The position numbers were made by a program, and so were the translations under genes. From Methanomicrobium antiquum (GTDB lineage Archaea; Halobacteriota; Methanomicrobia; Methanomicrobiales; Methanomicrobiaceae), in NCBI RefSeq assembly GCF_029633915.1, contig NZ_CP091092.1:372001-436000 (forward strand): a stretch of 64,000 bases of DNA. The letters run 5' to 3'. This document shows, piece by piece, positions 1-64,000 of the stretch. Position 1 is the stretch's first letter. Each line of letters starts with the position of its first letter. Under the pieces are notes generated by a model, which worked only from the letters and a program-made list of their open reading frames with translations, was not told where the DNA came from and did no database searches.

Positions 1-386
1 CATTAAACGCTTTGCTTGGACATGTTGTTGTATATACTCCGTATGAGATAAATGACGGCGGAGATGCGGCATCGGCGCTTAATGCAAATCTTGAATGGAA
101 GTGCGAAAAGCCAAAGCTTATCAAATCTGTATCTGATGTAAAGTTCAATTTCGGCATAATCGGTCCTGTATTCAGAAAACAGGCAAATTCTTATATGAAT
201 GCAATAAGGGCACTCTCTGATGATGAGAAGATAAATCCTCCAAAGACTGTTTTGGTTGACGGTTCAGAGGCAGATGTTTTGGAAAACTCCTATGAGCCTG
301 TGTTTTCATACAGTGTTGCAGGAGAGACTGTTGATGTTTTAACTATTTCAGACGATGTAATCGTCACAGTCCAGAAAAAGATATAA
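1..386 (+). CDS. valS: Probable valyl-tRNA synthetase, C-terminal end (5' truncated by window edge)
   Basis: The reading frame is open to the left edge, so only the last 127 residues or so are visible. The visible part would be the tail after the anticodon-binding domain. It begins LNALLGHVVVYTP, continues with an IGPVFRKQANSYMNAIRAL segment and ends in a short beta-rich module (VDGSEADVLENSY, VDVLTISDDVIVTV). This order matches my memory of archaeal ValRS C-termini, where an LNAPLG-like motif is followed by a segment resembling IGPAFRxxA and a VxxDGxE strand. The catalytic HIGH and KMSKS motifs lie outside the window, so the identification rests on the tail alone. Another class I synthetase is possible. 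Confidence 0.5.
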   Translation, partial: LNALLGHVVVYTPYEINDGGDAASALNANLEWKCEKPKLIKSVSDVKFNFGIIGPVFRKQANSYMNAIRALSDDEKINPPKTVLVDGSEADVLENSYEPVFSYSVAGETVDVLTISDDVIVTVQKKI

Positions 387-485
387 AAATTTCAATTTTT
401 TTCGTCCGGAATTACTATAGGCGGGTTTTTATAGGAAGGAATAAAGATAAGTGAAACAGCCTTGAGGCTAGCGAGATTAAATAAA

Positions 486-626
486 ATGTCGGCGGCAAGT
501 AAAAAACAATTGGGAAAGCTAAACAAAGTAAAGAAAGCAAAAGCAGAAGTACTCTCACAGCAGGCTTCAGAGGGTAGTAAGGCGGCAAAAAAGAAATTAA
601 AGAAGCTTGAGAAAAAGATAAAGTGA
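486..626 (+). CDS. Small lysine-rich protein (46 aa), unknown function
   Basis: An ATG-initiated 46-codon frame beginning MSAASKKQLGKLNKVKKAK and ending KKLKKLEKKIK. Over a third of the residues are Lys, there is no Cys and no hydrophobic stretch, and the pattern suits a highly basic alpha-helix. A nucleic-acid-binding role is an inference from charge only. It is preceded by an AT-rich stretch with a TATA-like GTTTTTATAGG about 55 nt upstream. I do not recognise a family. The composition and the clean start and stop argue for a real gene, but its size leaves doubt. Confidence 0.5.
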   Translation: MSAASKKQLGKLNKVKKAKAEVLSQQASEGSKAAKKKLKKLEKKIK

Positions 627-789
627 GCTTCTTATTAAATAATTCTACTTTTTTTTTATTACCATTTCCTGAGAGAATTCAAATGAATCAGGATATATTG
701 GCTAAAATGCCTTTATCATGAAGGCTGGCGGTGAAAGGCGCTGTTTTTAAAATAAATTTTTCCTGAAAAAGTTTAATTTAACCCTTAAT

Positions 790-1060
790 TTTTCCCTGTG
801 GCAGGCTATGCGACGCGCCGGCTGTAAAAATAATAATGTCAATCTCAGGCATGTGAGAACGGGCCACTTAACTCTGAAGTAAAGCCGGTGACTGCGCCGT
901 ATCTGCCTTGCTCATAAATCCGGCGCAGAATAATTTGGGGGATATAAGGAGGGCTGAAATGACCCGGAGTGACGCAGAGCGGGTTTCTTCCTGAAAGGGA
1001 GTATGGTTATGTAAGAGAAAAATTTCAAGAAAAAAAATGAGAAGAATATCCTCCTGTACT
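790..1060 (+). promoter_or_regulatory. Candidate structured leader RNA upstream of the AEC transporter pair
   Basis: This part of the 640-bp gap between 627 and 1265 is much richer in G+C than its flanks and folds well on paper. A perfect 8-bp stem CTGCGCCG/CGGCGCAG (about 892-899 with 920-928) closes a 20-nt loop. CCGGCT near 818 can pair with AGCCGG near 883, and GTGGC near 797 with GCCAC near 864. An AAGGAGG ribosome-binding site at about 945-951 precedes an 11-codon frame MTRSDAERVSS (959-994), and a CCTCCT at about 1051 could mask that site. No known riboswitch consensus fits: a partial likeness to the cobalamin box (CTGCC) is not followed by the required core. It could also be a stand-alone small RNA. 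Confidence 0.35.
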
Positions 1061-1265
1061 GGTTAAAAAAAACCATTTGATTTCCTGTATTTTACAGTTT
1101 TGCGGGGGGAAAAGACAGATGTGGTCACTTTATGATGAAATTATTCTTAAAATTTAGAAAACAGAGGATTCATATTTAGGGATAAATGTGCGGATAATAT
1201 GATGCATTTTCAGGATAATTTAAAAATATTTATTATTTGGTATAATGATTCTTTATTAATTATTT

Positions 1266-2237
1266 TTGGGGGGAGAAAAGCTAATCGAAAATCTGGGTCT
1301 TTTTCTTCAGTCTGTTGCTGTCTTTTTTCTCCTTGTAATTCTTGTCCAGTTTCTTAAAAGACAGGGTGTTTTTGATGATTCACACCAGAAGATATTCAAC
1401 AGATTTATAACAGAGCTTATACTTCCCGTAACAATATTCTCAACGCTTGCTGTAAGCACAATACACATAGATCATATTATTGCAGCTGTAGTAATGTTTT
1501 TTTCAGCCCTTGTCTGCTGGCTTATAAGCTATATATTCTGCCGGCTACTTGGTTTTTCTGATAAGCTTACCGGTGCTGTTGTTGTAATATCCGGTGTAGG
1601 GTGCACATCCACACTTGCATATCCTCTTATTAGTCAGACCTACGGTATGGACAGCGAAGCAATGTCCTTTGGAATTATGGCAGGTGAGCTTGGAGTTGTT
1701 GTTCCGACAATTACGGTCGGCGTATTGGTGCTGATATATTTTGGCAGCAGCGAAAAGATGAACCGGCATGATCTTGTGCCGGTCATAAAAAATCTTTTAA
1801 AAATGCCTATGTTTATTGCCTTTGTTTTAGGCATTGTCTTCTCACAGGTAAGTTTTTTTTCCGGTATTATGGGTTCATGGTTTGTAGGGACACTGTCGGG
1901 TTATTTTATCAGCGGTCTTGAAATGATGGTTGCAATATCTGTTGGTCTTATGCTCAGGCCGGTTAAACTGCGCCTTATTCTTCCGGTTCTTCTGATGGTT
2001 GGAGTTTTAAAACTTATTATTCAGCCTCTCATTGTATTTTTTGGATCAGGAGCGGCAGGTCTTAATGGAATTCCCCTTGAAGTTCTTGTAATTGAAGCTT
2101 CTATGCCTGCCGGCGCTATTGCGGCGGTTCTTGCAGACAGGTATGGATGCGACGGAAATGTGGCATCTGTCATGGTGATAGCAACGTATCTGATAAGTCT
2201 CGCTACAATTCCTGTAATTATTATGTTGCTTGTTTGA
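1266..2237 (+). CDS. AEC-family (auxin efflux carrier type) transporter, copy 1
   Basis: An integral membrane protein of about 320 residues with roughly ten hydrophobic segments, of the AEC/permease family (PF03547) that moves organic anions or other small solutes across the cytoplasmic membrane; the substrate cannot be read from sequence. The C-terminal signature LADRYGCDGNVASVMVIATY and the early FKR.GVF...FNRFITELILPV segment are shared with the next gene, so the two are tandem paralogues. The start is unclear. The frame opens with TTG at 1266 inside a G-rich run that looks like a ribosome-binding site, and no ATG or GTG follows near the expected N-terminus, so a nearby non-standard start (CTG or TTG) is possible. 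Confidence 0.8.
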   Translation: MGGEKLIENLGLFLQSVAVFFLLVILVQFLKRQGVFDDSHQKIFNRFITELILPVTIFSTLAVSTIHIDHIIAAVVMFFSALVCWLISYIFCRLLGFSDKLTGAVVVISGVGCTSTLAYPLISQTYGMDSEAMSFGIMAGELGVVVPTITVGVLVLIYFGSSEKMNRHDLVPVIKNLLKMPMFIAFVLGIVFSQVSFFSGIMGSWFVGTLSGYFISGLEMMVAISVGLMLRPVKLRLILPVLLMVGVLKLIIQPLIVFFGSGAAGLNGIPLEVLVIEASMPAGAIAAVLADRYGCDGNVASVMVIATYLISLATIPVIIMLLV

Positions 2238-2328
2238 TTGAGCTGAGGTATCCTGAGGAGAAAAAAATGCTGACGATAACGACTGATGACAAATGCAAGA
2301 CAGACCGGAGTTTGTGGGAGAGTCTCTT

Positions 2329-3294
2329 ATGACAGATATTGTCATGCTGCATATTCAGCTAATTCTGATTTTTCTGGCAATTGTGCTCTTAATCCTGTAT
2401 TTAAAGAAAAAAGGTGTCTTTTCTGATGATTACAGGGAAGTGTTTGACAGGCTTGTGACTGAGCTTGTGTTTCCTGTAGTCATCTTTTCCGGACTTTTAA
2501 CAAGGGATTTTAGTTTTGAATGGATTTTTCAGTCTGCAATACTGATGGTGGCAATTTTTCTGTGCGGCATCATTGCATATGCGGGGTGCCGCCTTTTAGG
2601 GCTTTCAAGAAAAAAAACCGGTACAATTGTTCTTATTTCCTCTTTTGGAAGCACAACGACATTTTCAGCGCCTTTGGTCGGCGCTTATTATGGCACACAG
2701 AGTATGGCATTTTCTGAGGTAATGATTGAGGGGCTTGTTGGCGTTGCTGTACCTTTTTCATTATTTGGAATATTGGTGGCTGCTTATTTTGGAAGGGATG
2801 AGGGGAGCTGCGAGAGCTTTTATGATGTCTTTAAAAAATTTCTCATAAGTCCTGTATTGATTGCACTTCTTCTTGGCATTATTATCTCAGTAATTCTGCC
2901 CGTTGCCTTTCCTGAGGCAAAAGCAATATTTGACGGTCTTTTTGTAGGTGTATTTTCGGTTATCGGGGAGTCACTTGAGCTTCTTATCCTGGCGTCTCTT
3001 GCATTTATGCTAAAACCTCAGGGATTGAGGGAGATTCTCTCTTTAACCCTGCTGGTCTTCAGCGTAAAGATGATTCTGCAGCCTTTGTTTGTGATATTTG
3101 GGGCGGGTCTTGCAGGTTTTTCTGAAGTTTCCTGCGGGATTCTCCTCCTTTTGGCCCTGGCGCCTTCTGGTGCTATTGCTCTTGTATATGCTGACAGGTA
3201 CGGCTGTGACGGGAGCCTTGGCGCAGGAATTGTGATTGCGACATATCTGCTCAGCATGCTGACATTCCCTCTTGCCGCAGGGTTTTTGTTTTAG
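2329..3294 (+). CDS. AEC-family transporter, copy 2
   Basis: A 321-residue paralogue of the preceding gene, with the same layout of hydrophobic helices and the matching motifs LKKKGVFSD..REVFDRLVTELVFPV near the N-terminus and YADRYGCDGSLGAGIVIATY at the C-terminus. The ATG at 2329 (MTDIVMLHIQ) is chosen because GGGAG lies 8-12 nt upstream and the protein then begins just before its first helix; an in-frame TTG-type extension back to 2293 has no support. The gap from copy 1 is about 90 bp, so co-transcription from the same leader is likely. Whether the two chains work together or separately cannot be told; AEC proteins are usually single-gene carriers. Confidence 0.82.
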   Translation: MTDIVMLHIQLILIFLAIVLLILYLKKKGVFSDDYREVFDRLVTELVFPVVIFSGLLTRDFSFEWIFQSAILMVAIFLCGIIAYAGCRLLGLSRKKTGTIVLISSFGSTTTFSAPLVGAYYGTQSMAFSEVMIEGLVGVAVPFSLFGILVAAYFGRDEGSCESFYDVFKKFLISPVLIALLLGIIISVILPVAFPEAKAIFDGLFVGVFSVIGESLELLILASLAFMLKPQGLREILSLTLLVFSVKMILQPLFVIFGAGLAGFSEVSCGILLLLALAPSGAIALVYADRYGCDGSLGAGIVIATYLLSMLTFPLAAGFLF

Positions 3295-3309
3295 GGCAGT
3301 GATGAGGTT

Positions 3310-6300
3310 TTATTGGTAAATAAGTGTTCCTTCACCGGAGTATGAGTCAAAAACGTGCTGATAGATTATGTCGCATTTTTGTGTGTAGATTTCGGGAGTG
3401 TATGCCCGTGGCAGATTATCAAGAATCTCATCTATACATACCCTGACTTCGGCCCGTGACTGCTGACGTTTTCGCCAGTCAAGAACAAGTTTGTTCTGTT
3501 TAATTGTCAGGAGGAGGTCTTTTGCGACTTTTTTAACCTCAGCCTCTTCCTTTTTGGAAAGTTTCATCTCCGGTTTTATAAGAAGGTCAAAGACTGTCAG
3601 CTCTTCTTCCGAGAGGTTTTCGCGTGTGCTCCTCTGCTCTTCTTCGTTTAACTCTTCCGTAAATTTGCAGAGGTCATCGAAGAATTCCTCAACATTTTTA
3701 CTGCCGTTATTGTAGGCGTCAATCATCTCCATTAATTTTCTGAGAAAATCCATTCTTGTCCGGTTTAACCGGATCATATCCCTGGTCTTTTGTTCAAGGA
3801 TATTTTTCAGAATTTCCGCCTCTGTTCGCTTATGCTGAGCTTTTTTAAACCGTTTTTGCAGCTCCTCAACATTGAGATTTGCAAGATAAACCGCCTTTCC
3901 CTCTCTTATCTCATATCCTTTTGCAGATGTTGATTTGTCGAGAAGTTTTTCGACTTTCTCCATAACTTCCGAGATATCTGCGATGGGTTTTAGTGATCTT
4001 ATCTTTTCGGCAAGTACAAGAATGAAGTTGCAGACCGGCTGAAGTTCACCTACTGCGGGGTCAGGTTTTATCGCCTTAAACAGCCGGGATACTGTGCCGG
4101 CGTGGGAGAGATACTGGTTTTTTGATTCGTCATTAATTAAGATCTTATCCACACTCTCATCCAGTGTTTTGATAAGATTGAATTCGTCATTTCTGATTGC
4201 CGAATCAATGTCGATACCCAGATCTTTACAGAAAGAGCGGGTTTTTGCGATTGCCTCCCTTAGTTTTTCGACAAGAATTGTTTTATCACCAATAGGGAGT
4301 TCGCCGCCTTCACCCCGTCCGGGTGCATAGATTGCAAGGGCTTTTTGCAGGTTTCTGAATATTCCGATGTAGTCGACTATCAGACCGTTCTCCTTGTCCG
4401 GAAAGACGCGGTTTGCCCTTGCGATAGTCTGCATTAAGGTGTGATTTTGCATCGGTTTGTCAAGATAGATTGTTGAGCATGACGGGACGTCAAATCCGGT
4501 AATCCACATTGCGCAGACGAATACGATGGAAAAGGGATCTTTTGGATCCTTGAACTTCTTATCGAGATCCTCGTTCACCATTCTTTTACGGTGGGGAATT
4601 ATGTCGATTCCTTTCTTCTGCATCTCGGGGATTTCATTCTGCGACTGTGAGACAACAACAGCCATGTCGGTTTTTTCCATGTATGATATGGTGTCAAGAA
4701 GTCCTGCGAGCTCTTCACCGTCTGATGTTTTGGCTTTTACTTTTAGCTTGTCAATGTAGAGATTCCAGTATTTTTTCACCTTGTCATACATTCTGACTGC
4801 GGTTGCCTTGTCAATTGAGATGACCATCGCCTTTGTGCGGATGCCGCGGCCCATGAAGTGATCAACCAGATCTTCGGCGACCTTCTCAAGCCGGTCGTCT
4901 CTTGTTATGAGATGGTATTCCCTTGCGAATTCCCGCTCAAGTTTCTTTTCCTGTTCCTCATCAAGGTCAGCCCCGTCGATGATTGCTGACATCTGCTCAT
5001 TGAGATCGGGGTTTATTAACTGAAGTTCGGGGCGGCGGTTTTCGTAGTAGAGGGGAACTGTTGCTCCGTCTTCTATGGACTGCCTGAAGTCATAGACGCT
5101 TACGTAGTCGCCGAATACCTCGCGTGTCTTCTCTTCGCCGACTAAAAGCGGTGTTCCTGTAAAACCGATGAAAGCAGCGTTTGGAATGGCGTTTCGCATA
5201 TTAAGTGCGAATGTGTCATACTGGGAGCGGTGGGCTTCGTCTGTTATCACGATTATGTCATCGCGGTCTGATATCTTCTGGTAGACTGCACCTTTCTCTG
5301 TCCTGAATTTCTGAATTAGGGTGAACACATAGCGGTGATCTTCTGAGAGAAGAGTCTTCAGGTTTTCGCCGCTTGATGCCTGCGCCTCTTTTTCTGTTAT
5401 TGCGCCGGAGTTCACAAAATTTTTGTATATCTGATTGTCGAGTTCCTGGCGGTCGGTGACAACCAGAAACGTCCAGTTGCCGGGAACAGTCCTAAGAATC
5501 TTTTGCGTAAAAAAGATCATCGAGATGCTTTTACCGGACCCCTGCGTGTGCCAGAATACGCCGAGCCTTCCTTTGTTCTCCCGAGTTTTGCCGAGGGATT
5601 CTATGGCGTTGTTGACCCCTAAATACTGGTGGTTTTTTCCAAGTATTTTTACGACTCCGCCGCGGACATCTGTAAAAAGCGTGAAGTTTTCTGTTATGTC
5701 AAGGAGTCTTTCATGATCGCAGGTTCCGCGAATCATGGTCTCAAGTGAGATAATGCCTGTCTCACCTTCCGAGTTTATCCGTTTCCAGTCGGAGAAGTGC
5801 TCCCATGCCGAGGTTATGCTTCCGATTCTGCTCTCGCTGCCGTTTGAGAGTATTATTAAAGCGTTATACCAGAAGAGCTGCGGTATCGCTGTCTTATAGT
5901 CGGTTAAGTTTCCGTCAAATGCGGATTTTAAATTTTTATGGCTTGCCTTTAGTTCTATGAAGACAAGCGGGATTCCGTTTACAAACCCTAAAAGGTCGGT
6001 TCGTCGTGTGTAGAGACTGCCTGTTATCCAGAACTGTGATGCGAGGAAGTAGTCGTTGTTTGAAGGCTCTTTCCAGTCGATTATTTTTACAGTTTCTGTT
6101 GCATAACCGTCCTTATCATCCCTGAAAGTAACCTTGATTCCGTTTTTTAAGAGTTCGTATACTTCCCTGTTAGCGGCAACAGGACTCATCTTTTCCCTGT
6201 CGCGGACAATCTCCTCAACTGCAAGAGAGAGTGCCTCTTTTGAAAGCTTCGGGTTTAGTTTTTCAAGTGCGGGAATGAGCCTTTTTGTAAGGATGACCTC

Positions 6301-6447
6301 TGATTTTGTCTCACGCCCTAAGCTTCCCCCTTTGGGTGAGAAAGTTTCATCAAAACAGTTCTCCGACTGCCAGCCGAGCTCTTCGAGTAATTTTATTGCC
6401 GGTTTTTCGACGAGTGAGTCTTCGGAGTAGCTGGGTGTGGCAGGCAT
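3310..6447 (-). CDS. hsdR: Type I restriction enzyme, restriction/translocation subunit R
   Basis: The 1045-residue motor and nuclease subunit of a type I restriction-modification complex, which translocates DNA with ATP and cleaves unmodified DNA. The N-terminal nuclease domain shows D151 and the E165-L-K167 pair of the PD-(D/E)xK fold (VFIELKAS). A superfamily 2 helicase core follows, with Walker A QGSGKS at 302-307, DEAH at 403-406 and a QTIARANR motif VI. The C-terminal 250 residues are helical and would contact HsdM/HsdS. It is the last gene of the leftward hsdM-DUF1016-hsdS-hsdR cluster. Its length is normal for the family and no frame damage is visible. An intact nuclease motif suggests active restriction. 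Confidence 0.93.
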   Translation of the reverse strand: MPATPSYSEDSLVEKPAIKLLEELGWQSENCFDETFSPKGGSLGRETKSEVILTKRLIPALEKLNPKLSKEALSLAVEEIVRDREKMSPVAANREVYELLKNGIKVTFRDDKDGYATETVKIIDWKEPSNNDYFLASQFWITGSLYTRRTDLLGFVNGIPLVFIELKASHKNLKSAFDGNLTDYKTAIPQLFWYNALIILSNGSESRIGSITSAWEHFSDWKRINSEGETGIISLETMIRGTCDHERLLDITENFTLFTDVRGGVVKILGKNHQYLGVNNAIESLGKTRENKGRLGVFWHTQGSGKSISMIFFTQKILRTVPGNWTFLVVTDRQELDNQIYKNFVNSGAITEKEAQASSGENLKTLLSEDHRYVFTLIQKFRTEKGAVYQKISDRDDIIVITDEAHRSQYDTFALNMRNAIPNAAFIGFTGTPLLVGEEKTREVFGDYVSVYDFRQSIEDGATVPLYYENRRPELQLINPDLNEQMSAIIDGADLDEEQEKKLEREFAREYHLITRDDRLEKVAEDLVDHFMGRGIRTKAMVISIDKATAVRMYDKVKKYWNLYIDKLKVKAKTSDGEELAGLLDTISYMEKTDMAVVVSQSQNEIPEMQKKGIDIIPHRKRMVNEDLDKKFKDPKDPFSIVFVCAMWITGFDVPSCSTIYLDKPMQNHTLMQTIARANRVFPDKENGLIVDYIGIFRNLQKALAIYAPGRGEGGELPIGDKTILVEKLREAIAKTRSFCKDLGIDIDSAIRNDEFNLIKTLDESVDKILINDESKNQYLSHAGTVSRLFKAIKPDPAVGELQPVCNFILVLAEKIRSLKPIADISEVMEKVEKLLDKSTSAKGYEIREGKAVYLANLNVEELQKRFKKAQHKRTEAEILKNILEQKTRDMIRLNRTRMDFLRKLMEMIDAYNNGSKNVEEFFDDLCKFTEELNEEEQRSTRENLSEEELTVFDLLIKPEMKLSKKEEAEVKKVAKDLLLTIKQNKLVLDWRKRQQSRAEVRVCIDEILDNLPRAYTPEIYTQKCDIIYQHVFDSYSGEGTLIYQ

Positions 6448-6550
6448 TTTTTTAGATAACTTGTTTTCCTTAATTCGCGGATTATCAGGGAGTTTATAAA
6501 GTTAAAAAGAGATTTGTTCAGGATTATATAAATGTGGTGATTTTATTCGT

Positions 6551-7795
6551 TTATTCACCGTTGTTTTCTGCAACTGCAATATCAAGTTCTGAGACATCAA
6601 CCTCACCTTCAATAAGCCGGGGTAGGAGAAGATCGCGGGTTTGAGTAAGATTGTGATTCTTAGAATAAAGTGAATCCAACATTGAATCAATAGGGCTCAC
6701 AATTCTTTCAAATTTGTTGAGAATAATATTCGATGGCTGAAGGAATTTTACATTTTGGATTTCTTCTTTTGTAACAGCCTTGAAAATAGTGCCTCCACCA
6801 ATAATATCCTCCTCTTTGAATATCTCTTTTAATTGATAATAAGTGAAAATCTGGTTTCCGTTTTTATTCCTAATGGCACTAAGACCTCTTCCAAGAATTA
6901 TCCTATTATTTGCAATATTCAGTCTTCCAACAGGAGCACGAACACTAAATAGTATGTCACCTTTTTTGGCAATTCTTTTCAAAATGGTGCAATAAATTTT
7001 GTCTGAAGGATATCTTGGCCCAAAATTTGTAACTCCCTGATGAAAAGGTAATCCCTCACCAGTTTCATTGTAATACTCTGATTTGGGGGACTGACCCATG
7101 ATGATTGTACAGACATCTTCGAGTTTTGAGTATTCCCACCCCTCCGGAATCATCCTCCCGCAACCATCATCAACCATTTCAACATCCTCATGCCCGGGGA
7201 AACGAAACTCCACAAACCATTCCCGGTATAACGCCTGCGCCATCTCCTCAAGGATTTTAATGCGCCGGGTGTTGTTCTCGATTAAGTTGTCGTAGGCGGA
7301 GAGGATTGCAGCGATTTTTTTCTGGGTTGGGAGTGGTGGGGTGAGAATGTCAAAAATTCTTAATTTTTCTAAACTGAGATTGTCTTGTGTTGTACCTTTT
7401 GAAACATTTTGAATTTGAAGTTTAATCGTGTCAAGATAATATTTTATATAGTGAATATCTGCTTTTTTCTCGTCCGGAATAAAGCCAACAACACTATCTG
7501 GAAAACATCCTTCTATTTTTAGAATTGCAGTTTCAGCGATATTTGCTGCGATAGTAATACATAGAGTTCCAGGTTGCCAAAGTTTGCTTTGAGCTAATCC
7601 TTTTTCATTATATGTTTGAGAATATTCGCTTAGATACAGATTGGCTCTCTTTATATCTCCTGTTTGAAAAAAAGGATACTTGCCCTCATATAATTTTGGA
7701 TCATTTCTTGGACGATTTTTGGATCTTCCTCGGCTAACATATCCAAGTTCCTCAAGTTTTTGAGGAATCCATTTGTCCTGAATTTTCTTTTCCAC
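6551..7795 (-). CDS. hsdS: Type I restriction-modification specificity subunit S
   Basis: A 414-residue DNA-recognition subunit. It has the usual two target-recognition domains, each followed by a helical spacer: the first half ends with PLPTQKKIAAILSAYDNLIENNTRRIKILEEMAQALYREWFVEF, the classic conserved central region of HsdS, and the second with a similar LLLPRLIEGEVDVSEL tail. The two recognition domains set a bipartite target that cannot be predicted by eye. The first domain uses AT-rich codons unlike the conserved spacer, as expected for a region that is swapped by recombination. It lies 44 bp after the truncated DUF1016 gene and about 100 bp before hsdR. Confidence 0.92.
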   Translation of the reverse strand: MEKKIQDKWIPQKLEELGYVSRGRSKNRPRNDPKLYEGKYPFFQTGDIKRANLYLSEYSQTYNEKGLAQSKLWQPGTLCITIAANIAETAILKIEGCFPDSVVGFIPDEKKADIHYIKYYLDTIKLQIQNVSKGTTQDNLSLEKLRIFDILTPPLPTQKKIAAILSAYDNLIENNTRRIKILEEMAQALYREWFVEFRFPGHEDVEMVDDGCGRMIPEGWEYSKLEDVCTIIMGQSPKSEYYNETGEGLPFHQGVTNFGPRYPSDKIYCTILKRIAKKGDILFSVRAPVGRLNIANNRIILGRGLSAIRNKNGNQIFTYYQLKEIFKEEDIIGGGTIFKAVTKEEIQNVKFLQPSNIILNKFERIVSPIDSMLDSLYSKNHNLTQTRDLLLPRLIEGEVDVSELDIAVAENNGE

Positions 7796-7839
7796 AATTC
7801 ACCTTTGTACTTTTGACAATCTAAAAAAAAAATTTGCAA

Positions 7840-8199
7840 TTATATAATCAATTGTCTCATCAGTGCTGAGACATTCTTTTCATCAGGGAAGACTTCGGCA
7901 AACCTGATCATATGCCTGAGGCTTTTCTGTGAAAACCCGCGTCCGTATTCTGCCATCAATTGCAGTGACAGTGTGGCAACAATTTTCTCACCGTAATCAG
8001 CACGGTTTCCCTTTAAAATTTCTTCATTAATCCGCTTTCCAATCTGCCAGTAAAGAAGAGTCATGGCAGAGTTTACCGCAACTGCAACACGGCCTCTTGC
8101 CTCATCAATAATCCTTCTGAGATCGTCAATAAGGGCAGGTGATTCCTGTGAAATGTTCCCCGCCGTTGTTATTTCTGTGTCAGGCATCTTCTTTGTCAT
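7840..8199 (-). pseudogene. DUF1016 (YhcG-type) N-terminal fragment inside the hsd operon
   Basis: A 119-residue frame that matches only the N-terminal DUF1016_N helical domain of YhcG-family proteins: IDDLRRIIDEARGRVAVAVN, LLYWQIGKRI, LSLQLMAEYGRGFSQKSLRHMIRFAEVFP. The full family is about 340 residues and carries a C-terminal PD-(D/E)xK nuclease domain. Here the frame ends in SALMRQLII, just where the family continues, and only 44 bp separate it from hsdS. The nuclease domain is therefore missing, most simply by deletion. DUF1016 genes are often seen as passengers in type I RM operons. A shortened but still useful DNA-binding protein cannot be excluded. ATG start 35 bp after hsdM. Confidence 0.75.
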
Positions 8200-8233
8200 T
8201 ATTATCCCCCTTAATATCCTTCACAAATCTGTA

Positions 8234-9784
8234 TCAGATCTCCAGAAGCTTTGCCACATTCTCTGAAATCCTCGCCTCAAGCTCCCCCGCCTCTGTATTT
8301 AAAACCTCAAACTCCTCGTTTAACTCCTCAAGGCGCACTTTGAAGTCAAAACCGTCATCCTCTCTTGCGGCGATTCCTACATACCGTCCGGGATTTAAAC
8401 TCCAGCCCTGCTCTTTTATGTCTGTGATTGTCGCTATTTTGCACAGTCCGGGGATGTCATGGTATTTTTCGTCAGGGAAGTGCTCTTTTGTTAAGTCTTC
8501 GCTGCCCTGAATGTATTCGGGTTTCTCACCGCGTGAGAGTCTTGCTATGTTTGCCAGAAATTCAATCTGCTCCGGTGAAAACTCACGATGTGCCCGGTCA
8601 ACCTGAACAAATGTGTGTCTTGCGTCGATGAAGAGGACTTTGTCCTTTCTTTCTGTGTCCGTCTTTGAGCAGTCAAAGAACCAGAGGGTGCATGGCAGTG
8701 TTACGGTGTAGAAGAAGTTTGGCGATATCGCAACCATCGCATCAACCGCTCCTGACTCAATAATCTTCTTTCTTATCTCAAGTTCTGCGCCGCGTGCATC
8801 GGCAGCGGAGTTTGCCAACACAAACCCTGTTCTTCCCTTCTCATTCAGCGAGTGGTAAAATAGCTGAATCCAGAGATAGTTTGCGTTGTCAGTCGAAGGT
8901 GTTCCAAGCGAAAACCTCGGGTCGTCCTTTATCCTCTCCTTGTCAACACCGGAGACGTTGAAAGGCGGATTTGCCATCACGAAATCGAAGCGTCCGAAAC
9001 TCTTGTGCAAGTCCTCATAGTAGGTGTTGCCCTGTTTGATGTCGCCCGAGAGTCCGTGGACTGCAAGGTTCATCTTGGCAAGTCGTATTGTCTCCGCCCC
9101 TCTCTCCTGACCGAAGACAGAGAGTTCCTTTCCGGGATCGTGCTTGTGGTTTTTAACGAATCTGGCGCTCTGAACAAACATTCCGCCGCTGCCTGAAGCC
9201 GGGTCAAATATCCTTCCGTGATATGGCTGAAGAATGTTTACAATCAGTCTTACAAGGCTTGTTGGCGTGAAGAACTCCCCGCCCTTCTGCCCCTCTTTCA
9301 TCGCGAACTTGCCGAGGAAATACTCGTATATTTTACCAAACGCATCTCCCTCCATCGCCGGAATTGTAGAGAGGATTCTTAAGAGTTCGACAAGTGTTGT
9401 ATTTTCAATTCTGTTGTAGCTCTTTGGAAGAACGTCCTTTAACTCTTCGTTTTCAGTCTCTATCTGTTTCATCGCCGCGTTTATGGCAGTGCCCAGGTCC
9501 TCGCCCTCGGGGAGTTTCTGAAGATATGAGAAGCGTGCCGTTTCCGGAACGAAAAGGACGCCCTTTGAATGATAGTTTTGTTTTCCGATAGTACGGCGTC
9601 CTGAACCCTTACTTTCTTTTTCAATCTCATCCTTTGCAAGAGTGAACTTAAGATCCGCATACCGCAGGAAGATAAGTCCGAGAACAGGTATTGAGTATTC
9701 CGAAGGTCTCAGATCCGAGTTGGCCCAGAGCTGGTCCGCAGCCGCCCATAGCCGGGTCTCAATCTCGTTGTTGTTCGTCGCCAT
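8234..9784 (-). CDS. hsdM: Type I restriction-modification methyltransferase subunit M
   Basis: A 516-residue N6-adenine DNA methyltransferase that, with HsdS, protects host DNA and forms the core of the restriction complex. The N-terminal helical domain ([20 protein letters not shown]...[10 protein letters not shown]) is typical. The SAM-binding motif DPASGSGG is at 194-201 and the catalytic NPPF at 272-275. The C-terminal coiled segment ([24 protein letters not shown]) is the usual HsdM tail. It is the first gene of the operon. Its ATG lies just inside a 40-bp sequence repeated 622 bp further right, so its promoter region carries one copy of that repeat. Confidence 0.94.
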
Positions 9785-9786
9785 AT

Positions 9787-9826
9787 GTTAATAGATTATT
9801 TTGGCGGCGATTATTTACCAATATTG
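9787..9826. repeat. 40-bp direct repeat, copy 1 (hsdM start side)
   Basis: The 40 bases from 9787 to 9826 recur at 10409-10448 with a single mismatch (position 34 of the repeat). The block includes GATTATTTTGGCGGCGATTA. This copy abuts the hsdM start codon, and the other lies about 70 bp upstream of the NYN gene. The pair brackets a small gene. Confidence 0.9.
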
Positions 9827-9990
9827 ATTCGGCGGCCTGAAGTGAATTTGCAAACGGCAAAAAAATAATCAAAAAAAAGGGGAATATTTCAGACAATGCT
9901 ATTTATCTTCCAGATCATCGTTATAATCACCAAAAAAATTATCCCTGCACATATTGATATGAGAGATTATTAAAAGAAGAAAGAGGAAAA

Positions 9991-10155
9991 ATGCTTGTAA
10001 CACTAAAACGTCCCGGCGGAAAGATTGAAAAGGCAGAGTTTCGTGATGATATGTGGCTTGAGATTGGAGATATCCTTTCTGACGGCTCAGAAGTAATCAG
10101 CCTGAAATATCCTGATGATATTGATGATGATATGACTGCTCTCGATTTGTATTAG
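9991..10155 (+). CDS. Small acidic protein (54 aa), unknown function
   Basis: A 54-codon frame with ATG at 9991, preceded by a purine-rich AAGAGGAAAA ribosome-binding site. The product starts MLVTLKRPGGKIEKAEF and ends YPDDIDDDMTALDLY, so it is strongly acidic toward the C-terminus. It sits alone between the two 40-bp repeats and reads away from hsdM. No family recognised. The acidic tail would fit an antitoxin-like or DNA-mimic protein, but that is only a guess from composition and its position next to an RM operon. Confidence 0.55.
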   Translation: MLVTLKRPGGKIEKAEFRDDMWLEIGDILSDGSEVISLKYPDDIDDDMTALDLY

Positions 10156-10408
10156 GTCTTTCATGGTAAATCATTATCAAATTTGACAGTTATCATTGAT
10201 TTGTGAAAAAGAAAGACAAAAAAGTACATTCACTCGAATTTTGACTCCATAAATACCAAGATTTTACTCTATGAGTGGGGTATTTCATGATTTTAAAGTA
10301 GTAAAATGGCCAACTGTCAAATTCCATTTCCTGACAAAAATTTGAAAAAATCGAGTAGAAATAGTGGACAGTATCTTTAGGGTAATTGAACTCTAACTGG
10401 CAAATTTG
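10156..10408. other. Non-coding stretch with an inverted repeat
   Basis: No credible gene. AAATTTGACAGTT near 10176 is mirrored by AACTGTCAAATT near 10311, a 12-bp inverted repeat about 120 bp apart that could mark the ends of a decayed insertion or a long hairpin. The rest is AT-rich without further structure that I can see. Confidence 0.4.
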
Positions 10409-10448
10409 GTTAATAGATTATTTTGGCGGCGATTATTTACCTATATTG
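10409..10448. repeat. 40-bp direct repeat, copy 2 (NYN gene side)
   Basis: The second copy of the 9787-9826 block, same orientation, one mismatch. It lies upstream of the NYN-domain gene. Together the two copies look like a duplicated hsdM leader or the footprint of an inserted 582-bp segment. Confidence 0.9.
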
Positions 10449-10519
10449 TTATATTCGCTATCGTTCTGTGAAAACGGGACGATAGTTTCTTCTTTTGTGT
10501 TTGTATATTATTTATTTAG

Positions 10520-11053
10520 ATGAAAGACCGTGTAGCTGTTTTTACAGATAACGGGTATATATCCAAGATTGTTCTCAATGGAACAAAGATAGATTTCATG
10601 AAATTTTGCGATCTTGCATGTGAGGATAGAGAGCGCCTCAGGACATATTTTTATGATTGTATGCCTTACCAGAGCGAGCCGCCTACTAATGAGGATAAAA
10701 AGAGATATGCCAATTATTGCAGGTTTAGAGATTCTGTAGAAAAACAGCCGGGATTTCAGATGCGGTTTGGAAAACTGAGTAAAAAGAGCGATGGAAGTTT
10801 TGAGCAGAAAAGAGTAGATATCCTGCTTGCTGTGGAGCGGGTCAGGCTAAGCTTGGGCTCATCAGATAGGCCATGCAATTCTTGTTACAGGAGACACAGC
10901 GACTTCGTTCCGGCAGTTGAGGCTGCAAAGGATGCAGGCGTTATAACCTCTCTTTATTATTCAAAAAAGTCTATTCACGATGGATTACTTCAGGCGGTCG
11001 ATGAAAGATATGTAATAGATGAAGATTTATTAAACTCAATAAAAAGAAAATAA
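10520..11053 (+). pseudogene. NYN/LabA-type (DUF88) PIN-like nuclease with two compensating frameshifts
   Basis: The 177-residue frame resembles NYN-domain RNases: VAVFTDNGYISKI at the N-terminus, then CMPYQSEPPT, KRVDILLAVERVRLSL and SDFVPAVEAAKDAGVIT. In this family the third block normally reads like HAxLVTGDSDFVPA, whose first Asp binds metal. Here residues 114-126 read SSDRPCNSCYRRH instead. Reading 10860-10895 in the next frame restores HQIGHAILVTGD. One extra T at 10859 and an extra AC at 10896-10897 explain this exactly: they add three bases in total, so the downstream frame is kept. The catalytic GD is therefore lost while the rest remains open. The preceding AVE, usually AVD, also looks degraded. 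Probably inactive, unless the sequence has errors. Confidence 0.75.
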
Positions 11054-11191
11054 TTAGCTTAATTTTGAGTTGTCAGTTCTGATATTTGATTCAGATATAG
11101 TCAAATTTCAAAACCAGCTGATGATAACAATTAACGACTAAACCCTTTCAGACAATCTTCTTTATTTTCATTCATGGAGAAAATAATACAA

Positions 11192-12127
11192 ATGTATAAA
11201 TTTCTCTCCTTAATTTTGGTTTTGATCTGCATTACAGCCGGGTGTACAACGCAGATTTCACAGGAAGAAGCTGAATACGAAAATGCTGATAAAATAAGCG
11301 GTGATGACTCCGGCTGTGATTATTCAGAATATCATAGAACTTTTATGGCAGTATATCCGATGTCACAAGATGAGGGCAGGCTATGCTATGATTCCCAGGT
11401 TAATTTCCGAGAGTTAAAAGGAGAATATCACCCTGAAGATATTGTTATGAGCTATAGCATCGGTTATATGACAATCTCCCCTGGCAATATGACACCTCTT
11501 CACAGACAGATGAACAGATCTGAGTACATCTTTGTAACAAAAGGCACAGCTGAGATTTTATGTGACAGCACAACCGTTTCTATAAAAGCCGGAGAATCTG
11601 TCATTCTTCCAAAAAATGTATTACAGTCCGTAAAATCATCAGGAAATGAAGAGCTGGTATATATTACTCTTATAGATCCTGCATATTCAGGTAAATCTGA
11701 AATAACCGGTGATAAACTATTGAATATTGATGTCACAACAAACGAAGTCCCTATTGTAATAGAAAACCCGAAAAAAGGCATTGAATGGGACATCGGCTCA
11801 GATATGATGATTTATTCAATTGCAAATCCTGCATTAATGCCCTATATGAATTTGCCTTTTGAATACAGCGTTGCCTATGCAGAACTTCTCCCCGGCGGAG
11901 TTGCGGAAGAAAATTATCTCAGAGGATCAAGTGAATTAATCTGCGTAATTGAAGGTGAAATTGAGGTTTACGCACCTGGCGGAATTCCTGTAAGTGTTAC
12001 AGCCGGTAATGCAGCATACATTCCCGCAAACCAAAGCAAAGGCTATAGAAATTCCGGTGAGAAAACTGCAAAAATCCTGAGCATCACAGATCCTGCATGG
12101 ACTCCGGAAATTTGGGAATCTGTGTGA
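11192..12127 (+). CDS. Bicupin lipoprotein, secreted and membrane-anchored
   Basis: The product of 311 residues begins MYKFLSLILVLICITAGC, a signal peptide with a lipobox (ITAG-C) that predicts export and lipid anchoring. Two cupin folds follow. The first has the G(X)5HxH-like motif changed to LHRQMNRSEYIFVTKGTAEI, followed by SIKAGESVILPKNV; the second has GSSELICVIEGEIEVYAPGGIPV and VTAGNAAYIPANQ. Only one His of the usual metal site is visible in domain 1 and none in domain 2, so metal-dependent catalysis is doubtful and ligand binding is more likely. The ATG at 11192 is preferred over one at 11174 because the GGAG that overlaps the upstream ATG is well placed as its ribosome-binding site. 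Confidence 0.75.
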   Translation: MYKFLSLILVLICITAGCTTQISQEEAEYENADKISGDDSGCDYSEYHRTFMAVYPMSQDEGRLCYDSQVNFRELKGEYHPEDIVMSYSIGYMTISPGNMTPLHRQMNRSEYIFVTKGTAEILCDSTTVSIKAGESVILPKNVLQSVKSSGNEELVYITLIDPAYSGKSEITGDKLLNIDVTTNEVPIVIENPKKGIEWDIGSDMMIYSIANPALMPYMNLPFEYSVAYAELLPGGVAEENYLRGSSELICVIEGEIEVYAPGGIPVSVTAGNAAYIPANQSKGYRNSGEKTAKILSITDPAWTPEIWESV

Positions 12128-12236
12128 GAGAAAATTTACTTTCACACCCTGCGCAGAGAATTAATAATACCCTAAATGAAAATAGTAAAAATACGGCAGA
12201 TATGATTTCTGCTGATAATATTAAAGGTGAAATAAT

Positions 12237-12758
12237 ATGGAAAAAGCAAAAACATGCCAGAGCTGTGGTATGCCGATGGCAAAGGAAAGCGACTTTGGAA
12301 CTGAAAAAGACGGTTCTAGATCAGAGGATTACTGCACATACTGCTACCAGAATGGTGCATATACAGAACCTGAAATAACAATTGATGAGATGGCGAAAAA
12401 GGGCGGCGCCATTATGTCTCAGATGTTTGAGATACCTTCTGAAAATGCAGTAAACTTCGCAAAGGAGCAACTATTTGTCCTCAAAAGATGGGCCGGACTT
12501 GAAATTCCGTCATGCGAAAGCTGTGGAATGCCGATGAAGGAGGAAAGCGAGTTTGGAACTGAAAATGACGGGTCAAAATCGACAAGATACTGCACATACT
12601 GCTACCAGGAGGGTGAGTTCACAGAGCCGGAACTTACCAAAGAGGAGGCAGTGTCAAAATATGCACCGATGATGGCAGAACACCTGAAAATGCCTCTTGA
12701 TAAGGCAAAAGTGATGGTTGAAAGCTATCTTACAACACTTCCGAGATGGAATAATTAA
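12237..12758 (+). CDS. Double zinc-ribbon protein (two tandem PF12674-like domains)
   Basis: A 173-residue cytosolic protein made of two near-identical halves. Each half has CxSCGMPM..ES.FGTE.DGS.S..YCTYCYQ.G..TEPE (about residues 7-45 and 93-131), so each half has two CxxC pairs that should bind one zinc. Each is followed by a helical tail ending in a K/PRW motif (VLKRWAG, TLPRWNN). This is the putative zinc-ribbon family common in methanogens and anaerobes; its role is unknown. The duplication is internal and old, since the two halves differ at many positions. It lies about 110 bp downstream of the cupin gene with its own AAAGGTGA ribosome-binding site. Confidence 0.8.
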   Translation: MEKAKTCQSCGMPMAKESDFGTEKDGSRSEDYCTYCYQNGAYTEPEITIDEMAKKGGAIMSQMFEIPSENAVNFAKEQLFVLKRWAGLEIPSCESCGMPMKEESEFGTENDGSKSTRYCTYCYQEGEFTEPELTKEEAVSKYAPMMAEHLKMPLDKAKVMVESYLTTLPRWNN

Positions 12759-12843
12759 AACTGTCAGAATTTCTAAATAATTCACAAATTTTTAATAATT
12801 CAGAGATTTATTGATTCGGATAATTTTATTCAGTCAATTATTG

Positions 12844-12916
12844 AAAAAAACGTTCATGAAAAAAAAGTTTTCATGCACTGTTTCATGAAAATCATAATTT
12901 GGTTTTCATGGTAAAT
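12844..12916. repeat. Dispersed TTCATG hairpin repeat, copy 1
   Basis: An intergenic element with AACGTTCATGAA, TTTTCATGCAC and TTTCATGAAA motifs in the same order as the fuller copies at 34966, 56469 and 57892. Its central hairpin is degenerate here. It lies between two genes whose 3' ends face each other. Confidence 0.6.
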
Positions 12917-12951
12917 TAGTTCAGACGGGATTAGTATAAACAATCCGGATT

Positions 12952-14352
12952 TTATTTTTTGTTGAATTTATATTTTACATTCATCTGAATCATATTAAGC
13001 TGTGTTTCGTATCTGGACCAGAGTCTGTCGAAGATAATAAGCTTCTTCTCGGCATTTTTGGATAGAACAGCAACCTGCTTGAATGCCGGATCTCTTAATT
13101 TTTCAGGGTTCTTTTCAACAAATTTGACAATCTGATATAGAGCTGTCCTTATATCAGACATGGATGACTGAATATTCTTCATAAGTGTACTGTTTTTCAG
13201 AAATTCATCATGAATAGCACCTGATTTTTGTCTTGACTCTTCAATTTCGGTAATGTCTCGCATAACAGTTATCATATGAGAAATAATGCCGTCAGTCTCA
13301 AGCGGAATGAAATGGAAGAGCATGTATGTGGTTTCTTTATCATTGCCGTATTTTCTGATGTGCTTAACCTCTTTTCCATTCTTAAAAAGCTCTTCATAAA
13401 TATTTACACTTGCAATTTTTGAAAACTGGGGAATTTCATAGGCAGGTTTTGTAAGCTGAAGTTTGCTGATTGAAAGACGCCTTGCAAATGAAAAGAATTT
13501 CTGGTTGTAATGAGTAATCTCCATTTTATTGCTTATTACAAACACGATGTCATCAAGTGAATTTAAAACCTTGGTAAAAATCACATCGATATCTTTTGAG
13601 GCAAAACTTACCTCTCCTGTTTCCTTTTTAAAAATCAGAATTTGCTCATCGAAATTATCACCATAAGATTTTATGAATCCTGAGAGGACAGATACTTTTT
13701 GTGAATTCCCGTCAGCTTTTTTTAAGAGCACTTTATCCGGCCAGACACAGACTTCATCATCCTCTCTTTCAGATTCATCCTCAGTATCAATTAGAGATAA
13801 AAATTTCCTCCCAATAAGTTTGTTTCTGTTAAAGCCTGTTAAAAACTCCATCTCTTTATTTATTCTTGTGACAGCTCCCCTTTTGTTTATAGTAATTGCC
13901 GCCGCAGGAATTTCCATAAGGCCGGTTTCAGCTGGATCTGTGTTTGCAGAAGTCTTGTTTATACGCGATTTTTCCTCTGCCTTATGCCTGTTTATTGCTA
14001 AATCTATTGATTTTAGTATCTGTTCGTCTGTGAAGGGCTTTAAAACTACAACAGGGTTGTTTAGTTTTTTAACGATCTCCAAAACCTCAAGGTCACTCTC
14101 ACCAATGATGAAAAGGACAGGTATTTTGTAGTTTTCAATGATTTTTGACGCCGCATCAATTATTCCTGCACTTCCTGAGATTCCTATCCGCATTATTACA
14201 AGGTCGGGTTTGTTTGCGCCTGCCTGCTGAATAGTATCAAAGGCGTCAACGCTAAGGCCTGAAATTTCGTAATTATTATTCCTAAGCAGATTTCTGATTT
14301 TAATTGCATTTGATACTTCATCATCGGTAATTAGTATTTTTTCTTTAGCCAT
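12952..14352 (-). CDS. Pseudo-receiver plus PAS-domain sensor protein without kinase domain
   Basis: A 466-residue cytosolic protein starting MAKEKILITDDE. Residues 5-120 form a response-regulator receiver fold: the acidic pair D10-D11 and the Lys of VVVLKPF are present, but the phosphoacceptor Asp is replaced by R55 in PDLVIMRIGISG. Phosphorylation in the normal way is therefore unlikely. Two PAS domains follow (about 150-235, with EFLTGFNRNKLIGRKFL, and 265-385, ending in MITVMRDITEIEES). The last 80 residues are helical without H-box or ATPase motifs. The ATG at 14352 is chosen because a longer frame to 14430 would overlap tmk. A role as a partner or scaffold in signal transduction is inferred. 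Confidence 0.78.
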   Translation of the reverse strand: MAKEKILITDDEVSNAIKIRNLLRNNNYEISGLSVDAFDTIQQAGANKPDLVIMRIGISGSAGIIDAASKIIENYKIPVLFIIGESDLEVLEIVKKLNNPVVVLKPFTDEQILKSIDLAINRHKAEEKSRINKTSANTDPAETGLMEIPAAAITINKRGAVTRINKEMEFLTGFNRNKLIGRKFLSLIDTEDESEREDDEVCVWPDKVLLKKADGNSQKVSVLSGFIKSYGDNFDEQILIFKKETGEVSFASKDIDVIFTKVLNSLDDIVFVISNKMEITHYNQKFFSFARRLSISKLQLTKPAYEIPQFSKIASVNIYEELFKNGKEVKHIRKYGNDKETTYMLFHFIPLETDGIISHMITVMRDITEIEESRQKSGAIHDEFLKNSTLMKNIQSSMSDIRTALYQIVKFVEKNPEKLRDPAFKQVAVLSKNAEKKLIIFDRLWSRYETQLNMIQMNVKYKFNKK

Positions 14353-14392
14353 TGAAAAACAACTCTTTAATAATTTGTCCTGAAATTTGGAT

Positions 14393-14992
14393 TTAATTAG
14401 ATAATTTTTGACGGATGATTTCTGATACAAACTTCAATATCTCATCTTTGTCTTTTGATGCGTCTATAATTACAAAACGCACCGGATCTTTTTCTGATTG
14501 TTCAAGGTAGTTTTTCTGAACATTTTCCAAAACGCTTTTGCATTCAAAGTGTTCACTGTCTGTTCTTTCTGCCTGTATTCGTTTTAGTGATTCATCAACA
14601 GGCAAAACAAGAAGAAAAGTGATGTCCGGAATTATTGTCCAGTCGTTGTGAATGTCAGAAAGCCATTTTTTCGGGTCTTTTAGATGACCTTTTAATGTCT
14701 CTGACTGGTAGGCATATCTCGAATCTGTATATCTGTCAGATATGACTATTTTTTTATCTTTCAATGCAGGCCTGATTACCGTATCCAGATGTGCGGCGTG
14801 GTCTGCGACAAACAAAAGGGCTTCTGCAACCGGATCTATTTTTTCCTTTATTCCGCGTCTGACCTGGGCACCTATCCATGTTGCGCCGGGCTCTCGTGTA
14901 AAAACAGGACTTATGTCACTTAATTCTTCAATAAGACCTTTTATAAGGGTTGACTTTCCGCTTCCGTCAATTCCTTCTATTGTTACCAGCAT
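14393..14992 (-). CDS. tmk: Thymidylate kinase
   Basis: A 199-residue dTMP kinase that makes dTDP for DNA synthesis. The P-loop GIDGSGKST is at residues 7-15, FTREPGAT is the DR(E/P) region that binds dTMP, and ISDRYTDSRYAYQ is the DRY-type motif. The LID region carries AERTDSEHFE. The start overlaps the end of the HisA-like gene by 10 nt, so the two are one transcription unit that probably continues into the PAS protein. Length and motifs are normal. Confidence 0.93.
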   Translation of the reverse strand: MLVTIEGIDGSGKSTLIKGLIEELSDISPVFTREPGATWIGAQVRRGIKEKIDPVAEALLFVADHAAHLDTVIRPALKDKKIVISDRYTDSRYAYQSETLKGHLKDPKKWLSDIHNDWTIIPDITFLLVLPVDESLKRIQAERTDSEHFECKSVLENVQKNYLEQSEKDPVRFVIIDASKDKDEILKFVSEIIRQKLSN

Positions 14993-15657
14993 ACTTCTCC
15001 ATCCTCCAGGATTTCAACAGGAACTTTGCCTTTATGAACTGCTGTTGCAATAATTGCGCCATCATATCCTGCCTCATAAAGTCTTTTTAGATCAGACATA
15101 TCCGAGACGCCGCCGCCGTAGATTAGTGTTTTTGGATAGACTTTTCTAATTTTTTCAATGTCAAGTCCGCCCATCCTGTCTTCAGATCCGACACTTGAGA
15201 GATTCATGACAATTGCTCCTTCAAAATCCCAGTCACTGCAGGCAAGAAAAGATTCAACCGGGGATTTTTTGTCAGGATATGTAAGATTGTCCTTTATTAC
15301 TATGCTGAAATACTCAAAAGGAAAATCCTGCTGGTTTTTTGGGCATGTTTCGGTGCTTATGACATTTTTTATCCAGTCTTCGTGCATTGCATCTTCAGGT
15401 CTTTTTGCACCCCTGTTCAGAATTGCAGATTCTGCAGTTCCCCTGCATGCTAAAATTTCTTTATCGTTATCGCCTGTTCCTTCAATTCTGTCGAGGTCGG
15501 CTAAATAAACATTCTTTGCCTTCATCTCTTTTAGATATTCACAGGGGACTGTTGAACTGGCAATTCCCCAGTCCAGCGGCCGGTAATCATTTCTCAGGCC
15601 TTTATATCCATGGACTACGTTTCCTTTTAGAATATCAACAGCAAGAAAAATTTTCAT
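14983..15657 (-). CDS. HisA/HisF-like TIM-barrel protein
   Basis: A 224-residue phosphate-binding TIM barrel related to HisA: MKIFLAVDILKGNVVHGYKG (strand 1, with the catalytic-position Asp D8), VYLADLDRIEGTGDN (strand 2), VMNLSSVGSEDRMGG and LIYGGGVSDMSDLKRLYEAGYDGAIIATAVHKG (the two half phosphate-binding motifs). Methanogens carry this paralogue besides true HisA. Its reaction is not settled, and here it sits with tmk and divergently to mfnB, not with his genes. A role in cofactor or purine-related metabolism is only suggested by this setting. The gene overlaps tmk by 10 nt. Confidence 0.75.
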   Translation of the reverse strand: MKIFLAVDILKGNVVHGYKGLRNDYRPLDWGIASSTVPCEYLKEMKAKNVYLADLDRIEGTGDNDKEILACRGTAESAILNRGAKRPEDAMHEDWIKNVISTETCPKNQQDFPFEYFSIVIKDNLTYPDKKSPVESFLACSDWDFEGAIVMNLSSVGSEDRMGGLDIEKIRKVYPKTLIYGGGVSDMSDLKRLYEAGYDGAIIATAVHKGKVPVEILEDGEVCW

Positions 15658-16053
15658 AAAATAAACACCGTAATTGTTGTATTATTTTTTCTCTATTATA
15701 GATCTCTTCCTGATAAGTACTAATAATTGCGGATCTGTATCCGTGTTCTTTTTTTCATATTTACTCCAAAATTTGCGCTTTTTTAGTGATATTCTCTAAC
15801 GATAGACAATTATGTAATGATTATCTGTCAAAATGACAACTACTAAAACTGCTTTAATGCCTGTCAGCCGCACATTTTTCTGCGCAGTTTTTTAATTCTT
15901 ACAGACTTTTTTTATCAGACACTATAAAAACAAAGAAAAAAGTGGAGATGTATCTAAATTTGAAATCTGGGTGAAATATGTGGTTTTTTTGTCTTCAGCA
16001 GATTTAGTGTTGATATAATAATCACTAATTATGTGAAATGACAAAAAATAAGT
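15658..16053. promoter_or_regulatory. Divergent promoter region between the HisA-like gene and mfnB
   Basis: An AT-rich gap of 396 bp with no gene. Near mfnB, TTAGTG and CACTAA (about 16001-16025) form an interrupted palindrome around GATATAATAAT, which is a good TATA box about 38 nt before the mfnB ATG. The position suits an operator. Further left I see only A/T runs. Confidence 0.4.
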
Positions 16054-16740
16054 ATGGATTTGTTAGTTAGTCCGGCAAGCGTTGAGGAAGCAAAATCTGC
16101 GCTTTCCGCTGACATAATTGATGTGAAAAAACCCTCTGAAGGCTCTCTTGGAGCAAATTTCCCCTGGGTTATTTCTGAGATAAAAAGCATGACAGAAAAG
16201 CCTGTCAGCGCTGCAATTGGTGATTATAGTTTTCTTCCCGGAAGTGCATCACAGGGTGCTTTTGGCGCGGCATGTGCCGGTGCTGATTTTGTAAAAGTAG
16301 GCCTGATGTTCAAAGGGGATGATAATGCTCTTGAATTCATAAAAGCTGTTACTAAAGCTGTTAAGTGGAAGTTCCCTGAAAAGACAGTTGTTATTGCAAC
16401 CTATGCGGATTATGACAGGGTTGACTCAATCTCTCCTTTTGATATGGCACCGCTTGCACAGAAGGCCGGCGCTGATATTGCAATGATTGATACTGCAGTA
16501 AAGGATGGAAAAGGACTTTTTGACTTTTTAAACGAAGATGAGCTTACTGCATTCACAAACAAAAACCGTGAACTGGGTCTTAAAACCGCGCTTGCAGGTT
16601 CTCTTAAGTTTGACGACCTTGAATTGCTAAAAAAGATAGATCCTGAGATAATTGGTGTCAGAGGGATGGTCTGCGGAGGCGACAGGAGTGCGGTTATAAA
16701 AGAGAGTCTTGTGCAAAAGGCTATGACTCTGGTCAGGTGA
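16054..16740 (+). CDS. mfnB: (5-formylfuran-3-yl)methyl phosphate synthase
   Basis: The enzyme condenses two glyceraldehyde-3-phosphates into the furan precursor of methanofuran, the first C1 carrier of methanogenesis. The 228-residue protein starts MDLLVSPASVEEA and has the hallmark IIDVKKPSEGSLGANFPWVI, whose Lys (K25 or K26) is the Schiff-base residue. FVKVGLMF in the middle and ALAGSLK..DL...DPEIIGVRGMVC near the end are further conserved blocks of the TIM barrel. The next gene, guaB, starts 10 bp downstream, so the two form an operon. This gene is one of the clearest signs that the organism is a methanogen. Confidence 0.92.
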   Translation: MDLLVSPASVEEAKSALSADIIDVKKPSEGSLGANFPWVISEIKSMTEKPVSAAIGDYSFLPGSASQGAFGAACAGADFVKVGLMFKGDDNALEFIKAVTKAVKWKFPEKTVVIATYADYDRVDSISPFDMAPLAQKAGADIAMIDTAVKDGKGLFDFLNEDELTAFTNKNRELGLKTALAGSLKFDDLELLKKIDPEIIGVRGMVCGGDRSAVIKESLVQKAMTLVR

Positions 16741-16749
16741 ATATACTAT

Positions 16750-18213
16750 ATGTATAAAGAAAAACTGGACATGATAACCGGTTACACCTTTGATGATGTT
16801 TTGCTAGTTCCGGCTGCATCGTCCGTTGAGCCGAGTGAGGCCAATGTCTATTCACGTTTTTCAAGGAATATCAGATTATCAATTCCTCTCGTATCTGCCG
16901 CAATGGATACTGTCACAGAGTCTGGAATGGCAATTGCACTTGCACGCGCCGGCAGTATCGGAGTCATCCATAGAAATCTTTCTCCTGAACGCGAAGTTGA
17001 GGAGATAACACTTGTCAAGCAGGCAGGAGACTTTATAGAAAGAGATGTTTTAACAGTAAAATCTGATGCAACCGTTTCTGATGTCGATTATATGATGAAG
17101 GAGAGAAATATTGGCGGACTTCCGGTTATGGATGACGGCAAAATCATCGGAATTGTCTCACGCCGTGATCTCCGTGGTATTGCTCCTTCGCGTTCTTCTG
17201 AAAATATCAGAAATGTAATGACAAAAAGCCCGATTACAGTTGATGATTCAATTAAAATTGAGGATGCGCTTGAGGTTATGTATGCAAATAAGGTCGAGCG
17301 TCTTCCTGTTGTTGATTCTAAAAACAGTCTTATAGGAATCATTACAATGCAGGATCTCCTGGAAAGACAACAGTATCCAAACGCAAATCTGGATAAAAAT
17401 GGCAATCTGATGGTTGCAGCGGCAGTAGGTCCGTTTGACATCAAAAGAGCCCGGATGCTTGATAAGGCAGGATGCAATGCACTTGTTGCAGACTGTGCAC
17501 ACGGGCATAATCTCAATGTTGTAAAATCAGTTAAAAAGATGAAGGAGACTGTCTCCTGCGATGTTATTGCAGGAAATATTGCAACCGGTGAAGCGGCGGC
17601 AGAGCTTTGTGATTTTGTTGACGGAGTAAAGGTTGGAATCGGGCCTGGGTCAATATGCACAACAAGGGTTGTTGCGGGTGTTGGTGTTCCACAGATTACA
17701 GCTATTACATCAGTTGCTGAAGTTGCGTCAAAGATGGATATACCTGTAATTGCAGACGGCGGCATAAGATACAGCGGTGATGTTGCAAAAGCAATTGCCG
17801 CTGGTGCAGACTGTGTTATGATGGGAAGTTTGTTTGCAGGAACAGATGAGGCACCAGGACGTGTAATTGCTATCAAAGGTCGAAGATACAAGCAGTATCG
17901 CGGAATGGGATCACTTGGAGTAATGACAGGAGGTCATTCAAGCGACAGATACTTCCAGAAGGACATTGGGCAGAATAAATATGTTCCTGAGGGAATTGAG
18001 GGTGCAACACCTTATGTCGGATCAGTTTCTGAGGTCATATATCAGCTTGTCGGCGGCCTTAAATCAGCTATGGGCTATACAGGATCTTCAACAATTGCGG
18101 ATATGAAAGAAAAAGCAAAGTTTATCAGAATAACATCTGCAGGACAGGTGGAAAGCCACCCGCATGATATTCTGATAACTGATGAGGCGCCTAATTACAG
18201 GCTGTCCAATTAA
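16750..18213 (+). CDS. guaB: Inosine-5'-monophosphate dehydrogenase
   Basis: A 487-residue enzyme oxidising IMP to XMP with NAD+, the committed step of GMP synthesis. FTFDDVLL-type N-terminus (YTFDDVLLVPAAS), a CBS-domain pair at about 95-210 (VLTVKSDATVSDVDYMM and VMTKSPITVDDSIKIED), the catalytic-Cys loop GPGSICTTRVVAGVGVPQ, the IMP phosphate site ADGGIRYSGDVAKAIAAGAD and the flap YRGMGSLGVM are all intact. The CBS pair is complete, so adenine-nucleotide control is plausible. It follows mfnB by 10 bp. Confidence 0.95.
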   Translation: MYKEKLDMITGYTFDDVLLVPAASSVEPSEANVYSRFSRNIRLSIPLVSAAMDTVTESGMAIALARAGSIGVIHRNLSPEREVEEITLVKQAGDFIERDVLTVKSDATVSDVDYMMKERNIGGLPVMDDGKIIGIVSRRDLRGIAPSRSSENIRNVMTKSPITVDDSIKIEDALEVMYANKVERLPVVDSKNSLIGIITMQDLLERQQYPNANLDKNGNLMVAAAVGPFDIKRARMLDKAGCNALVADCAHGHNLNVVKSVKKMKETVSCDVIAGNIATGEAAAELCDFVDGVKVGIGPGSICTTRVVAGVGVPQITAITSVAEVASKMDIPVIADGGIRYSGDVAKAIAAGADCVMMGSLFAGTDEAPGRVIAIKGRRYKQYRGMGSLGVMTGGHSSDRYFQKDIGQNKYVPEGIEGATPYVGSVSEVIYQLVGGLKSAMGYTGSSTIADMKEKAKFIRITSAGQVESHPHDILITDEAPNYRLSN

Positions 18214-18217
18214 ATAT

Positions 18218-18252
18218 CTTTTTATAAGATATATACTAACTTTAGGTATATA
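18218..18252 (+). promoter_or_regulatory. Probable promoter with operator for the winged-helix/Hsp20-like pair
   Basis: TTTTTATAAGAT (centre near 18225) lies about 27 bp before the ATG at 18252, the distance expected for a leaderless archaeal transcript. TATATAC (18230-18236) and GTATATA (18246-18252) form a perfect 7-bp inverted repeat with a 9-bp spacer that covers the expected start of transcription and the start codon. That is a natural site for self-repression by the encoded HTH protein. Confidence 0.5.
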
Positions 18253-18881
18253 TGCTGGAGGGTGATGATGTCTCCCGCCTGCTTGACATTCTCGGAAATA
18301 AAAATCGCCGCAGAATAATACAGCTTTTAAGGCAAAAACCCTGTTTTGTTACTGAAATATCAGACAGACTTATGCTTAGCCCTAAAGCTGTTATTGAGCA
18401 TCTCTCAATGATGGAGAGGGAAGACATTTTAGAATTCAGGAGTGATATCAACAGAAGGAAGTATTACTATCTTTCAAAAGATTTTCGGATAATGATTGAT
18501 CTTGAAAGTGTAAGAGCTAAAATACCATCTGAAATTCTCCAGAATACCGATATAATCGGGCGCACAGTAGATAAGATAAAAAGCATTCAGGAATTGATGG
18601 ATTCAAGGGCAAATCTTATATCTGATCTTGAGTATTTAGAAAGAGACATCGACAAAAAAATAAGGGAATTAAAAGTCTCCTGCAAAGGACTATTAGATAG
18701 TGAGACAGAGGTAAATCTGGTACTTGCGCTTGCAAGTTATGAGATGGATATTGTCTCTCTTGAAGAGTTCTTAGAAGTTCCCGGAAAGGAGCTTTTTGAT
18801 GTTTTGGAAGGCTTAACAGCCAAAGGTATTGTGGAGCGAACAGGCAACCTTTACAGGGTGTGTGAATTATATGGCAAATGA
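18252..18881 (+). CDS. ArsR-like winged-helix regulator
   Basis: A 209-residue DNA-binding protein. The N-terminal domain reads LLDILGNKNRRRIIQLLRQKPCFVTEISDRLMLSPKAVIEHLSMMEREDILEF, a typical ArsR/Lrp-like winged helix with a recognition helix around residues 43-57 and a following wing (RSDINRRKYYYLS). A long helical segment follows, and the C-terminus resembles a second small HTH (LEEFLEVPGKELFDVLEGLTAKGIVER). The gene overlaps the next one by 11 bp, so the two products are made together. Methanogen genomes commonly keep this pair. Autoregulation through the inverted repeat over its start codon is inferred. Confidence 0.82.
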   Translation: MLEGDDVSRLLDILGNKNRRRIIQLLRQKPCFVTEISDRLMLSPKAVIEHLSMMEREDILEFRSDINRRKYYYLSKDFRIMIDLESVRAKIPSEILQNTDIIGRTVDKIKSIQELMDSRANLISDLEYLERDIDKKIRELKVSCKGLLDSETEVNLVLALASYEMDIVSLEEFLEVPGKELFDVLEGLTAKGIVERTGNLYRVCELYGK

Positions 18882-19290
18882 ACCAAACGACGACGTATTT
18901 AAAAACCTTGCAAAAGTGATGGAAGATATAATCAGCAGTCTCCCTCTTGATGAGAACGCACGTTTTGTAGGGTGCACAATTATTTCAGGACATGGCGAAG
19001 AGCCGCGTATTTTCCAGATGGACGGCCAGTCAGGCAATGAGGATGATCTGGAATATGAGGTGATGGAAGGTCCTGAGAAGGTTTATGTGACAGTAGAACT
19101 GCCTTCGGATGTAATCACAAAGCCTTACATTGATATCCAGCCCGAGTTTGTACGTATATGTTTTGATGAAAGTGAAAATTCAATCAGACTTCCGTGCATG
19201 GTCCAGGCAGGCCAAAGCGTCAGCAATATCAAAAACGGGATTTTAGATATAATTTGTGACAAGCTTGAAATTTCAGAGGCGGCAGAATAG
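18871..19290 (+). CDS. Hsp20-like (alpha-crystallin fold) protein coupled to the regulator
   Basis: A 139-residue acidic protein starting MANEPNDDVFKNL at an ATG inside the end of the upstream gene. The region YEVMEGPEKVYVTVELPSDVITKPYIDIQPEFVRICFD resembles the beta-sandwich of small heat-shock proteins (VTVELPGV.K..I.......L.I), as seen in archaeal Hsp20 relatives encoded next to an ArsR-type regulator. The C-terminal IxI/V anchor of true small heat-shock proteins is not obvious. It may act as a partner of the regulator or as a chaperone; both are inference. Confidence 0.65.
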   Translation: MANEPNDDVFKNLAKVMEDIISSLPLDENARFVGCTIISGHGEEPRIFQMDGQSGNEDDLEYEVMEGPEKVYVTVELPSDVITKPYIDIQPEFVRICFDESENSIRLPCMVQAGQSVSNIKNGILDIICDKLEISEAAE

Positions 19291-19569
19291 TTTCTGATTA
19301 AATAAAGACCGGACAACAGTAAATAAAGACTAAAAACTAAAAACTAAAAACTCTAAAGAATATAAGAAATAATTACAACAAATAAAAAAATGAAAATAAA
19401 ATTCAAAATCCTAAAAAAAAGGATTCTTATGTTTTTTTAACGGAGCACGATTTTTTTTAGAACGCATCTGTATTTTATTTTTTTTACTTTATACTTCTTT
19501 TTTACTGTATAATTTTTGTTTTTTTGTAAACATCACAGCAATAATGCTTAATTAAACAGCAAATATATC
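19291..19569. other. AT-rich intergenic region with a short tandem repeat
   Basis: No gene seen. At about 19328-19351 an AAAAACT unit is repeated three times in tandem. The rest is poly-A/T and includes a T-rich stretch that could end transcription from the left. A TATA-like AAATATATCATGATG directly precedes the MBL gene. Confidence 0.35.
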
Positions 19570-20238
19570 ATGATGTTTACTGTAACAGAAGTGTACAACA
19601 ATGCCGGGAACAAGCCGGATGTTATTTTTGATTTTGGTTTTGCCTGTTTCATAAAAGAGGCGGGTATTTTGTTTGACACCGGTGCAAAAGAGGATGTTTT
19701 GAGGAAAAATATGTCGCTTCTTGGCATAAATCCGGATGAAATAAAGGCGGTGTTTTTGTCCCATGATCACTGGGATCATAACGGAGGGGCAGGTATTTTG
19801 AAAGGTTTGTCTTCAAGTATCAAATCATATGCTTTAGAGTCTTTTTCAGATGAAACTCTTGATTTGCTCTCCAAAAATACAGATTTAAATATTGTTTCCG
19901 GATGGGAGGAGATAATGCCGGGCTTTTTTTCAACAGGGCCTTTAGGTGATGATATAATTGAGCAGTCACTTGCTATAAAAAAAGATAGCGGATTTGTTGT
20001 GATAGCCGGCTGTTCACATCCGCATATTAAGAATATATTGTCTTTTGTAAGAGAAAGAGGAGATGTGTCCGGTTTAATTGGCGGACTACATGATGTCTCT
20101 GATGAAGACATTAAATCTTTATCAAAAATTCCGTATCTTGCCCCTTCACACTGCACAAAAAGGCTTGATGAGATAAAAGAGTCTTATCCTGATAATTTCA
20201 GGGAGGGGGGCGCAGGGGTTACACACAATTTCAGCTGA
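19570..20238 (+). CDS. MBL-fold metallo-hydrolase
   Basis: A 222-residue metallo-beta-lactamase-fold enzyme. The metal motif is SHDHWDHNGG (HxHxDH form) near residue 60, followed by the second His in AGCSHPH near 140 and the terminal GGLHDVS and APSHCT blocks. This order fits the family that includes the archaeal dihydropterin-phosphate synthase-like hydrolases, whose members act on diverse substrates, so no specific reaction is assigned. Two adjacent ATGs (19570 and 19573) are possible starts. Monocistronic as far as can be seen. Confidence 0.82.
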   Translation: MMFTVTEVYNNAGNKPDVIFDFGFACFIKEAGILFDTGAKEDVLRKNMSLLGINPDEIKAVFLSHDHWDHNGGAGILKGLSSSIKSYALESFSDETLDLLSKNTDLNIVSGWEEIMPGFFSTGPLGDDIIEQSLAIKKDSGFVVIAGCSHPHIKNILSFVRERGDVSGLIGGLHDVSDEDIKSLSKIPYLAPSHCTKRLDEIKESYPDNFREGGAGVTHNFS

Positions 20239-20368
20239 TCTTTGTTTGTAACTAATATTGTATTTAATAATACATCTTTTTATAATTCAAAATTTATTTT
20301 TAGATCCCGAGGATGATATGCCAAGTGATTTAATGAAACAAACATTAACCATAATACTGGATATTTGA

Positions 20369-20815
20369 ATGCTTTCAACAATGGGATTTAAAGAGAGAAG
20401 ATATATAGAAGAGCTTAGAATTGTAACAAAATCCACCGCTCTGGACTGTATTATAGATGATTCTTTTGATCGGATAATCTATGTGATAAAAAAGGGTGAT
20501 ATGGGGTTTGCAATTGGAAAAGAAGGAGTAAATATCAAAAAAATGCAAAAAGTTCTTGGCAGAAGAGTTGAGATGGTTGAGGAGAATGGTGAACTTTTTG
20601 CTTTCATCGAAAATATCTTCAAACCTGCGCATATAGTGGATGTGGCTGAGGATGAAGAATCCAAAAAGCTCAATATCTTTGTTAAAAGTAGATCAGATCT
20701 TGGAATTGCGATAGGAAAGAGCGGATGCAATATTGAAAAAGCCAGAATTCTTGTTCAAAAACACTTTGGCAGGGAGATAGGAGAGATTATATATTCTGAG
20801 GGAAGTGTAAATTAA
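20369..20815 (+). CDS. NusA-like tandem KH-domain RNA-binding protein
   Basis: A 148-residue archaeal NusA-family protein with two KH domains: GFAIGKEGVNIKKMQKVLGRRVEMVE and LGIAIGKSGCNIEKARILVQKHFGREIGEI. Both carry the GxxG loop (GKEG, GKSG) that contacts RNA. Archaeal NusA has only KH domains, so the size is normal; its part in transcription or rRNA processing is inferred from bacterial NusA. The stop codon shares one base with the hisE start (TAATG), so the two genes are coupled. A second ATG at 20384 is an alternative start. Confidence 0.85.
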   Translation: MLSTMGFKERRYIEELRIVTKSTALDCIIDDSFDRIIYVIKKGDMGFAIGKEGVNIKKMQKVLGRRVEMVEENGELFAFIENIFKPAHIVDVAEDEESKKLNIFVKSRSDLGIAIGKSGCNIEKARILVQKHFGREIGEIIYSEGSVN

Positions 20816-21105
20816 TGAATACATCAGTTTTTGAGGAGGTCTGGAAGACAATCTGTTCCCGTATTGAAAATCCTCCTGAGAAGAGTTATGTGGTTGATAT
20901 TCTAACACACAGAAAGGGAATTGACAAATCACTTGAAAAGGTGGGTGAAGAGGCAACAGAATTCATACTTGCCGCCAAAAATAATGATTATGATAATCAG
21001 GTCTATGAAGCAGCAGATCTGTTTTTCCACCTTATGCTTGCGTTAAAGGCAATTGATGTTGAATTTTCAGATGTCATAGCCGAACTTGAAAGAAGGCACA
21101 AGTAA
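20815..21105 (+). CDS. hisE: Phosphoribosyl-ATP pyrophosphatase
   Basis: A 96-residue enzyme of the all-alpha NTP pyrophosphatase fold, hydrolysing phosphoribosyl-ATP to phosphoribosyl-AMP in histidine synthesis. The signature is KVGEEATEFILAAKN with EExxE metal ligands, followed by EAADLFFHLMLALKA. Length is usual for HisE. It is translationally coupled to the NusA-like gene and not linked to other his genes here. Confidence 0.92.
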   Translation: MNTSVFEEVWKTICSRIENPPEKSYVVDILTHRKGIDKSLEKVGEEATEFILAAKNNDYDNQVYEAADLFFHLMLALKAIDVEFSDVIAELERRHK

Positions 21106-21342
21106 AGCCGGATAAAAATCCGGATGAAAACAGGATTAGTAAATCAATAATAACACTTTTTTTTCAAAATAAGTAATTTCAGATTTGCATATCCAAATCA
21201 ATAAACTGGGAATGGTAATTTAAAATTTGTAAAATCCAAATCAATAAACCGGAATTAATAATTCTAAATTACCTGGTCTGTATTGATTTTAAAAAACGTA
21301 ATTGCTCTCTAAAAAATGATAAAAAAATGAGAAAAAACTTAA
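21106..21342. other. Intergenic region with a short direct repeat
   Basis: Between two genes that converge. ATCCAAATCAATAAAC occurs twice (about 21191 and 21234), each followed by TGGGAAT or CGGAAT, 43 bp apart. No gene. Confidence 0.4.
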
Positions 21343-21365
21343 AAAAATCAGATTGTCTGATTTTT
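21343..21365 (-). terminator. Hairpin terminator after the betaine-binding-protein gene
   Basis: AAAAATCAGA, loop TTG, TCTGATTTTT: a perfect 10-bp stem 16 bp beyond the stop codon at 21381. Both arms end in A/T runs, so it can work in either direction and may also stop transcripts from hisE. Confidence 0.65.
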
Positions 21366-21380
21366 AAGGTTTTGTTTTTT

Positions 21381-22289
21381 TTATCCAATAATTTCTGCTA
21401 CTTTTTCAGGGTTGTTTTCAATCCATTTTGAAGCAGCCTCTTCTACAGGTATTCCTGATTCAACATCGTACATTATTGATTCCATGTCAGATGCATCCCA
21501 GTAGAAGCGCTCAAGTATTGCATAAACTCCTGGTTTGTCTTCATTAAGACCGGTTCTTGCAAGTGAGCCAATGAACTCCTCTCCGCCGTAAACACCTTTT
21601 GGATCTTCAAGATATTTGAGATCAAATCTTGCAAATTTCCAGTGTGGTGTCCAGCCGGTAACAACAATCCATTTTTCATCCTTCACTGCTTTAGAAAGCT
21701 CTGCTGCCATTCCTGCACTACTGCTTGAAAGAATTGTATAATCCAGACCATATTCTTCGATTGCATCGTCAGTGTTTGACATAATTCCGGCACCAGGCTC
21801 TATTCCTGTGATAGTATTGCCAAATTTATCAGCAACTGAGTTCATCTCTTCAATTGAATCAATTGTGACATATGTTGGAACAACAAGACCGATTTTTGCT
21901 CCGTCCAGGTTGTGTCCTACAAGATCAATACTGTCTCCGTATTTCTCCCAGTAGCTTGCCTGTGTTGCCGGAAGCCATGCGGATATTGTCAGATCAAGGT
22001 TGCCGTCAGCAACTGCCTGATACAAAGGTCCTGCATCCACTGCTACAAGTTCAACATCGTATCCTGCTTTTTCATAAATTTGTTTTAAAACGTTTGTACT
22101 TGCAATTTCAGAATCCCATAATACATATCCGATTTTAACATCGCCTAAGGATTGCTGTTGAGTAGGTGTTGCATCAGTTGGAGTCTGTCCGGCAGGGGCA
22201 TCTCCTGTTCCTGTACATCCTGCAATCAGGACAAAAGATAAAAGAAGAGCAATTCCTGCTGTAAATAATTTTTGTCTTTTTTCAGTCAT
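21381..22289 (-). CDS. Glycine betaine/proline-type ABC transporter, substrate-binding lipoprotein
   Basis: A 302-residue OpuAC-family protein. It starts MTEKRQKLFTAGIALLLSFV with lipobox LIAGC, then a Thr/Pro/Gln-rich linker (about residues 30-46), so it is lipid-anchored outside the membrane. The mature part (VKIGYVLWDSEIASTNVLKQ, LTISAWLPATQASYWEKYGD, VVTGWTPHWKFARFDLKYLEDPK) carries Trp residues at positions typical of the aromatic cage for quaternary amines, so betaine or a related osmolyte is the likely ligand. It is the last gene of the three-gene transporter unit, with 148 bp before it. Confidence 0.88.
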   Translation of the reverse strand: MTEKRQKLFTAGIALLLSFVLIAGCTGTGDAPAGQTPTDATPTQQQSLGDVKIGYVLWDSEIASTNVLKQIYEKAGYDVELVAVDAGPLYQAVADGNLDLTISAWLPATQASYWEKYGDSIDLVGHNLDGAKIGLVVPTYVTIDSIEEMNSVADKFGNTITGIEPGAGIMSNTDDAIEEYGLDYTILSSSSAGMAAELSKAVKDEKWIVVTGWTPHWKFARFDLKYLEDPKGVYGGEEFIGSLARTGLNEDKPGVYAILERFYWDASDMESIMYDVESGIPVEEAASKWIENNPEKVAEIIG

Positions 22290-22437
22290 TATATCACGTC
22301 CATTTTGGCAATTAAAGTAATTCTATTATAAATAATTATGCTTAAAATGCCGGTTTAGCAGAACAGGAAATTAAAGTATCCTGTCCTGCCTTTTCCTATG
22401 TCCCTGACTTTATTTAGTAATAACTGATTTGAAAAAT

Positions 22438-23280
22438 CTAAGATTTTATGAGGTTTTGTGTAATTCGGTCAAGTATAATCGCGATTATTACAATTGCCAG
22501 ACCAGCTTCAAATCCTCCTCCAATATCTACTCTTTGAATGCCGTAAAGAACATTTAAGCCAAGACCTGCCGCTCCAATCATTGAGGCAATAACTGTCATT
22601 GAAAGTGCCAGAAGAATACACTGATTTACTCCTGTCATTATTGTAGGAAGTGCTACAGGAAGCTGGACTTTGAAAAGCTTCTGCCTTGATGTTGCACCAA
22701 ACGAATCTGCAACCTCATTTAGTTCCAGAGGTACCTGTCTGATTCCAAGGTTAGTTAAGCGTATAGCCGGAGGCATTGCAAATATAATGGTTGCAATAAC
22801 ACCCGGAACATTTCCAAGTCCGAAGAATATAACCGCAGGAATAAGGTAGACAAAAGAAGGCATTGTCTGCATTAAATCTAAAAATGGTCTTGTTATGCTG
22901 TTTGCAATATCACTTGAAGAAGCCCATATTCCTACGGGAATTCCAATTATTAAAGCTATAATTGAAGCTGTAATTACTAATGCCAGAGTCTGCATTGATT
23001 CATTCCAGAGATTCAGATTCAAAATTAAAAAAAGTCCTGCGGCAATCAGAATTCCTGAGATGTTATTTTTCCTGGAAACATACCATCCTAATGCCGCAAT
23101 TATAAGAATCATAAGAAGGGGAGGTATGAATAAAAGAACTGCCTGAAGACTTTTTATGAAAATGTCTATAAATCCGCTTATTGCGTCAAGGAGCCATCCG
23201 AAATATGTGTCTATTCCGTCAACTAATGCCTCTACTCCGTCTCCCAGCGGAATTTTAGGAATAATTCCTGTACCTGTCAT
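22438..23280 (-). CDS. Glycine betaine-type ABC transporter, permease
   Basis: A 280-residue ProW/OpuAB-like membrane subunit with about six to seven transmembrane segments. The EAA-type cytoplasmic loop is seen as NLGIRQVPLELNEVADSFGATSRQKLFKVQLPVALPTIMTGV. The N-terminal sequence IPLGDGVEALVDGIDTYFGWLLDAI is typical for ProW relatives. It starts 1 bp after the ATPase gene ends, so the two are translationally close. Confidence 0.9.
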   Translation of the reverse strand: MTGTGIIPKIPLGDGVEALVDGIDTYFGWLLDAISGFIDIFIKSLQAVLLFIPPLLMILIIAALGWYVSRKNNISGILIAAGLFLILNLNLWNESMQTLALVITASIIALIIGIPVGIWASSSDIANSITRPFLDLMQTMPSFVYLIPAVIFFGLGNVPGVIATIIFAMPPAIRLTNLGIRQVPLELNEVADSFGATSRQKLFKVQLPVALPTIMTGVNQCILLALSMTVIASMIGAAGLGLNVLYGIQRVDIGGGFEAGLAIVIIAIILDRITQNLIKS

Positions 23281-23281
23281 A

Positions 23282-24499
23282 TCAGATCACCTCCATTCGT
23301 GCAAGTGCTGCCAGAAGAGATCCTTTTATTATGATTCCCTTCATTTTGTCGTTTTCGTCAAGAACAGCAATAGGGTATGGAGAATCTGCCATTACTGGTA
23401 TTATGTCTGCAATGGAGGTTGTTGTTTTTACAACCGGAATGTCTGTTTTGATAATGTCTGCAAGTTTATTCCCCTCTTTTTTTGCTTTTGTCGCATCTTC
23501 TGCAAGAATTAGTCCTTCATACTTTCTGCCTTTTGATACTACAAATACACTGGATATTCCAAATTCTTCCATGAAGTGAAGGGCGTTGTTCGGGCCGGAG
23601 TCTATGGATATTAGTGGTTCTGGTTTTTTCATGACATCAGATGCACAAAGAACTTTTACCATATCGACGCCTTCTACAAATTTCTCAACGAATTTGTTGG
23701 CAGGGTTTGTCAAAATTTCTTCGGCGTTTCCAATCTGAAGAATTTCTCCGTCTTTCATGAGTGCTATTCTTGTTCCAAGTTTTAGCGCCTCGTCAAGGTC
23801 GTGGGTTACAAAAATAATGGTTTTTTGAAGATTTTCCTGAAGCGTAAGGAGTTCATCCTGCATATCGCCTCGTATCAGTGGGTCTAATGCACTGAATGCT
23901 TCATCCATTAATAAGATGTCAGGATCTGATGCAAGCGCTCTTGCAAGCCCGACTCTTTGCTGCATTCCTCCTGAAAGTTCAGATGGCCGGCTTTCTTCAT
24001 ATCCGTCAAGGCCGACAAGTTTTATTGCATCTTTTGCTTTTTTATATTTTTCCTCATCAGAAACACCCTGAATTTCAAGTCCGAATGCAACATTGTCAAT
24101 GATGCTTTTGTGGGGGAGAAGTGCAAAGCTTTGAAAAATCATTGCAATTTTATAGCGGCGAAGATTCAAAAGTTCCTCTCCTTCGATTTTAGAGATGTCA
24201 TTTCCGTCAATTATAATCTGTCCATGTTCGGGCGTTATCAGTCGGTTTATACATCTTAGAAGAGTTGATTTTCCGCATCCTGAAAGACCCATTAAAACAA
24301 AAATATCTCCGGAGTAAACTTCAAAATTTAAATCTTTTAAAGCTACATTCTGACCGGTTTTTTCAAAGATCTCTTTTTTTGAAAGCCCTTCTTTTATGTA
24401 TTTATCTGCCTTTTCAGGTTTTGATCCAAATATTTTGGTGAGGTTTTTTATCTCCACCATTACTTTTTCAGAGGAATTGTTGTCTGTTGATTCATTCAC
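23282..24499 (-). CDS. Glycine betaine-type ABC transporter, ATP-binding subunit with CBS domains
   Basis: A 405-residue ProV/OpuAA-like ATPase. Walker A GLSGCGKST (about residue 70), signature LSGGMQQRVGLARALA, Walker B ILLMDEAFSALDP and the H-loop VTHDLDEALKLG are intact. A C-terminal tandem CBS pair (about 285-400, LCASDVMKKPEPLISIDSG and IPVVKTTTSIADIIPVM) matches the ionic-strength/c-di-AMP sensing module of betaine transporters. It is first in the operon. Reading leftward, GGAG lies before the ATG, and a TATA-like AATATATTAA at about 24552-24561 lies some 55 bp upstream. Confidence 0.92.
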   Translation of the reverse strand: MNESTDNNSSEKVMVEIKNLTKIFGSKPEKADKYIKEGLSKKEIFEKTGQNVALKDLNFEVYSGDIFVLMGLSGCGKSTLLRCINRLITPEHGQIIIDGNDISKIEGEELLNLRRYKIAMIFQSFALLPHKSIIDNVAFGLEIQGVSDEEKYKKAKDAIKLVGLDGYEESRPSELSGGMQQRVGLARALASDPDILLMDEAFSALDPLIRGDMQDELLTLQENLQKTIIFVTHDLDEALKLGTRIALMKDGEILQIGNAEEILTNPANKFVEKFVEGVDMVKVLCASDVMKKPEPLISIDSGPNNALHFMEEFGISSVFVVSKGRKYEGLILAEDATKAKKEGNKLADIIKTDIPVVKTTTSIADIIPVMADSPYPIAVLDENDKMKGIIIKGSLLAALARMEVI

Positions 24500-24970
24500 A
24501 ATTATCTCTCCTGTAAAATACTTTTAATGACATCTGATATACCCCTTCTAATTAATATATTGTAAGTGTTTTGGTAAAGGGGCCTGAGAAAATCTCTGAT
24601 TTGCTATAAAAATCAAAATTCCTGATAAACTTATCATCACTTTTTGGTTTAAATTATTTTTTGAAATAACAGTGTCTTAAAAAATCAATCTGATTTATTG
24701 TTTGATTATCAGTTTAAACCTTTTTTGAAAAGAAAAGAATTTTAAATTAAAAATTCATCAGGATTTATATCCGGTTTTTTGTTCTTAAACATCAAAATGT
24801 TCTGACTTTTATCTTTATTTTTTTGTGGGTGGAAGGATTTTGACTCATTTTTTTAACAGATTTTTTCACCCTCATTTGCGCGTACCTATAAAAAGAACCA
24901 GAAAAAGACCGAATCAGCGTTTTTGACACCACCCTGAAGTGACCAAAACGCACAAAATCTGCCATAACTT
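24500..24970. other. Intergenic region upstream of the rRNA operon
   Basis: No gene seen. At about 24606-24645 the sequence AATTCCTGATAAACTT and following CATCACTTTTTG resembles 32220-32252, so part of this gap belongs to a dispersed repeat. A second TATA-like CCTATAAAAAG lies near 24886, about 90 bp upstream of the better rRNA promoter. Confidence 0.4.
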
Positions 24971-24971
24971 A

Positions 24972-24990
24972 ACAAGGTTTATATGTGACA
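24972..24990 (+). promoter_or_regulatory. Likely rRNA operon promoter
   Basis: AACAAGGTTTATATGTGAC combines a purine-rich BRE-like element with the TATA box TTTATATG. It lies about 400 bp before 16S rRNA and just upstream of the pre-rRNA leader, the usual layout for archaeal rRNA operons. Confidence 0.5.
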
Positions 24991-25239
24991 AAATACCACT
25001 TTGTAAAGCCGAAGTATTCTGGTGAAAAAGGCTCTAAAATTGCCTGAAAGTAAAAAACGCCGAATATACGGAAAATAAATTAAGTATGTGGACTGTTCAG
25101 ATGACTCAGTCATCTGTTACGAGTTTCCTGACTTTATGCGAGACAAACAACAGGCTTTATAATCTAATAACGCCAATATGTTATCTCACAATTCTTGATG
25201 GGGAGCCGAAACCGCCCGGATGGGGGCGTCGGTTCTGAC

Positions 25240-25280
25240 GTTGGCATTGACAATGCGGAAATCTATTTAGTAACCGCTAA
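25240..25280 (+). other. Left arm of the pre-16S processing stem
   Basis: The 41 bases here pair with 26874-26915 over almost their whole length (GTTGGCAT...TCTATTTAGTAACC against GGTTACTAAATAGA...ATGCCAAC). An internal mismatch region gives the bulge-helix-bulge geometry cut by the archaeal splicing endonuclease during 16S maturation. Confidence 0.8.
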
Positions 25281-25389
25281 TTCCTTTGTGATTTTAAAAA
25301 ACTGAAATAATGTGAGCTTATAGCTTACAGGTTTATACAAGTCGATAGAACAAGTGTGCCGAAGTGAAAAGTATCTTCAATAATAATTA

Positions 25390-26858
<1,469 letters not shown>

Positions 26859-26873
26859 ACGACAGATCACACA

Positions 26874-26915
26874 TTAGCTGGTTACTAAATAGACCGTAAA
26901 ATTGTCGATGCCAAC
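26874..26915 (+). other. Right arm of the pre-16S processing stem
   Basis: Complement of 25240-25280, lying between the 3' end of 16S and tRNA-Ala. Together they loop out the 16S precursor. Confidence 0.8.
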
Positions 26916-26937
26916 AGAAATAGAGAATAAAGTTCAG

Positions 26938-27010
26938 GGGCTCATAGCTCAGCTGGAAGAGCGCGGCGTTTGCAACGCCGAGGCCGGGGGTTCAAATCCC
27001 CCTGGGTCCA
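26938..27010 (+). tRNA. tRNA-Ala (anticodon TGC)
   Basis: A 73-nt cloverleaf in the 16S-23S spacer. Acceptor stem GGGCTCA/TGGGTCC, D-arm AGCTCAGCTGGAAGAGC, anticodon arm GGCGT-TTGCAAC-GCC with TGC, T-arm GGGGG-TTCAAAT-CCCCC, discriminator A. The 3' CCA is not encoded beyond the discriminator. A spacer tRNA-Ala is standard in euryarchaeal rRNA operons. Confidence 0.97.
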
Positions 27011-27123
27011 CTTAAGCTGAATTTTAACCGATTCAGCTTTACGATGCACCCGGAAATGTGAATTACCGGGGAAGGTCTGAGAGTCAGCACGCGACGCAAC
27101 TGACTCGTTGACGACATGCACAG

Positions 27124-27162
27124 GTATACAACACACTAGACGTTAAATGGATTTTAGCGGTT
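27124..27162 (+). other. Left arm of the pre-23S processing stem
   Basis: GTATACAACACA and TTTTAGCGGTT (27152-27162) pair with AACCGCTAAAA (30109-30119) and with TGTGTTGTATAC near 30138-30149, enclosing the 23S precursor in a long helix. Confidence 0.75.
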
Positions 27163-27181
27163 AAACCGATACAAAAAATTG

Positions 27182-30094
<2,913 letters not shown>

Positions 30095-30108
30095 TAATAT
30101 ACGGTTAA

Positions 30109-30150
30109 AACCGCTAAAATTCAGACGAAATCTAGATTGTGTTGTATACT
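30109..30150 (+). other. Right arm of the pre-23S processing stem
   Basis: Complement of 27124-27162, directly after 23S. A small hairpin, GTAAGG/CCTTAC, follows at about 30180 before 5S rRNA. Confidence 0.75.
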
Positions 30151-30210
30151 TATCCGTCACCGGAAAAAATATAAGAATCGTAAGGTTCAGTCCTTACTTC
30201 CGGTTTTCAA

Positions 30211-30328
30211 TTGCGGCCACAGCAACGGGGCAACACCCGGACTCATTCCGAACCCGGCAGTTAAGCCCGTTTACGTCAGATGCGGTACTGAGATACGCGA
30301 GTTCTCGGAAAACATCTAACGCTGCAAT
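30211..30328 (+). rRNA. 5S ribosomal RNA
   Basis: About 118 nt. The terminal stem TTGCGGCC.../...GCTGCAA closes it. Loop B/C sequence ACTCATTCCGAACCCGGCAGTTAAGCCC is the archaeal 5S core (shown here only to position it near 30241-30270), and GATGCGGTACTGAGATACGC is the right-hand domain. It is the last gene of the rRNA operon. Confidence 0.95.
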
Positions 30329-30597
30329 TGTTCTTGAAAGAGAAAGTCTTTTTTGTTAGTTTTTTTATGTTTAAAGTTCTATTTTGCTTTAGTTTCATCT
30401 TTTATGTTCTACCGGGAAGTTTTTATCCTTGGAAGTTTTTTTGTGAAAGTTTATTTATAAAAAAAAATGTGAAATATTTATCTTTTTTCAGTATTTCAAT
30501 TATTTATATTAGATTTCTTATAAATTTCAATATTTTTTTAAACTTTTTCTTCATCTCTACCAAAGTTTATTATCTATCTAAATCTACTTTTTTTGCA
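30329..30597. other. T-rich intergenic region after 5S rRNA
   Basis: Extremely T-rich on the + strand and able to end rRNA transcription. An open frame runs through it into the DUF432 gene, but its product would be almost all Phe, Ser, Leu and Tyr, so I treat it as untranslated DNA and start the gene at 30598. Confidence 0.6.
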
Positions 30598-31305
30598 ATG
30601 TATGGATTATACAGCTATCCTTTTCACATTGAAATGGAAGGGATAACTATTGATGTCACAGAAAAAAATGGAATTTACAATTATATCCGGGAATGTTGCG
30701 GAAAAAAATTTAAAACCCTTATCGCCGCAGACAAGGGAAAAATACATATAAATCCTGTAGAACCTGTAAATCTTCCACAAAATATCACAAGATTTCTGGA
30801 AATTGATATTGACAGAATATTGATTGCTCCAAATACTGAAGAAAAGTTATATCTGACTTTTCCAATCGAAATAGGCGTATTTTTAGAATCCGGTAATGAT
30901 ATAGAGATAGTTGATTTATTTACCAGAACTGATCCTAAATATTCTTTGTATGGAACGCCTACAGACGGTAATATAGTCAGATATAGCAAAAGCAGTATTT
31001 ACAAGGAACTCCCTGAAATTGATATTTTAAAGGAAGGTGTCCTTGAATTTAATATAATTAACAATGACAGCAGTATTCATTCTGTTTCAAAAGCTGTGTT
31101 TGACGGATATGGTATGAAAATGTATTATGGAGAAGATCTTGTTTCAATGATTGCCCACATGAAGATATATCAGAAGAATAACGCCACAACAGAATTTTTA
31201 AATCTTCCAATACTTCCTGATATGGAAAAATCAATAGAGCTTTACATGACCAGAAATATTTCTGTGATGAAAAAAAATTATATGATGGAATGGGGATTTG
31301 ATTGA
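30598..31305 (+). CDS. DUF432-family protein
   Basis: A 235-residue cytosolic protein beginning MYGLYSYPFHIEMEGITIDV. The blocks FPIEIGVFLESGNDIEIVDLFTRTDPKYSLYGTPTDGNIVRYSKS and VVTKAVFDGYGMKMYY-like SVSKAVFDGYGMKMYYGED belong, to my memory, to DUF432, which is found next to mechanosensitive channels in methanogens. Its stop overlaps the MscS start by 4 bp, so the two are translationally coupled, which suggests that it modulates or accompanies the channel. No catalytic motif recognised. Confidence 0.72.
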   Translation: MYGLYSYPFHIEMEGITIDVTEKNGIYNYIRECCGKKFKTLIAADKGKIHINPVEPVNLPQNITRFLEIDIDRILIAPNTEEKLYLTFPIEIGVFLESGNDIEIVDLFTRTDPKYSLYGTPTDGNIVRYSKSSIYKELPEIDILKEGVLEFNIINNDSSIHSVSKAVFDGYGMKMYYGEDLVSMIAHMKIYQKNNATTEFLNLPILPDMEKSIELYMTRNISVMKKNYMMEWGFD

Positions 31306-32174
31306 GCATTAATGTTACAGCTATATTTTATCATCCTTTAACAGAAAGTGGTCTTACTACAGCAGATTTGATAATTTTCTTTTTAATACTGTTATCCTCA
31401 TTAATAATTGCAAAAGTAATTTCTGTTAATTTAAAACGTCGCATATCTGACCGGATGCCTGAAAGTGACAAGGAAAGTCTGTCAAAAGTAATTTCGCTTA
31501 TAATAATTGTAGTTGGTATTTTACTTGCTCTTCCTTATTTAAAGATTGATTTGTCTGCTATCTTTGTAACCGGTGGTTTAATGGCAATAGTTGTTGGTAT
31601 TGCCGGACAGAATTTTTTTTCTAATGCAATATCCGGTATAATTCTTTTCTTTGAAAGGCCGATAAAAATTGGAGATAATATTGGTGTTGGAGATATAACA
31701 GGGACAGTTGAGGATATTCAGATATTATCTACTGTCATAAAGACATATGACGGAATATTCACCAGGATTCCCAATGAAAAAATGTTTACAGCAGAAATTC
31801 AGAATTATGTAGCCCATATTGTCAGAAGATTTGAATATACTGTGGGAATTCGTTATGAAGATAATGCAGAACTGGCCGCAAATATTATCTGGGAAGTAAT
31901 AAACAAGCATCCATTTGCATTGAAAAATCCCGTTCCGTCCATATATGTGGATGAACTGGCTGATAACGGAGTGAATCTAAAGATAAGAATATGGTCTCCG
32001 TCATCAGTGTGGTGGGATGTAAGAACTGAGTTATTATGGAAAATTAAGATAGCACTTGAAGAAAACGGTATAGAAATTCCATTCCCCCAGAGAACACTTT
32101 GGTTTGCTGAAGAACTGAAATACAAACAGTCGGATGAATGGTCAGTTGGAAATCAACAGGGAAATCAAAATTGA
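31302..32174 (+). CDS. mscS: Small-conductance mechanosensitive channel, MscS family
   Basis: A 290-residue channel that opens under membrane tension to release solutes after osmotic down-shock. Three hydrophobic helices (about 22-43, 62-85, 90-120) are followed by the MscS beta-domain: GIAGQNFFSNAISGIILFFERPIKIGDNIGVGDITGTVEDIQILSTVIKTYDG, with the pore-helix Gly/Ala pattern and the RPIKIGD motif. The C-terminal alpha/beta cage (RFEYTVGIRYEDN...PFPQRTLWFAE) is complete. The start is a TTG within the DUF432 stop (TTGAGC). Confidence 0.9.
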   Translation: MSINVTAIFYHPLTESGLTTADLIIFFLILLSSLIIAKVISVNLKRRISDRMPESDKESLSKVISLIIIVVGILLALPYLKIDLSAIFVTGGLMAIVVGIAGQNFFSNAISGIILFFERPIKIGDNIGVGDITGTVEDIQILSTVIKTYDGIFTRIPNEKMFTAEIQNYVAHIVRRFEYTVGIRYEDNAELAANIIWEVINKHPFALKNPVPSIYVDELADNGVNLKIRIWSPSSVWWDVRTELLWKIKIALEENGIEIPFPQRTLWFAEELKYKQSDEWSVGNQQGNQN

Positions 32175-32208
32175 ATTTTTTTGATTCACCTGAAAATACA
32201 TTTGATTT

Positions 32209-32350
32209 CTATGAAAGTCAAAATTCCTAATAAACTTTCATCACTTTTTGTGTGATGAAAAACGCTCATCATGTGCGTTTTACATGAAAGTTACTTTGTA
32301 ACTTACATGAAACCGGTGCATGGAATATAATTTCATGGACGTTTTTTAAC
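32209..32350. repeat. Dispersed hairpin repeat, copy 2 (reverse orientation)
   Basis: Contains CATGAAAGTTAC-TTT-GTAACTTACATG at about 32283-32309, a perfect 7-bp stem plus flanking CATG pairs, then TTTCATGGACGTTTTTT. The order is the reverse complement of copies at 34966, 56469 and 57892. The left part (AATTCCTAATAAACTTTCATCAC) is shared with 24606. Confidence 0.75.
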
Positions 32351-32456
32351 AATTAAAGGATAAAAAAGATCTAAAGGGAAAAAAATATATGAAATTTAAT
32401 AACATTTTTTCAAATTTAGATAAAATATTAATTTATTCGTTATTTTTAAGATTTAT

Positions 32457-33749
32457 TTATGTTTTCTGCGTTCTTTTTTTCCCTGTTGTCAATCCTGTAA
32501 TTATCAGAATTGTCAAAAGTGCACCACCTTTTAAGATTATATCAAATTCAAGCTGAATCAAAAAGAAAATACATGTCATAAGACCTATGGCTGGAATAAC
32601 AGGTATTTTAAATAAACTCCATTTGATTTTAAAAGGCCTTTTATAGTCCGGATATTTGAATCTGAGAATAATTACTGAAGAATTGATGACTGCGAATGTC
32701 ACAAAAAGTGTGAAATTTGCAAGATATGCAACGTCACTGATGTTTCCAAATCCAAGAAATATTATTGAGGCAATTCCTGCCGTAATTATTGCAAATGTCG
32801 GAGTTTTATGTATTTCATGGACTTCAGCAAATTTTTTTGGAAGATTTCCTTTTTTTGCCATGCCGTAGATTATCCTTGAACCTGAAAGAAGCATCAGAAG
32901 AACTGTATTTGCGGTTGCAAAAAGAGCGATTGCAGAAAATAGTGTATATCCGCCTGGAAATGCTATTCCTGCAACCTTTGCAAATGGATTAGATGATCCT
33001 GCAATTTCCTGCCAGCCGCCTATACTGACGATTGATATTGAGACTGCAACGTATAGAACAATTGTAATAAGCACTGCAAAAATCAGACTTTTGGGAATGT
33101 TTTTTTCAGGTTCTATAGTCTCTTCAGAGAGTTTTACAATCTCTTCAAAGCCCTGAAATGCGAAAAACAAAAGTGCTGACGCCTGAAAAATTCCGGCAAA
33201 GCCAAGAGGCATTGCAAGGTAATCAACATCTCCTATGTATGGAAGGCCAAGCAGGATAATTCCTACAATTCCTCCTGCTTCTATTATTGTGCATATTATT
33301 GCAACTTTTGCTGACTGTTTAATGCCGATAAAAATTAATAATGATGATGAAGCTATTAAAAAAATGGCAGAAAGAATTATTGGGAAATTTATAAGGCCGT
33401 TTAGGTATCCTCCAAATCCAAGTGCCACAGTAGATGATCCTAAAATGCCTGAAAATACAACAAGCATACCAATAACAAATCCGGTTGTCGGGCCTATGGA
33501 GTGTTTTGTATATTCATATTCTGCTCCTGCGAGTGGAAACATTGATGAAAGCTCCATGTAGGAAAGACCAGTGAATAATGCAATCAATGAAGAAAGCATA
33601 AATGAGAACCATAGTGCGTTTCCGGCCATAGATGCGGCTTCGCCTATAAGTGCATAAATCCCGGCTCCAAGTATTACGCCAATTCCTGTAATTGTTACTT
33701 CCGGCAGAGTTAGTGTTCTTGCAAGGGCCGGAATTTTGTCAGGTTTCAT
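32457..33749 (-). CDS. APC-superfamily amino acid permease
   Basis: A 430-residue transporter with about twelve transmembrane helices. The N-terminal GIGVILGAGIYALIGEAAS (helix 1, with the unwound GAGIY segment that binds the substrate backbone) and FFAFQGFEEIVKLSEETIEPEKNIPKS (helix 6 region and following loop) are hallmarks of the APC family. The exact amino acid or polyamine carried cannot be assigned. A KKR-rich C-terminus faces the cytoplasm. Single gene, between a repeat copy and an AT-rich gap. Confidence 0.9.
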   Translation of the reverse strand: MKPDKIPALARTLTLPEVTITGIGVILGAGIYALIGEAASMAGNALWFSFMLSSLIALFTGLSYMELSSMFPLAGAEYEYTKHSIGPTTGFVIGMLVVFSGILGSSTVALGFGGYLNGLINFPIILSAIFLIASSSLLIFIGIKQSAKVAIICTIIEAGGIVGIILLGLPYIGDVDYLAMPLGFAGIFQASALLFFAFQGFEEIVKLSEETIEPEKNIPKSLIFAVLITIVLYVAVSISIVSIGGWQEIAGSSNPFAKVAGIAFPGGYTLFSAIALFATANTVLLMLLSGSRIIYGMAKKGNLPKKFAEVHEIHKTPTFAIITAGIASIIFLGFGNISDVAYLANFTLFVTFAVINSSVIILRFKYPDYKRPFKIKWSLFKIPVIPAIGLMTCIFFLIQLEFDIILKGGALLTILIITGLTTGKKRTQKT

Positions 33750-34045
33750 TTAATCTCTGAATTAGTTTATGGTATTCCTGATTATAAATGATAGCAATTC
33801 TTTTTTTTAAAGATTTTTTCAGGGTATTGTATTTTTAGAGCATTCCTCTTTTTACAATTATACGATTGAAAAAAATAGATTTTTGTAGCGTAATAGATTT
33901 TTATAGCAAAATACGTTTAAAGTAAAATATGATGTTTGATATAAATAAAAGGAGTAAGGAATTTTAGTTTAATATTTTGTATTGGTATTTTACTTTCACA
34001 ATGCATGCATTGCATTGATATTGAATGATTCTTAATAATAAAATT
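33750..34045. other. AT-rich gap
   Basis: No gene. TTTTATAGC and TTTGTAGCG units repeat near 33883-33905 (two imperfect copies of GTAGCGTAATAGATTTT-like sequence). ATGCATGCATTGCAT near 34002 is a short palindromic run. Confidence 0.3.
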
Positions 34046-34225
34046 ATGAAAAATGTTGAGATGAGTAAAGAAGGTACATTTTTGGTCATTAAGGTTGATC
34101 TTTCAAAGGATTTTGGGGAGTCAAAGTCAGGCAAATCAATTACCATTGCATCCACTGAAGGAAATATATCAGTACCCGGTGATGACGACATTAAAATCGG
34201 GCTTAATATTTACAAAAAGAAATAG
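34046..34225 (+). CDS. Small conserved protein (59 aa), unknown function
   Basis: The product begins MKNVEMSKEGTFLVIKVDLSKDFGESKSGKSITIASTEG and ends IKIGLNIYKKK. The pattern (short N-terminal strand, VDLSK.FG.SKSGKS, a strand IASTEGN) looks like a small all-beta protein that I believe recurs in anaerobes and methanogens. No function known to me. The ATG at 34046 is chosen over one at 34025 because MKNVEM is the natural start of this pattern. No partner gene nearby. Confidence 0.6.
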   Translation: MKNVEMSKEGTFLVIKVDLSKDFGESKSGKSITIASTEGNISVPGDDDIKIGLNIYKKK

Positions 34226-34679
34226 ATTTGGATTTGAGAGAATAGATTGAAAAAAAATGAAACAAATGATATTTCTGAAAAACGAAATCATTGTTTGAAT
34301 TTCTTTAATTATTTCAAAACATCTATCTTTTCTTATGAAACATAGATGATAATCAGAATGATTATATCGCGCATATTTAATTTTCATATCATCTGATTTT
34401 GCCTGACTCATAGATTTTGAATTTTTATTAATTTAAATTTCATCGAATAGAATGGTATTTTCTTTTATCATCAATGTTTGAACTTCAAATTTCAGAAGGA
34501 AAAAAGGAAAACTTTTTTTGGATTCTCTAATTATATTGCATAATATTCACTATTGTTAGTGATTTGTGAATAATAATTTCTATAAATTTTAAGAATAAAT
34601 ATATTTAAATTGATTATTGTTTTTAGGAGAAGTATTTTTCAGATAGATTTATCTAATGAAATTTTCATAATCAGAAAAT
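34226..34679. other. AT-rich gap without visible genes
   Basis: About 450 bp, mostly A/T. A weak frame exists on the minus strand over 34169-34411 but overlaps the small gene above and has random composition. TATTTAAATTG near 34604 is a possible promoter for the next gene. Confidence 0.3.
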
Positions 34680-34913
34680 ATGGTAACAAGAGATAATATC
34701 AGGTTGTTCATTGACGGTATACAGACTAATAACCCAGGTCTTTTAATAGCATCTGCAATTGGTCTTAAAAATACTGATGACGAATCACACATTCCTATAT
34801 TGATAGATGCATTGAAAAGGCTGAATGATTCAGAAGCAATTTTGGATGAGATTCAAAGGAAGGAAGTGAATACTCAGATTATTTCAGCCATTGATACATT
34901 AAGTAGATTCTAG
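34680..34913 (+). CDS. Small helical protein (77 aa), unknown function
   Basis: MVTRDNIRLFIDGIQTNNPG begins a mainly alpha-helical sequence. HIPILIDALKRLNDSEAILDEI resembles a HEAT-like helical hairpin (short polar turn between two amphipathic helices), which suggests a fragment of an adaptor protein, though one repeat is too little to assign. Codon use is like the surrounding AT-rich genes. It stands alone. Confidence 0.45.
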   Translation: MVTRDNIRLFIDGIQTNNPGLLIASAIGLKNTDDESHIPILIDALKRLNDSEAILDEIQRKEVNTQIISAIDTLSRF

Positions 34914-34965
34914 ATTTTTTTAAAAGATTGGATAAATATTTAATTGCAGTAAAATCACCTATCCT

Positions 34966-35037
34966 GAAAAAAGTTCATAATATTATCATTTCATGCAACA
35001 GTTTCATGTAAGTTACGAAGTAACCTTCATGTAAAAT
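34966..35037. repeat. Dispersed hairpin repeat, copy 3
   Basis: Has TTTCATGCAAC, then CATGTAAGTTAC-GAA-GTAACCTTCATG with a 7-bp core stem (one mismatch). Same orientation as copies 5 and 6. It lies just left of the RNA-like element at 35133. Confidence 0.75.
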
Positions 35038-35132
35038 TATTATTGTTCATAATTACTATTGTAAATAGCGCTAATTTTTAAAAGATATTTTAAAAAATAA
35101 AAAAAATTAATTGAATGAACTATATTTATTTT

Positions 35133-35279
35133 CAGCCTGAACCAGGCGAGAAGGACGAGCCTGTTTCCGGTGTCACAGATACCAGGACATATTTAGGAAA
35201 AGATCAGCGAACCTCCTGTTGCAGTAGTGAAACGGTGCAGCGGTGGAGGGGGCGAATTCCTCACCAGAGGTGGTGAGAA
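35133..35279 (+). ncRNA. Structured RNA-like element, copy A (possible group II intron domain I remnant)
   Basis: A GC-rich island that shares about 120 nt with 37826-37945. It predicts: CAGGC/GCCTG stem with an 11-nt loop identical in both copies (GAGAAGGACGA); GGTGT/ATACC stem; and GTTGCA/TGCAGC stem around a conserved GAGTGAAA-like loop. In copy B the third stem is GCTGCA/TGCAGC, so a U-G pair became C-G, a change that keeps pairing. The downstream arm CTCACCA/TGGTGAG (35260-35276) is unique to this copy. The order of motifs (GTGTC-ACAGATACC, AGATCAGCGAACC, AGTGAAA) reminds me of domain I of bacterial-type group II introns, but no domain V or reverse transcriptase is visible. Assignment open. 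Confidence 0.5.
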
Positions 35280-35474
35280 ATGATTTTTTTTATTGTACCG
35301 GTCGGGACTTGCGAATCTCATATCGCAAAAACGACCTTGTTTTATCCGGCTGAGCTGGTTTTTATTAAGCCCGCAGGGGGCCTGCCTTATCGTCCCGGCC
35401 CCTGCTTATGTGTGGTGTATCCCCGCTTCGCATCACCAGCCTATGTTCCTGTTCTGATTATGACAAAGGTGGAT
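35280..35474 (+). other. GC-rich non-coding stretch after copy A
   Basis: More stems can be drawn here: GCAGGGG/CCCCTGC (about 35371 and 35399) and TGGTG/CACCA (about 35412 and 35437). This suggests that the RNA at 35133 continues to about 35445. An open frame on the + strand overlaps the DJ-1 gene and looks random. Confidence 0.35.
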
Positions 35475-36113
35475 TTAGTTTTCATTGTCGGACTGCAAAG
35501 TCTGCATGAGGGCATAGAAATGCTCAGGCTTCCCGGTACTAAAATAATCATACCATGATTCCAGTGTGTCTGACTTAAAAACACCTAAATGCTCAATAAT
35601 TTGTTTCGCCCAAAGCAATGCTCCGGTGGAACCTGCAGTAATAAGGTTATTATCCGCTACCGATGGTTTGTCTACATAAAAATTTTGACCTTTATAACCG
35701 GGAGAAAACATTTCAAGAAATCCCGGTCCGTTGCTGGTATGCGGACGATTATTAAGCAGCCCAAAATTGGCAAGTGCAGTGGTGGCCCCGCAGATTGCAC
35801 ACACCGTAGCGCCTGATGAGAGAAGTTCGCCTGCTTTTTCTATAATTGCGCCATGCTTTTTATCGTTCCATGTATTTGCGCCCGGCAACAGCAAAATGCT
35901 TTTTTCACTCACAACAATATCATCAGTTAAGCAATCGGGCACAATTTTCATCCCGCCCATTGTAATGACCGGTTCTTTGGAATAACTGACCGTTTTAAGC
36001 GCAACACGCTCTGCGTCTTTTTTGAAAAAACGCCCCGAGTTCAGCTCCGAAGTAACATATCCCAGTTCCCAGTCGGCTAAAGTATCAGGAACGTAAACAT
36101 AGATTGTAAACAT
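35475..36113 (-). CDS. DJ-1/PfpI-family protein (type 1 glutamine amidotransferase-like)
   Basis: A 212-residue flavodoxin-like protein starting MFTIYVYVPDTLADWELGYV. The nucleophile elbow is VCAICGATTALANFGLL, in which Cys (about residue 112) follows AI and precedes GATT, the usual place of the reactive Cys; a Glu corresponding to the DJ-1 acid is in DWELGY. Members act as glyoxalases, deglycases, proteases or gene regulators; none can be chosen from sequence. It reads toward RNA-like copy A and is separated from the toxin operon by about 220 bp. Its codon use (many GCG, CCC) is less AT-rich than its neighbours. Confidence 0.82.
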   Translation of the reverse strand: MFTIYVYVPDTLADWELGYVTSELNSGRFFKKDAERVALKTVSYSKEPVITMGGMKIVPDCLTDDIVVSEKSILLLPGANTWNDKKHGAIIEKAGELLSSGATVCAICGATTALANFGLLNNRPHTSNGPGFLEMFSPGYKGQNFYVDKPSVADNNLITAGSTGALLWAKQIIEHLGVFKSDTLESWYDYFSTGKPEHFYALMQTLQSDNEN

Positions 36114-36213
36114 AAATTTCCTCTAATTTCATTATATCTCTAATTTGCCGCCTCTATAATAGTATGGGCACAAATACCATGCCCCTGCCGGCTGTGTATA
36201 TTGTGTGCGTCCA

Positions 36214-36266
36214 GTACACATTTTTGAAACTTATTTTGTGATGACTGTACACATTTTTCTAACTTA
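36214..36266. repeat. Two 20-bp direct repeats (GTACACATTTTT..AACTTA)
   Basis: GTACACATTTTTGAAACTTA at 36214-36233 and GTACACATTTTTCTAACTTA at 36247-36266, 33 bp apart. They lie between the 3' end of the pemK toxin gene and the 5' end of the DJ-1 gene, so they could be binding sites for its regulator or remains of an insertion-sequence end. Confidence 0.55.
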
Positions 36267-36336
36267 ATGTTGAAAGAAGGCATAGTTTTGAAAGATGTCT
36301 AAACATTCACCCTGCCTTTTAGATTATTGAAAGTAA

Positions 36337-36669
36337 TTATAAATCCAGAAGATCTTTCAAAAGTTCTTTTATGCATTCCAGATCACTTTTGGACAATTTC
36401 CCTGCTTTTCTGATGAATCTGTCTTCATCAAGTGATGAAACCTGAAAGCACATTGCAAAACTTAAACTCGAAAGACCATTCTTTGAGTCCGGTTCAACCA
36501 TATGTGTATGTGGGAAATTAGCGGCATTTTCTGATGTAGTAAAAGGAACGACCGTGTGCATCCCAAAAGATTTTGCAAGAACGACTGCCGGGCGGGTCCC
36601 TGACTGTTCATGCCCGCGACTGTTTTCAAGTTCAATGAACCAGACTTCGCCCGGGTCCTGAAATATCAT
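36337..36669 (-). CDS. PemK/MazF-family mRNA-interferase toxin
   Basis: A 110-residue toxin of the PemK/MazF fold: GEVWFIELENSRGHEQSGTRPAVVLAK (strands 1-2 with the conserved G..R.RP.VV), VVPFTTS and LSFAMCFQVSSLDEDRFIRKAGKLS (strand 5 and helix). The basic residue of GTRPAVV and the Ser/Thr of PFTTS form the usual active-site cleft, so it is probably an RNase that cuts mRNA. It begins 2 bp after the upstream gene, in an operon wHTH - YwgA-like - PemK. No MazE-like AbrB-fold antitoxin is visible; the upstream gene may serve instead. Confidence 0.85.
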   Translation of the reverse strand: MIFQDPGEVWFIELENSRGHEQSGTRPAVVLAKSFGMHTVVPFTTSENAANFPHTHMVEPDSKNGLSSLSFAMCFQVSSLDEDRFIRKAGKLSKSDLECIKELLKDLLDL

Positions 36670-36671
36670 TC

Positions 36672-37202
36672 CTAATGCCTCATGGATTTAATAGACGCCT
36701 GCTGCATCGGCCCCGTCTCTTTTTTGAGCCATTCGAGATCTTTTTTAGTTGGCTCAAATAAAAATTCCTTTGCCTTTGAAATGCCCTTTGCAATCTGGGT
36801 GTCGCGATAAAAGCCCTTTGTCTCTTTTATGATACGGAATGCTTCAACGGGTGATCTGTTCGTATTTTTAACAATATAGGCATATGTTGCACCAATCTCA
36901 AGAAGGGGAGCGTTCTTTAAAAAGAGATTATCAAGGGTTTTAACTATCACTCTCTCATAATCTGATAATAAAGAACCTGAACTGAGATTTTTAAACTCCA
37001 GTTTGTGATCATAATAGTCTTTAGTGAATGCCGGGGAATATGAGCCGCGAACATACATACCAAATGGATAATTAAATTCCATGCCCTTTAGCTGAAGAAG
37101 GCATATTGTCTTTTGGGCAATAATTTTGTCCTCAAATTCATTGCAGTCTAAGGGAAATTTCATCTCATCAAATACTGCAATCGCTTTATTCCAGTCTCCC
37201 AT
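36672..37202 (-). CDS. YwgA-like/Panacea-like protein, possible antitoxin
   Basis: A 176-residue helical protein from ATG at 37202 (MGDWNKAIAVFDEM). The segment IIAQKTICLLQLKGMEFNYPFGMYVRGSYSPAFTKDYYDH resembles the YwgA family and the Panacea/DUF4065 antitoxin fold (QKL.YLLQ..G...Y.FG.Y..GPYS..L...). Here RGSYSP replaces GPYS. Panacea domains are known antitoxins for unrelated toxins, so a role neutralising the PemK protein encoded 2 bp downstream is a fair inference. It starts 1 bp after the wHTH gene ends, again pointing to one operon. Confidence 0.6.
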   Translation of the reverse strand: MGDWNKAIAVFDEMKFPLDCNEFEDKIIAQKTICLLQLKGMEFNYPFGMYVRGSYSPAFTKDYYDHKLEFKNLSSGSLLSDYERVIVKTLDNLFLKNAPLLEIGATYAYIVKNTNRSPVEAFRIIKETKGFYRDTQIAKGISKAKEFLFEPTKKDLEWLKKETGPMQQASIKSMRH

Positions 37203-37203
37203 T

Positions 37204-37578
37204 TTATTGACCCTCACACACAAGCATATCGAACCAGTTTTTTATTTTGTTCCACTCTTCAAGTCCTGCGGGAGTAATTACATATAATTCGAGATTCTCC
37301 TTTGATTCAAATCTGACCTTTTCCATCCGCAGGTAACCCATTTCCACAAGTGCATTTAAATTTGAATATGTTGAGCCGTCACTTCCGATATTAAGGCCGT
37401 TTTTTATCTGCCTTGCTGTTGCTCCGTCTTCGCCGAGTTCTGATAACGCCCAGAGAATTTTTATCCGGCTAAGTGAGAACAATTTGGAATTCAAATTCCC
37501 TGACTCATTAACAATTTCCAAAAATTTTTCTTTCATTTTACCGCACACCGCATCAACAGGTATTAGTTTGTTGATCAT
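37204..37578 (-). CDS. Winged-helix transcriptional regulator (PadR/MarR-like)
   Basis: A 124-residue DNA-binding protein: FSLSRIKILWALSELGEDGATARQIKNGLNIGSDGSTYSNLNALVEMGYLRMEKVRFESKENLELYVITPAGLEEW. The recognition helix is DGSTYSNLNALVEMGYL and the wing is KVRFE..ENLELYVITPAG. It is the first gene of the toxin operon and likely its regulator. A perfect 15-bp inverted repeat sits about 90 bp upstream of its start. In classical modules the antitoxin itself represses; here a separate wHTH protein takes that place. Confidence 0.78.
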   Translation of the reverse strand: MINKLIPVDAVCGKMKEKFLEIVNESGNLNSKLFSLSRIKILWALSELGEDGATARQIKNGLNIGSDGSTYSNLNALVEMGYLRMEKVRFESKENLELYVITPAGLEEWNKIKNWFDMLVCEGQ

Positions 37579-37666
37579 AATTACGACTTGAAGTTTAAAT
37601 TAATTTCTGGAGAAGACATTTTATGTGATGTATCAATAGGATTTTTACCGTTGCATCATGTTGTAG

Positions 37667-37704
37667 AAAAATGTAACAGTAGATGTGGTTACTGTTACAT
37701 TTTT
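37667..37704. promoter_or_regulatory. Perfect 15-bp inverted repeat, candidate operator
   Basis: AAAAATGTAACAGTA (37667-37681), 8-nt spacer, TACTGTTACATTTTT (37690-37704). Half-site core TGTAACAGTA; a partial GAACAGTA recurs twice at 37709-37727. It lies upstream of the wHTH gene and so fits an operator of the toxin operon, although a terminator for transcripts from the right is possible. Confidence 0.55.
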
Positions 37705-37734
37705 GAGGTGAACAGTAGTGAACAGTAAATGGGA

Positions 37735-37950
37735 CGGGAGGGGTTGATCATCCCCGGAAGCGAAGGGGTAGCCGGCAGTCTGAGCCTTTTGCCTTCAGGC
37801 AATAGGTGATAGGCTGATTTAAATCAGCCTGAAGCAGGCGAGAAGGACGAGCCTGATTCCGGTGTCACAGAAAACATTCAACCGGGAAAAGATCAACGAA
37901 CCTTCAGCTGCAGGAGTGAAATGGTGCAGCGGTGGGGAGAGCGATGAAAT
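37735..37950 (+). ncRNA. Structured RNA-like element, copy B
   Basis: The right part (37826-37945) matches copy A at 35133 with the same three stems: CAGGC/GCCTG, CCGGT/ACCGG, GCTGCA/TGCAGC. The left part has further stems absent from copy A: CCCC/GGGG around GGAAGCGAA (about 37753-37769), TTGCC-TTCA-GGCAA (about 37789-37802), and the 18-bp palindrome GGCTGATTTAAATCAGCC (37812-37829). Both copies point the same way and flank the 2.7-kb DJ-1/toxin segment. GC content is far above the AT-rich surroundings, as often seen for functional RNA in such genomes. Confidence 0.5.
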
Positions 37951-38451
37951 ACCATAGAATATTAAGTAAAGCTTAAATAGCCCTCCCTAAATGCCAAAAA
38001 CCGGTAAAAACCGACCTTCACAGAAGCCCTGTATTCCACGATCTTATATTATCCCGATATAATCATCGTCTGAAAAAAGACCCAAATAAAATGGGTATAT
38101 ATATCTGTAATTTGGGTTTTAAACACCCAATAAAGTGCACAAATCCCCTATTTTTTTGAAATGCCTGTGTGGCCATAATAATAGGGGAAATAAGCTTTTA
38201 AATTGCTTTATTATTACTCTTGGTAATAGCATTTGAAAGAAATATTTGAATAATTTCATGGATTTTTAATATTCTAAATTAAAGAGCCTAAATTACTAAG
38301 TGAAAAGCTGACAATTAAATTAGAGAAGAAATAATAATTTGCTATTACTTATAGAACATTTAAAAATTAGATTTGCCTATATTACTATAAAGAACAAAGG
38401 AAAAGGGCATTCCTTAAATTTATGGTTCTACAGATATTAGAACAAAAAAAC
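37951..38451. other. AT-rich non-coding stretch
   Basis: No gene. CCCAAATAAAATGGGTATATATA and AATTTGGGTTTT near 38089-38130 form interrupted inverted repeats (CCCAAAT with ATTTGGG), with a TATA-like run between them. Confidence 0.35.
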
Positions 38452-38492
38452 CTGAAGGTTTTTTCATACTTTCTCGACTTTGAAACCTTCAG
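38452..38492. promoter_or_regulatory. 10-bp inverted repeat before the Doc gene
   Basis: CTGAAGGTTT and AAACCTTCAG with a 21-nt loop, 24 bp before the doc ATG. It could be an operator or a hairpin in the leader. Confidence 0.45.
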
Positions 38493-38516
38493 ATATACTG
38501 TTAATAGGATAATTCA

Positions 38517-38906
38517 ATGGAAGAGTTCACTATTGAGGAAATCATTGGCTATCATAAAGAAATTATAGAAAATAGTGATTTCGAAGGTGATCAAGGACAG
38601 GCAGGTGAATTTCTCAATTATGGGAATTTAGATTTCACCATTGAATTTAGTAACAACTATACAGATCCATTTGAAAAGGCGGCCTATTTATTGCATGGTA
38701 TTGCAAAAGGACACCCTTTTGTTCAGGGAAATAAAAGATTAGCTTTTCTTCTTTCATCATTAGTACTATGGCGTACACCTGAATGTTATACAATAATAAG
38801 TTCAAAAGAAGAAAATGATGCCTTTGTGCGTGAGATTGCTAAAGGAAATAAAACATTTGAAGAAGTAACTATTTGGTTAAGAACAATTGTAAAAAAAGAA
38901 TTATAA
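38517..38906 (+). CDS. doc: Fic/Doc-family toxin (death-on-curing type)
   Basis: A 129-residue protein of Doc size. The Fic signature is HGIAKGHPFVQGNKRLAFLLSSLVLW, matching HPFxxGNKR with the catalytic His near residue 66. Doc toxins phosphorylate elongation factor Tu (EF1A in archaea); other Fic proteins transfer AMP. With GNKR intact, activity is likely, and the short form suggests Doc. No Phd-like antitoxin lies upstream: the 5' side is non-coding and the next gene converges on it with no gap. Either the antitoxin is elsewhere or an unfamiliar partner is used. Confidence 0.85.
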   Translation: MEEFTIEEIIGYHKEIIENSDFEGDQGQAGEFLNYGNLDFTIEFSNNYTDPFEKAAYLLHGIAKGHPFVQGNKRLAFLLSSLVLWRTPECYTIISSKEENDAFVREIAKGNKTFEEVTIWLRTIVKKEL

Positions 38907-39170
38907 TTATTTTGCCAGGAGATCAAGAGTTCCTTTATGTCTCTTCATGAGCATTTTGAAATCTTCCTGACGTGATGATTTTAAACATTTCTCCTCGCTT
39001 TTAGGTGTGGGCCAGTTTAATGGATTAATGATGGTGACTGTTTTGTTAAAATCTAAATTGCCTGTAACTTGCATTGGAGATATTGAATTTCCTGAAGAAT
39101 TGTATCGATTTGGCCCCACAGGTCTCATAAGTTTCTTCTTATCTCCTGAATCCATTCCATGAAAATTCAT
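38907..39170 (-). CDS. Small basic protein (87 aa) downstream of the SDH protease gene
   Basis: A polar, Lys-rich sequence (MNFHGMDSGDKKKLMRPVGPNRYNSSGN, then NLDFNKTVTIINPLNWPTPKSEEKC and a helical tail). No family recognised. It starts 2 bp after the protease gene ends, so it is co-expressed with it, and its stop codon touches that of doc on the other strand. It may be a partner or substrate of the protease; this is inference from position only. Confidence 0.55.
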   Translation of the reverse strand: MNFHGMDSGDKKKLMRPVGPNRYNSSGNSISPMQVTGNLDFNKTVTIINPLNWPTPKSEEKCLKSSRQEDFKMLMKRHKGTLDLLAK

Positions 39171-39172
39171 TA

Positions 39173-40297
39173 TTATACCTCCTCCTTATCACCGGTAGTT
39201 ATCCAGCCTTGTTTAATTTGCGTTACATTGATATTAATATTTAGGTCTGGCATACGTATTGCATTGATCATATTAACTGATCGAAATTCACTTCTTAAAC
39301 GCGGACTTTCAACACAAGCATAAAGGAATTCATAGTTAATAGATGGAAGTGTTGAAATTTTAACATTCTGTAATATCTGAGGAATAAGTTGTGGAGGAGT
39401 ATTTGCAGGTATTTGCACTTGTTGAACCTCACCTATTGCCTTAGAAAGAGTTGAATCTTCCATAATAACTTGAATTGGATTGAATGGTTCCCTACATTCC
39501 ATCTCAGCTTCTATATCTTCCCATATACTCCACATTAATTTTTCAAGAGTGGGAGTTGCAGAAATTATATTTAATCCAATATTTTTTGCTTCTTTTCTTC
39601 CAACAGGATAACCATGATGATAAAAAGATTTGTTGAGTGATTCAGATATTGCTTTAACCTTATTATGATCACTCATATGCAGTTTAAGAAGTTTTTCACC
39701 TAGTGAAAGAGCAAGATTAGAACTTCTTTTTGCAAAACCTATTGGTATGGCACCAACCTCTTTTGCGACCAGTTCAAAGGCCCGTTCTTTTTGTTCCTGA
39801 TCTGATACTCCTAAATCATTACTAACAAAATCTAGATAGTGAGACAAATCTTCTGCAGCAAAATTGATATTTTCCTGTTTTCCTTCATTATTTTTAGTAA
39901 TATGCAACTGAGGATCAACTGGTCCAAGGTTAGAGAAGGGGTGCATGATAATTTCGTCTGCACCAAGAGCTATGAGCGTTGCTGCACTGAAGGCCTCATA
40001 TGGTATTAAAACACCTACTTCCTCAAATCTTTCCCGCAATAAACTAATTATTCGCCACGAGACAATAGGATCACCACCGCGGCTAATTATTAGGATGTCT
40101 ATTTTTTTCTCTTTCTCGGGAATTTCAAGAATCTGTCTACAAAATTCAGGTATTACATCAGAGGCAATATTTCCTTGAGCATTCTGTCGCGAGCTGGTAA
40201 TGTATGCAATAAGTGGTCTACCTCGCTCTGACTCAATTTGTTGGAATAAAATATTTCTCTCTGAATAACTCATATTTGAAATTGAGTTAAAATACAT
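39173..40297 (-). CDS. SDH-type (Clp/crotonase fold) serine proteinase
   Basis: A 374-residue protein of the SDH_sah/serine dehydrogenase proteinase family (PF01972). GRPLIAYITSSRQNAQGNIASDVIPEF, KKIDILIISRGGDPIVSWRIISLLRE, the nucleophile motif VLIPYEAFSAATLIALGADEIIMHPFSNLGPVDPQL (Ser of FSAAT) and later HHGYPVGRKEA are typical. The family is related to signal peptide peptidase A and is usually membrane-linked or acts on peptides; the C-terminal third is an unfamiliar extension. It has a downstream partner gene (87 aa). A place in stress or defence islands has been noted for such proteases, and here it lies among toxin genes. Confidence 0.78.
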   Translation of the reverse strand: MYFNSISNMSYSERNILFQQIESERGRPLIAYITSSRQNAQGNIASDVIPEFCRQILEIPEKEKKIDILIISRGGDPIVSWRIISLLRERFEEVGVLIPYEAFSAATLIALGADEIIMHPFSNLGPVDPQLHITKNNEGKQENINFAAEDLSHYLDFVSNDLGVSDQEQKERAFELVAKEVGAIPIGFAKRSSNLALSLGEKLLKLHMSDHNKVKAISESLNKSFYHHGYPVGRKEAKNIGLNIISATPTLEKLMWSIWEDIEAEMECREPFNPIQVIMEDSTLSKAIGEVQQVQIPANTPPQLIPQILQNVKISTLPSINYEFLYACVESPRLRSEFRSVNMINAIRMPDLNININVTQIKQGWITTGDKEEV

Positions 40298-40310
40298 ATT
40301 AAACTTGTTG

Positions 40311-40352
40311 AAAAAAGGAGGTTATCAAAAGAAGCAAAGGAGATAATCCTCC
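40311..40352 (-). terminator. Rho-independent-like terminator
   Basis: On the minus strand GGAGGATTATC pairs with GATAACCTCC (one bulge) and is followed by TTTTTT. It lies 60 bp after the stop of the gene at 40412. Confidence 0.65.
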
Positions 40353-40411
40353 GCTCCTTTTTTATCAGAAGTACACAGCACTGATTTTAAAAAACGCAGG
40401 TCTGATTAAGA

Positions 40412-40915
40412 TCAGGCCAGCGCTGCGACAGTATCCGCCCAGGTCTCAACATTGGTGCGGATGGCATCGTCAGTATATGAGCTCAGCCTCACAGTGTTTC
40501 TTGTGAAGGCCACATAGTAGATCTCGCCGTTCGCATCCATACATTTGAGAGTGCAGGCGTAGGTATCGTGTGCAGCGTCTCTGATAACATCCCCGCCCAT
40601 CACAGTCTCAAGGTCGGTATTCCCAAGAATTTCGGTAACTACACCGTTAAACTCTGTTAAACCGGGAGCTTTTGCAGAAATGCTTCCGACAGTTTTTGCA
40701 TCGTCATCCTCATAGACAAACTTCGCAGTATAGCTCTGCTTTGATTTAGTCACTCCGGATACCACCTGACCCCCGGAAACGTAGTCAATACATTCAAAGG
40801 GGTTGTTTGCGATGACATCTGAAATGATGGAATCAAAGGTTGCGATATCTGGAATCGGGTTCTCAAGAACCCTTGTTGCTGTTTTTGTGTTATTTGTTTC
40901 GATAAAGTCAGCCAT
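40412..40915 (-). CDS. Provirus-like protein, unknown function
   Basis: A 167-residue protein with a regular alpha/beta pattern: MADFIETNNTKTATRVLENPIPD, KQSYTAKFVYEDDDAKTVGSISAKAP, CTLKCMDANGEIYYVAFTRNTVRLSSYTDDAIRTNVETWAD. Rich in Thr, Asp and Ala with one pair of Cys. The pattern recalls small structural proteins of methanogen proviruses, but I cannot name a family. GC content and codons differ from neighbours. It ends in a clear hairpin terminator and is divergent from the gene at 41103, and the two may be the remains of one provirus. Confidence 0.5.
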   Translation of the reverse strand: MADFIETNNTKTATRVLENPIPDIATFDSIISDVIANNPFECIDYVSGGQVVSGVTKSKQSYTAKFVYEDDDAKTVGSISAKAPGLTEFNGVVTEILGNTDLETVMGGDVIRDAAHDTYACTLKCMDANGEIYYVAFTRNTVRLSSYTDDAIRTNVETWADTVAALA

Positions 40916-41102
40916 TTTTTCGTCATCTCCGACAAATTCGTTTTTTCAAACGATGTTACGGCCCGAAAAAGCAGTCGTATCCGCCTGCGGGCCGCTGTTG
41001 CCTGAACATATCCGGATTATGACAGACATATAAGAATATGAGTAACAGTAATATTAATCTGACTTTACGAGGTAATTTATTCATAAATACGGGGTATTAT
41101 TC

Positions 41103-41333
41103 ATGGTTAATAATAAAAGCAACAGAGATATGATTGTCGAGACAAACCGGGATGTAAAATGGATCTGCAAGACCCTTGCCGAGATGAAAGGTTCAATAGA
41201 TGATCATGAAGGGAGGCTTCGAAATCTTGAAGCATATAAATCCGAGTCCGCCGGACGTGAAGGAAAGATTGCAGCGGGTCTTGGTGCCGGAGCGGGCGGA
41301 GTTGTTGCAGTTATGCTAAAATTTTTGCAATGA
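41103..41333 (+). CDS. XhlA-like small membrane-associated protein (phage-type)
   Basis: A 76-residue protein: helical N-terminal part (MIVETNRDVKWICKTLAEMKGSIDDHEGRLRNLEAY) with coiled-coil spacing and a Gly-rich hydrophobic C-terminal segment (IAAGLGAGAGGVVAVMLKFL). This coiled coil plus tail anchor layout is that of phage XhlA-type hemolysin/holin accessory proteins. No endolysin or other lysis gene is next to it. A TATA-like TTTACG...TTATTCAT stretch precedes it. Probably a provirus relic. Confidence 0.55.
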   Translation: MVNNKSNRDMIVETNRDVKWICKTLAEMKGSIDDHEGRLRNLEAYKSESAGREGKIAAGLGAGAGGVVAVMLKFLQ

Positions 41334-41400
41334 CGGGTATTTCTGGCGAAATTTTTGAATTTATTAATATATGGGAATTTGCCACTAATTATAAAACTGG

Positions 41401-41949
41401 CTAATAAAGGATCTTTTCTGCATAATGTTCCTCATGTTTTTTCATGAGACAGTCTTCACACAACAGCACATCCCTCTGCTCCTTATCTGAACATTCAAGA
41501 CATATCCATGTTGCAACAGTCTTCCTGTCTTCCTTCATGCACTCTTCACAGAATTGATATTTTGGTTTGTTTCTTCCAATTACCCGTGGCCAGTCTTCAC
41601 TTTTTTCAACAACGGAAATTTTTTCAAGTTTAATCTTATGGCCCAGGTCATCTCCGAAATCATATATATATTCAATAATGTCGCCTTTAACAAGCTGTAT
41701 TTCTTCAATCTTCTTTTTTGTCCCACGGCTCTTTCCTCCGGGTTCGATCTCGCCAAATCCTCGGCATGCCCATGCTCTCCCGGGGAAAAATTCGCTTAAA
41801 TGGTCCCATTTATCATACTCAAATGCTTCACGGATAATAATATCAAAATCGCCAAGAGTTTGTTCTCCGGGAATCTCAATACGTCTCCATATTTTTGTTT
41901 TATACTTACAAGTCACCTTAAAGGTGTAGAGTTCCAGTGTGCCACTCAT
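41401..41949 (-). CDS. Plasmid pRiA4b ORF-3-like protein with C-terminal zinc-finger region
   Basis: A 182-residue protein. Residues 1-110 match the pRiA4b ORF3 family (PF07929): YTFKVTCKYKTKIWRRIEIPGEQTLGDFDIIIREAFEYDKWDHLSEFF and GDIIEYIYDFGDDLGHKIKLEKI. The C-terminal 50 residues add CEECMKEDRKTVATWICLECSDKEQRDVLLCEDC, with three CxxC pairs and HEEHY, likely a treble or double zinc site. The family is found on plasmids and in archaeal accessory DNA; function unknown. Confidence 0.82.
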   Translation of the reverse strand: MSGTLELYTFKVTCKYKTKIWRRIEIPGEQTLGDFDIIIREAFEYDKWDHLSEFFPGRAWACRGFGEIEPGGKSRGTKKKIEEIQLVKGDIIEYIYDFGDDLGHKIKLEKISVVEKSEDWPRVIGRNKPKYQFCEECMKEDRKTVATWICLECSDKEQRDVLLCEDCLMKKHEEHYAEKILY

Positions 41950-42171
41950 AATACAGGTTATTTGATTTAGGTTTTATTAGATTTTTATCCTTTGTTTAAG
42001 TAAAAAAGCATCTATTTATTGTTATTTTTGAAATCTCCTTATGGTTTTGAATAGTAAACCTTCGATAAGAATTTTTCTCACGATCTCATATTTTAAGGGC
42101 AAATTTGAACAAACCAAAATATTTAAAATGATTTAAATAAAAAACCCAGTTCAGATATCAGGCAATATTGT
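41950..42171. other. AT-rich gap before the HicAB module
   Basis: No gene or repeat recognised. TTTAAATAAAAAACCC near 42132 could be the promoter of the small frame and hicAB. Confidence 0.35.
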
Positions 42172-42276
42172 ATGAGAGAGCCTTTTGACAGAGTAAAGGG
42201 ACGGGCTTTTACATTTATTGATTATTATTTACCTGCTCTTTTAGATAAGCCAAAACTGCCGGGAGCGAAGGTATGA
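42172..42276 (+). CDS. 34-residue open frame coupled to hicA
   Basis: MREPFDRVKGRAFTFIDYYLPALLDKPKLPGAKV, given here only as positions 42172-42276 with start MREPFDRVKG. Its stop overlaps the hicA start (ATGA). It may be a leader peptide that couples translation, or the tail of a lost gene. No good ribosome-binding site before its ATG. Confidence 0.3.
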   Translation: MREPFDRVKGRAFTFIDYYLPALLDKPKLPGAKV

Positions 42277-42467
42277 AAGTCAGGGACGTCATAAAGTTAT
42301 TAGAGAAAGAAGGCTGGCAGCTTGTTGCTGTCAGAGGAAGCCACCGGCAGTATAAAAATCCTGATGCTGCCGGGAGAATAACGGTTCCGGGCAGTATGAA
42401 TGATTCGCTTGCGCCGGGAACATTGAACAGTATATTAAAGCAGGCAGGAATTAAGGAGAGGAGATGA
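42273..42467 (+). CDS. hicA: HicA toxin (mRNA interferase)
   Basis: A 64-residue double-stranded-RNA-binding-fold toxin. MKVRDVIKLLEKEGWQLVAVRGSHRQYKNPDAAGRITVPG carries the G-S-H-R motif whose His is catalytic, and the end TLNSILKQAGI is the usual helix. It cuts mRNA when free of HicB. The gene order hicA-hicB, with a 4-bp ATGA overlap, is the classical one. Confidence 0.93.
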   Translation: MKVRDVIKLLEKEGWQLVAVRGSHRQYKNPDAAGRITVPGSMNDSLAPGTLNSILKQAGIKERR

Positions 42468-42676
42468 TGTTTAGGTTTCTGATTGTTGTTGAGAAGGCGG
42501 ATTCCAACTATTCCGCATATTCCCCGGATATACCCGGATGTGTTGCGACAGGAAAAACCCGTGAAGAGGCGGAGAAGAATATGCACGAGGCGATTGCATT
42601 TCATATCGAAGGTTTAAAGGAAGACCGTCTTCCAATCCCCGAAGGTAAATCTTCTGCGTCCTGGGTTCTGGTTTAA
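42464..42676 (+). CDS. hicB: HicB antitoxin
   Basis: A 70-residue short HicB: FLIVVEKADSNYSAYSPDIPGCVATGKTREEAEKNMHEAIAFHIEGLKEDRLPIPEG is the partial RNase-H-like fold (PF15919/PF05534-type). It lacks a C-terminal DNA-binding domain, so autoregulation would need another protein or be absent. The start can be either of two adjacent ATGs at 42464 and 42467. Confidence 0.92.
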   Translation: MMFRFLIVVEKADSNYSAYSPDIPGCVATGKTREEAEKNMHEAIAFHIEGLKEDRLPIPEGKSSASWVLV

Positions 42677-42693
42677 TTTCTTCAAATTTGGAT

Positions 42694-42726
42694 GAAAACA
42701 TTCATGAAATAGTGTTTCATCTAAAA
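42694..42726. repeat. Dispersed hairpin repeat, partial copy 4
   Basis: AAAACATTCATGAAATAGTGTTTCATCTAAAATTG keeps only the left part of the repeat and its end; the central AAGTTAC hairpin is deleted. Confidence 0.55.
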
Positions 42727-42764
42727 TTGTCAGGATAATTCATACTATTTTTTTGGCTGCCTCT

Positions 42765-42941
42765 TCATTCCTTTGCCGAATTATAAAACCCGAATATCGC
42801 CGTTATCCAATAGAACCCGAACATTAAAACCGGGCAGATATTTTCAGTAAATGCACCCTCTAAAATCCAGATAAAATTTCCAATTACCCAGCAGGCAAAA
42901 ACGAACCGCCAAGAGGGCAGAATGCTCCCTGAAAAATCATT
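42765..42941 (-). pseudogene. Small two-helix membrane protein, no clear start codon
   Basis: Reading leftward directly from the stop of the CxxC gene, a 58-codon frame encodes ILPSWRFVFACWVIGNFIWI, LEGAFTENICPVLMFGFYWI and TAIFGFYNSAKE, i.e. two hydrophobic helices joined by a short polar turn. No ATG, GTG or TTG occurs at its beginning; an ATG one frame off (42938-42940 region, MIFQGAFCP) suggests a single-base frameshift near the start. It would be the last gene of the hcp operon. Either a decayed gene or an unusual start. Confidence 0.4.
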
Positions 42942-43208
42942 CTATACTTTCAGATATTCTTTTAAAAGAGCATCCGCATAGAGATTCTCCTTCTTTGTCG
43001 GAACATAATTAAATTTTTTAACCCTGACCATTATCTCTTTAACAATCTCCTTATCGTTTTTCAGGTTTAATTCACGGACATTCTCCAGGATGAAATCAAG
43101 GTTTTCTATACCTGTTGCCTTCCCGTCGATTAGGATCTTTTTTGTGGTTATCTTATCAGGCGGAATTCCGCCGCAGATAGAACAATAGTCTCCGTCTTCT
43201 GATGACAT
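42942..43208 (-). CDS. Small CxxC protein of the hcp operon
   Basis: An 88-residue protein. The N-terminus YCSICGGIPPD has a CxxC pair. The rest is MTI/V-DGK..GI..LD style (KKILIDGKATGIENLDFILENVRELNLKNDKEIVKEIMVRVKKFNYVPTKKENLYADALLKEY). I have seen this type in methanogen genomes as a conserved protein, sometimes labelled as a NAC-like factor, but its role is unknown. It follows the cupin gene by 2 bp. Confidence 0.65.
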   Translation of the reverse strand: MSSEDGDYCSICGGIPPDKITTKKILIDGKATGIENLDFILENVRELNLKNDKEIVKEIMVRVKKFNYVPTKKENLYADALLKEYLKV

Positions 43209-43210
43209 CC

Positions 43211-43588
43211 CTAAGCCTCTTTGATCATTGTAAGCATCATCTTAAACTTTGTCACTGCCGATAAGGCATGGGGCACGTTCGCCGGGAATATTATCGTATC
43301 GCCCTCCTTCATCATATGGGTCTCTCCGGCAACCCAGACTTCGCATTCGCCGTCGAGAATAGTCACAACCGCATCAAACGGTGCAGTATGCTCCGAGAGA
43401 CCTTCGTCTTCGTCAAATGAAAAAAGAGTTATGCTTCCGGATTTGTTGCTGACTATCATCCTGCTTGCAACAGTTCCGTCCTGGTACTGCAAAAGCTCCT
43501 TTAAATTCAGGACCTCTCCCAAAAGACCGGCACGTTTGTCCTTCCTTCCGGCACCCTTCATTGCTTCACTGAACTCTGCCATAATCAC
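43211..43588 (-). CDS. Cupin-domain protein
   Basis: A 125-residue single cupin: GLSEHTAPFDAVVTILDGECEVWVAGETHMMKEGDTIIFPANVPHALSAVTKFKMMLTMIKE. It has the metal motif with His in SEHTAPFDA, E in GE and the second His in VPHAL. Such small cupins often accompany Hcp genes in anaerobes and may sense or scavenge a small molecule; the ligand is unknown. It starts about 10 bp after hcp. Confidence 0.82.
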   Translation of the reverse strand: MIMAEFSEAMKGAGRKDKRAGLLGEVLNLKELLQYQDGTVASRMIVSNKSGSITLFSFDEDEGLSEHTAPFDAVVTILDGECEVWVAGETHMMKEGDTIIFPANVPHALSAVTKFKMMLTMIKEA

Positions 43589-43597
43589 TCTAAAAAA

Positions 43598-45211
43598 TTA
43601 TTGGGGAACCATCTTTTTAAGATCTTCTTCAACCGTGCTGTTCTTTCCAAGGCCGAAATTCTTCACCAGAACGTCAAGAACCGCCGGCGAGACAAATGCC
43701 GGAAGAACAGGTCCGATAGTGATATTTTTGATTCCGAGATTTAAGAGGGCAAGAAGGACAAGAACCGCTTTCTGCTCGTACCATGCGATATTGTATGATA
43801 CCGGAAGCTCGTTTATGTCAACGCCGAATGCTTCCGCAAGTGCTTTTGCGATTACAACAAGCGAGTAGCTGTCATTACACTGGCCTGCATCAAGAACACG
43901 CGGGATTCCGCCGATATCTCCAAGACCTAAGCTGTTGTAGCGGTATTTCGCACAACCAGCCGTTAGTATTACAGTGTCTGCGGGGAGGGCTTTTGCAAAC
44001 TCTGTATAATACTCACGCTCCCTGTGCCTTCCGTCACAGCCGGCCATAACGATGAACCGTCTGATTGCACCGTTTTTGATTGCATCTGTAACAGGGCCTG
44101 CAAGAGCTAAAACAGCGTCATGTGCACAGCCTGTAATCAGGTCGCTTTCGTTTCCGACAGCTTCAGGCGGGCTGCACTTCTTCGCCTGCTCAATTAATGC
44201 CGAGAAATCCTTGTGCCCTTTCTCATCAGCTTTTATGTGCTTTAATCCGGGATATCCCACAACACTTGTTGTATATACGCGGTCTTTGTATGAGTCCTTT
44301 GGCGGAACAATACAGTTTGTCGTTATCAGAACCGGACCGTTGAACGATTCGAACTCTTCTTTCTGGTGCCACCACGAACGTCCGTAGTTTCCGACAAGGT
44401 TTTCAATTCCCTTAAATGCCGGGTAGCCGTGCGCCGGAAGCATCTCTCCGTGAGTATAGACATCAACTCCCGTTCCTTTTGTCTGCTCAAGAAGCATCTT
44501 CAGGTCTAATAGATCATGTCCGGTTATTAGAATTCCCGGGCGATCCCTGACGGTAGTCTTTACAGTTGTAATCTCAGGTTTTCCAAATGTGGTTGTATGT
44601 GCCCTGTCAAGAAGTTCGAGTGTCTTAACCCCTACTCCGCCGCACTCCAAAACAAGTCCGGTCATCTCATCTACGCTCAGATCTTTAAGAGTTGATGCAA
44701 GACCTTTCTGGACGAATGCAGGGATTTCATCATCGGTAAACCCAAGTATTGCCGCATGATGATAGTAAGCGGAGACTCCCTTAAGCCCGTAGACTAAAAG
44801 TTCGCGAAGGGATCTCACATCCTCGTTTTCTGTTAATAAGACTCCGACCAGTTTTGCCTTTTCTTCGACTTCGGATTTGTCTTTTGGCTTCCATGTACAG
44901 GCGTCATGTTCAGAACCGGCAGCTTTTGGTATTTTGTCCCTGATTGCAATAGCCTCACTGATAAGCTGATAGTAGCGGTCTTTATCGAAATTGACATTTG
45001 TAAGGGTCGTAAAAAGCGAGTCCATAATGAATTTTCCCGCATCAGGGTTTCCGGCGCCATTCTCCATTGCCGGGACATTTCTGACCGATATTCCTTTGCA
45101 CAGATATATCAGAAGATCGATTAAATTCGCAGTCTCTTCGTCCTTTCCACAGATACCCTTTTTCGTACATCCTTTTCCGTTTAGCGTTTCTTCGCACTGA
45201 TAACAGAACAT
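43598..45211 (-). CDS. hcp: Hybrid cluster protein / hydroxylamine reductase
   Basis: A 537-residue Hcp. The N-terminal cluster ligands are [23 protein letters not shown] (C3, C6, C15, C21). The hybrid-cluster ligands lie in the C-terminal half: [30 protein letters not shown] (all near residues 360-430), then [14 protein letters not shown]-like [14 protein letters not shown] with the last Cys. The enzyme reduces hydroxylamine or nitric oxide and protects anaerobes against nitrosative stress. It is the first gene of a leftward operon hcp-cupin-CxxC, with GAGGTGA as ribosome-binding site, and is divergent from an HxlR regulator. Confidence 0.95.
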
Positions 45212-45262
45212 ATTTTGTTCACCTCAATATCTTTTTGATACAATGTATGTATAGAATACTTT

Positions 45263-45296
45263 GGTATAAATATCAAAACGTTTCAAAAACTATACC
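45263..45296 (+). promoter_or_regulatory. Divergent hcp / HxlR promoter with an interrupted palindrome
   Basis: GGTATA (45263-45268) and TATACC (45291-45296) form the ends of an interrupted palindrome that stops exactly at the HxlR ATG. The left half is also a TATA box (GTATAAAT), 29 bp before that ATG, so the HxlR mRNA is probably leaderless and its start lies inside the palindrome. On the other strand the hcp promoter (TATA-like TTTATACC) overlaps. One bound HxlR dimer could control both genes. Confidence 0.55.
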
Positions 45297-45656
45297 ATGG
45301 ATCAGTCATGCACAGTATATCAGACCGTCCGCTATCTTACGAAGAAATGGACACTTCTCATCGTTCTTGAACTCTACAAGGGAGAAAATTACACCCGGAG
45401 ATTTTCTGAATTAAAGGAATCAATCCCCGGAATAACATCAAAGCTGCTCTCAGAACGGTTAAAGGAGCTTGAAGAGGAGAATATTATTAAACGGCAGGTT
45501 GACTCAAGGTCATTTCCCGTTAAGACCGAATATTCCTTAACAGAGAGCGGGAATGAGATAATCGGCATAATTTCTGATATAAAAAAATGGGCGCTTAAAT
45601 GGAAGATAGAAAATGTTGCCTGCGGAGATCAGGACTGCCGGGAGTGTATTCTATGA
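45297..45656 (+). CDS. HxlR-family redox-type regulator divergent from hcp
   Basis: A 119-residue winged-helix protein: YLTKKWTLLIVLELYKGENYTRRFSELKESIPGITSKLLSERLKELEEENIIKRQVDSRSFPVKTEYSLTESG, the whole HxlR pattern. Cys at position 5 and C-terminal CGDQDCRECIL could sense oxidation or nitric oxide. It is divergent from hcp and its start codon abuts the palindrome, so it most likely controls hcp and itself. Confidence 0.9.
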   Translation: MDQSCTVYQTVRYLTKKWTLLIVLELYKGENYTRRFSELKESIPGITSKLLSERLKELEEENIIKRQVDSRSFPVKTEYSLTESGNEIIGIISDIKKWALKWKIENVACGDQDCRECIL

Positions 45657-45955
45657 ATTCCTGGTAACCTTAAACTATTATCATTTGAGAACAGTATTTT
45701 GGAGACTGAATAATAGTAATTTCACCTGCGATGTTTTAAAGTAACTTTCCTTTTCAACAATGCTCCTCCATTAATCTCTCAATCATGCTCCAGAGAAACT
45801 TATTTTTTAGCCCTTCTATAAAAAAAAATATCAGCTTAATACAAATCCTCAAAGATAAGAGCGACTAAAAGAATCTTAAGAATTTAGCACGTTTTAGTTT
45901 TATAATCCCTTGGTAATTTTAAAACATATAAAAAAAGCGGGGACGGGTAGATAAA
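45657..45955. other. Intergenic region without visible features
   Basis: About 300 bp between two genes that converge. AT-rich. I see no repeat copy, strong hairpin or short gene. Confidence 0.4.
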
Positions 45956-46213
45956 TCAGAGCCCGGCTCTTGTGACAATGACATCCGCGACATCTTTTGC
46001 ACTTTTAAACGGGAAATCAGCAGGTTTTAGCAGCTTCCCGGCTTCCCCTGCGGCCATCTTCAGGTCACCGGCACAGCACGTTGTATCCGCTCCGTTTGGA
46101 AACGCAGCGATAAGATCTTCAGGTGTTGGGATCGGGAACTTTGCACCAGCGAGAGCACCGGTGATCTGGGCATGGATCTGATCCTTTACTGAAAGTTCTT
46201 TCTCTTCAGTCAA
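45956..46213 (-). CDS. MTH865-family protein
   Basis: An 85-residue protein of the MTH865 family (PF07747), known from methanogens by structure but not by function. VKDQIHAQITGALAGAKFPIPTPEDLIAAFPNGADTTCCAGDLKMAAGEAGKLL shows the compact helical EF-hand-like fold and the double Cys CCAG. It overlaps the gene at 46210 by 4 bp (ATGA), so the two are co-translated. Confidence 0.85.
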   Translation of the reverse strand: MTEEKELSVKDQIHAQITGALAGAKFPIPTPEDLIAAFPNGADTTCCAGDLKMAAGEAGKLLKPADFPFKSAKDVADVIVTRAGL

Positions 46214-46377
46214 AGTCTTTCCTCCTCAATCATAGCTGAGATATCTCCGGCCGCTTTTGCGATTGAACAGTCTGGCCTGTGAACATCACATCCAAAGCAT
46301 GCATCCTTTATAGTCTTTAGCGACTCTTCGGCTTTCTCCTTCGATACGTCTTTTCCTGTGTAATTCCATTTCGACAT
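46210..46377 (-). CDS. Small Cys-rich protein (55 aa) paired with MTH865
   Basis: MSKWNYTGKDVSKEKAEESL starts a 55-residue protein with the motif DACFGCDVHRPDCSIAKAAGDI, i.e. CxxC plus one more Cys and a His, which suits a single zinc or iron-sulfur site. The start at 46377 avoids a long frame that would run across the divergent promoter. It comes first in the pair with MTH865. Function unknown; a redox or metal-sensor role is inferred from the Cys pattern. Confidence 0.65.
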   Translation of the reverse strand: MSKWNYTGKDVSKEKAEESLKTIKDACFGCDVHRPDCSIAKAAGDISAMIEEERL

Positions 46378-46395
46378 TTTTGTCACCAGAACTAC

Positions 46396-46429
46396 TATGA
46401 CAGTCACAAATATATATTTGAGCGTCATA
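46396..46429. promoter_or_regulatory. Nested palindrome between the Cys-rich pair and its divergent regulator
   Basis: TATGAC...GTCATA (46396-46401, 46424-46429) encloses the perfect 14-bp palindrome CAAATATATATTTG (46407-46420), whose centre is TATA-like. It lies 19 bp upstream of the Cys-rich gene and 87 bp before the regulator, a likely operator for both. Confidence 0.55.
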
Positions 46430-46515
46430 AAAATATACAAGAGGATCGAGGTACAGAATAATGACCTGAATCCTGAATAAAAATAACCTGAAAATATAAT
46501 GTCGGTAAAGATATC

Positions 46516-47265
46516 ATGGAGACAACACAGGATGGCCCGCCCGGTATCAGCGAACTGAAGGACGAGATATCCGAACTCAGGATGGAACTCAGGAGGTTCA
46601 TGACAACCTCCGGCCGTCAGCATATCGATTCGATACTTAATGAGCTGAAAGCTGACTATGCAGATCTGTTCAGAGAACAGCAGATGAAGACCGCCGGAAG
46701 CGATCTTTTTGCACACATGGTTAACGACTGTGCTATGCGGGAGAAATGCTACGGGGTATTTTTGGATTTTCTCAGAAACACTTCCAGGCACATAGAAGAC
46801 GGAAATGTCTCCGAAGAGATAGTAAATTCATACCGGGACGAACTGAAGAACCTCAGAAGCAAAGGACCTTCGGATAAATGCGACACCTGCTTTTCGGAGG
46901 TCAGTCGTCTGTTTGAAAAGCAGGTTGACCTGATGGAATCACTTGGAATATATAGCAAGGTCAAAGATGAAGATAAGACCCGGGATATCGATGATGCAAA
47001 AGCTGTCAAAGAGGTCCTCGAACCTCTTGCAAACATCCAGAGGTTCCAGATCCTAAAATCACTTACCACTCAGACGAGAACATTCTCGGAGATCTCACAT
47101 ATAACAGGACTCCGTGGCGGAAACCTCCTCTTTCACATAAAAAAACTGGCCGATTCGGAAATGATCTTTCAGAGGCACGAGCGGGGAGATTATATGATCA
47201 CAAAAAAAGGTTACAAAACGATGAATTCAATTTTTGAATTGTCCAGACAACTTGAAAATATTTGA
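46516..47265 (+). CDS. Winged-helix regulator with long helical sensor region
   Basis: A 249-residue protein. Residues 1-50 are coiled coil (ISELKDEISELRMELRRFM), and the middle is helical with scattered Cys (VNDCAMREKCYG, and DKCDTCFSEV with CxxC), a possible redox or metal sensor. The last 80 residues are a winged helix: VLEPLANIQRFQILKSLTTQTRTFSEISHITGLRGGNLLFHIKKLADSEMIFQRHERGDYMITKKGYKTM. It is divergent from the MTH865 pair and probably controls it. I know this layout from methanogen genomes but not a function. Confidence 0.78.
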   Translation: METTQDGPPGISELKDEISELRMELRRFMTTSGRQHIDSILNELKADYADLFREQQMKTAGSDLFAHMVNDCAMREKCYGVFLDFLRNTSRHIEDGNVSEEIVNSYRDELKNLRSKGPSDKCDTCFSEVSRLFEKQVDLMESLGIYSKVKDEDKTRDIDDAKAVKEVLEPLANIQRFQILKSLTTQTRTFSEISHITGLRGGNLLFHIKKLADSEMIFQRHERGDYMITKKGYKTMNSIFELSRQLENI

Positions 47266-47537
47266 CAGCCCCTGCATTCCAAAGGAAAACATCGAATAGT
47301 CTGTAATATTAATAAATTGCACTCTCTTATTTCCTAAATATTTTTCCAAAAAAATAGCAAAAAATAGATATTTCAGTTATTTAGCTGATTTGAAGTGATA
47401 TCAATAAGTGCGGGTGATGTGTCAGGTTATTTAGTTAATCAGTATATGGCGCAAAAGGACATTTGGCAACAATAATCTTTTGTTGCTCTTATCCCGTAAT
47501 CAGTAATATTTTGTCATTTCTCCGTGTAAACGCCGGT
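47266..47537. other. Intergenic region with a 7-bp hairpin
   Basis: GCAACAA-TAATCTT-TTGTTGC at 47466-47486 forms a clean hairpin about 50 bp beyond the stop of the leftward HxlR gene; it may help to end transcription though no T-run follows. No gene seen. Confidence 0.4.
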
Positions 47538-47942
47538 TTAATTACCCTTTGAAGTTTCCCCTGTTTCAGGGGAATTATTTCGCGCCCGTATCGGACAGCC
47601 CGGCATATCCTGCCCACCCCGTTCTGAGACCCAGATCAGCATCGGGATCAGATGCTTCCGCAATTCCCTGCCATCGGGAGTGAGCGAGTACTTCACGGCC
47701 GGCGGCGAAGTTTCCAGAACTTTCTTGCTCACAAGCCCGATTCGTTCAAGACTTTTCAGGGTATCCGAGAGTGGCTTTGGACTGATAGAACCGAGTTCTC
47801 TTTTGAGTTCATTAAATCCCTTCTCACCTTCGTTACCAAGGATAGCAACTATCAAAAGTGCCCATTTCTTCGCTATGATATCGAGGACCCCGGACAGCGG
47901 GCAGAAACAGAATTTATCATTTACAGATAGGGATTTCTTCAT
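47538..47942 (-). CDS. HxlR-family regulator, intact copy
   Basis: A 134-residue winged-helix protein: FCFCPLSGVLDIIAKKWALLIVAILGNEGEKGFNELKRELGSISPKPLSDTLKSLERIGLVSKKVLETSPPAVKYSLTPDGRELRKHLIPMLIWVSERGG. It has CxC near the N-terminus and another Cys near the C-terminus (MPGCPI) that could bind a metal. It is divergent from what used to be the promoter of the metal ATPase, so it probably was, or is, the metal-responsive regulator of that pump. A second, damaged copy lies at 50035. Confidence 0.88.
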   Translation of the reverse strand: MKKSLSVNDKFCFCPLSGVLDIIAKKWALLIVAILGNEGEKGFNELKRELGSISPKPLSDTLKSLERIGLVSKKVLETSPPAVKYSLTPDGRELRKHLIPMLIWVSERGGQDMPGCPIRARNNSPETGETSKGN

Positions 47943-48054
47943 GGATACTACATAACCTGTATATTACTTATTTTTTTATCAGCTATTAAATAAATACTAT
48001 GTATTATGAAATTACCAATAAACAGGGGAGGATAACATGGGTCATGCATGTTCA
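47544..48054. repeat. Duplicated block, copy 1 (HxlR gene, divergent promoter, first codons of the ATPase)
   Basis: 511 bp that match 50004-50482 at nearly every position. The length difference of 32 bp is fully explained by one deletion in copy 2. The block ends six codons into the ATPase reading frame (MGHACS). Confidence 0.92.
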
Positions 48055-48117
48055 AAAATACACCAGTCAGGCCCGGATAACCCAGTTCCCGTAAAGAATA
48101 CCTGGATAATAGCATGA
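48037..48117 (+). CDS. Chimeric 26-residue frame: ATPase start fused ahead of archaeosortase
   Basis: It begins MGHACS, identical to the metal ATPase at 50465 and with the same GGGGAGG ribosome-binding site, then changes to KIHQSGPDNPVPVKNTWIIA. Its stop codon overlaps the archaeosortase start (ATGA). So the duplicated promoter and ribosome-binding site now feed translation into artA. The peptide itself is probably meaningless. Confidence 0.6.
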   Translation: MGHACSKIHQSGPDNPVPVKNTWIIA

Positions 48118-48953
48118 CAGAAATTCTGATCCTCCTGGCATTTATCGCGTTCATCATTTTCCTCGTAGCAAGGCGTGGGAAAAAGTATGCTGCCATCGCC
48201 GGCTGGACGCTCATCGCAGTCAATCTCCTGATCGAAGTTCCCGGGTATATCACGCTGGATAATTATCTGTACCTGGCAATAGCAGTCCTGTCGGTACCGT
48301 TTCTCGCAATCACCATCCGGGAGCTTCTCGCTGACAGTCCGATCCTGATGCAACTGTCAAATGCGGCTGCTGTCGGCACACTCATCTATGTCCCGTTTGC
48401 GTTCATCCCCCTGTTCCGGGATGCACTTATCTCGATCGTCGTCCAGCAGATTGTCTGGCTGCTTCATATCTTTGGCCGGGATGCACAGATTGAAGGATGG
48501 AACATCATCACGCGAAACGGGTTTTCAACTGAGATCATCCTTGCCTGCACCGGGATCACCGCAATTGCAATCCTGCTCGGGGTCGCGGCAGGTTACCGGG
48601 ATCTCTCGATCAGACAGAGGGTGTACGCATTCCTCCTCGTAGTTCCCACCATCTATATCCTCAACCTCCTCCGGGTTGCGGGCGTGATCATTGCATGGTC
48701 GGAACAGTGGTTTGCTTTCATCCCCGACCCGACCGGCACTACCGAGTTCGGGGCAGGTTATGGGAGTTTCTTCTGGGCGCATAACGTCTTTGCTGAGGTC
48801 CTGTCGCTGGGAGTTCTTATCGCTATAACCCTGGCTCTTTTCAGGATTATCCCGGGACTTGCTGATTTCACCCGGGAACTGGTGAATCTTTACCTCAACG
48901 AAGCCCGGGCATTAATCCGATACGGGGGAGAGCAAAGGAGCGGACCTGAATAA
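48114..48953 (+). CDS. artA: Archaeosortase A
   Basis: A 279-residue membrane transpeptidase-like enzyme with about eight transmembrane segments. The catalytic triad is clear: C145 in EIILACTGITA, R187 in NLLRVAG and H223 in SFFWAHNVF. Archaeosortase A cleaves PGF-CTERM tails and attaches the protein to an archaeal lipid at the cell surface. The start overlaps the chimeric leader peptide, and a DUF1624 gene follows 2 bp later. GC content and codon use (many C/G third positions) are unlike the first half of the window, so transfer from a higher-GC relative is likely. Confidence 0.9.
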   Translation: MTEILILLAFIAFIIFLVARRGKKYAAIAGWTLIAVNLLIEVPGYITLDNYLYLAIAVLSVPFLAITIRELLADSPILMQLSNAAAVGTLIYVPFAFIPLFRDALISIVVQQIVWLLHIFGRDAQIEGWNIITRNGFSTEIILACTGITAIAILLGVAAGYRDLSIRQRVYAFLLVVPTIYILNLLRVAGVIIAWSEQWFAFIPDPTGTTEFGAGYGSFFWAHNVFAEVLSLGVLIAITLALFRIIPGLADFTRELVNLYLNEARALIRYGGEQRSGPE

Positions 48954-48955
48954 GA

Positions 48956-49711
48956 ATGTCTGACGGGATACGGGATCAGGGATCGCGGTACCTGGAAATC
49001 GATGGTGTCCGCGGCATCGCGATCCTGATGATGGTGATTTTTCATCTCGTCTTTGATCTCGGGTATTTTGGTATCTTCCCGGTCAGTACCAGCAGCGGGT
49101 TCTGGCGGTATTTCGGACTGTCAACGGCATCGTTATTCCTTTTGATTGTGGGTGTGTCGTTCTCCCTGAGCTATGCCCGGACCGCTGACATGATATCCGG
49201 CTGGCAATTGTACCGAAAGTTCTTGTACCGGGGTGCGGGGATCTTTGCACTCGGTATCCTGGTCACGCTGGGAACCTGGTGGTATCTTGGTGAAGGATAT
49301 GTCATCTTCGGCATCCTGCACCTCATTGGGATCTCGATCATCCTGGCACCATTTTTTTACCGGTTCGGTGCATCCAACCTGCTGACGGGAGGAATCTGTA
49401 TCCTGATCGGACTCGCGATCGGGAATATTACCGGACCTGCCTGGCTGCTCCCGCTCGGGATCCATCCGGCACCATTCTGGTCTGTTGATTATACACCGCT
49501 CTTTCCCTGGTTCGGCGTGGTGTTAATAGGTATGGGCGTGGGTTCCCTCTTGTACCCGGACGGTATGCGAAGGTTTTCTCTACCGTTTTCGTTGCCGGGA
49601 TGGAGTTCGGTACTGGAATTTGCCGGAAAACACTCTCTGGTGATCTACCTGGTGCACCAGCCAATTATTATTCTTCTCCTGCTGGTTTTCACGGGAAAGG
49701 TCCCGGTTTGA
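48956..49711 (+). CDS. DUF1624 (heparan-alpha-glucosaminide N-acetyltransferase-like) membrane protein
   Basis: A 251-residue protein with about seven transmembrane helices. The N-terminal EIDGVRGIAILMMVIFHLVFDLGYFG is the hallmark of DUF1624/HGSNAT-like acyltransferases (IDxxRGxAI..M...H, with the His at the active site), and FGILHLIGISIIL and HSLVIYLVHQP are further family blocks. Such proteins transfer acyl groups to sugars in the membrane. Linked to artA by 2 bp, it may modify the same surface glycoproteins; this is inference. A decayed piece of a related gene lies at 55274. Confidence 0.85.
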   Translation: MSDGIRDQGSRYLEIDGVRGIAILMMVIFHLVFDLGYFGIFPVSTSSGFWRYFGLSTASLFLLIVGVSFSLSYARTADMISGWQLYRKFLYRGAGIFALGILVTLGTWWYLGEGYVIFGILHLIGISIILAPFFYRFGASNLLTGGICILIGLAIGNITGPAWLLPLGIHPAPFWSVDYTPLFPWFGVVLIGMGVGSLLYPDGMRRFSLPFSLPGWSSVLEFAGKHSLVIYLVHQPIIILLLLVFTGKVPV

Positions 49712-49787
49712 CCGGGGGGTCCTGTATTCAAAAAAAAGGAAGCGAAAAAGGAGAGCCAGATACAAGATTGAAACAAACGCGGTATGA

Positions 49788-49989
49788 ATGGCATTTCTGT
49801 GGTGGATACTGGTAATCGTCCCGATGATTGGGATCCTGGAACTGATACTGTATGTCATTCTCCGGGAAAGCAGTGGGAATAAAATCACGAAAGGGAAGAC
49901 TTCGATAGATATCCTGAAAGGAGAGGTATGCAAAAAGGGAGAGCACAAGCGGGCAGTTCCAGATGATAAGTGGAGAGCTGAAAAAGTAA
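49788..49989 (+). pseudogene. Short membrane protein with SHOCT domain, frameshifted
   Basis: MAFLWWILVIVPMIGILELILYV is one transmembrane helix. Then comes SIDILK, after which the family continues ERYAKGEIS... (SHOCT domain). Here an extra G at 49920-49921 shifts the frame. Reading from 49921 in the next frame gives ERYAKRESTSGQFQMISGEL and then KK and a stop at 49987-49989, which is exactly a SHOCT ending. The frame as it stands runs to 50012 with an unrelated tail. So the gene was intact recently. Confidence 0.7.
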
Positions 49990-50003
49990 TTTCTTACTTA
50001 ATA

Positions 50004-50482
50004 TCCCTTTGACGTTTCCCCTGTTTCAGGAGAATTATTTCTCGCCCGTATTGGACAGCCCTGCATATCCTGCCCGCCCCGTTCTGAGACCCAGACCAGC
50101 ATCGGGAGTGAGCGAGTAATTCACGGTCGGCGGCGAGGTTTCCAGAACTTTCTTGCTCACAAGCCCGATTCGTTCAAGATTCTTCAGGGTATCGGAGAGT
50201 GGTTTCGGGCTGATAGAGCCGAGATCTCTTTTGAGTTCATTAAATCCCTTCTCACCTTCGTTACCAAGAATAGCAACTATCAGTAGTGCCCATTTCTTCG
50301 CTATGATATCGAGGATCCCGGACAGCGGGCAGAAACAGATATTATCATTTACAGCTGGAGGTTTCTTCATGGATACTACCTAACTGGTACATTACTTATT
50401 TTTTTATCAGCTATTAAATAAATACTATGTATTATGAAATTACCAATAAACAGGGGAGGATAACATGGGTCATGCATGTTCA
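50004..50482. repeat. Duplicated block, copy 2
   Basis: 479 bp, homologous to 47544-48054. It contains the damaged HxlR copy and the full promoter of the ATPase. A 32-bp deletion between two TCCCGATG octamers (as read on the gene strand) distinguishes it. Confidence 0.92.
50035..50370 (-). pseudogene. HxlR-family regulator, damaged copy
   Basis: A 111-residue frame that matches the gene at 47538 to SLTPD and then goes out of frame (AGLGLRTGRAGYAG) owing to the 32-bp deletion. The last helix of the dimerisation region is lost, but the DNA-binding domain is whole. It is the copy that sits next to the working ATPase gene. If the truncated protein cannot dimerise, regulation must come from the copy at 47538. 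Confidence 0.8.
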
Positions 50483-52372
50483 CATAAAGATGAAGAAGGA
50501 GGTTATGAGGGGAAATGGTACGGTTTTCCTCCGCTCCGTAATGCGCTGATTGCCGGAGTGATTGCCGGAACCGGAATGATACTCGGCCACCTGGGAATTA
50601 TCACGGGTCTGTACGAGAACCTGTTTTTCCTCATCGCTATTCCTATCGGTGCGTATCACTGGGTGAGAGAAGGATTAGAAGACCTGATCCACGAGCACGC
50701 GATCGACATCGAGATGCTGATGATCGCCGCAACGCTTGGGGCAATTATACTCGGGCTCTGGGACGAAGCCGCAACGCTGGTCATCCTGTACGCCGCAGCC
50801 GAAGGCGTGGAGCATATCACGTACGCACGGACACGCTCATCGATTCGGAAACTGCTGGACCTTGCGCCGAAGGAGGCAGTTCGGATCCGAAACGGGACAG
50901 AAGAGGTGGTTTTGGCTGATCAGCTCCAGGTTGGGGACATATTCCTGGTCAAACCCGGCGCCGGCATCCCCACAGATGGCATCATTGTAAAAGGTCGGTC
51001 CAGTATCAATGAGGCGGCTGTCACCGGTGAATCGATACCCGCAGAGAAGCAGGAGGGCATGAAAGTCTTTGCTGCAACCCTGAATGTCGATGGCGCCCTT
51101 GAGGTACGGGCAACCGCGACGTTTAAGGACAATACCCTTATGAAGATGATCCACATGGTCGAGGAGGCGCAGGAGCAGAAGGGAAAGATGCAGACCTTCA
51201 TCGAGAAGTTCGGGCGGAAGTATACCCCGGCGATCCTCTTTGTATCCCTCATTCTTATCGTTGTCCCGCCGTTATTCGGCATACCGTTCAACGAGCTTGC
51301 AATCCGTGGTGTTGTACTCCTTATTGCGGCTGCGCCCTGCGCACTGGTGATGTCCACACCGGTCGCGGTTGCGGCAGGTATCGGATCTGCCGGAAAACGC
51401 GGCATTCTCATCAGGGGCGGCATCCACCTGGAGAACCTTGGGAAGACAAAGGCGGTCGCATTTGACAAAACCGGGACGCTTACGACCGGAACTCCGGCAG
51501 TGACCGATATCATCGCGCTGAATGGAGATGAACCTGAGGTCCTCCGGATCGCATACACGGTCGAGCGCTACTCCGATCACCCGATCGCCTGGGCAATTAT
51601 AAAGCGGGCAGAGACTGAAGGCATCAAAGCGCATGGGGCGGTGGGCGAAAGCGCCCTTCCCGGCCAGGCCGCTACAGCAATCATTGACGGGACGCCATGG
51701 TTTGCCGGAAGACCGGAGTATTTCACCGGTACAGCAATGGATGCAGAAACACAGCGTACAACCGAAAAATTCCGTGCTGAAGGAAAGACAGTAATATTCG
51801 TAGGAACGCAGGAGAACGTCATCGGCATCATTGCCGTACGGGACCAGGTCAGGCCTAATGCAAAGGCCATGATCGATGAACTCCACACTATGGGTGTTGC
51901 AACCGTCATGCTGACCGGCGACAACGGGGTTACGGCAAAAGCAGTAGCAGCGGACCTCGGAATCGACGACATCCGTGCAGACCTGAAACCGGAGGACAAA
52001 ACCGCTGCAATCATCTCTCTTAAAGAGACGTACGGGACGGTCGTCATGATCGGCGACGGCATCAACGATGCTCCGGCCCTTGCCAGAGCCACGGTCGGTA
52101 TGGCAATGGGGACTATAGGCACCGATGCGGCAATCGAGGCGGCCGATGTGGCACTCATGGCTGACGACCTTTCCAAAGTTCCGGAGGCCATCGCATTCGG
52201 TCAAAAAGCCCTGTCAGTATCAAACCAGAACATCGTCTTCTCGGTTGCCGTGCTCGCCATCCTTATCCCTGGTGCCCTGCTCGGGGTTCTCGGGGTGACC
52301 CTTGCGGTGATATTCCACGAGGCGTCTGAACTGCTCGCGGTAGGCAACGGCCTCCGGGTTGCGAAGCGGTAA
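50465..52372 (+). CDS. Heavy-metal-translocating P1B-type ATPase
   Basis: A 635-residue metal exporter. The short N-terminus MGHACSHKDEEGG is Cys/His-rich but lacks a CxxC heavy-metal domain. Six or so transmembrane helices, actuator TGES (AAVTGESIPAEK), metal motif AAPCALVMSTPVAVA, phosphorylation site DKTGTLT, SDHPIAWAI (the P1B-specific HP) and hinge MIGDGINDAPALA are intact. The usual CPC is APC here, so metal choice is uncertain (Zn/Cd/Co-type by general likeness). It has a strong GGGGAGG ribosome-binding site. Rich in G+C. Divergent from the damaged HxlR copy. Confidence 0.92.
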   Translation: MGHACSHKDEEGGYEGKWYGFPPLRNALIAGVIAGTGMILGHLGIITGLYENLFFLIAIPIGAYHWVREGLEDLIHEHAIDIEMLMIAATLGAIILGLWDEAATLVILYAAAEGVEHITYARTRSSIRKLLDLAPKEAVRIRNGTEEVVLADQLQVGDIFLVKPGAGIPTDGIIVKGRSSINEAAVTGESIPAEKQEGMKVFAATLNVDGALEVRATATFKDNTLMKMIHMVEEAQEQKGKMQTFIEKFGRKYTPAILFVSLILIVVPPLFGIPFNELAIRGVVLLIAAAPCALVMSTPVAVAAGIGSAGKRGILIRGGIHLENLGKTKAVAFDKTGTLTTGTPAVTDIIALNGDEPEVLRIAYTVERYSDHPIAWAIIKRAETEGIKAHGAVGESALPGQAATAIIDGTPWFAGRPEYFTGTAMDAETQRTTEKFRAEGKTVIFVGTQENVIGIIAVRDQVRPNAKAMIDELHTMGVATVMLTGDNGVTAKAVAADLGIDDIRADLKPEDKTAAIISLKETYGTVVMIGDGINDAPALARATVGMAMGTIGTDAAIEAADVALMADDLSKVPEAIAFGQKALSVSNQNIVFSVAVLAILIPGALLGVLGVTLAVIFHEASELLAVGNGLRVAKR

Positions 52373-52463
52373 TATTTACCACCCGCAATTTTCATTTTTT
52401 TATTATATATGCATTCAGCAAAAAAAATGCCTGCCGGCAAAAATCCCGGATAACAAAGACTGC

Positions 52464-54128
52464 TTACATTCCGCAGCAAAATTTTGGGAAATAATATTTT
52501 TCATAATCCCTGCCCATAAGCCTTAAGATCTTCCACAACTCCTCTTCCATGTTTGTAATTACGATTTTAGTCTGGCCTTCAACACTGAACCTAAGTTCAC
52601 GAACTCTCCTAAATCCAAAGAACACCCACTTCAGCGTCGGCCTTTCTGTCTGCTTATTAGTCTGGCTGGTCACAGTCTCTTTGGAATCCTGCAGTTTCTT
52701 TCTCAATTCAAACTCCACGAGGGAATATATGAACAGACAAAGTACCATAATCATTGCCAGAGCCTGAATTCTGGACTCCTTTTTTAAAAATACCTCTCCA
52801 ATTCTAAATGACTTATCCTTAAGGAATCTAAAACCCCGCTCAACCTTGTATTGATTCTTGTATTCACTGAGCAATGTATCAGGATCCATTTTATCATCAT
52901 TTGTTGCCAGAATGAACCTTCCTAACTTACTCTTCTCCGTTTTCACAAACTCTGGATCGTGTTCAATTTCAGCCCGAATTTTATAAACCTGAAATAAACA
53001 CTCATCTTTTTTTGGTCGTCCTTTCTTCCCGTCATTCCGCTTTGAGACTGGACAGACTTCAATTGAAGAATATCTGTATCTTCTCCTCTCCGAGATCCAT
53101 TTTTCAGCCTCCTGAAATGCATCTGCCTCACAAGCAAATTCACGTGCTTTCATCTTTTTAAGAGATTTCGTTTCATCTAAAATATTTTTCTGAAGCATTA
53201 TCTCATATTTTTTAAGCTTCTGCTTTTGCATTTCATTTGAGCTGTACAGAACCCATTTTTGTTTTATACCTGCATAATCTGAGATCTTTTCTGCATATGA
53301 ATATCTATTATCTTCACATTCCTGTAAAGTTTCATCCAAGCTCAGGAATTCTTTCGCCTCTCCAATCGAGTTTGTAACTCTGCTTATCCAGAAAGTGTGA
53401 TCGCCCATCTCCTGAAGATTTGCCTTAGTGTAAAAGGCATTATCGGCAATATGGTAGACTTTATGAGATGAAATAAGATTTTTCCTCAGTTTATCTATCA
53501 TCTCAATAATTGCTTTTTTATCTGATTCATTACCTGAAAATGTCTGGAGAAAGACTGGAACTCCCCGATTATCTGAAGCCATTCCGAGTACAAATCGTTT
53601 GAGATCGTTTCTGCCGTCTTTAGGATGACCAAATGTTATCTCCATATTCCGTGAATCGAAATTACTATCATAGTCCCCGTAAACGCTAAAATTTGTAGTA
53701 TCCACATGAATACAGTGGATTCCATAATCATCCTTCAGCAGTCTTTTTATCACAATTTGATTGAATAATTCAGTAGGTCCATATTCATAGATTCTATCGA
53801 GAGTCCGTCCCAGTGTATCATCATTGAAATGCCCGGGTTCAATTCCTTTACCAAAGAAACGCTCTGTTGGAACGTCTTTGAAGAACACAGGATGAAGATA
53901 AAGCCGCCTGTCAATGAATGCCAGACCGTTAATAACAAGTGATTTTACAATCTGACCATGAGTGACAATATGTGATTTTGTTTTAGGAATAAGTTCGTCG
54001 ATGAGCTCACCGATTTCAAGCTTGTCATAAGCACCGGCAACAAGACCATAATGAGCAAGTGATGTGTTTGAACCCTCTATGAATCCATCTATTGAAGGCA
54101 TATTATACGTTATTTCCTCAAAGTACAA
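52464..54128 (-). mobile_element. IS1634-type insertion sequence (IS4-like DDE transposase)
   Basis: One 554-residue transposase gene with the layout of the IS1634 family: N-terminal DUF4277-like part (HYGLVAGAYDKLEIGELIDELIP), DDE catalytic core with first Asp in HCIHVDTTNFSVYGDYD, second Asp near VYHIADNAFYTKANL, and the YREK-like region in YKNQYKVERGFRFLKD. The gene looks complete. I could not find terminal inverted repeats or target duplications by eye, so the ends are taken as the gene ends; the true element is a little longer on both sides. It splits the GC-rich island between the ATPase and the DUF63 gene and is itself AT-rich. Confidence 0.88.
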
Positions 54129-54274
54129 AGATATTGCGGTTGAAAATTAAAAATATGGTTCGAAATGGTGCGGATGGTGAGGACTGTATATCATGAAAAA
54201 TAACAATTGTGAATTGTTCAGGGGCCTAATCTTACCCCCTGCCGGTTCCTGCCGGCAGACCAGGAGCTTAAACC

Positions 54275-55120
54275 ATGATTCGCGAATTCATTATGAAATA
54301 TTACATCGATCCCATCCGGTACGGACAGCCGTACACTATAGTGGACACTCTTACCTATGCAATAATACTCATCATTTCGGTGTACCTCATCTATCGGTGG
54401 CTGAACACTACAGGAATTGCGGTGGATAGGAAATTTATCCTTGCTACCATCCCGTTCATTGTCCTCGGGGGACTTCTGCGGGTTGTGGAGGACACCGGTT
54501 TTATCACATCCGATATTCATTTCCTCCTGATCACGCCGCTGATTTATTTTGTCATATTCTTCTTCACCATCGCGGCACTCCTGCTGTCGCGAACCCTTGA
54601 GCGTGCCGGATTAATCTCATCCTATCATATAGGGTATGCCGGGATCGGAACACTCGCCTGCACGATATCCGCAGCATTTCTGATATGGTGGGGGCTTACT
54701 TATTCGCAGGTCATGGTGAGCGTCATACTCATTATCATGAGTTTGGCCATTGTCACCTCTGCCGCCGTCTGGGGATTCATGCGGTACGTGCTCAAATGGG
54801 AATATGTGAGCGATCCGATCTACTGCGTGCTCATCTTCGGGCAGCTTTTGGATGCAAGCGCCACGAGCTATGGGATCGACCTCCACTCCATGACATACAC
54901 CGAAGCGCACGTTGTCGGGGGTGCCCTGGTCGCATGGACTGGAACGGCATTCTCGATGTTCCTCTTAAAACTGGCAGTCCTGTTCCCTGCGATTTACATT
55001 CTCCAGCAATACCGCAAAGAGGGCAACCCAGTCTTATGGCACCTGATCCTGCTTGCCATGATAATCGTAGGATTTGCACCGGGGGTGCGGAACATGGTCA
55101 GGATGGTACTCTTCGTATAA
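54275..55120 (+). CDS. DUF63-family membrane protein
   Basis: A 281-residue protein with about eight transmembrane segments, of the archaeal DUF63 family: MIREFIMKYYIDPIRYGQPYTIVDTLTYAII, KFILATIPFIVLGGLLRVVEDTG, LIFGQLLDASATSYGIDLH. Widely present in euryarchaea, function unknown. GC-rich like artA. Upstream (54201-54217) AACAATT-GTG-AATTGTT is a 7-bp inverted repeat that may be an operator or belong to the end of the insertion sequence region. Confidence 0.85.
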   Translation: MIREFIMKYYIDPIRYGQPYTIVDTLTYAIILIISVYLIYRWLNTTGIAVDRKFILATIPFIVLGGLLRVVEDTGFITSDIHFLLITPLIYFVIFFFTIAALLLSRTLERAGLISSYHIGYAGIGTLACTISAAFLIWWGLTYSQVMVSVILIIMSLAIVTSAAVWGFMRYVLKWEYVSDPIYCVLIFGQLLDASATSYGIDLHSMTYTEAHVVGGALVAWTGTAFSMFLLKLAVLFPAIYILQQYRKEGNPVLWHLILLAMIIVGFAPGVRNMVRMVLFV

Positions 55121-55230
55121 CCCCGTGAGGTGCAAAATATATGGCAGAACAGAGAAATTCGCTGGCAGGAGCAGTAATCGCATCCCTTAGCATGCCCCTC
55201 CATGCTGCATTGCCGTCTCGGATGCTTCGG

Positions 55231-55278
55231 GGGAAGATGGGGCATCTTCCCTTCATCCGGCGTTTTTTTACACGCCGG
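55231..55278 (+). other. Two strong tandem hairpins
   Basis: GGGAAGATG-GGG-CATCTTCCC (55231-55251, 9-bp perfect stem) and CCGGCGT/ACGCCGG around a T-rich loop (55257-55278). They lie 110 bp after DUF63 and could end its transcript or form part of a small RNA. Confidence 0.55.
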
Positions 55279-55350
55279 AAGCACTCCCTGTGATCTGCCT
55301 GGTAGACCATCACCCGGTTATTATTATTCTGCGGGTATTCACGGATTATG
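55274..55350 (+). pseudogene. Decayed fragment of a DUF1624-type acyltransferase
   Basis: About 75 bp matching 49622-49700, the C-terminal helix of the DUF1624 gene, with several indels: CACTCCCTGTGATCTGCCTGG against CACTCTCTGGTGATCTACCT, and TTATTATTATTCTGCGGG against ATTATTATTCTTCTCCTG. Conceptually this was HSLVIxLVxxPxIIIL. A second acyltransferase gene must once have stood here. Confidence 0.7.
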
Positions 55351-55497
55351 GCAACAGCCCGATCGGTTAAGCATCAATTAAAAAAAAATCCGCCATGCGA
55401 TGTATTCCGCAGATACGGCAGATAATACCGGCAAATGACCAGATTCCCCGGTTTTTCGGGGAGTAATTATTTTCTCCCTCTAAATCTGTACCTGTAT
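55351..55497. other. Gap before the YnfA-like gene
   Basis: No gene. It contains an A-rich run (55378-55388). A 50-codon frame from 55141 into the hairpin region is random-looking and is not annotated. Confidence 0.35.
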
Positions 55498-55839
55498 ATG
55501 GTTTTTCAGTCAATTATTCTCTTCATCTTCGCCGCCCTGTGTGAGATCGGCGGCGGATATGGCATATGGCTCTGGCTAAGGGAGGGAAAGGGTATTGAGT
55601 ATGCTGTTCTCGGGGCGGTCATTTTGGTCCTGTACGGGATCATCCCAACCCTGCAAACGGAAAATTTCGGGAGAGTGTATGCCGCCTATGGGGGATTTTT
55701 CATTGTCCTTGCCCTGCTCTGGGGCTGGCAAATCGATCATGTGGTGCCGGACAGGTTTGATATCATCGGCGCAACTGTCGCACTGGCAGGTGTATTTATT
55801 ATTATGTACTGGCCAAGAGCAGCAACGATTGCACCATAA
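55498..55839 (+). CDS. YnfA/UPF0060-family membrane protein
   Basis: A 113-residue four-helix protein: MVFQSIILFIFAALCEIGGGYGIWLWLREGKG, YGIIPTLQTENFGRVYAAYGGFFIVLALLWGW, DIIGATVALAGVFIIMYWPR. This is the YnfA (UPF0060) family, related to small multidrug-resistance exporters. The ATG at 55498 gives the normal length; a frame to 55435 adds 21 residues that the family lacks. The fitting neighbours (metal ATPase, ynfA) suggest a resistance island. Confidence 0.88.
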   Translation: MVFQSIILFIFAALCEIGGGYGIWLWLREGKGIEYAVLGAVILVLYGIIPTLQTENFGRVYAAYGGFFIVLALLWGWQIDHVVPDRFDIIGATVALAGVFIIMYWPRAATIAP

Positions 55840-56025
55840 TTCTTCAGGTCCCTCAGAAATCCTCTAAGAAAAATAACGACCAAAAGACCGTGCAGCAAGA
55901 TGTTATGACAGATGCCGGCACAATCTGACAAAGAGCCAAAAAAGTCACCCATTAGCCTTGCGGGTTCACAGATAATGAATGAAACAGACTATTGTTTCAT
56001 AGGAGTCAGTTGTAAAAATAGAGAT

Positions 56026-56442
56026 TTAATGATGGTGGGACTCTTTTCCGGCCCTCTCTTCCCACGGGGAAAGCCCCTGTTTCACACGGTAATCATTTAT
56101 CGCTTTGTGAATTGCATCCTCTGCAAGAACAGAGCAGTGCATCTTCTGCGGGGGAAGACCTTCGAGCGCCTCTGCGACTGCCTTGTTTGAAAGCTCCCAT
56201 GCCTCCTCAAGCGTCTTTCCTTTGATAAGCTCGGTTGCCATACTGCTTGACGCAACCGCAGCCCCACATCCAAATGTCTGAAACTTTACATCAGAAATCC
56301 TGTTGTCGTCAACTTTGATGTAAATCTTCATGATATCACCGCACTGCGGGTTTCCTTCCTCGCCGATTCCGTCAGGGTTTTCAATTGTTCCCTGGTTTCT
56401 CGGGTTTTCAAAGTGATCCATCACCGTCTCGCTGTAATCCAT
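56026..56442 (-). CDS. iscU: Iron-sulfur cluster scaffold, IscU/NifU N-terminal type
   Basis: A 138-residue scaffold on which [2Fe-2S] clusters are built. MDYSETVMDHFENPRNQGTI, then the three ligand Cys in GNPQCGDIM, TFGCGAAVASSSMATE and PQKMHCSVLAEDA are all present, with the Asp after the first Cys (CGD). The C-terminal HHH could bind metal. It lies after the cysteine desulfurase gene with a copy of the hairpin repeat between them, so co-expression is likely though not tight. Confidence 0.94.
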   Translation of the reverse strand: MDYSETVMDHFENPRNQGTIENPDGIGEEGNPQCGDIMKIYIKVDDNRISDVKFQTFGCGAAVASSSMATELIKGKTLEEAWELSNKAVAEALEGLPPQKMHCSVLAEDAIHKAINDYRVKQGLSPWEERAGKESHHH

Positions 56443-56468
56443 TTATCTCACCTAATCTGTTATTTTTC

Positions 56469-56539
56469 TTAAAACGTTCATGAAATTATATTTCATGCAC
56501 GGTTATCATGTAAGTTACTAGGAAACTTTCATGTAAAAT
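56469..56539. repeat. Dispersed hairpin repeat, copy 5
   Basis: AAAACGTTCATGAAATTATA, TTTCATGCACGG, CATGTAAGTTACTAGGAAACTTTCATG: core stem shortened to AAGTT/AACTT by base changes in the loop. Between iscS and iscU. Confidence 0.8.
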
Positions 56540-56581
56540 CTCATCTTTAGTCTGCCTTTTACAACTTAAATCTCTCAGTTG

Positions 56582-57766
56582 TCAGGTTGTCCTTAACTCC
56601 TGCGGTGTCAGAGGAGACATATTGCGAAGCTTCTGCACAATCTCCGGGACAACCTCCAAAAGATAGTCAACATCACCTTCTTCAGTCATATCTCCGATTG
56701 TCAGCCGGAGCGACCCGTGCACAATCTCCTGTGGAAGACCGCATGCAGTTAAAACATGAGACGGCTCAAGGGAGGAGGAGTTGCAGGCGCTTCCGGTTGA
56801 GGCGGCAATGCCTTTTCTGTTCAGCATCAGGAGTATTGATTCCCCCTCAATATACTCAAATATAACATTGACATTGTTTGAAAGCCGCATTTGCGGATGA
56901 CCGTTTAAATGCGATTTTGGAACTTTCAAAAGGCCGTCAATAAGACGGTTGCGAAGCTCTTTAAGATGCTCTGTTGTTTCTTTCATCTCAGAAACGGAGA
57001 GCTCAAGTGCAAGACCAAGACCAACGATTCCGGGGACGTTTTCTGTTCCGGCACGCCTCTTTCTCTCCTGATCACCACCGTGCATCAGGGGAACAAGCTT
57101 CACTCTCTTTCCGATGTATAAGGCACCTGTTCCCTTGGGGCCGTTAAACTTATGGCCTGAGAGTGAGAGCATATCGATATTCATCGAAACAACGTCAATC
57201 GGAACATGCCCGACTGCCTGAACAGCATCAGTATGAAATAATATTCCTCTCTCACGTGCAATTTTTCCGATTTCTGCTATTGGTTCAATTGTTCCAATTT
57301 CATTATTCGCAAACATTATTGTGATAAGTATGGTATCATCCCGGATTGCAGCTGAAACATCATCAGGATTCACAAGGCCGTACTTATCAACAGGAATATA
57401 AGTTACTTCAAATCCCTGTTTTTCAAGCCACTCGCATGTGTGGGAGACTGCATGATGTTCAATAGGGCTTGTTATAATGTGTTTTCCTTTGTTTTTGTTT
57501 GCAAAACAGACGCCTTTTATCGCCCAGTTGTCAGACTCTGTTCCTCCGGATGTGAAATAGATTTCTTTTGGCTGTGCACCAAGTGCTGCTGCGACCTGAG
57601 AGCGTGCTTTTGCAACCGCCTCGCGGGATATTTTGGCTATATCGTAAAGAGAGGAAGGATTTCCAAAACTATGTGTCATAAAGGGAATCATCGCATCCAA
57701 AACCTCCGGTCTTACAGGTGTTGTTGCGGCATTATCCATGTAAATTACTCGTTTATCCTCAACCAT
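56582..57766 (-). CDS. iscS: Cysteine desulfurase, IscS/NifS type
   Basis: A 394-residue PLP enzyme that frees sulfur from cysteine. YMDNAATTPVRPEVLDAM, FTSGGTESDNWAIKG, the PLP Lys in MLSLSGHKFNGPKGTGALYIG and the catalytic-Cys loop ASTGSACNSSSLEPSHVL are intact. The Cys loop is of the long class I type. It is the natural partner of the scaffold gene downstream and of ThiI upstream. It is the third sulfur gene from the right in a leftward series. Confidence 0.94.
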   Translation of the reverse strand: MVEDKRVIYMDNAATTPVRPEVLDAMIPFMTHSFGNPSSLYDIAKISREAVAKARSQVAAALGAQPKEIYFTSGGTESDNWAIKGVCFANKNKGKHIITSPIEHHAVSHTCEWLEKQGFEVTYIPVDKYGLVNPDDVSAAIRDDTILITIMFANNEIGTIEPIAEIGKIARERGILFHTDAVQAVGHVPIDVVSMNIDMLSLSGHKFNGPKGTGALYIGKRVKLVPLMHGGDQERKRRAGTENVPGIVGLGLALELSVSEMKETTEHLKELRNRLIDGLLKVPKSHLNGHPQMRLSNNVNVIFEYIEGESILLMLNRKGIAASTGSACNSSSLEPSHVLTACGLPQEIVHGSLRLTIGDMTEEGDVDYLLEVVPEIVQKLRNMSPLTPQELRTT

Positions 57767-57891
57767 TTGTAATTTCCTTTTCCCATTAGGAATTATTTCA
57801 TTTTAAATTTTTGAAAGATTAAACCCTTTTTTTATCTTCAGGTTAATCAATTTTTTTATCTATATTATACTGAGTTCTTATGGTTTCTTTC

Positions 57892-57964
57892 CTAAAAACG
57901 TTCATGAAATTATCATTTCATGCAACATTTTCATGTAAGTTACGAAGTAACTTTCATGTAAAAA
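57892..57964. repeat. Dispersed hairpin repeat, copy 6 (best preserved)
   Basis: AAAACGTTCATGAAATTATC, ATTTCATGCAACATTTTC and CATGTAAGTTAC-GAA-GTAACTTTCATGTAAAA. Core: CATG + T + AAGTTAC, GAA loop, GTAACTT + T + CATG, an 11-bp stem with one mismatch. Between thiI and iscS. Confidence 0.85.
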
Positions 57965-57979
57965 ATTTCTCTGACTTTT

Positions 57980-59230
57980 TTAGGATTTTTTCATACTCAT
58001 CTGAAGATTGTGAAATTCACCTGCCGGAATTATTGAAAGATTTCCCATATCCTCTTCCAAATCTATTATTCTCTTTTCAATTTCTCGAATGATCTCTATT
58101 GATGCCGCAGTGGAGGGTTTATCCGGAACTGCACCGCATCCGCTCGCAGAAGCTATGGAAGGCTCAAATGTACCAATCCTTCGGGCAATCTGTATTACAT
58201 CCTCCTTGTCAAATCCGATAAGAGGCCTGTAAACAGGAATTGCTGCTGCATCTGTAAGTACTGCCAGATTATCAAGCGTCTGTGATGCAACCTGCCCCAT
58301 TGCCTCGCCGGTAACAAAACCTTTTGCCCCTGTTCTTCTGGCAACTTCTGCTGCAATTCTGTACATTCTGCGTTTGCATATGAGGCATGTATAACGCTCC
58401 TGATCCTTTTTTTCCAGTTCTTTATGCGCATCTAAAAGGAACGAATCTTTGACTACCAGGAGTTCAATGTCAGGCTGATAATCTCTTAATGTCTTCATTA
58501 CGGTCTCAGTCCGTGCAAGGTTTGTCTCATCTAAAAATCCGTCAAGCCCGACATATAAAGGAATAATCTTACAGCCGCGTTTCATCATCATATATGCCGC
58601 AACAGGAGAATCTATACCTCCGGAGACAAGTGCAACAACCATCCCCTCAACTCCCGAAGGTATTCCGCCTGCACCCTGCTCAACACTGTCATAGAGAAAG
58701 CAGATATCATCCCGAATTTCGATATGGATCTCCTTATCAGGATTATTAAGATCAACTTTTAAATGTGGGTAATGATTTCTTACAATCTCGCCATACTTTA
58801 CAGCAACATCTCTGGATGAGAAAGTGTGTTCTCCAATACGCCTGATTCTGAGAGCAAAACTCTTTGCATTAGAAAGGTTGTGGTTCTCACAAAATGATAC
58901 AAGGCCTTCGGAAAGGGAATTTAAGTTTACTACGTCACAATGTGAGAATGAAAATATTCCAAAGATTTTCTTAAGTTTCTCTGGATCAACTTCTCCTTCG
59001 ACCCATATTCGCCCTCGTTCATCTCTCACGACAGCATTTGGAAGCACTTCTTTTATACTGTTAACTATTGTCCTCTCCCACTTTCTGCGGACAGGATCCG
59101 ATTTTAAAAATACCTCTGAGTAACGTACCATCCAGACCTGTTTTTGTGGACTGGTGGCATCAGATTTTTTTTTAATTTCTTTTCTTTGTAATTTTTTTGA
59201 AATTAAGGATTCTGTCGTTGGTTTTGTCAT
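57980..59230 (-). CDS. thiI: tRNA sulfurtransferase ThiI (4-thiouridine synthase)
   Basis: A 416-residue enzyme. The N-terminal ferredoxin-like and THUMP domains (MVRYSEVFLKSDPVRRKWERTIVNSIKE, FALRIRRIGEHTFSSRDVAVKYGE, EIHIEIRDD) bind tRNA. The PP-loop VALVSGGIDSPVAAYMMMKRG activates U8, and Cys residues in CLICKRRMYR and GCGAVPD may carry the persulfide. No rhodanese domain, as in methanogens, where sulfide may replace cysteine as donor. The 4-bp overlap with metX (ATGA) supports the start at 59230, although a Lys-rich 30-residue extension precedes the first domain. Confidence 0.93.
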   Translation of the reverse strand: MTKPTTESLISKKLQRKEIKKKSDATSPQKQVWMVRYSEVFLKSDPVRRKWERTIVNSIKEVLPNAVVRDERGRIWVEGEVDPEKLKKIFGIFSFSHCDVVNLNSLSEGLVSFCENHNLSNAKSFALRIRRIGEHTFSSRDVAVKYGEIVRNHYPHLKVDLNNPDKEIHIEIRDDICFLYDSVEQGAGGIPSGVEGMVVALVSGGIDSPVAAYMMMKRGCKIIPLYVGLDGFLDETNLARTETVMKTLRDYQPDIELLVVKDSFLLDAHKELEKKDQERYTCLICKRRMYRIAAEVARRTGAKGFVTGEAMGQVASQTLDNLAVLTDAAAIPVYRPLIGFDKEDVIQIARRIGTFEPSIASASGCGAVPDKPSTAASIEIIREIEKRIIDLEEDMGNLSIIPAGEFHNLQMSMKKS

Positions 59231-60696
59231 TTACACCGCCCTATAAGCGTGCTTATTGCATCACTTGAGATGAGTCCGATAACCCTGTTTTTTTCATCAA
59301 CTACAGGAATAGCTGATATTGACCGCTCCTCCATCCGCCGTGCAACCTCTGTTACTGTCTCATCCGGTAAAGCCGTAATTACTGAACAGGACATAATATC
59401 TTCAAGATTTTTATGATCACATGCAACCGCTTTGGCTATATCCCAGGATGTCACTATTCCGATAAGCTCTCCGTTCTCTGATGTAATGGGGAGGTGATTG
59501 ACAGAATTTTCTATCATAACCCTTGCAGCATCATTTATGGATGAATTTTCCATAATTGCCGGTGTATCTGTCTCCATAACATCGCGAACATTAAGGTGAT
59601 CCAAAAAAGAGCCAATCAGATAGCTCATCTGTCCATGTTCTAAGAGAAATGCATCATGACCGTATTTTGATCTGATCTCGCAGTACTGAACATCAATATC
59701 ATTTGCCGCGAGTGCCCTGACAATTTCTTCAGACTGATATGGAGGATACAGCCAGTCAGATGAGACCGAAACAATAAGAAATGATGCTTTTATTCCGGCA
59801 AAACCTGCTGTAAGAGAGTCATTTATGGCAAGATCAAAGTAATCCAGAGCTTTTGTTATGTATAGGTAGGAGTTTGCATCAAACCTTCTTGTAAATGAGG
59901 TACCCTGATGATGCAGGTAACTCTCAACCTGAAACTCTGTTGGGGAATCATACTTTGAATTATCCTTATCCTGGAAGTTTCTCCCGAATTTCTCATGCAT
60001 AGCCTCATCAGACAGATATGTAATATGCCCTATCATTCTTGCAAGAGAAAGCCCGCTGACGGGAGGTTTATCCTTTGAATAGTTTCCGTCTTTCCAGAGA
60101 GGATCGGACATTATCGCCTGCCTTCCTACTTCATTAAAGGCTATCTGCTGGGGAGTTGAACGTGCTGTTGTTGCAATTGCAATGATTTTTCGTGCAAAAC
60201 CAGGGTATGTGACTGCCCACTGGAGTGCCTGCATTCCGCCCATTGATCCTCCGGCTACAGCCGCGAGGCTATCAATACCAAGATATTCAACGAGCCTTTT
60301 TTGAGCATGGACCATATCCCGTATGCTTAGTTTCGGGAAGGATAGACCATAATTCTCCCCTTTTTCAGGATTAACAGATGAAGGTCCGGTTGAACCTTTG
60401 CACCCGCCGATTACATTTGAGCTGATGATAAAATACCTGTCGGTATCGAAAGCTTTTCCTGGCCCTATGAGATTTTCCCACCATCCTGTCCGGGTTTCAC
60501 CTTCATGGATACCGGCAGCATGTGCATCGCCTGTAAGGGCATGACAGATTAAAATAGCATTGCTCTTCTCTTTATTAAGCCTGCCATAGGTCTCATAAGC
60601 TATAGTGAATGAGGGTAACGATGCCCCGCTGTCGAGAAAAAGAGGGTCATAAAAGGTTTCCTGATGAGTCTGAACAAGTCCGACCGACACATCCAT
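59227..60696 (-). CDS. metX: Homoserine O-acetyltransferase with C-terminal CBS pair
   Basis: A 489-residue fusion. The alpha/beta-hydrolase part (1-365) has the nucleophile GGSMGG (AAVAGGSMGGMQALQWA), the Asp of SVSSDWLYPP and the His of SKYGHDAFLLEHG, as in MetX. ALTGDAHAAG and FIISSNVIGGCKGSTGPSS are further family blocks. The C-terminal 115 residues form two CBS domains (VRDVMETDTPAIMENS, IMSCSVITALPDETVTEV), a fusion known in methanogens and likely a control by S-adenosylmethionine or AMP-type ligands. It makes O-acetylhomoserine for the MetY enzyme encoded 7 bp upstream. Confidence 0.93.
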   Translation of the reverse strand: MDVSVGLVQTHQETFYDPLFLDSGASLPSFTIAYETYGRLNKEKSNAILICHALTGDAHAAGIHEGETRTGWWENLIGPGKAFDTDRYFIISSNVIGGCKGSTGPSSVNPEKGENYGLSFPKLSIRDMVHAQKRLVEYLGIDSLAAVAGGSMGGMQALQWAVTYPGFARKIIAIATTARSTPQQIAFNEVGRQAIMSDPLWKDGNYSKDKPPVSGLSLARMIGHITYLSDEAMHEKFGRNFQDKDNSKYDSPTEFQVESYLHHQGTSFTRRFDANSYLYITKALDYFDLAINDSLTAGFAGIKASFLIVSVSSDWLYPPYQSEEIVRALAANDIDVQYCEIRSKYGHDAFLLEHGQMSYLIGSFLDHLNVRDVMETDTPAIMENSSINDAARVMIENSVNHLPITSENGELIGIVTSWDIAKAVACDHKNLEDIMSCSVITALPDETVTEVARRMEERSISAIPVVDEKNRVIGLISSDAISTLIGRCK

Positions 60697-60703
60697 TATA
60701 ACT

Positions 60704-61999
60704 TTACACCCCGTTTAATGCCTGCTTTAAATCATCAATTATGTCGGCAATATCCTCTGTTCCGATAGAGAGACGAATAGTTTCAGGTGTGACACCTGTT
60801 GATGCCTGTTCTTCCGGAGTTAACTGCTGGTGTGTTGTTGATGCCGGATGTATGACAAGGCTCTTTGAGTCGCCAATATTTGCAAGGTTGCTGAAGAGTT
60901 TAAGACTGTCTATTACCTTTATACTTGCCTGTTCACCGCCTTTCACACCAAATGTAACGAGCGGGCCAAATCCTCCGTTGAGATATTTCTGTGCCAGTTT
61001 GTGGCTTTGATGCTCCGGAAGTCCTGTATAGTTTACCCAGGAAACCTTCGGGTGAGTCTTTAGGTATTCTGCAACTGCCAGTGCATTTTCAGAATGACGG
61101 GAGACTCTCAGATGAAGCGTCTCCAGACCTATGAGGAGCAGCCATGAGTTAAACGGACTTATTACAGCACCAGTATCTCTCATAAGAGAAACCCTTATTT
61201 TAAAGACAAATGCAACATTGCCAAGACCGGGGAAATCCCCGAAGGTATCCCAGTATTTAAGCCCGTGATAACCGGGGTCAGGTTCGGTGAACTCGGGGAA
61301 TTTGCCGTTGTTCCATTCGAACTTTCCGGAATCAACAATTACTCCTCCTATTGAATTGCCATGCCCTCCGACATATTTTGTGGCAGATAAAACGACTATG
61401 TCCACCCCGTGATCAATAGGACGGACAAGACCGATACCGGTTGTATTATCGACTATAAACGGAATTCCATTCTCATGGGCAATCTTTGATATCTTCTCAA
61501 AGTCGGGAATGTCCAGTTTTGGGTTTCCAATAGTTTCGGCATATATTGCCCGTGTTTTTGAGGTTATCGCGTCCCTGAAGGCTTCAGGATTTCCTGAATC
61601 AACAAAAACAACCTTCCTTCCATATTTGGGCAGGGTATGGTTGAATAATTCATATGTTCCACCATATAAATTGTCAGCCGAGACTATCTCATCACCAACA
61701 CGTGTGATATTCAGGAGTGCATAGGTTATTGCAGCCATTCCCGAGGCCGTTGCAATTGCTCCTGTCCCTCCTTCTATCGCTGCGATACGCTGTTCGAGCA
61801 CATCTGTTGTCGGATTCATCAGTCTTGTATAAATGTTTCCAAGCTCACGAAGACCAAAGAGATTTGCTCCGTGTTCTGTGTTTTTGAATACATATGATGT
61901 TGTCTGATAGATCGGTACTGTCCTTGACCCGGTTGTCGGGTCAGGCACCTGCCCTGCATGAAGGGCTGTTGTTCCAAGGCGGAAATTATTTCCAGTCAT
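60704..61999 (-). CDS. metY: O-acetylhomoserine sulfhydrylase
   Basis: A 431-residue PLP enzyme that makes homocysteine from O-acetylhomoserine and sulfide. [49 protein letters not shown], the PLP Lys in [19 protein letters not shown], and [19 protein letters not shown] (with the conserved Ser/Thr-His) are all typical. It directly precedes metX, so direct sulfhydrylation is the route to methionine here. The gap to SepCysS is 83 bp and holds a fragment of the hairpin repeat. Confidence 0.94.
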
Positions 62000-62016
62000 T
62001 TTGATTCCTCATTAAA

Positions 62017-62041
62017 TTTTACATGAGCGTTTTTCAGGAAT
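62017..62041. repeat. Fragment of the dispersed hairpin repeat
   Basis: TTTTACATGAGCGTTTTTCAGG shares the end motif (TACATGA..CGTTTTT) of reverse-orientation copies. Short, so tentative. Confidence 0.35.
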
Positions 62042-62082
62042 CTGATTTTTGCAGTATCCTGAAATTATGCCATATTTTTGAT

Positions 62083-63462
62083 TTAGTTTTGTATATATCC
62101 CTTATTTACCGGGATTTCGTATTTTTCTGCTATCTCCTGGAAGGCCCGGGTAAGATAATTGATCTTCTCCCAGGACAGTCCGTAGGTGTTTAACTTCCAT
62201 GCCCTGGTTGCACCGGCAAATTCGCCTGCAATTCCCCGTTTTGTAAGTTCATCCGAGAGGAAGAAGCCACGGCGTTTGTGCACCTGTGCAACCTTGTCAA
62301 AGCTTCCTGTAGTGTCCACTTTAGAGAGAGTATGCTTTCTTGGATACTCTGAGAGCACCTTTGTGCCTTCTATTTCCAAAAGACCCTCAATGAATGCATT
62401 CGACTTTTTGACCTCTTCTTCAAAGCGGGCTGTACGTTCACGAACTGCCGGAAAAGATGCCATCATTGCCATCAGAGTGCCGCCCATAAGCGTGCACCCG
62501 AGCATTTCAACCTCTTTAATTCCAAACTTACGATTTGTCACATCTCCGGTCATTGCAGTTGTCCGGAATACTTTTCCTGCCCATTCATCAGTTGTTGCAA
62601 GAACTCCTGAGGGGGCAGGCGATGCCATACTCTTGTGGCCTGAGCCGACAACAAAGTCTGCTCCAAGTGCCTTTCCATCAACAGGCATTACACCAACTGT
62701 GTATGCACCGTTGCAGAGGAAGGGTATATCATACTGGTGTGCTACCTTTGCCAGTCCCTTTATATCATGGATATTTGCAAACTGGTAATCCACATGATCT
62801 ATCATCATCAGTGCCGGAGTTTTACCATCACTTTTGATAACTTCCTCTATTTTCTCAGCAGCACTATCAGGTTCCATGAGATTTTTTGGCGAAAGCGGCA
62901 CTTCACGAACAATTCCTCCTGCACCTTCAACTGCAAGAAATTCTGTGTAATGAGAAAGAGCCGATACAATTACAGGATCTCCCTTATTCACAAGCGATGA
63001 AGCAACAGCCTGAAATCCACGTCGTGCTCCCGGAACAACACGGGCAACATCCATATTGACAAACTTTGCAAGGTCTTCATGAAATGAGGCTATCGGAGGC
63101 TTTTGAATCTTATCAAGCCTGAATGGTTTTCGGCAGGCATCACAGGTTGAGTAGCCGTCACCATATGCAATGAGAGCTTTTCTGGCCTCAGGAGTAAGTC
63201 TCCCTGCGGCCTGAATCGGCTGGATATTGATATACTCCTCCTCTCTGCTGCGGACATCAAGAATGCCTGCAATTTTTGACTGCTGTGCGTTTCCGGTCCC
63301 TGCCTCAAGATCATCAAGAATTGCACGAACACGTGCAACACCTTCTTTTAATGCTGCCTCTTCGTCAGCATCCGGACCTGTAGGAAGGGCTCCTCTAAGC
63401 ACCTCACGGATATCTTCAAGCGCAAATAGCGCTTCAAATGTTTTACTTATACGTGTATTCAT
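62083..63462 (-). CDS. pscS: O-phospho-L-seryl-tRNA:Cys-tRNA synthase (SepCysS)
   Basis: A 459-residue PLP enzyme that turns phosphoseryl-tRNA(Cys) into Cys-tRNA(Cys), the route by which many methanogens make cysteine. EEEYINIQPIQAAGRLTPEARKALIAYGDGYSTCDACRKPFRLD holds the essential Cys residues; RVVPGARRGFQAVAS and the PLP Lys of VVGSGHKSMASPAPSGVLA follow. An N-terminal stretch of about 80 residues precedes the usual core. GGAGGC lies just before the ATG, and the tRNA-Cys gene ends 16 nt upstream, so the tRNA forms the leader of this mRNA. Confidence 0.95.
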   Translation of the reverse strand: MNTRISKTFEALFALEDIREVLRGALPTGPDADEEAALKEGVARVRAILDDLEAGTGNAQQSKIAGILDVRSREEEYINIQPIQAAGRLTPEARKALIAYGDGYSTCDACRKPFRLDKIQKPPIASFHEDLAKFVNMDVARVVPGARRGFQAVASSLVNKGDPVIVSALSHYTEFLAVEGAGGIVREVPLSPKNLMEPDSAAEKIEEVIKSDGKTPALMMIDHVDYQFANIHDIKGLAKVAHQYDIPFLCNGAYTVGVMPVDGKALGADFVVGSGHKSMASPAPSGVLATTDEWAGKVFRTTAMTGDVTNRKFGIKEVEMLGCTLMGGTLMAMMASFPAVRERTARFEEEVKKSNAFIEGLLEIEGTKVLSEYPRKHTLSKVDTTGSFDKVAQVHKRRGFFLSDELTKRGIAGEFAGATRAWKLNTYGLSWEKINYLTRAFQEIAEKYEIPVNKGYIQN

Positions 63463-63478
63463 TATTGCCTCCGGAAAA

Positions 63479-63549
63479 AGCCAGAACCCGGAGTCGAACC
63501 GGGATATATTGATCTGCAGTCAACCGCGTAGCCGTTCCGCCATTCTGGC
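63479..63549 (-). tRNA. tRNA-Cys (anticodon GCA)
   Basis: A 71-nt cloverleaf. Acceptor GCCAGAA/TTCTGGC with discriminator U, D-arm GCGGAACGGCTACGC, anticodon arm GTTGA-CTGCAGA-TCAAT with GCA, T-arm CCGGG-TTCGACT-CCCGG. The U73 discriminator is the one required for Cys and Sep charging. No encoded CCA, no intron. It lies 16 nt upstream of the enzyme that modifies its aminoacyl group. Confidence 0.96.
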
Positions 63550-63556
63550 AAATCTA

Positions 63557-63598
63557 TTCACAATTGTGAACTTGCAATATAGTATTAACAATTGTGAG
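63557..63598 (-). promoter_or_regulatory. Promoter and two palindromic operators of the tRNA-Cys/SepCysS unit
   Basis: TTCACAATTGTGAA (63557-63570) is a perfect 14-bp palindrome. TTAACAATTGTGAG (63585-63598) matches it at 12 of 14 positions. Between them on the minus strand lies the TATA box ACTATATT (63576-63583), about 27-30 bp from the 5' end of tRNA-Cys. One operator thus covers the start of transcription and the other the region upstream of TATA, so a bound factor should repress. Confidence 0.7.
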
Positions 63599-63760
63599 TA
63601 CATAATCTTTTCGCCCCGAAAGTATGGATTACAAGGCTTTAATCATTAATTAAATCGTTAATATGGCAATTTTTGCCGCATAATTCTGCATTAGCGCATG
63701 AACCTTTTATTTTCTGTCTTTACGATCTATGTTGGCGAAACTCTGCAAATTTTAAGTGTA
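63599..63760. other. Intergenic stretch between operators
   Basis: No gene. It includes a GC-containing segment near 63614-63622 and AATTAAATCGTTAAT near 63647-63661. Confidence 0.35.
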
Positions 63761-63774
63761 TTCACAATTGTGAA
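63761..63774 (+). promoter_or_regulatory. Third copy of the TTCACAATTGTGAA palindrome
   Basis: A perfect copy, directly followed by ATATTATATATC (about 63775-63786), a TATA-like run on the + strand. It probably controls the rightward gene that starts at 63961, so both divergent units would be in one regulon. Confidence 0.6.
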
Positions 63775-63851
63775 ATATTATATATCATCACGGTTTAAGA
63801 TAGTGATATCGGCACTGCATTATCTGCTTTTATCGCCAGAATGCGATGAAT

Positions 63852-63897
63852 AAAATTTCACATGAAAGTTGCATGAAACATAATTTCATAAACGCTT
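63852..63897. repeat. Dispersed hairpin repeat, copy 7 (reverse, short)
   Basis: TTTCACATGAAAGTTGCATGAAACATAATTTCATAAACG: reverse orientation, with the central hairpin deleted. Confidence 0.6.
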
Positions 63898-63960
63898 TCT
63901 GTTGAAAATTTATTCATAGTTGGTGTGTCTGATACTTTTTGTAGTAATCAGAGGATCTTT

Positions 63961-64000
63961 ATGAAAATAAAAGACAGCAGAAAAGACTTCCCAATAACCA
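63961..64000 (+). CDS. Start of a gene cut by the window edge
   Basis: ATG at 63961 with GAGGA 6-10 nt upstream; only MKIKDSRKDFPIT is visible. The N-terminus recalls class V aminotransferases such as cysteine desulfurases (RKDFP...), which would fit the sulfur setting and the shared operator, but 13 residues are too few to decide. Confidence 0.4.
   Translation, partial: MKIKDSRKDFPIT

Follow-up and report, generated by a model that had tools for sequence, protein, structure and literature searches.

An archaeosortase A gene behind a duplicated metal-pump promoter in a rebuilt, probably horizontally acquired efflux island of Methanomicrobium antiquum

HxlR-family regulators of the YodB, HypR, RrpA and RrpB type lie divergent from the gene that they control, and the capture of a promoter through duplication or illegitimate recombination is a general phenomenon. 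The locus described here lies in a 64,000-nucleotide stretch of the M. antiquum genome, which is called the window below. Its regulators share with the YodB type a winged-helix HxlR domain, an N-terminal cysteine motif and a conserved footprint in the divergent promoter, but they come from an archaeal clade that is linked to pumps and carries CFCP and GCP cysteines; the RrpB and RrpA models gave 54 and 44 bits, far under their cut-offs of 175 and 185. As in promoter capture, a promoter and first codons are fused to a new downstream gene; however, the captured gene, artA, is itself a member of this island in relatives, and another genome (G103) has a parallel swap. Archaeosortase A is the PGF-CTERM processing enzyme of Haloferax volcanii (PMC11980579). 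The window copy resembles it in a TIGR04125 score far over the cut-off, in the conserved Cys, Arg and His, and in the presence of at least one clear PGF-CTERM protein in the genome, and differs from it in that it is auxiliary, came by transfer, is one of four in its genome and lies behind a metal-pump promoter. The nearest islands are those of Methanoregulaceae genomes (G081, Methanoregula PtaB.Bin085 and Methanoregula STF2_46), which have the same genes and the same ArtA clade, the first two also having the window's type of HxlR and operator; their artA stands at the far end behind the pump, whereas that of the window stands in front with its own copy of the promoter.

We consider it likely that the window contains a metal-efflux island that arrived by horizontal transfer and was rebuilt in its present host, with artA-DUF1624 and the pump under joint control of the left HxlR (HxlR_L). 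The island acquired would originally have had the order HxlR | P1B-ATPase - DUF63 - DsbD-like - artA - DUF1624 - YnfA. Related Methanoregulaceae islands run HxlR | P1B-ATPase - DUF63 - thioredoxin/membrane protein - artA - DUF1624. G081, from another family of the same order, has one colinear locus of a SHOCT gene, HxlR on the minus strand, ATPase, DUF63, DsbD-like, artA, DUF1624, (thioredoxin) and YnfA. PtaB.Bin085 (G106, L110/L152) has pump, DUF63, artA and DsbD-like, followed by YnfA, and STF2_46 (L168) has the same four genes followed by DUF1624. Since artA thus follows a pump of this kind, with both genes on one strand, in G081 and in both Methanoregula genomes, comparison of gene orders indicates that artA behind the pump is the common arrangement and that of the window is derived. 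The operon reading in relatives reflects strand and spacing only, with a gap of 185 bp after the ATPase in G081. At E<=1e-150, the pump was found in 10 of 199 genomes of the order, the window's own included, and in none of the other genomes of its family in this set. No empty insertion site was found in G022, of the same genus, where the right NifU/NifS flank is syntenic and the left flank is not, and the left flank in the window (47266-47537) gave no match to the G081 island.

The preliminary description had reported copied blocks near 47544-48054 and 50004-50482, each with an HxlR gene, the divergent promoter and the first six ATPase codons. Local alignment bore out the duplication: 47538-47639 plus 47672-48054 aligned with 49998-50099 plus 50100-50482 at ~92% identity, and the right copy lacks 32 bp that are present at 47640-47671 of the left one. 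The promoter and the six pump codons (ATG GGT CAT GCA TGT TCA) were indeed present in both copies, but an intact regulator gene was found in the left one only. HxlR_L (47538-47942, minus strand, 134 aa; PF01638 73.9 bits, profile 1-87 of 91; ortholog alignment) passes the PF01638 gathering score over nearly the full domain, and has the conserved CFCP and a C-terminal GCP. HxlR_R (49998-50370, minus strand; alignment, PF01638 and ortholog alignment) is broken, because the 32-bp deletion shifts its reading frame; its 111-aa product covers the domain at 1-67 of 91 only and is without the GCP motif that most orthologs keep. It is probably inactive, and the left HxlR is likely to be the only working regulator. 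The two genes cluster together against that of G081, with 41 G081-distinct, 20 left-specific and 12 right-specific sites. Another HxlR gene of the window (45297-45656) is divergent from a prismane/hybrid-cluster protein gene (43598-45211); nine further genomes of the family have such an adjoining pair, with an HxlR-like gene, and a hybrid-cluster protein gene also occurs near the pump-artA island of STF2_46 (L168 8744-10345), as it does near the island in the window.

The divergent promoter/operator occupies 47943-48036 in the left copy and 50371-50464 in the right one, as assigned by their mutual alignment and by a footprint conserved among orthologs. The left promoter has a palindrome, AATAC-TAT-GTATT, at 47993-48005, and a candidate TATA element, ATTAAATA, at 47985. 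The 22-mer core AATACTATGTATTATGAAATTA has exact matches in the genome at these two promoters only. Seven orthologous intergenic regions have a strong footprint in common, ACTATTAAACGGATACTATCTATCAGGAAATTA, from which both window copies deviate alike (AATAAATACTATGTATTATGAAATTA), with changes found in no ortholog. Since the two copies share derived changes that are lacking in every relative, the duplication is, by this criterion, local: the left promoter derives from the pump locus of this genome and did not come with artA. All seven orthologs have a strong twin repeat of the operator, spaced 49 bp apart, but in both window copies it is no better than chance, so the operator call relies on the footprint and not on the repeat. 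The last 92 bp of the repeated block, which contain promoter, operator and the six pump codons, show zero differences between left and right. Within the continuous 383-bp part, 8.6% of sites differ outside these 92 bp and 0 within them (P=0.0003); this identity could stem from shared function or from gene conversion.

In the left copy, the six codons run into a 26-codon leader frame (48037-48117, plus strand) in which they are fused to the artA upstream region, and the TGA of this frame overlaps the artA ATG at 48114 (ATGA), in agreement with the preliminary description. BLAST against G081 placed the junction within the frame, at ~48054-48059. The ATGA overlap is native to artA and is present in G081 too, so that an open 26-codon frame is, on this comparison, not improbable by chance. 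An artA promoter of its own within 48055-48113 had been named as evidence that would speak against promoter capture; no strong one was found in this interval, and the best TATA-like match (7/8) is at 48051, at the junction, where roughly one in four random 70-bp stretches scores as high or higher. Before artA itself, the native site, CAGGAT in G081, reads CTGGAT in the window, a change that fits translational coupling but does not prove it. Transcription of the left copy would start ~25 bp downstream of the ATTAAATA element at 47985, the pump's ribosome-binding site, GGGGAGG, would start the leader, and artA would be translated by coupling to it.

The archaeosortase gene so positioned (48114-48953, plus strand) encodes 279 aa, which matched TIGR04125 at 234 bits (cut-off 75, profile 3-269 of 271), and Cys145 (ACTG), Arg187 (LLR) and His223 (WAHN) are invariant with G081 and G106. 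Its partner, a DUF1624/HGSNAT_cat membrane protein of 251 aa (48956-49711, plus strand; PF07786 243 bits), is 96% identical to that of G081. In the ArtA tree, the window copy pairs with G081 (100/100) inside the Methanoregulaceae ArtA, far from the host's own ArtA. The preliminary description had suggested a search for a second artA, and three more were found in the genome: one that is orthologous to the ArtA usual in the family, and two in tandem. The window copy, one of four, is auxiliary, and core anchoring of surface proteins need not depend on it. The tandem pair, of divergent archaeosortases, is at G000:C1:2281183-2282902, and similar pairs occur in G007, G019 and G022. Sister ArtA genes of the window clade adjoin a PCYCGC-motif protein gene (L148 685-1739) and a DUF6803 protein gene (L147 9446-9946). 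One PGF-CTERM protein of the genome scored above the cut-off and three were weak matches, and no dedicated ArtA substrate gene was seen in the island.

Under the reading that we prefer, intact HxlR_L would bind the identical operators of both copies, and artA-DUF1624 and the pump would answer the same signal together. This signal could be metal or thiol stress, given the CFCP and GCP cysteines and the P1B ATPase, and a response of the promoter to metals is what we infer from the genes that it normally drives. The net effect would be that artA is kept under pump control, and the stressed cell would have an auxiliary archaeosortase for trimming surface proteins of the PGF-CTERM type and anchoring them to lipid. 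Alternatively, artA-DUF1624 may have come to lie behind the promoter by chance and be misregulated or silent, with no function. An IS1634 insertion, a pseudogenised HxlR_R and several deletions mark the region as unstable, as such an accident would have it, but both artA and DUF1624 have open frames and a low dN to G081 (0.039 and 0.019), the left regulator is intact, the two copies, otherwise 8.6% apart, have the same 92-bp promoter, and other genomes also link artA to this pump; we regard this explanation as unlikely.

To the right, the six codons start the real ATPase, as had been proposed: a P1B-type heavy-metal pump of 635 aa (50465-52372, plus strand; TIGR01525 563 bits, cut-off 346). 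In all the orthologs examined, as here, APC stands in place of the usual CPC, the metal-site motif that helps to assign the metal, so that the motif points to no particular metal. To the left of HxlR_R, 49763-49997 (plus strand; tblastn and joint sequence) is the 3' part of a SHOCT-domain gene, truncated at the recombination joint; this gene adjoins HxlR in G081. Downstream of the ATPase, an IS1634-family insertion sequence (52462-54179, minus strand; NF033559 375 bits) separates it from DUF63. Since a second copy at G000:C1:352769-354486 is 100% identical, the insertion is recent, and it could separate DUF63 from the promoter of the pump. A composite transposon was rejected, as no IS lies at the artA joints and the only IS1634 element is inside the island, between ATPase and DUF63. 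The DUF63 membrane protein gene (54275-55120, plus strand; PF01889 331 bits), ancestrally second in the pump operon, is 88% identical to that of G081. Downstream of it, a remnant of the 5' end of a thioredoxin/DsbD-like gene (55134-55261, plus strand; alignment score 102, shuffle maximum 37) is joined to what is left, in decayed form, of the original DUF1624 3' end (55274-55388, plus strand; score 77, shuffle maximum 35). A YnfA/UPF0060 gene (55498-55839, plus strand; PF02694 144 bits; tblastn) ends the island as in G081 and G106. By their position and content, the two remnants mark the deletion of the original artA-DUF1624; the whole DsbD-like-artA-DUF1624 part was evidently lost, with its end fragments left behind.

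The island matched the G081 locus L105 piecewise: 47537-48058 with 9422-9942 (84%), 48059-49775 with 14086-15801 (94%), 49763-52461 with 9193-11932 (85%), 54180-55261 with 11927-13014 (84%) and 55498-55815 with 16652-16969. The first three pieces meet at sharp joints and map to non-adjacent parts of that one locus. They also differ in divergence. The dS to G081 was 0.11 for artA and 0.13 for DUF1624, whereas HxlR, ATPase and DUF63 gave 0.50, 0.42 and 0.42, and third positions were the same as in G081 at 479/524 sites of artA-DUF1624 (91%) versus 778/1050 of the flanking genes (74%; P=2.6e-17). The 64-bp noncoding tail after DUF1624 is 94% identical to G081, and the ATPase-DUF63 spacer 72%. Because artA-DUF1624 is so much closer to G081 than its flanking genes are, the pair most likely came from a G081-like source after the rest of the island had been acquired, and it was joined to the local duplicate of HxlR, promoter and six pump codons. 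We suggest that duplication, artA arrival and deletion occurred in sequence.

These divergence levels also bear on whether one transfer would suffice. The whole island could have come once and been duplicated in tandem, the left copy then losing ATPase-DUF63-DsbD-like and the right one DsbD-like-artA-DUF1624, with artA-DUF1624 as the original pair. One tandem duplication and two deletions would fit all the junctions, and the DUF1624-end remnant does lie in the right copy where a deletion would be expected. However, identity to G081 is ~94% for artA-DUF1624 with its noncoding tail and 84-88% for HxlR, ATPase and DUF63. A single arrival would give two such levels only if foreign DNA had later converted artA-DUF1624, and we regard this account as unlikely. 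That the duplicated block is a false join of two distant loci, an assembly error that the preliminary description had listed as fatal to its proposal, is highly improbable, since the copies differ at ~8% of sites and by the 32-bp indel, both block junctions are unique, and a search of the 2,438,126-bp (2.44-Mb) genome, assembled as one contig with 0.63% contamination, found exactly two copies, both in the window.

The proposal that recombination placed artA-DUF1624 under the pump promoter thus stands with regard to the precise junctions, the local promoter copies, the separate origin of artA-DUF1624 and the remnants of an older arrangement; the link itself is not new, as G081, G106 and STF2_46 all have artA behind the pump. 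Since this order already exists in related species, the rearrangement probably preserved, and did not invent, the link between metal stress and surface-protein processing.

The footprint, allowing <=3 mismatches, occurred in 14 of 232 genomes of the order, and a window-type HxlR lies beside it in 11 of the 14, with a partial match (55%) in one of these, G186. It usually drives a P1B pump, and in G186 it precedes another P-type ATPase. In G103 (L258 510-1941), this HxlR and operator, with the first codons of the pump (MGHSCS.NCTD), precede a CDF cation exporter gene, and homology to the G085 pump locus ends after ~12 codons. From these junctions, the promoter was handed to a new gene more than once, the G103 swap being an independent event, and the HxlR-promoter unit resembles a module that can be swapped. 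Apart from artA, which has long been a neighbour of the pump, the recipients are ion exporters.

Operon rearrangement with promoter duplication is known, and what is unexpected is the recipient, artA. To our knowledge, the regulation of archaeosortases is largely undescribed. Here, one ArtA clade is repeatedly tied to a metal-efflux island, and in one genome it stands behind a fresh copy of the pump operator. A wider view, which we offer as possible rather than probable, is that in Methanomicrobiales a mobile response to metal/thiol stress regularly includes, under selection, the sorting of surface proteins by an auxiliary archaeosortase, that HxlR and promoter serve as a swappable control cassette, and that the operon here lost artA, which then came back under the same operator. 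The finding raises the question of whether the processing and anchoring of surface proteins are altered under metal or thiol stress, and it provides a worked example of an archaeal operon that was split while its genes kept the same predicted control.
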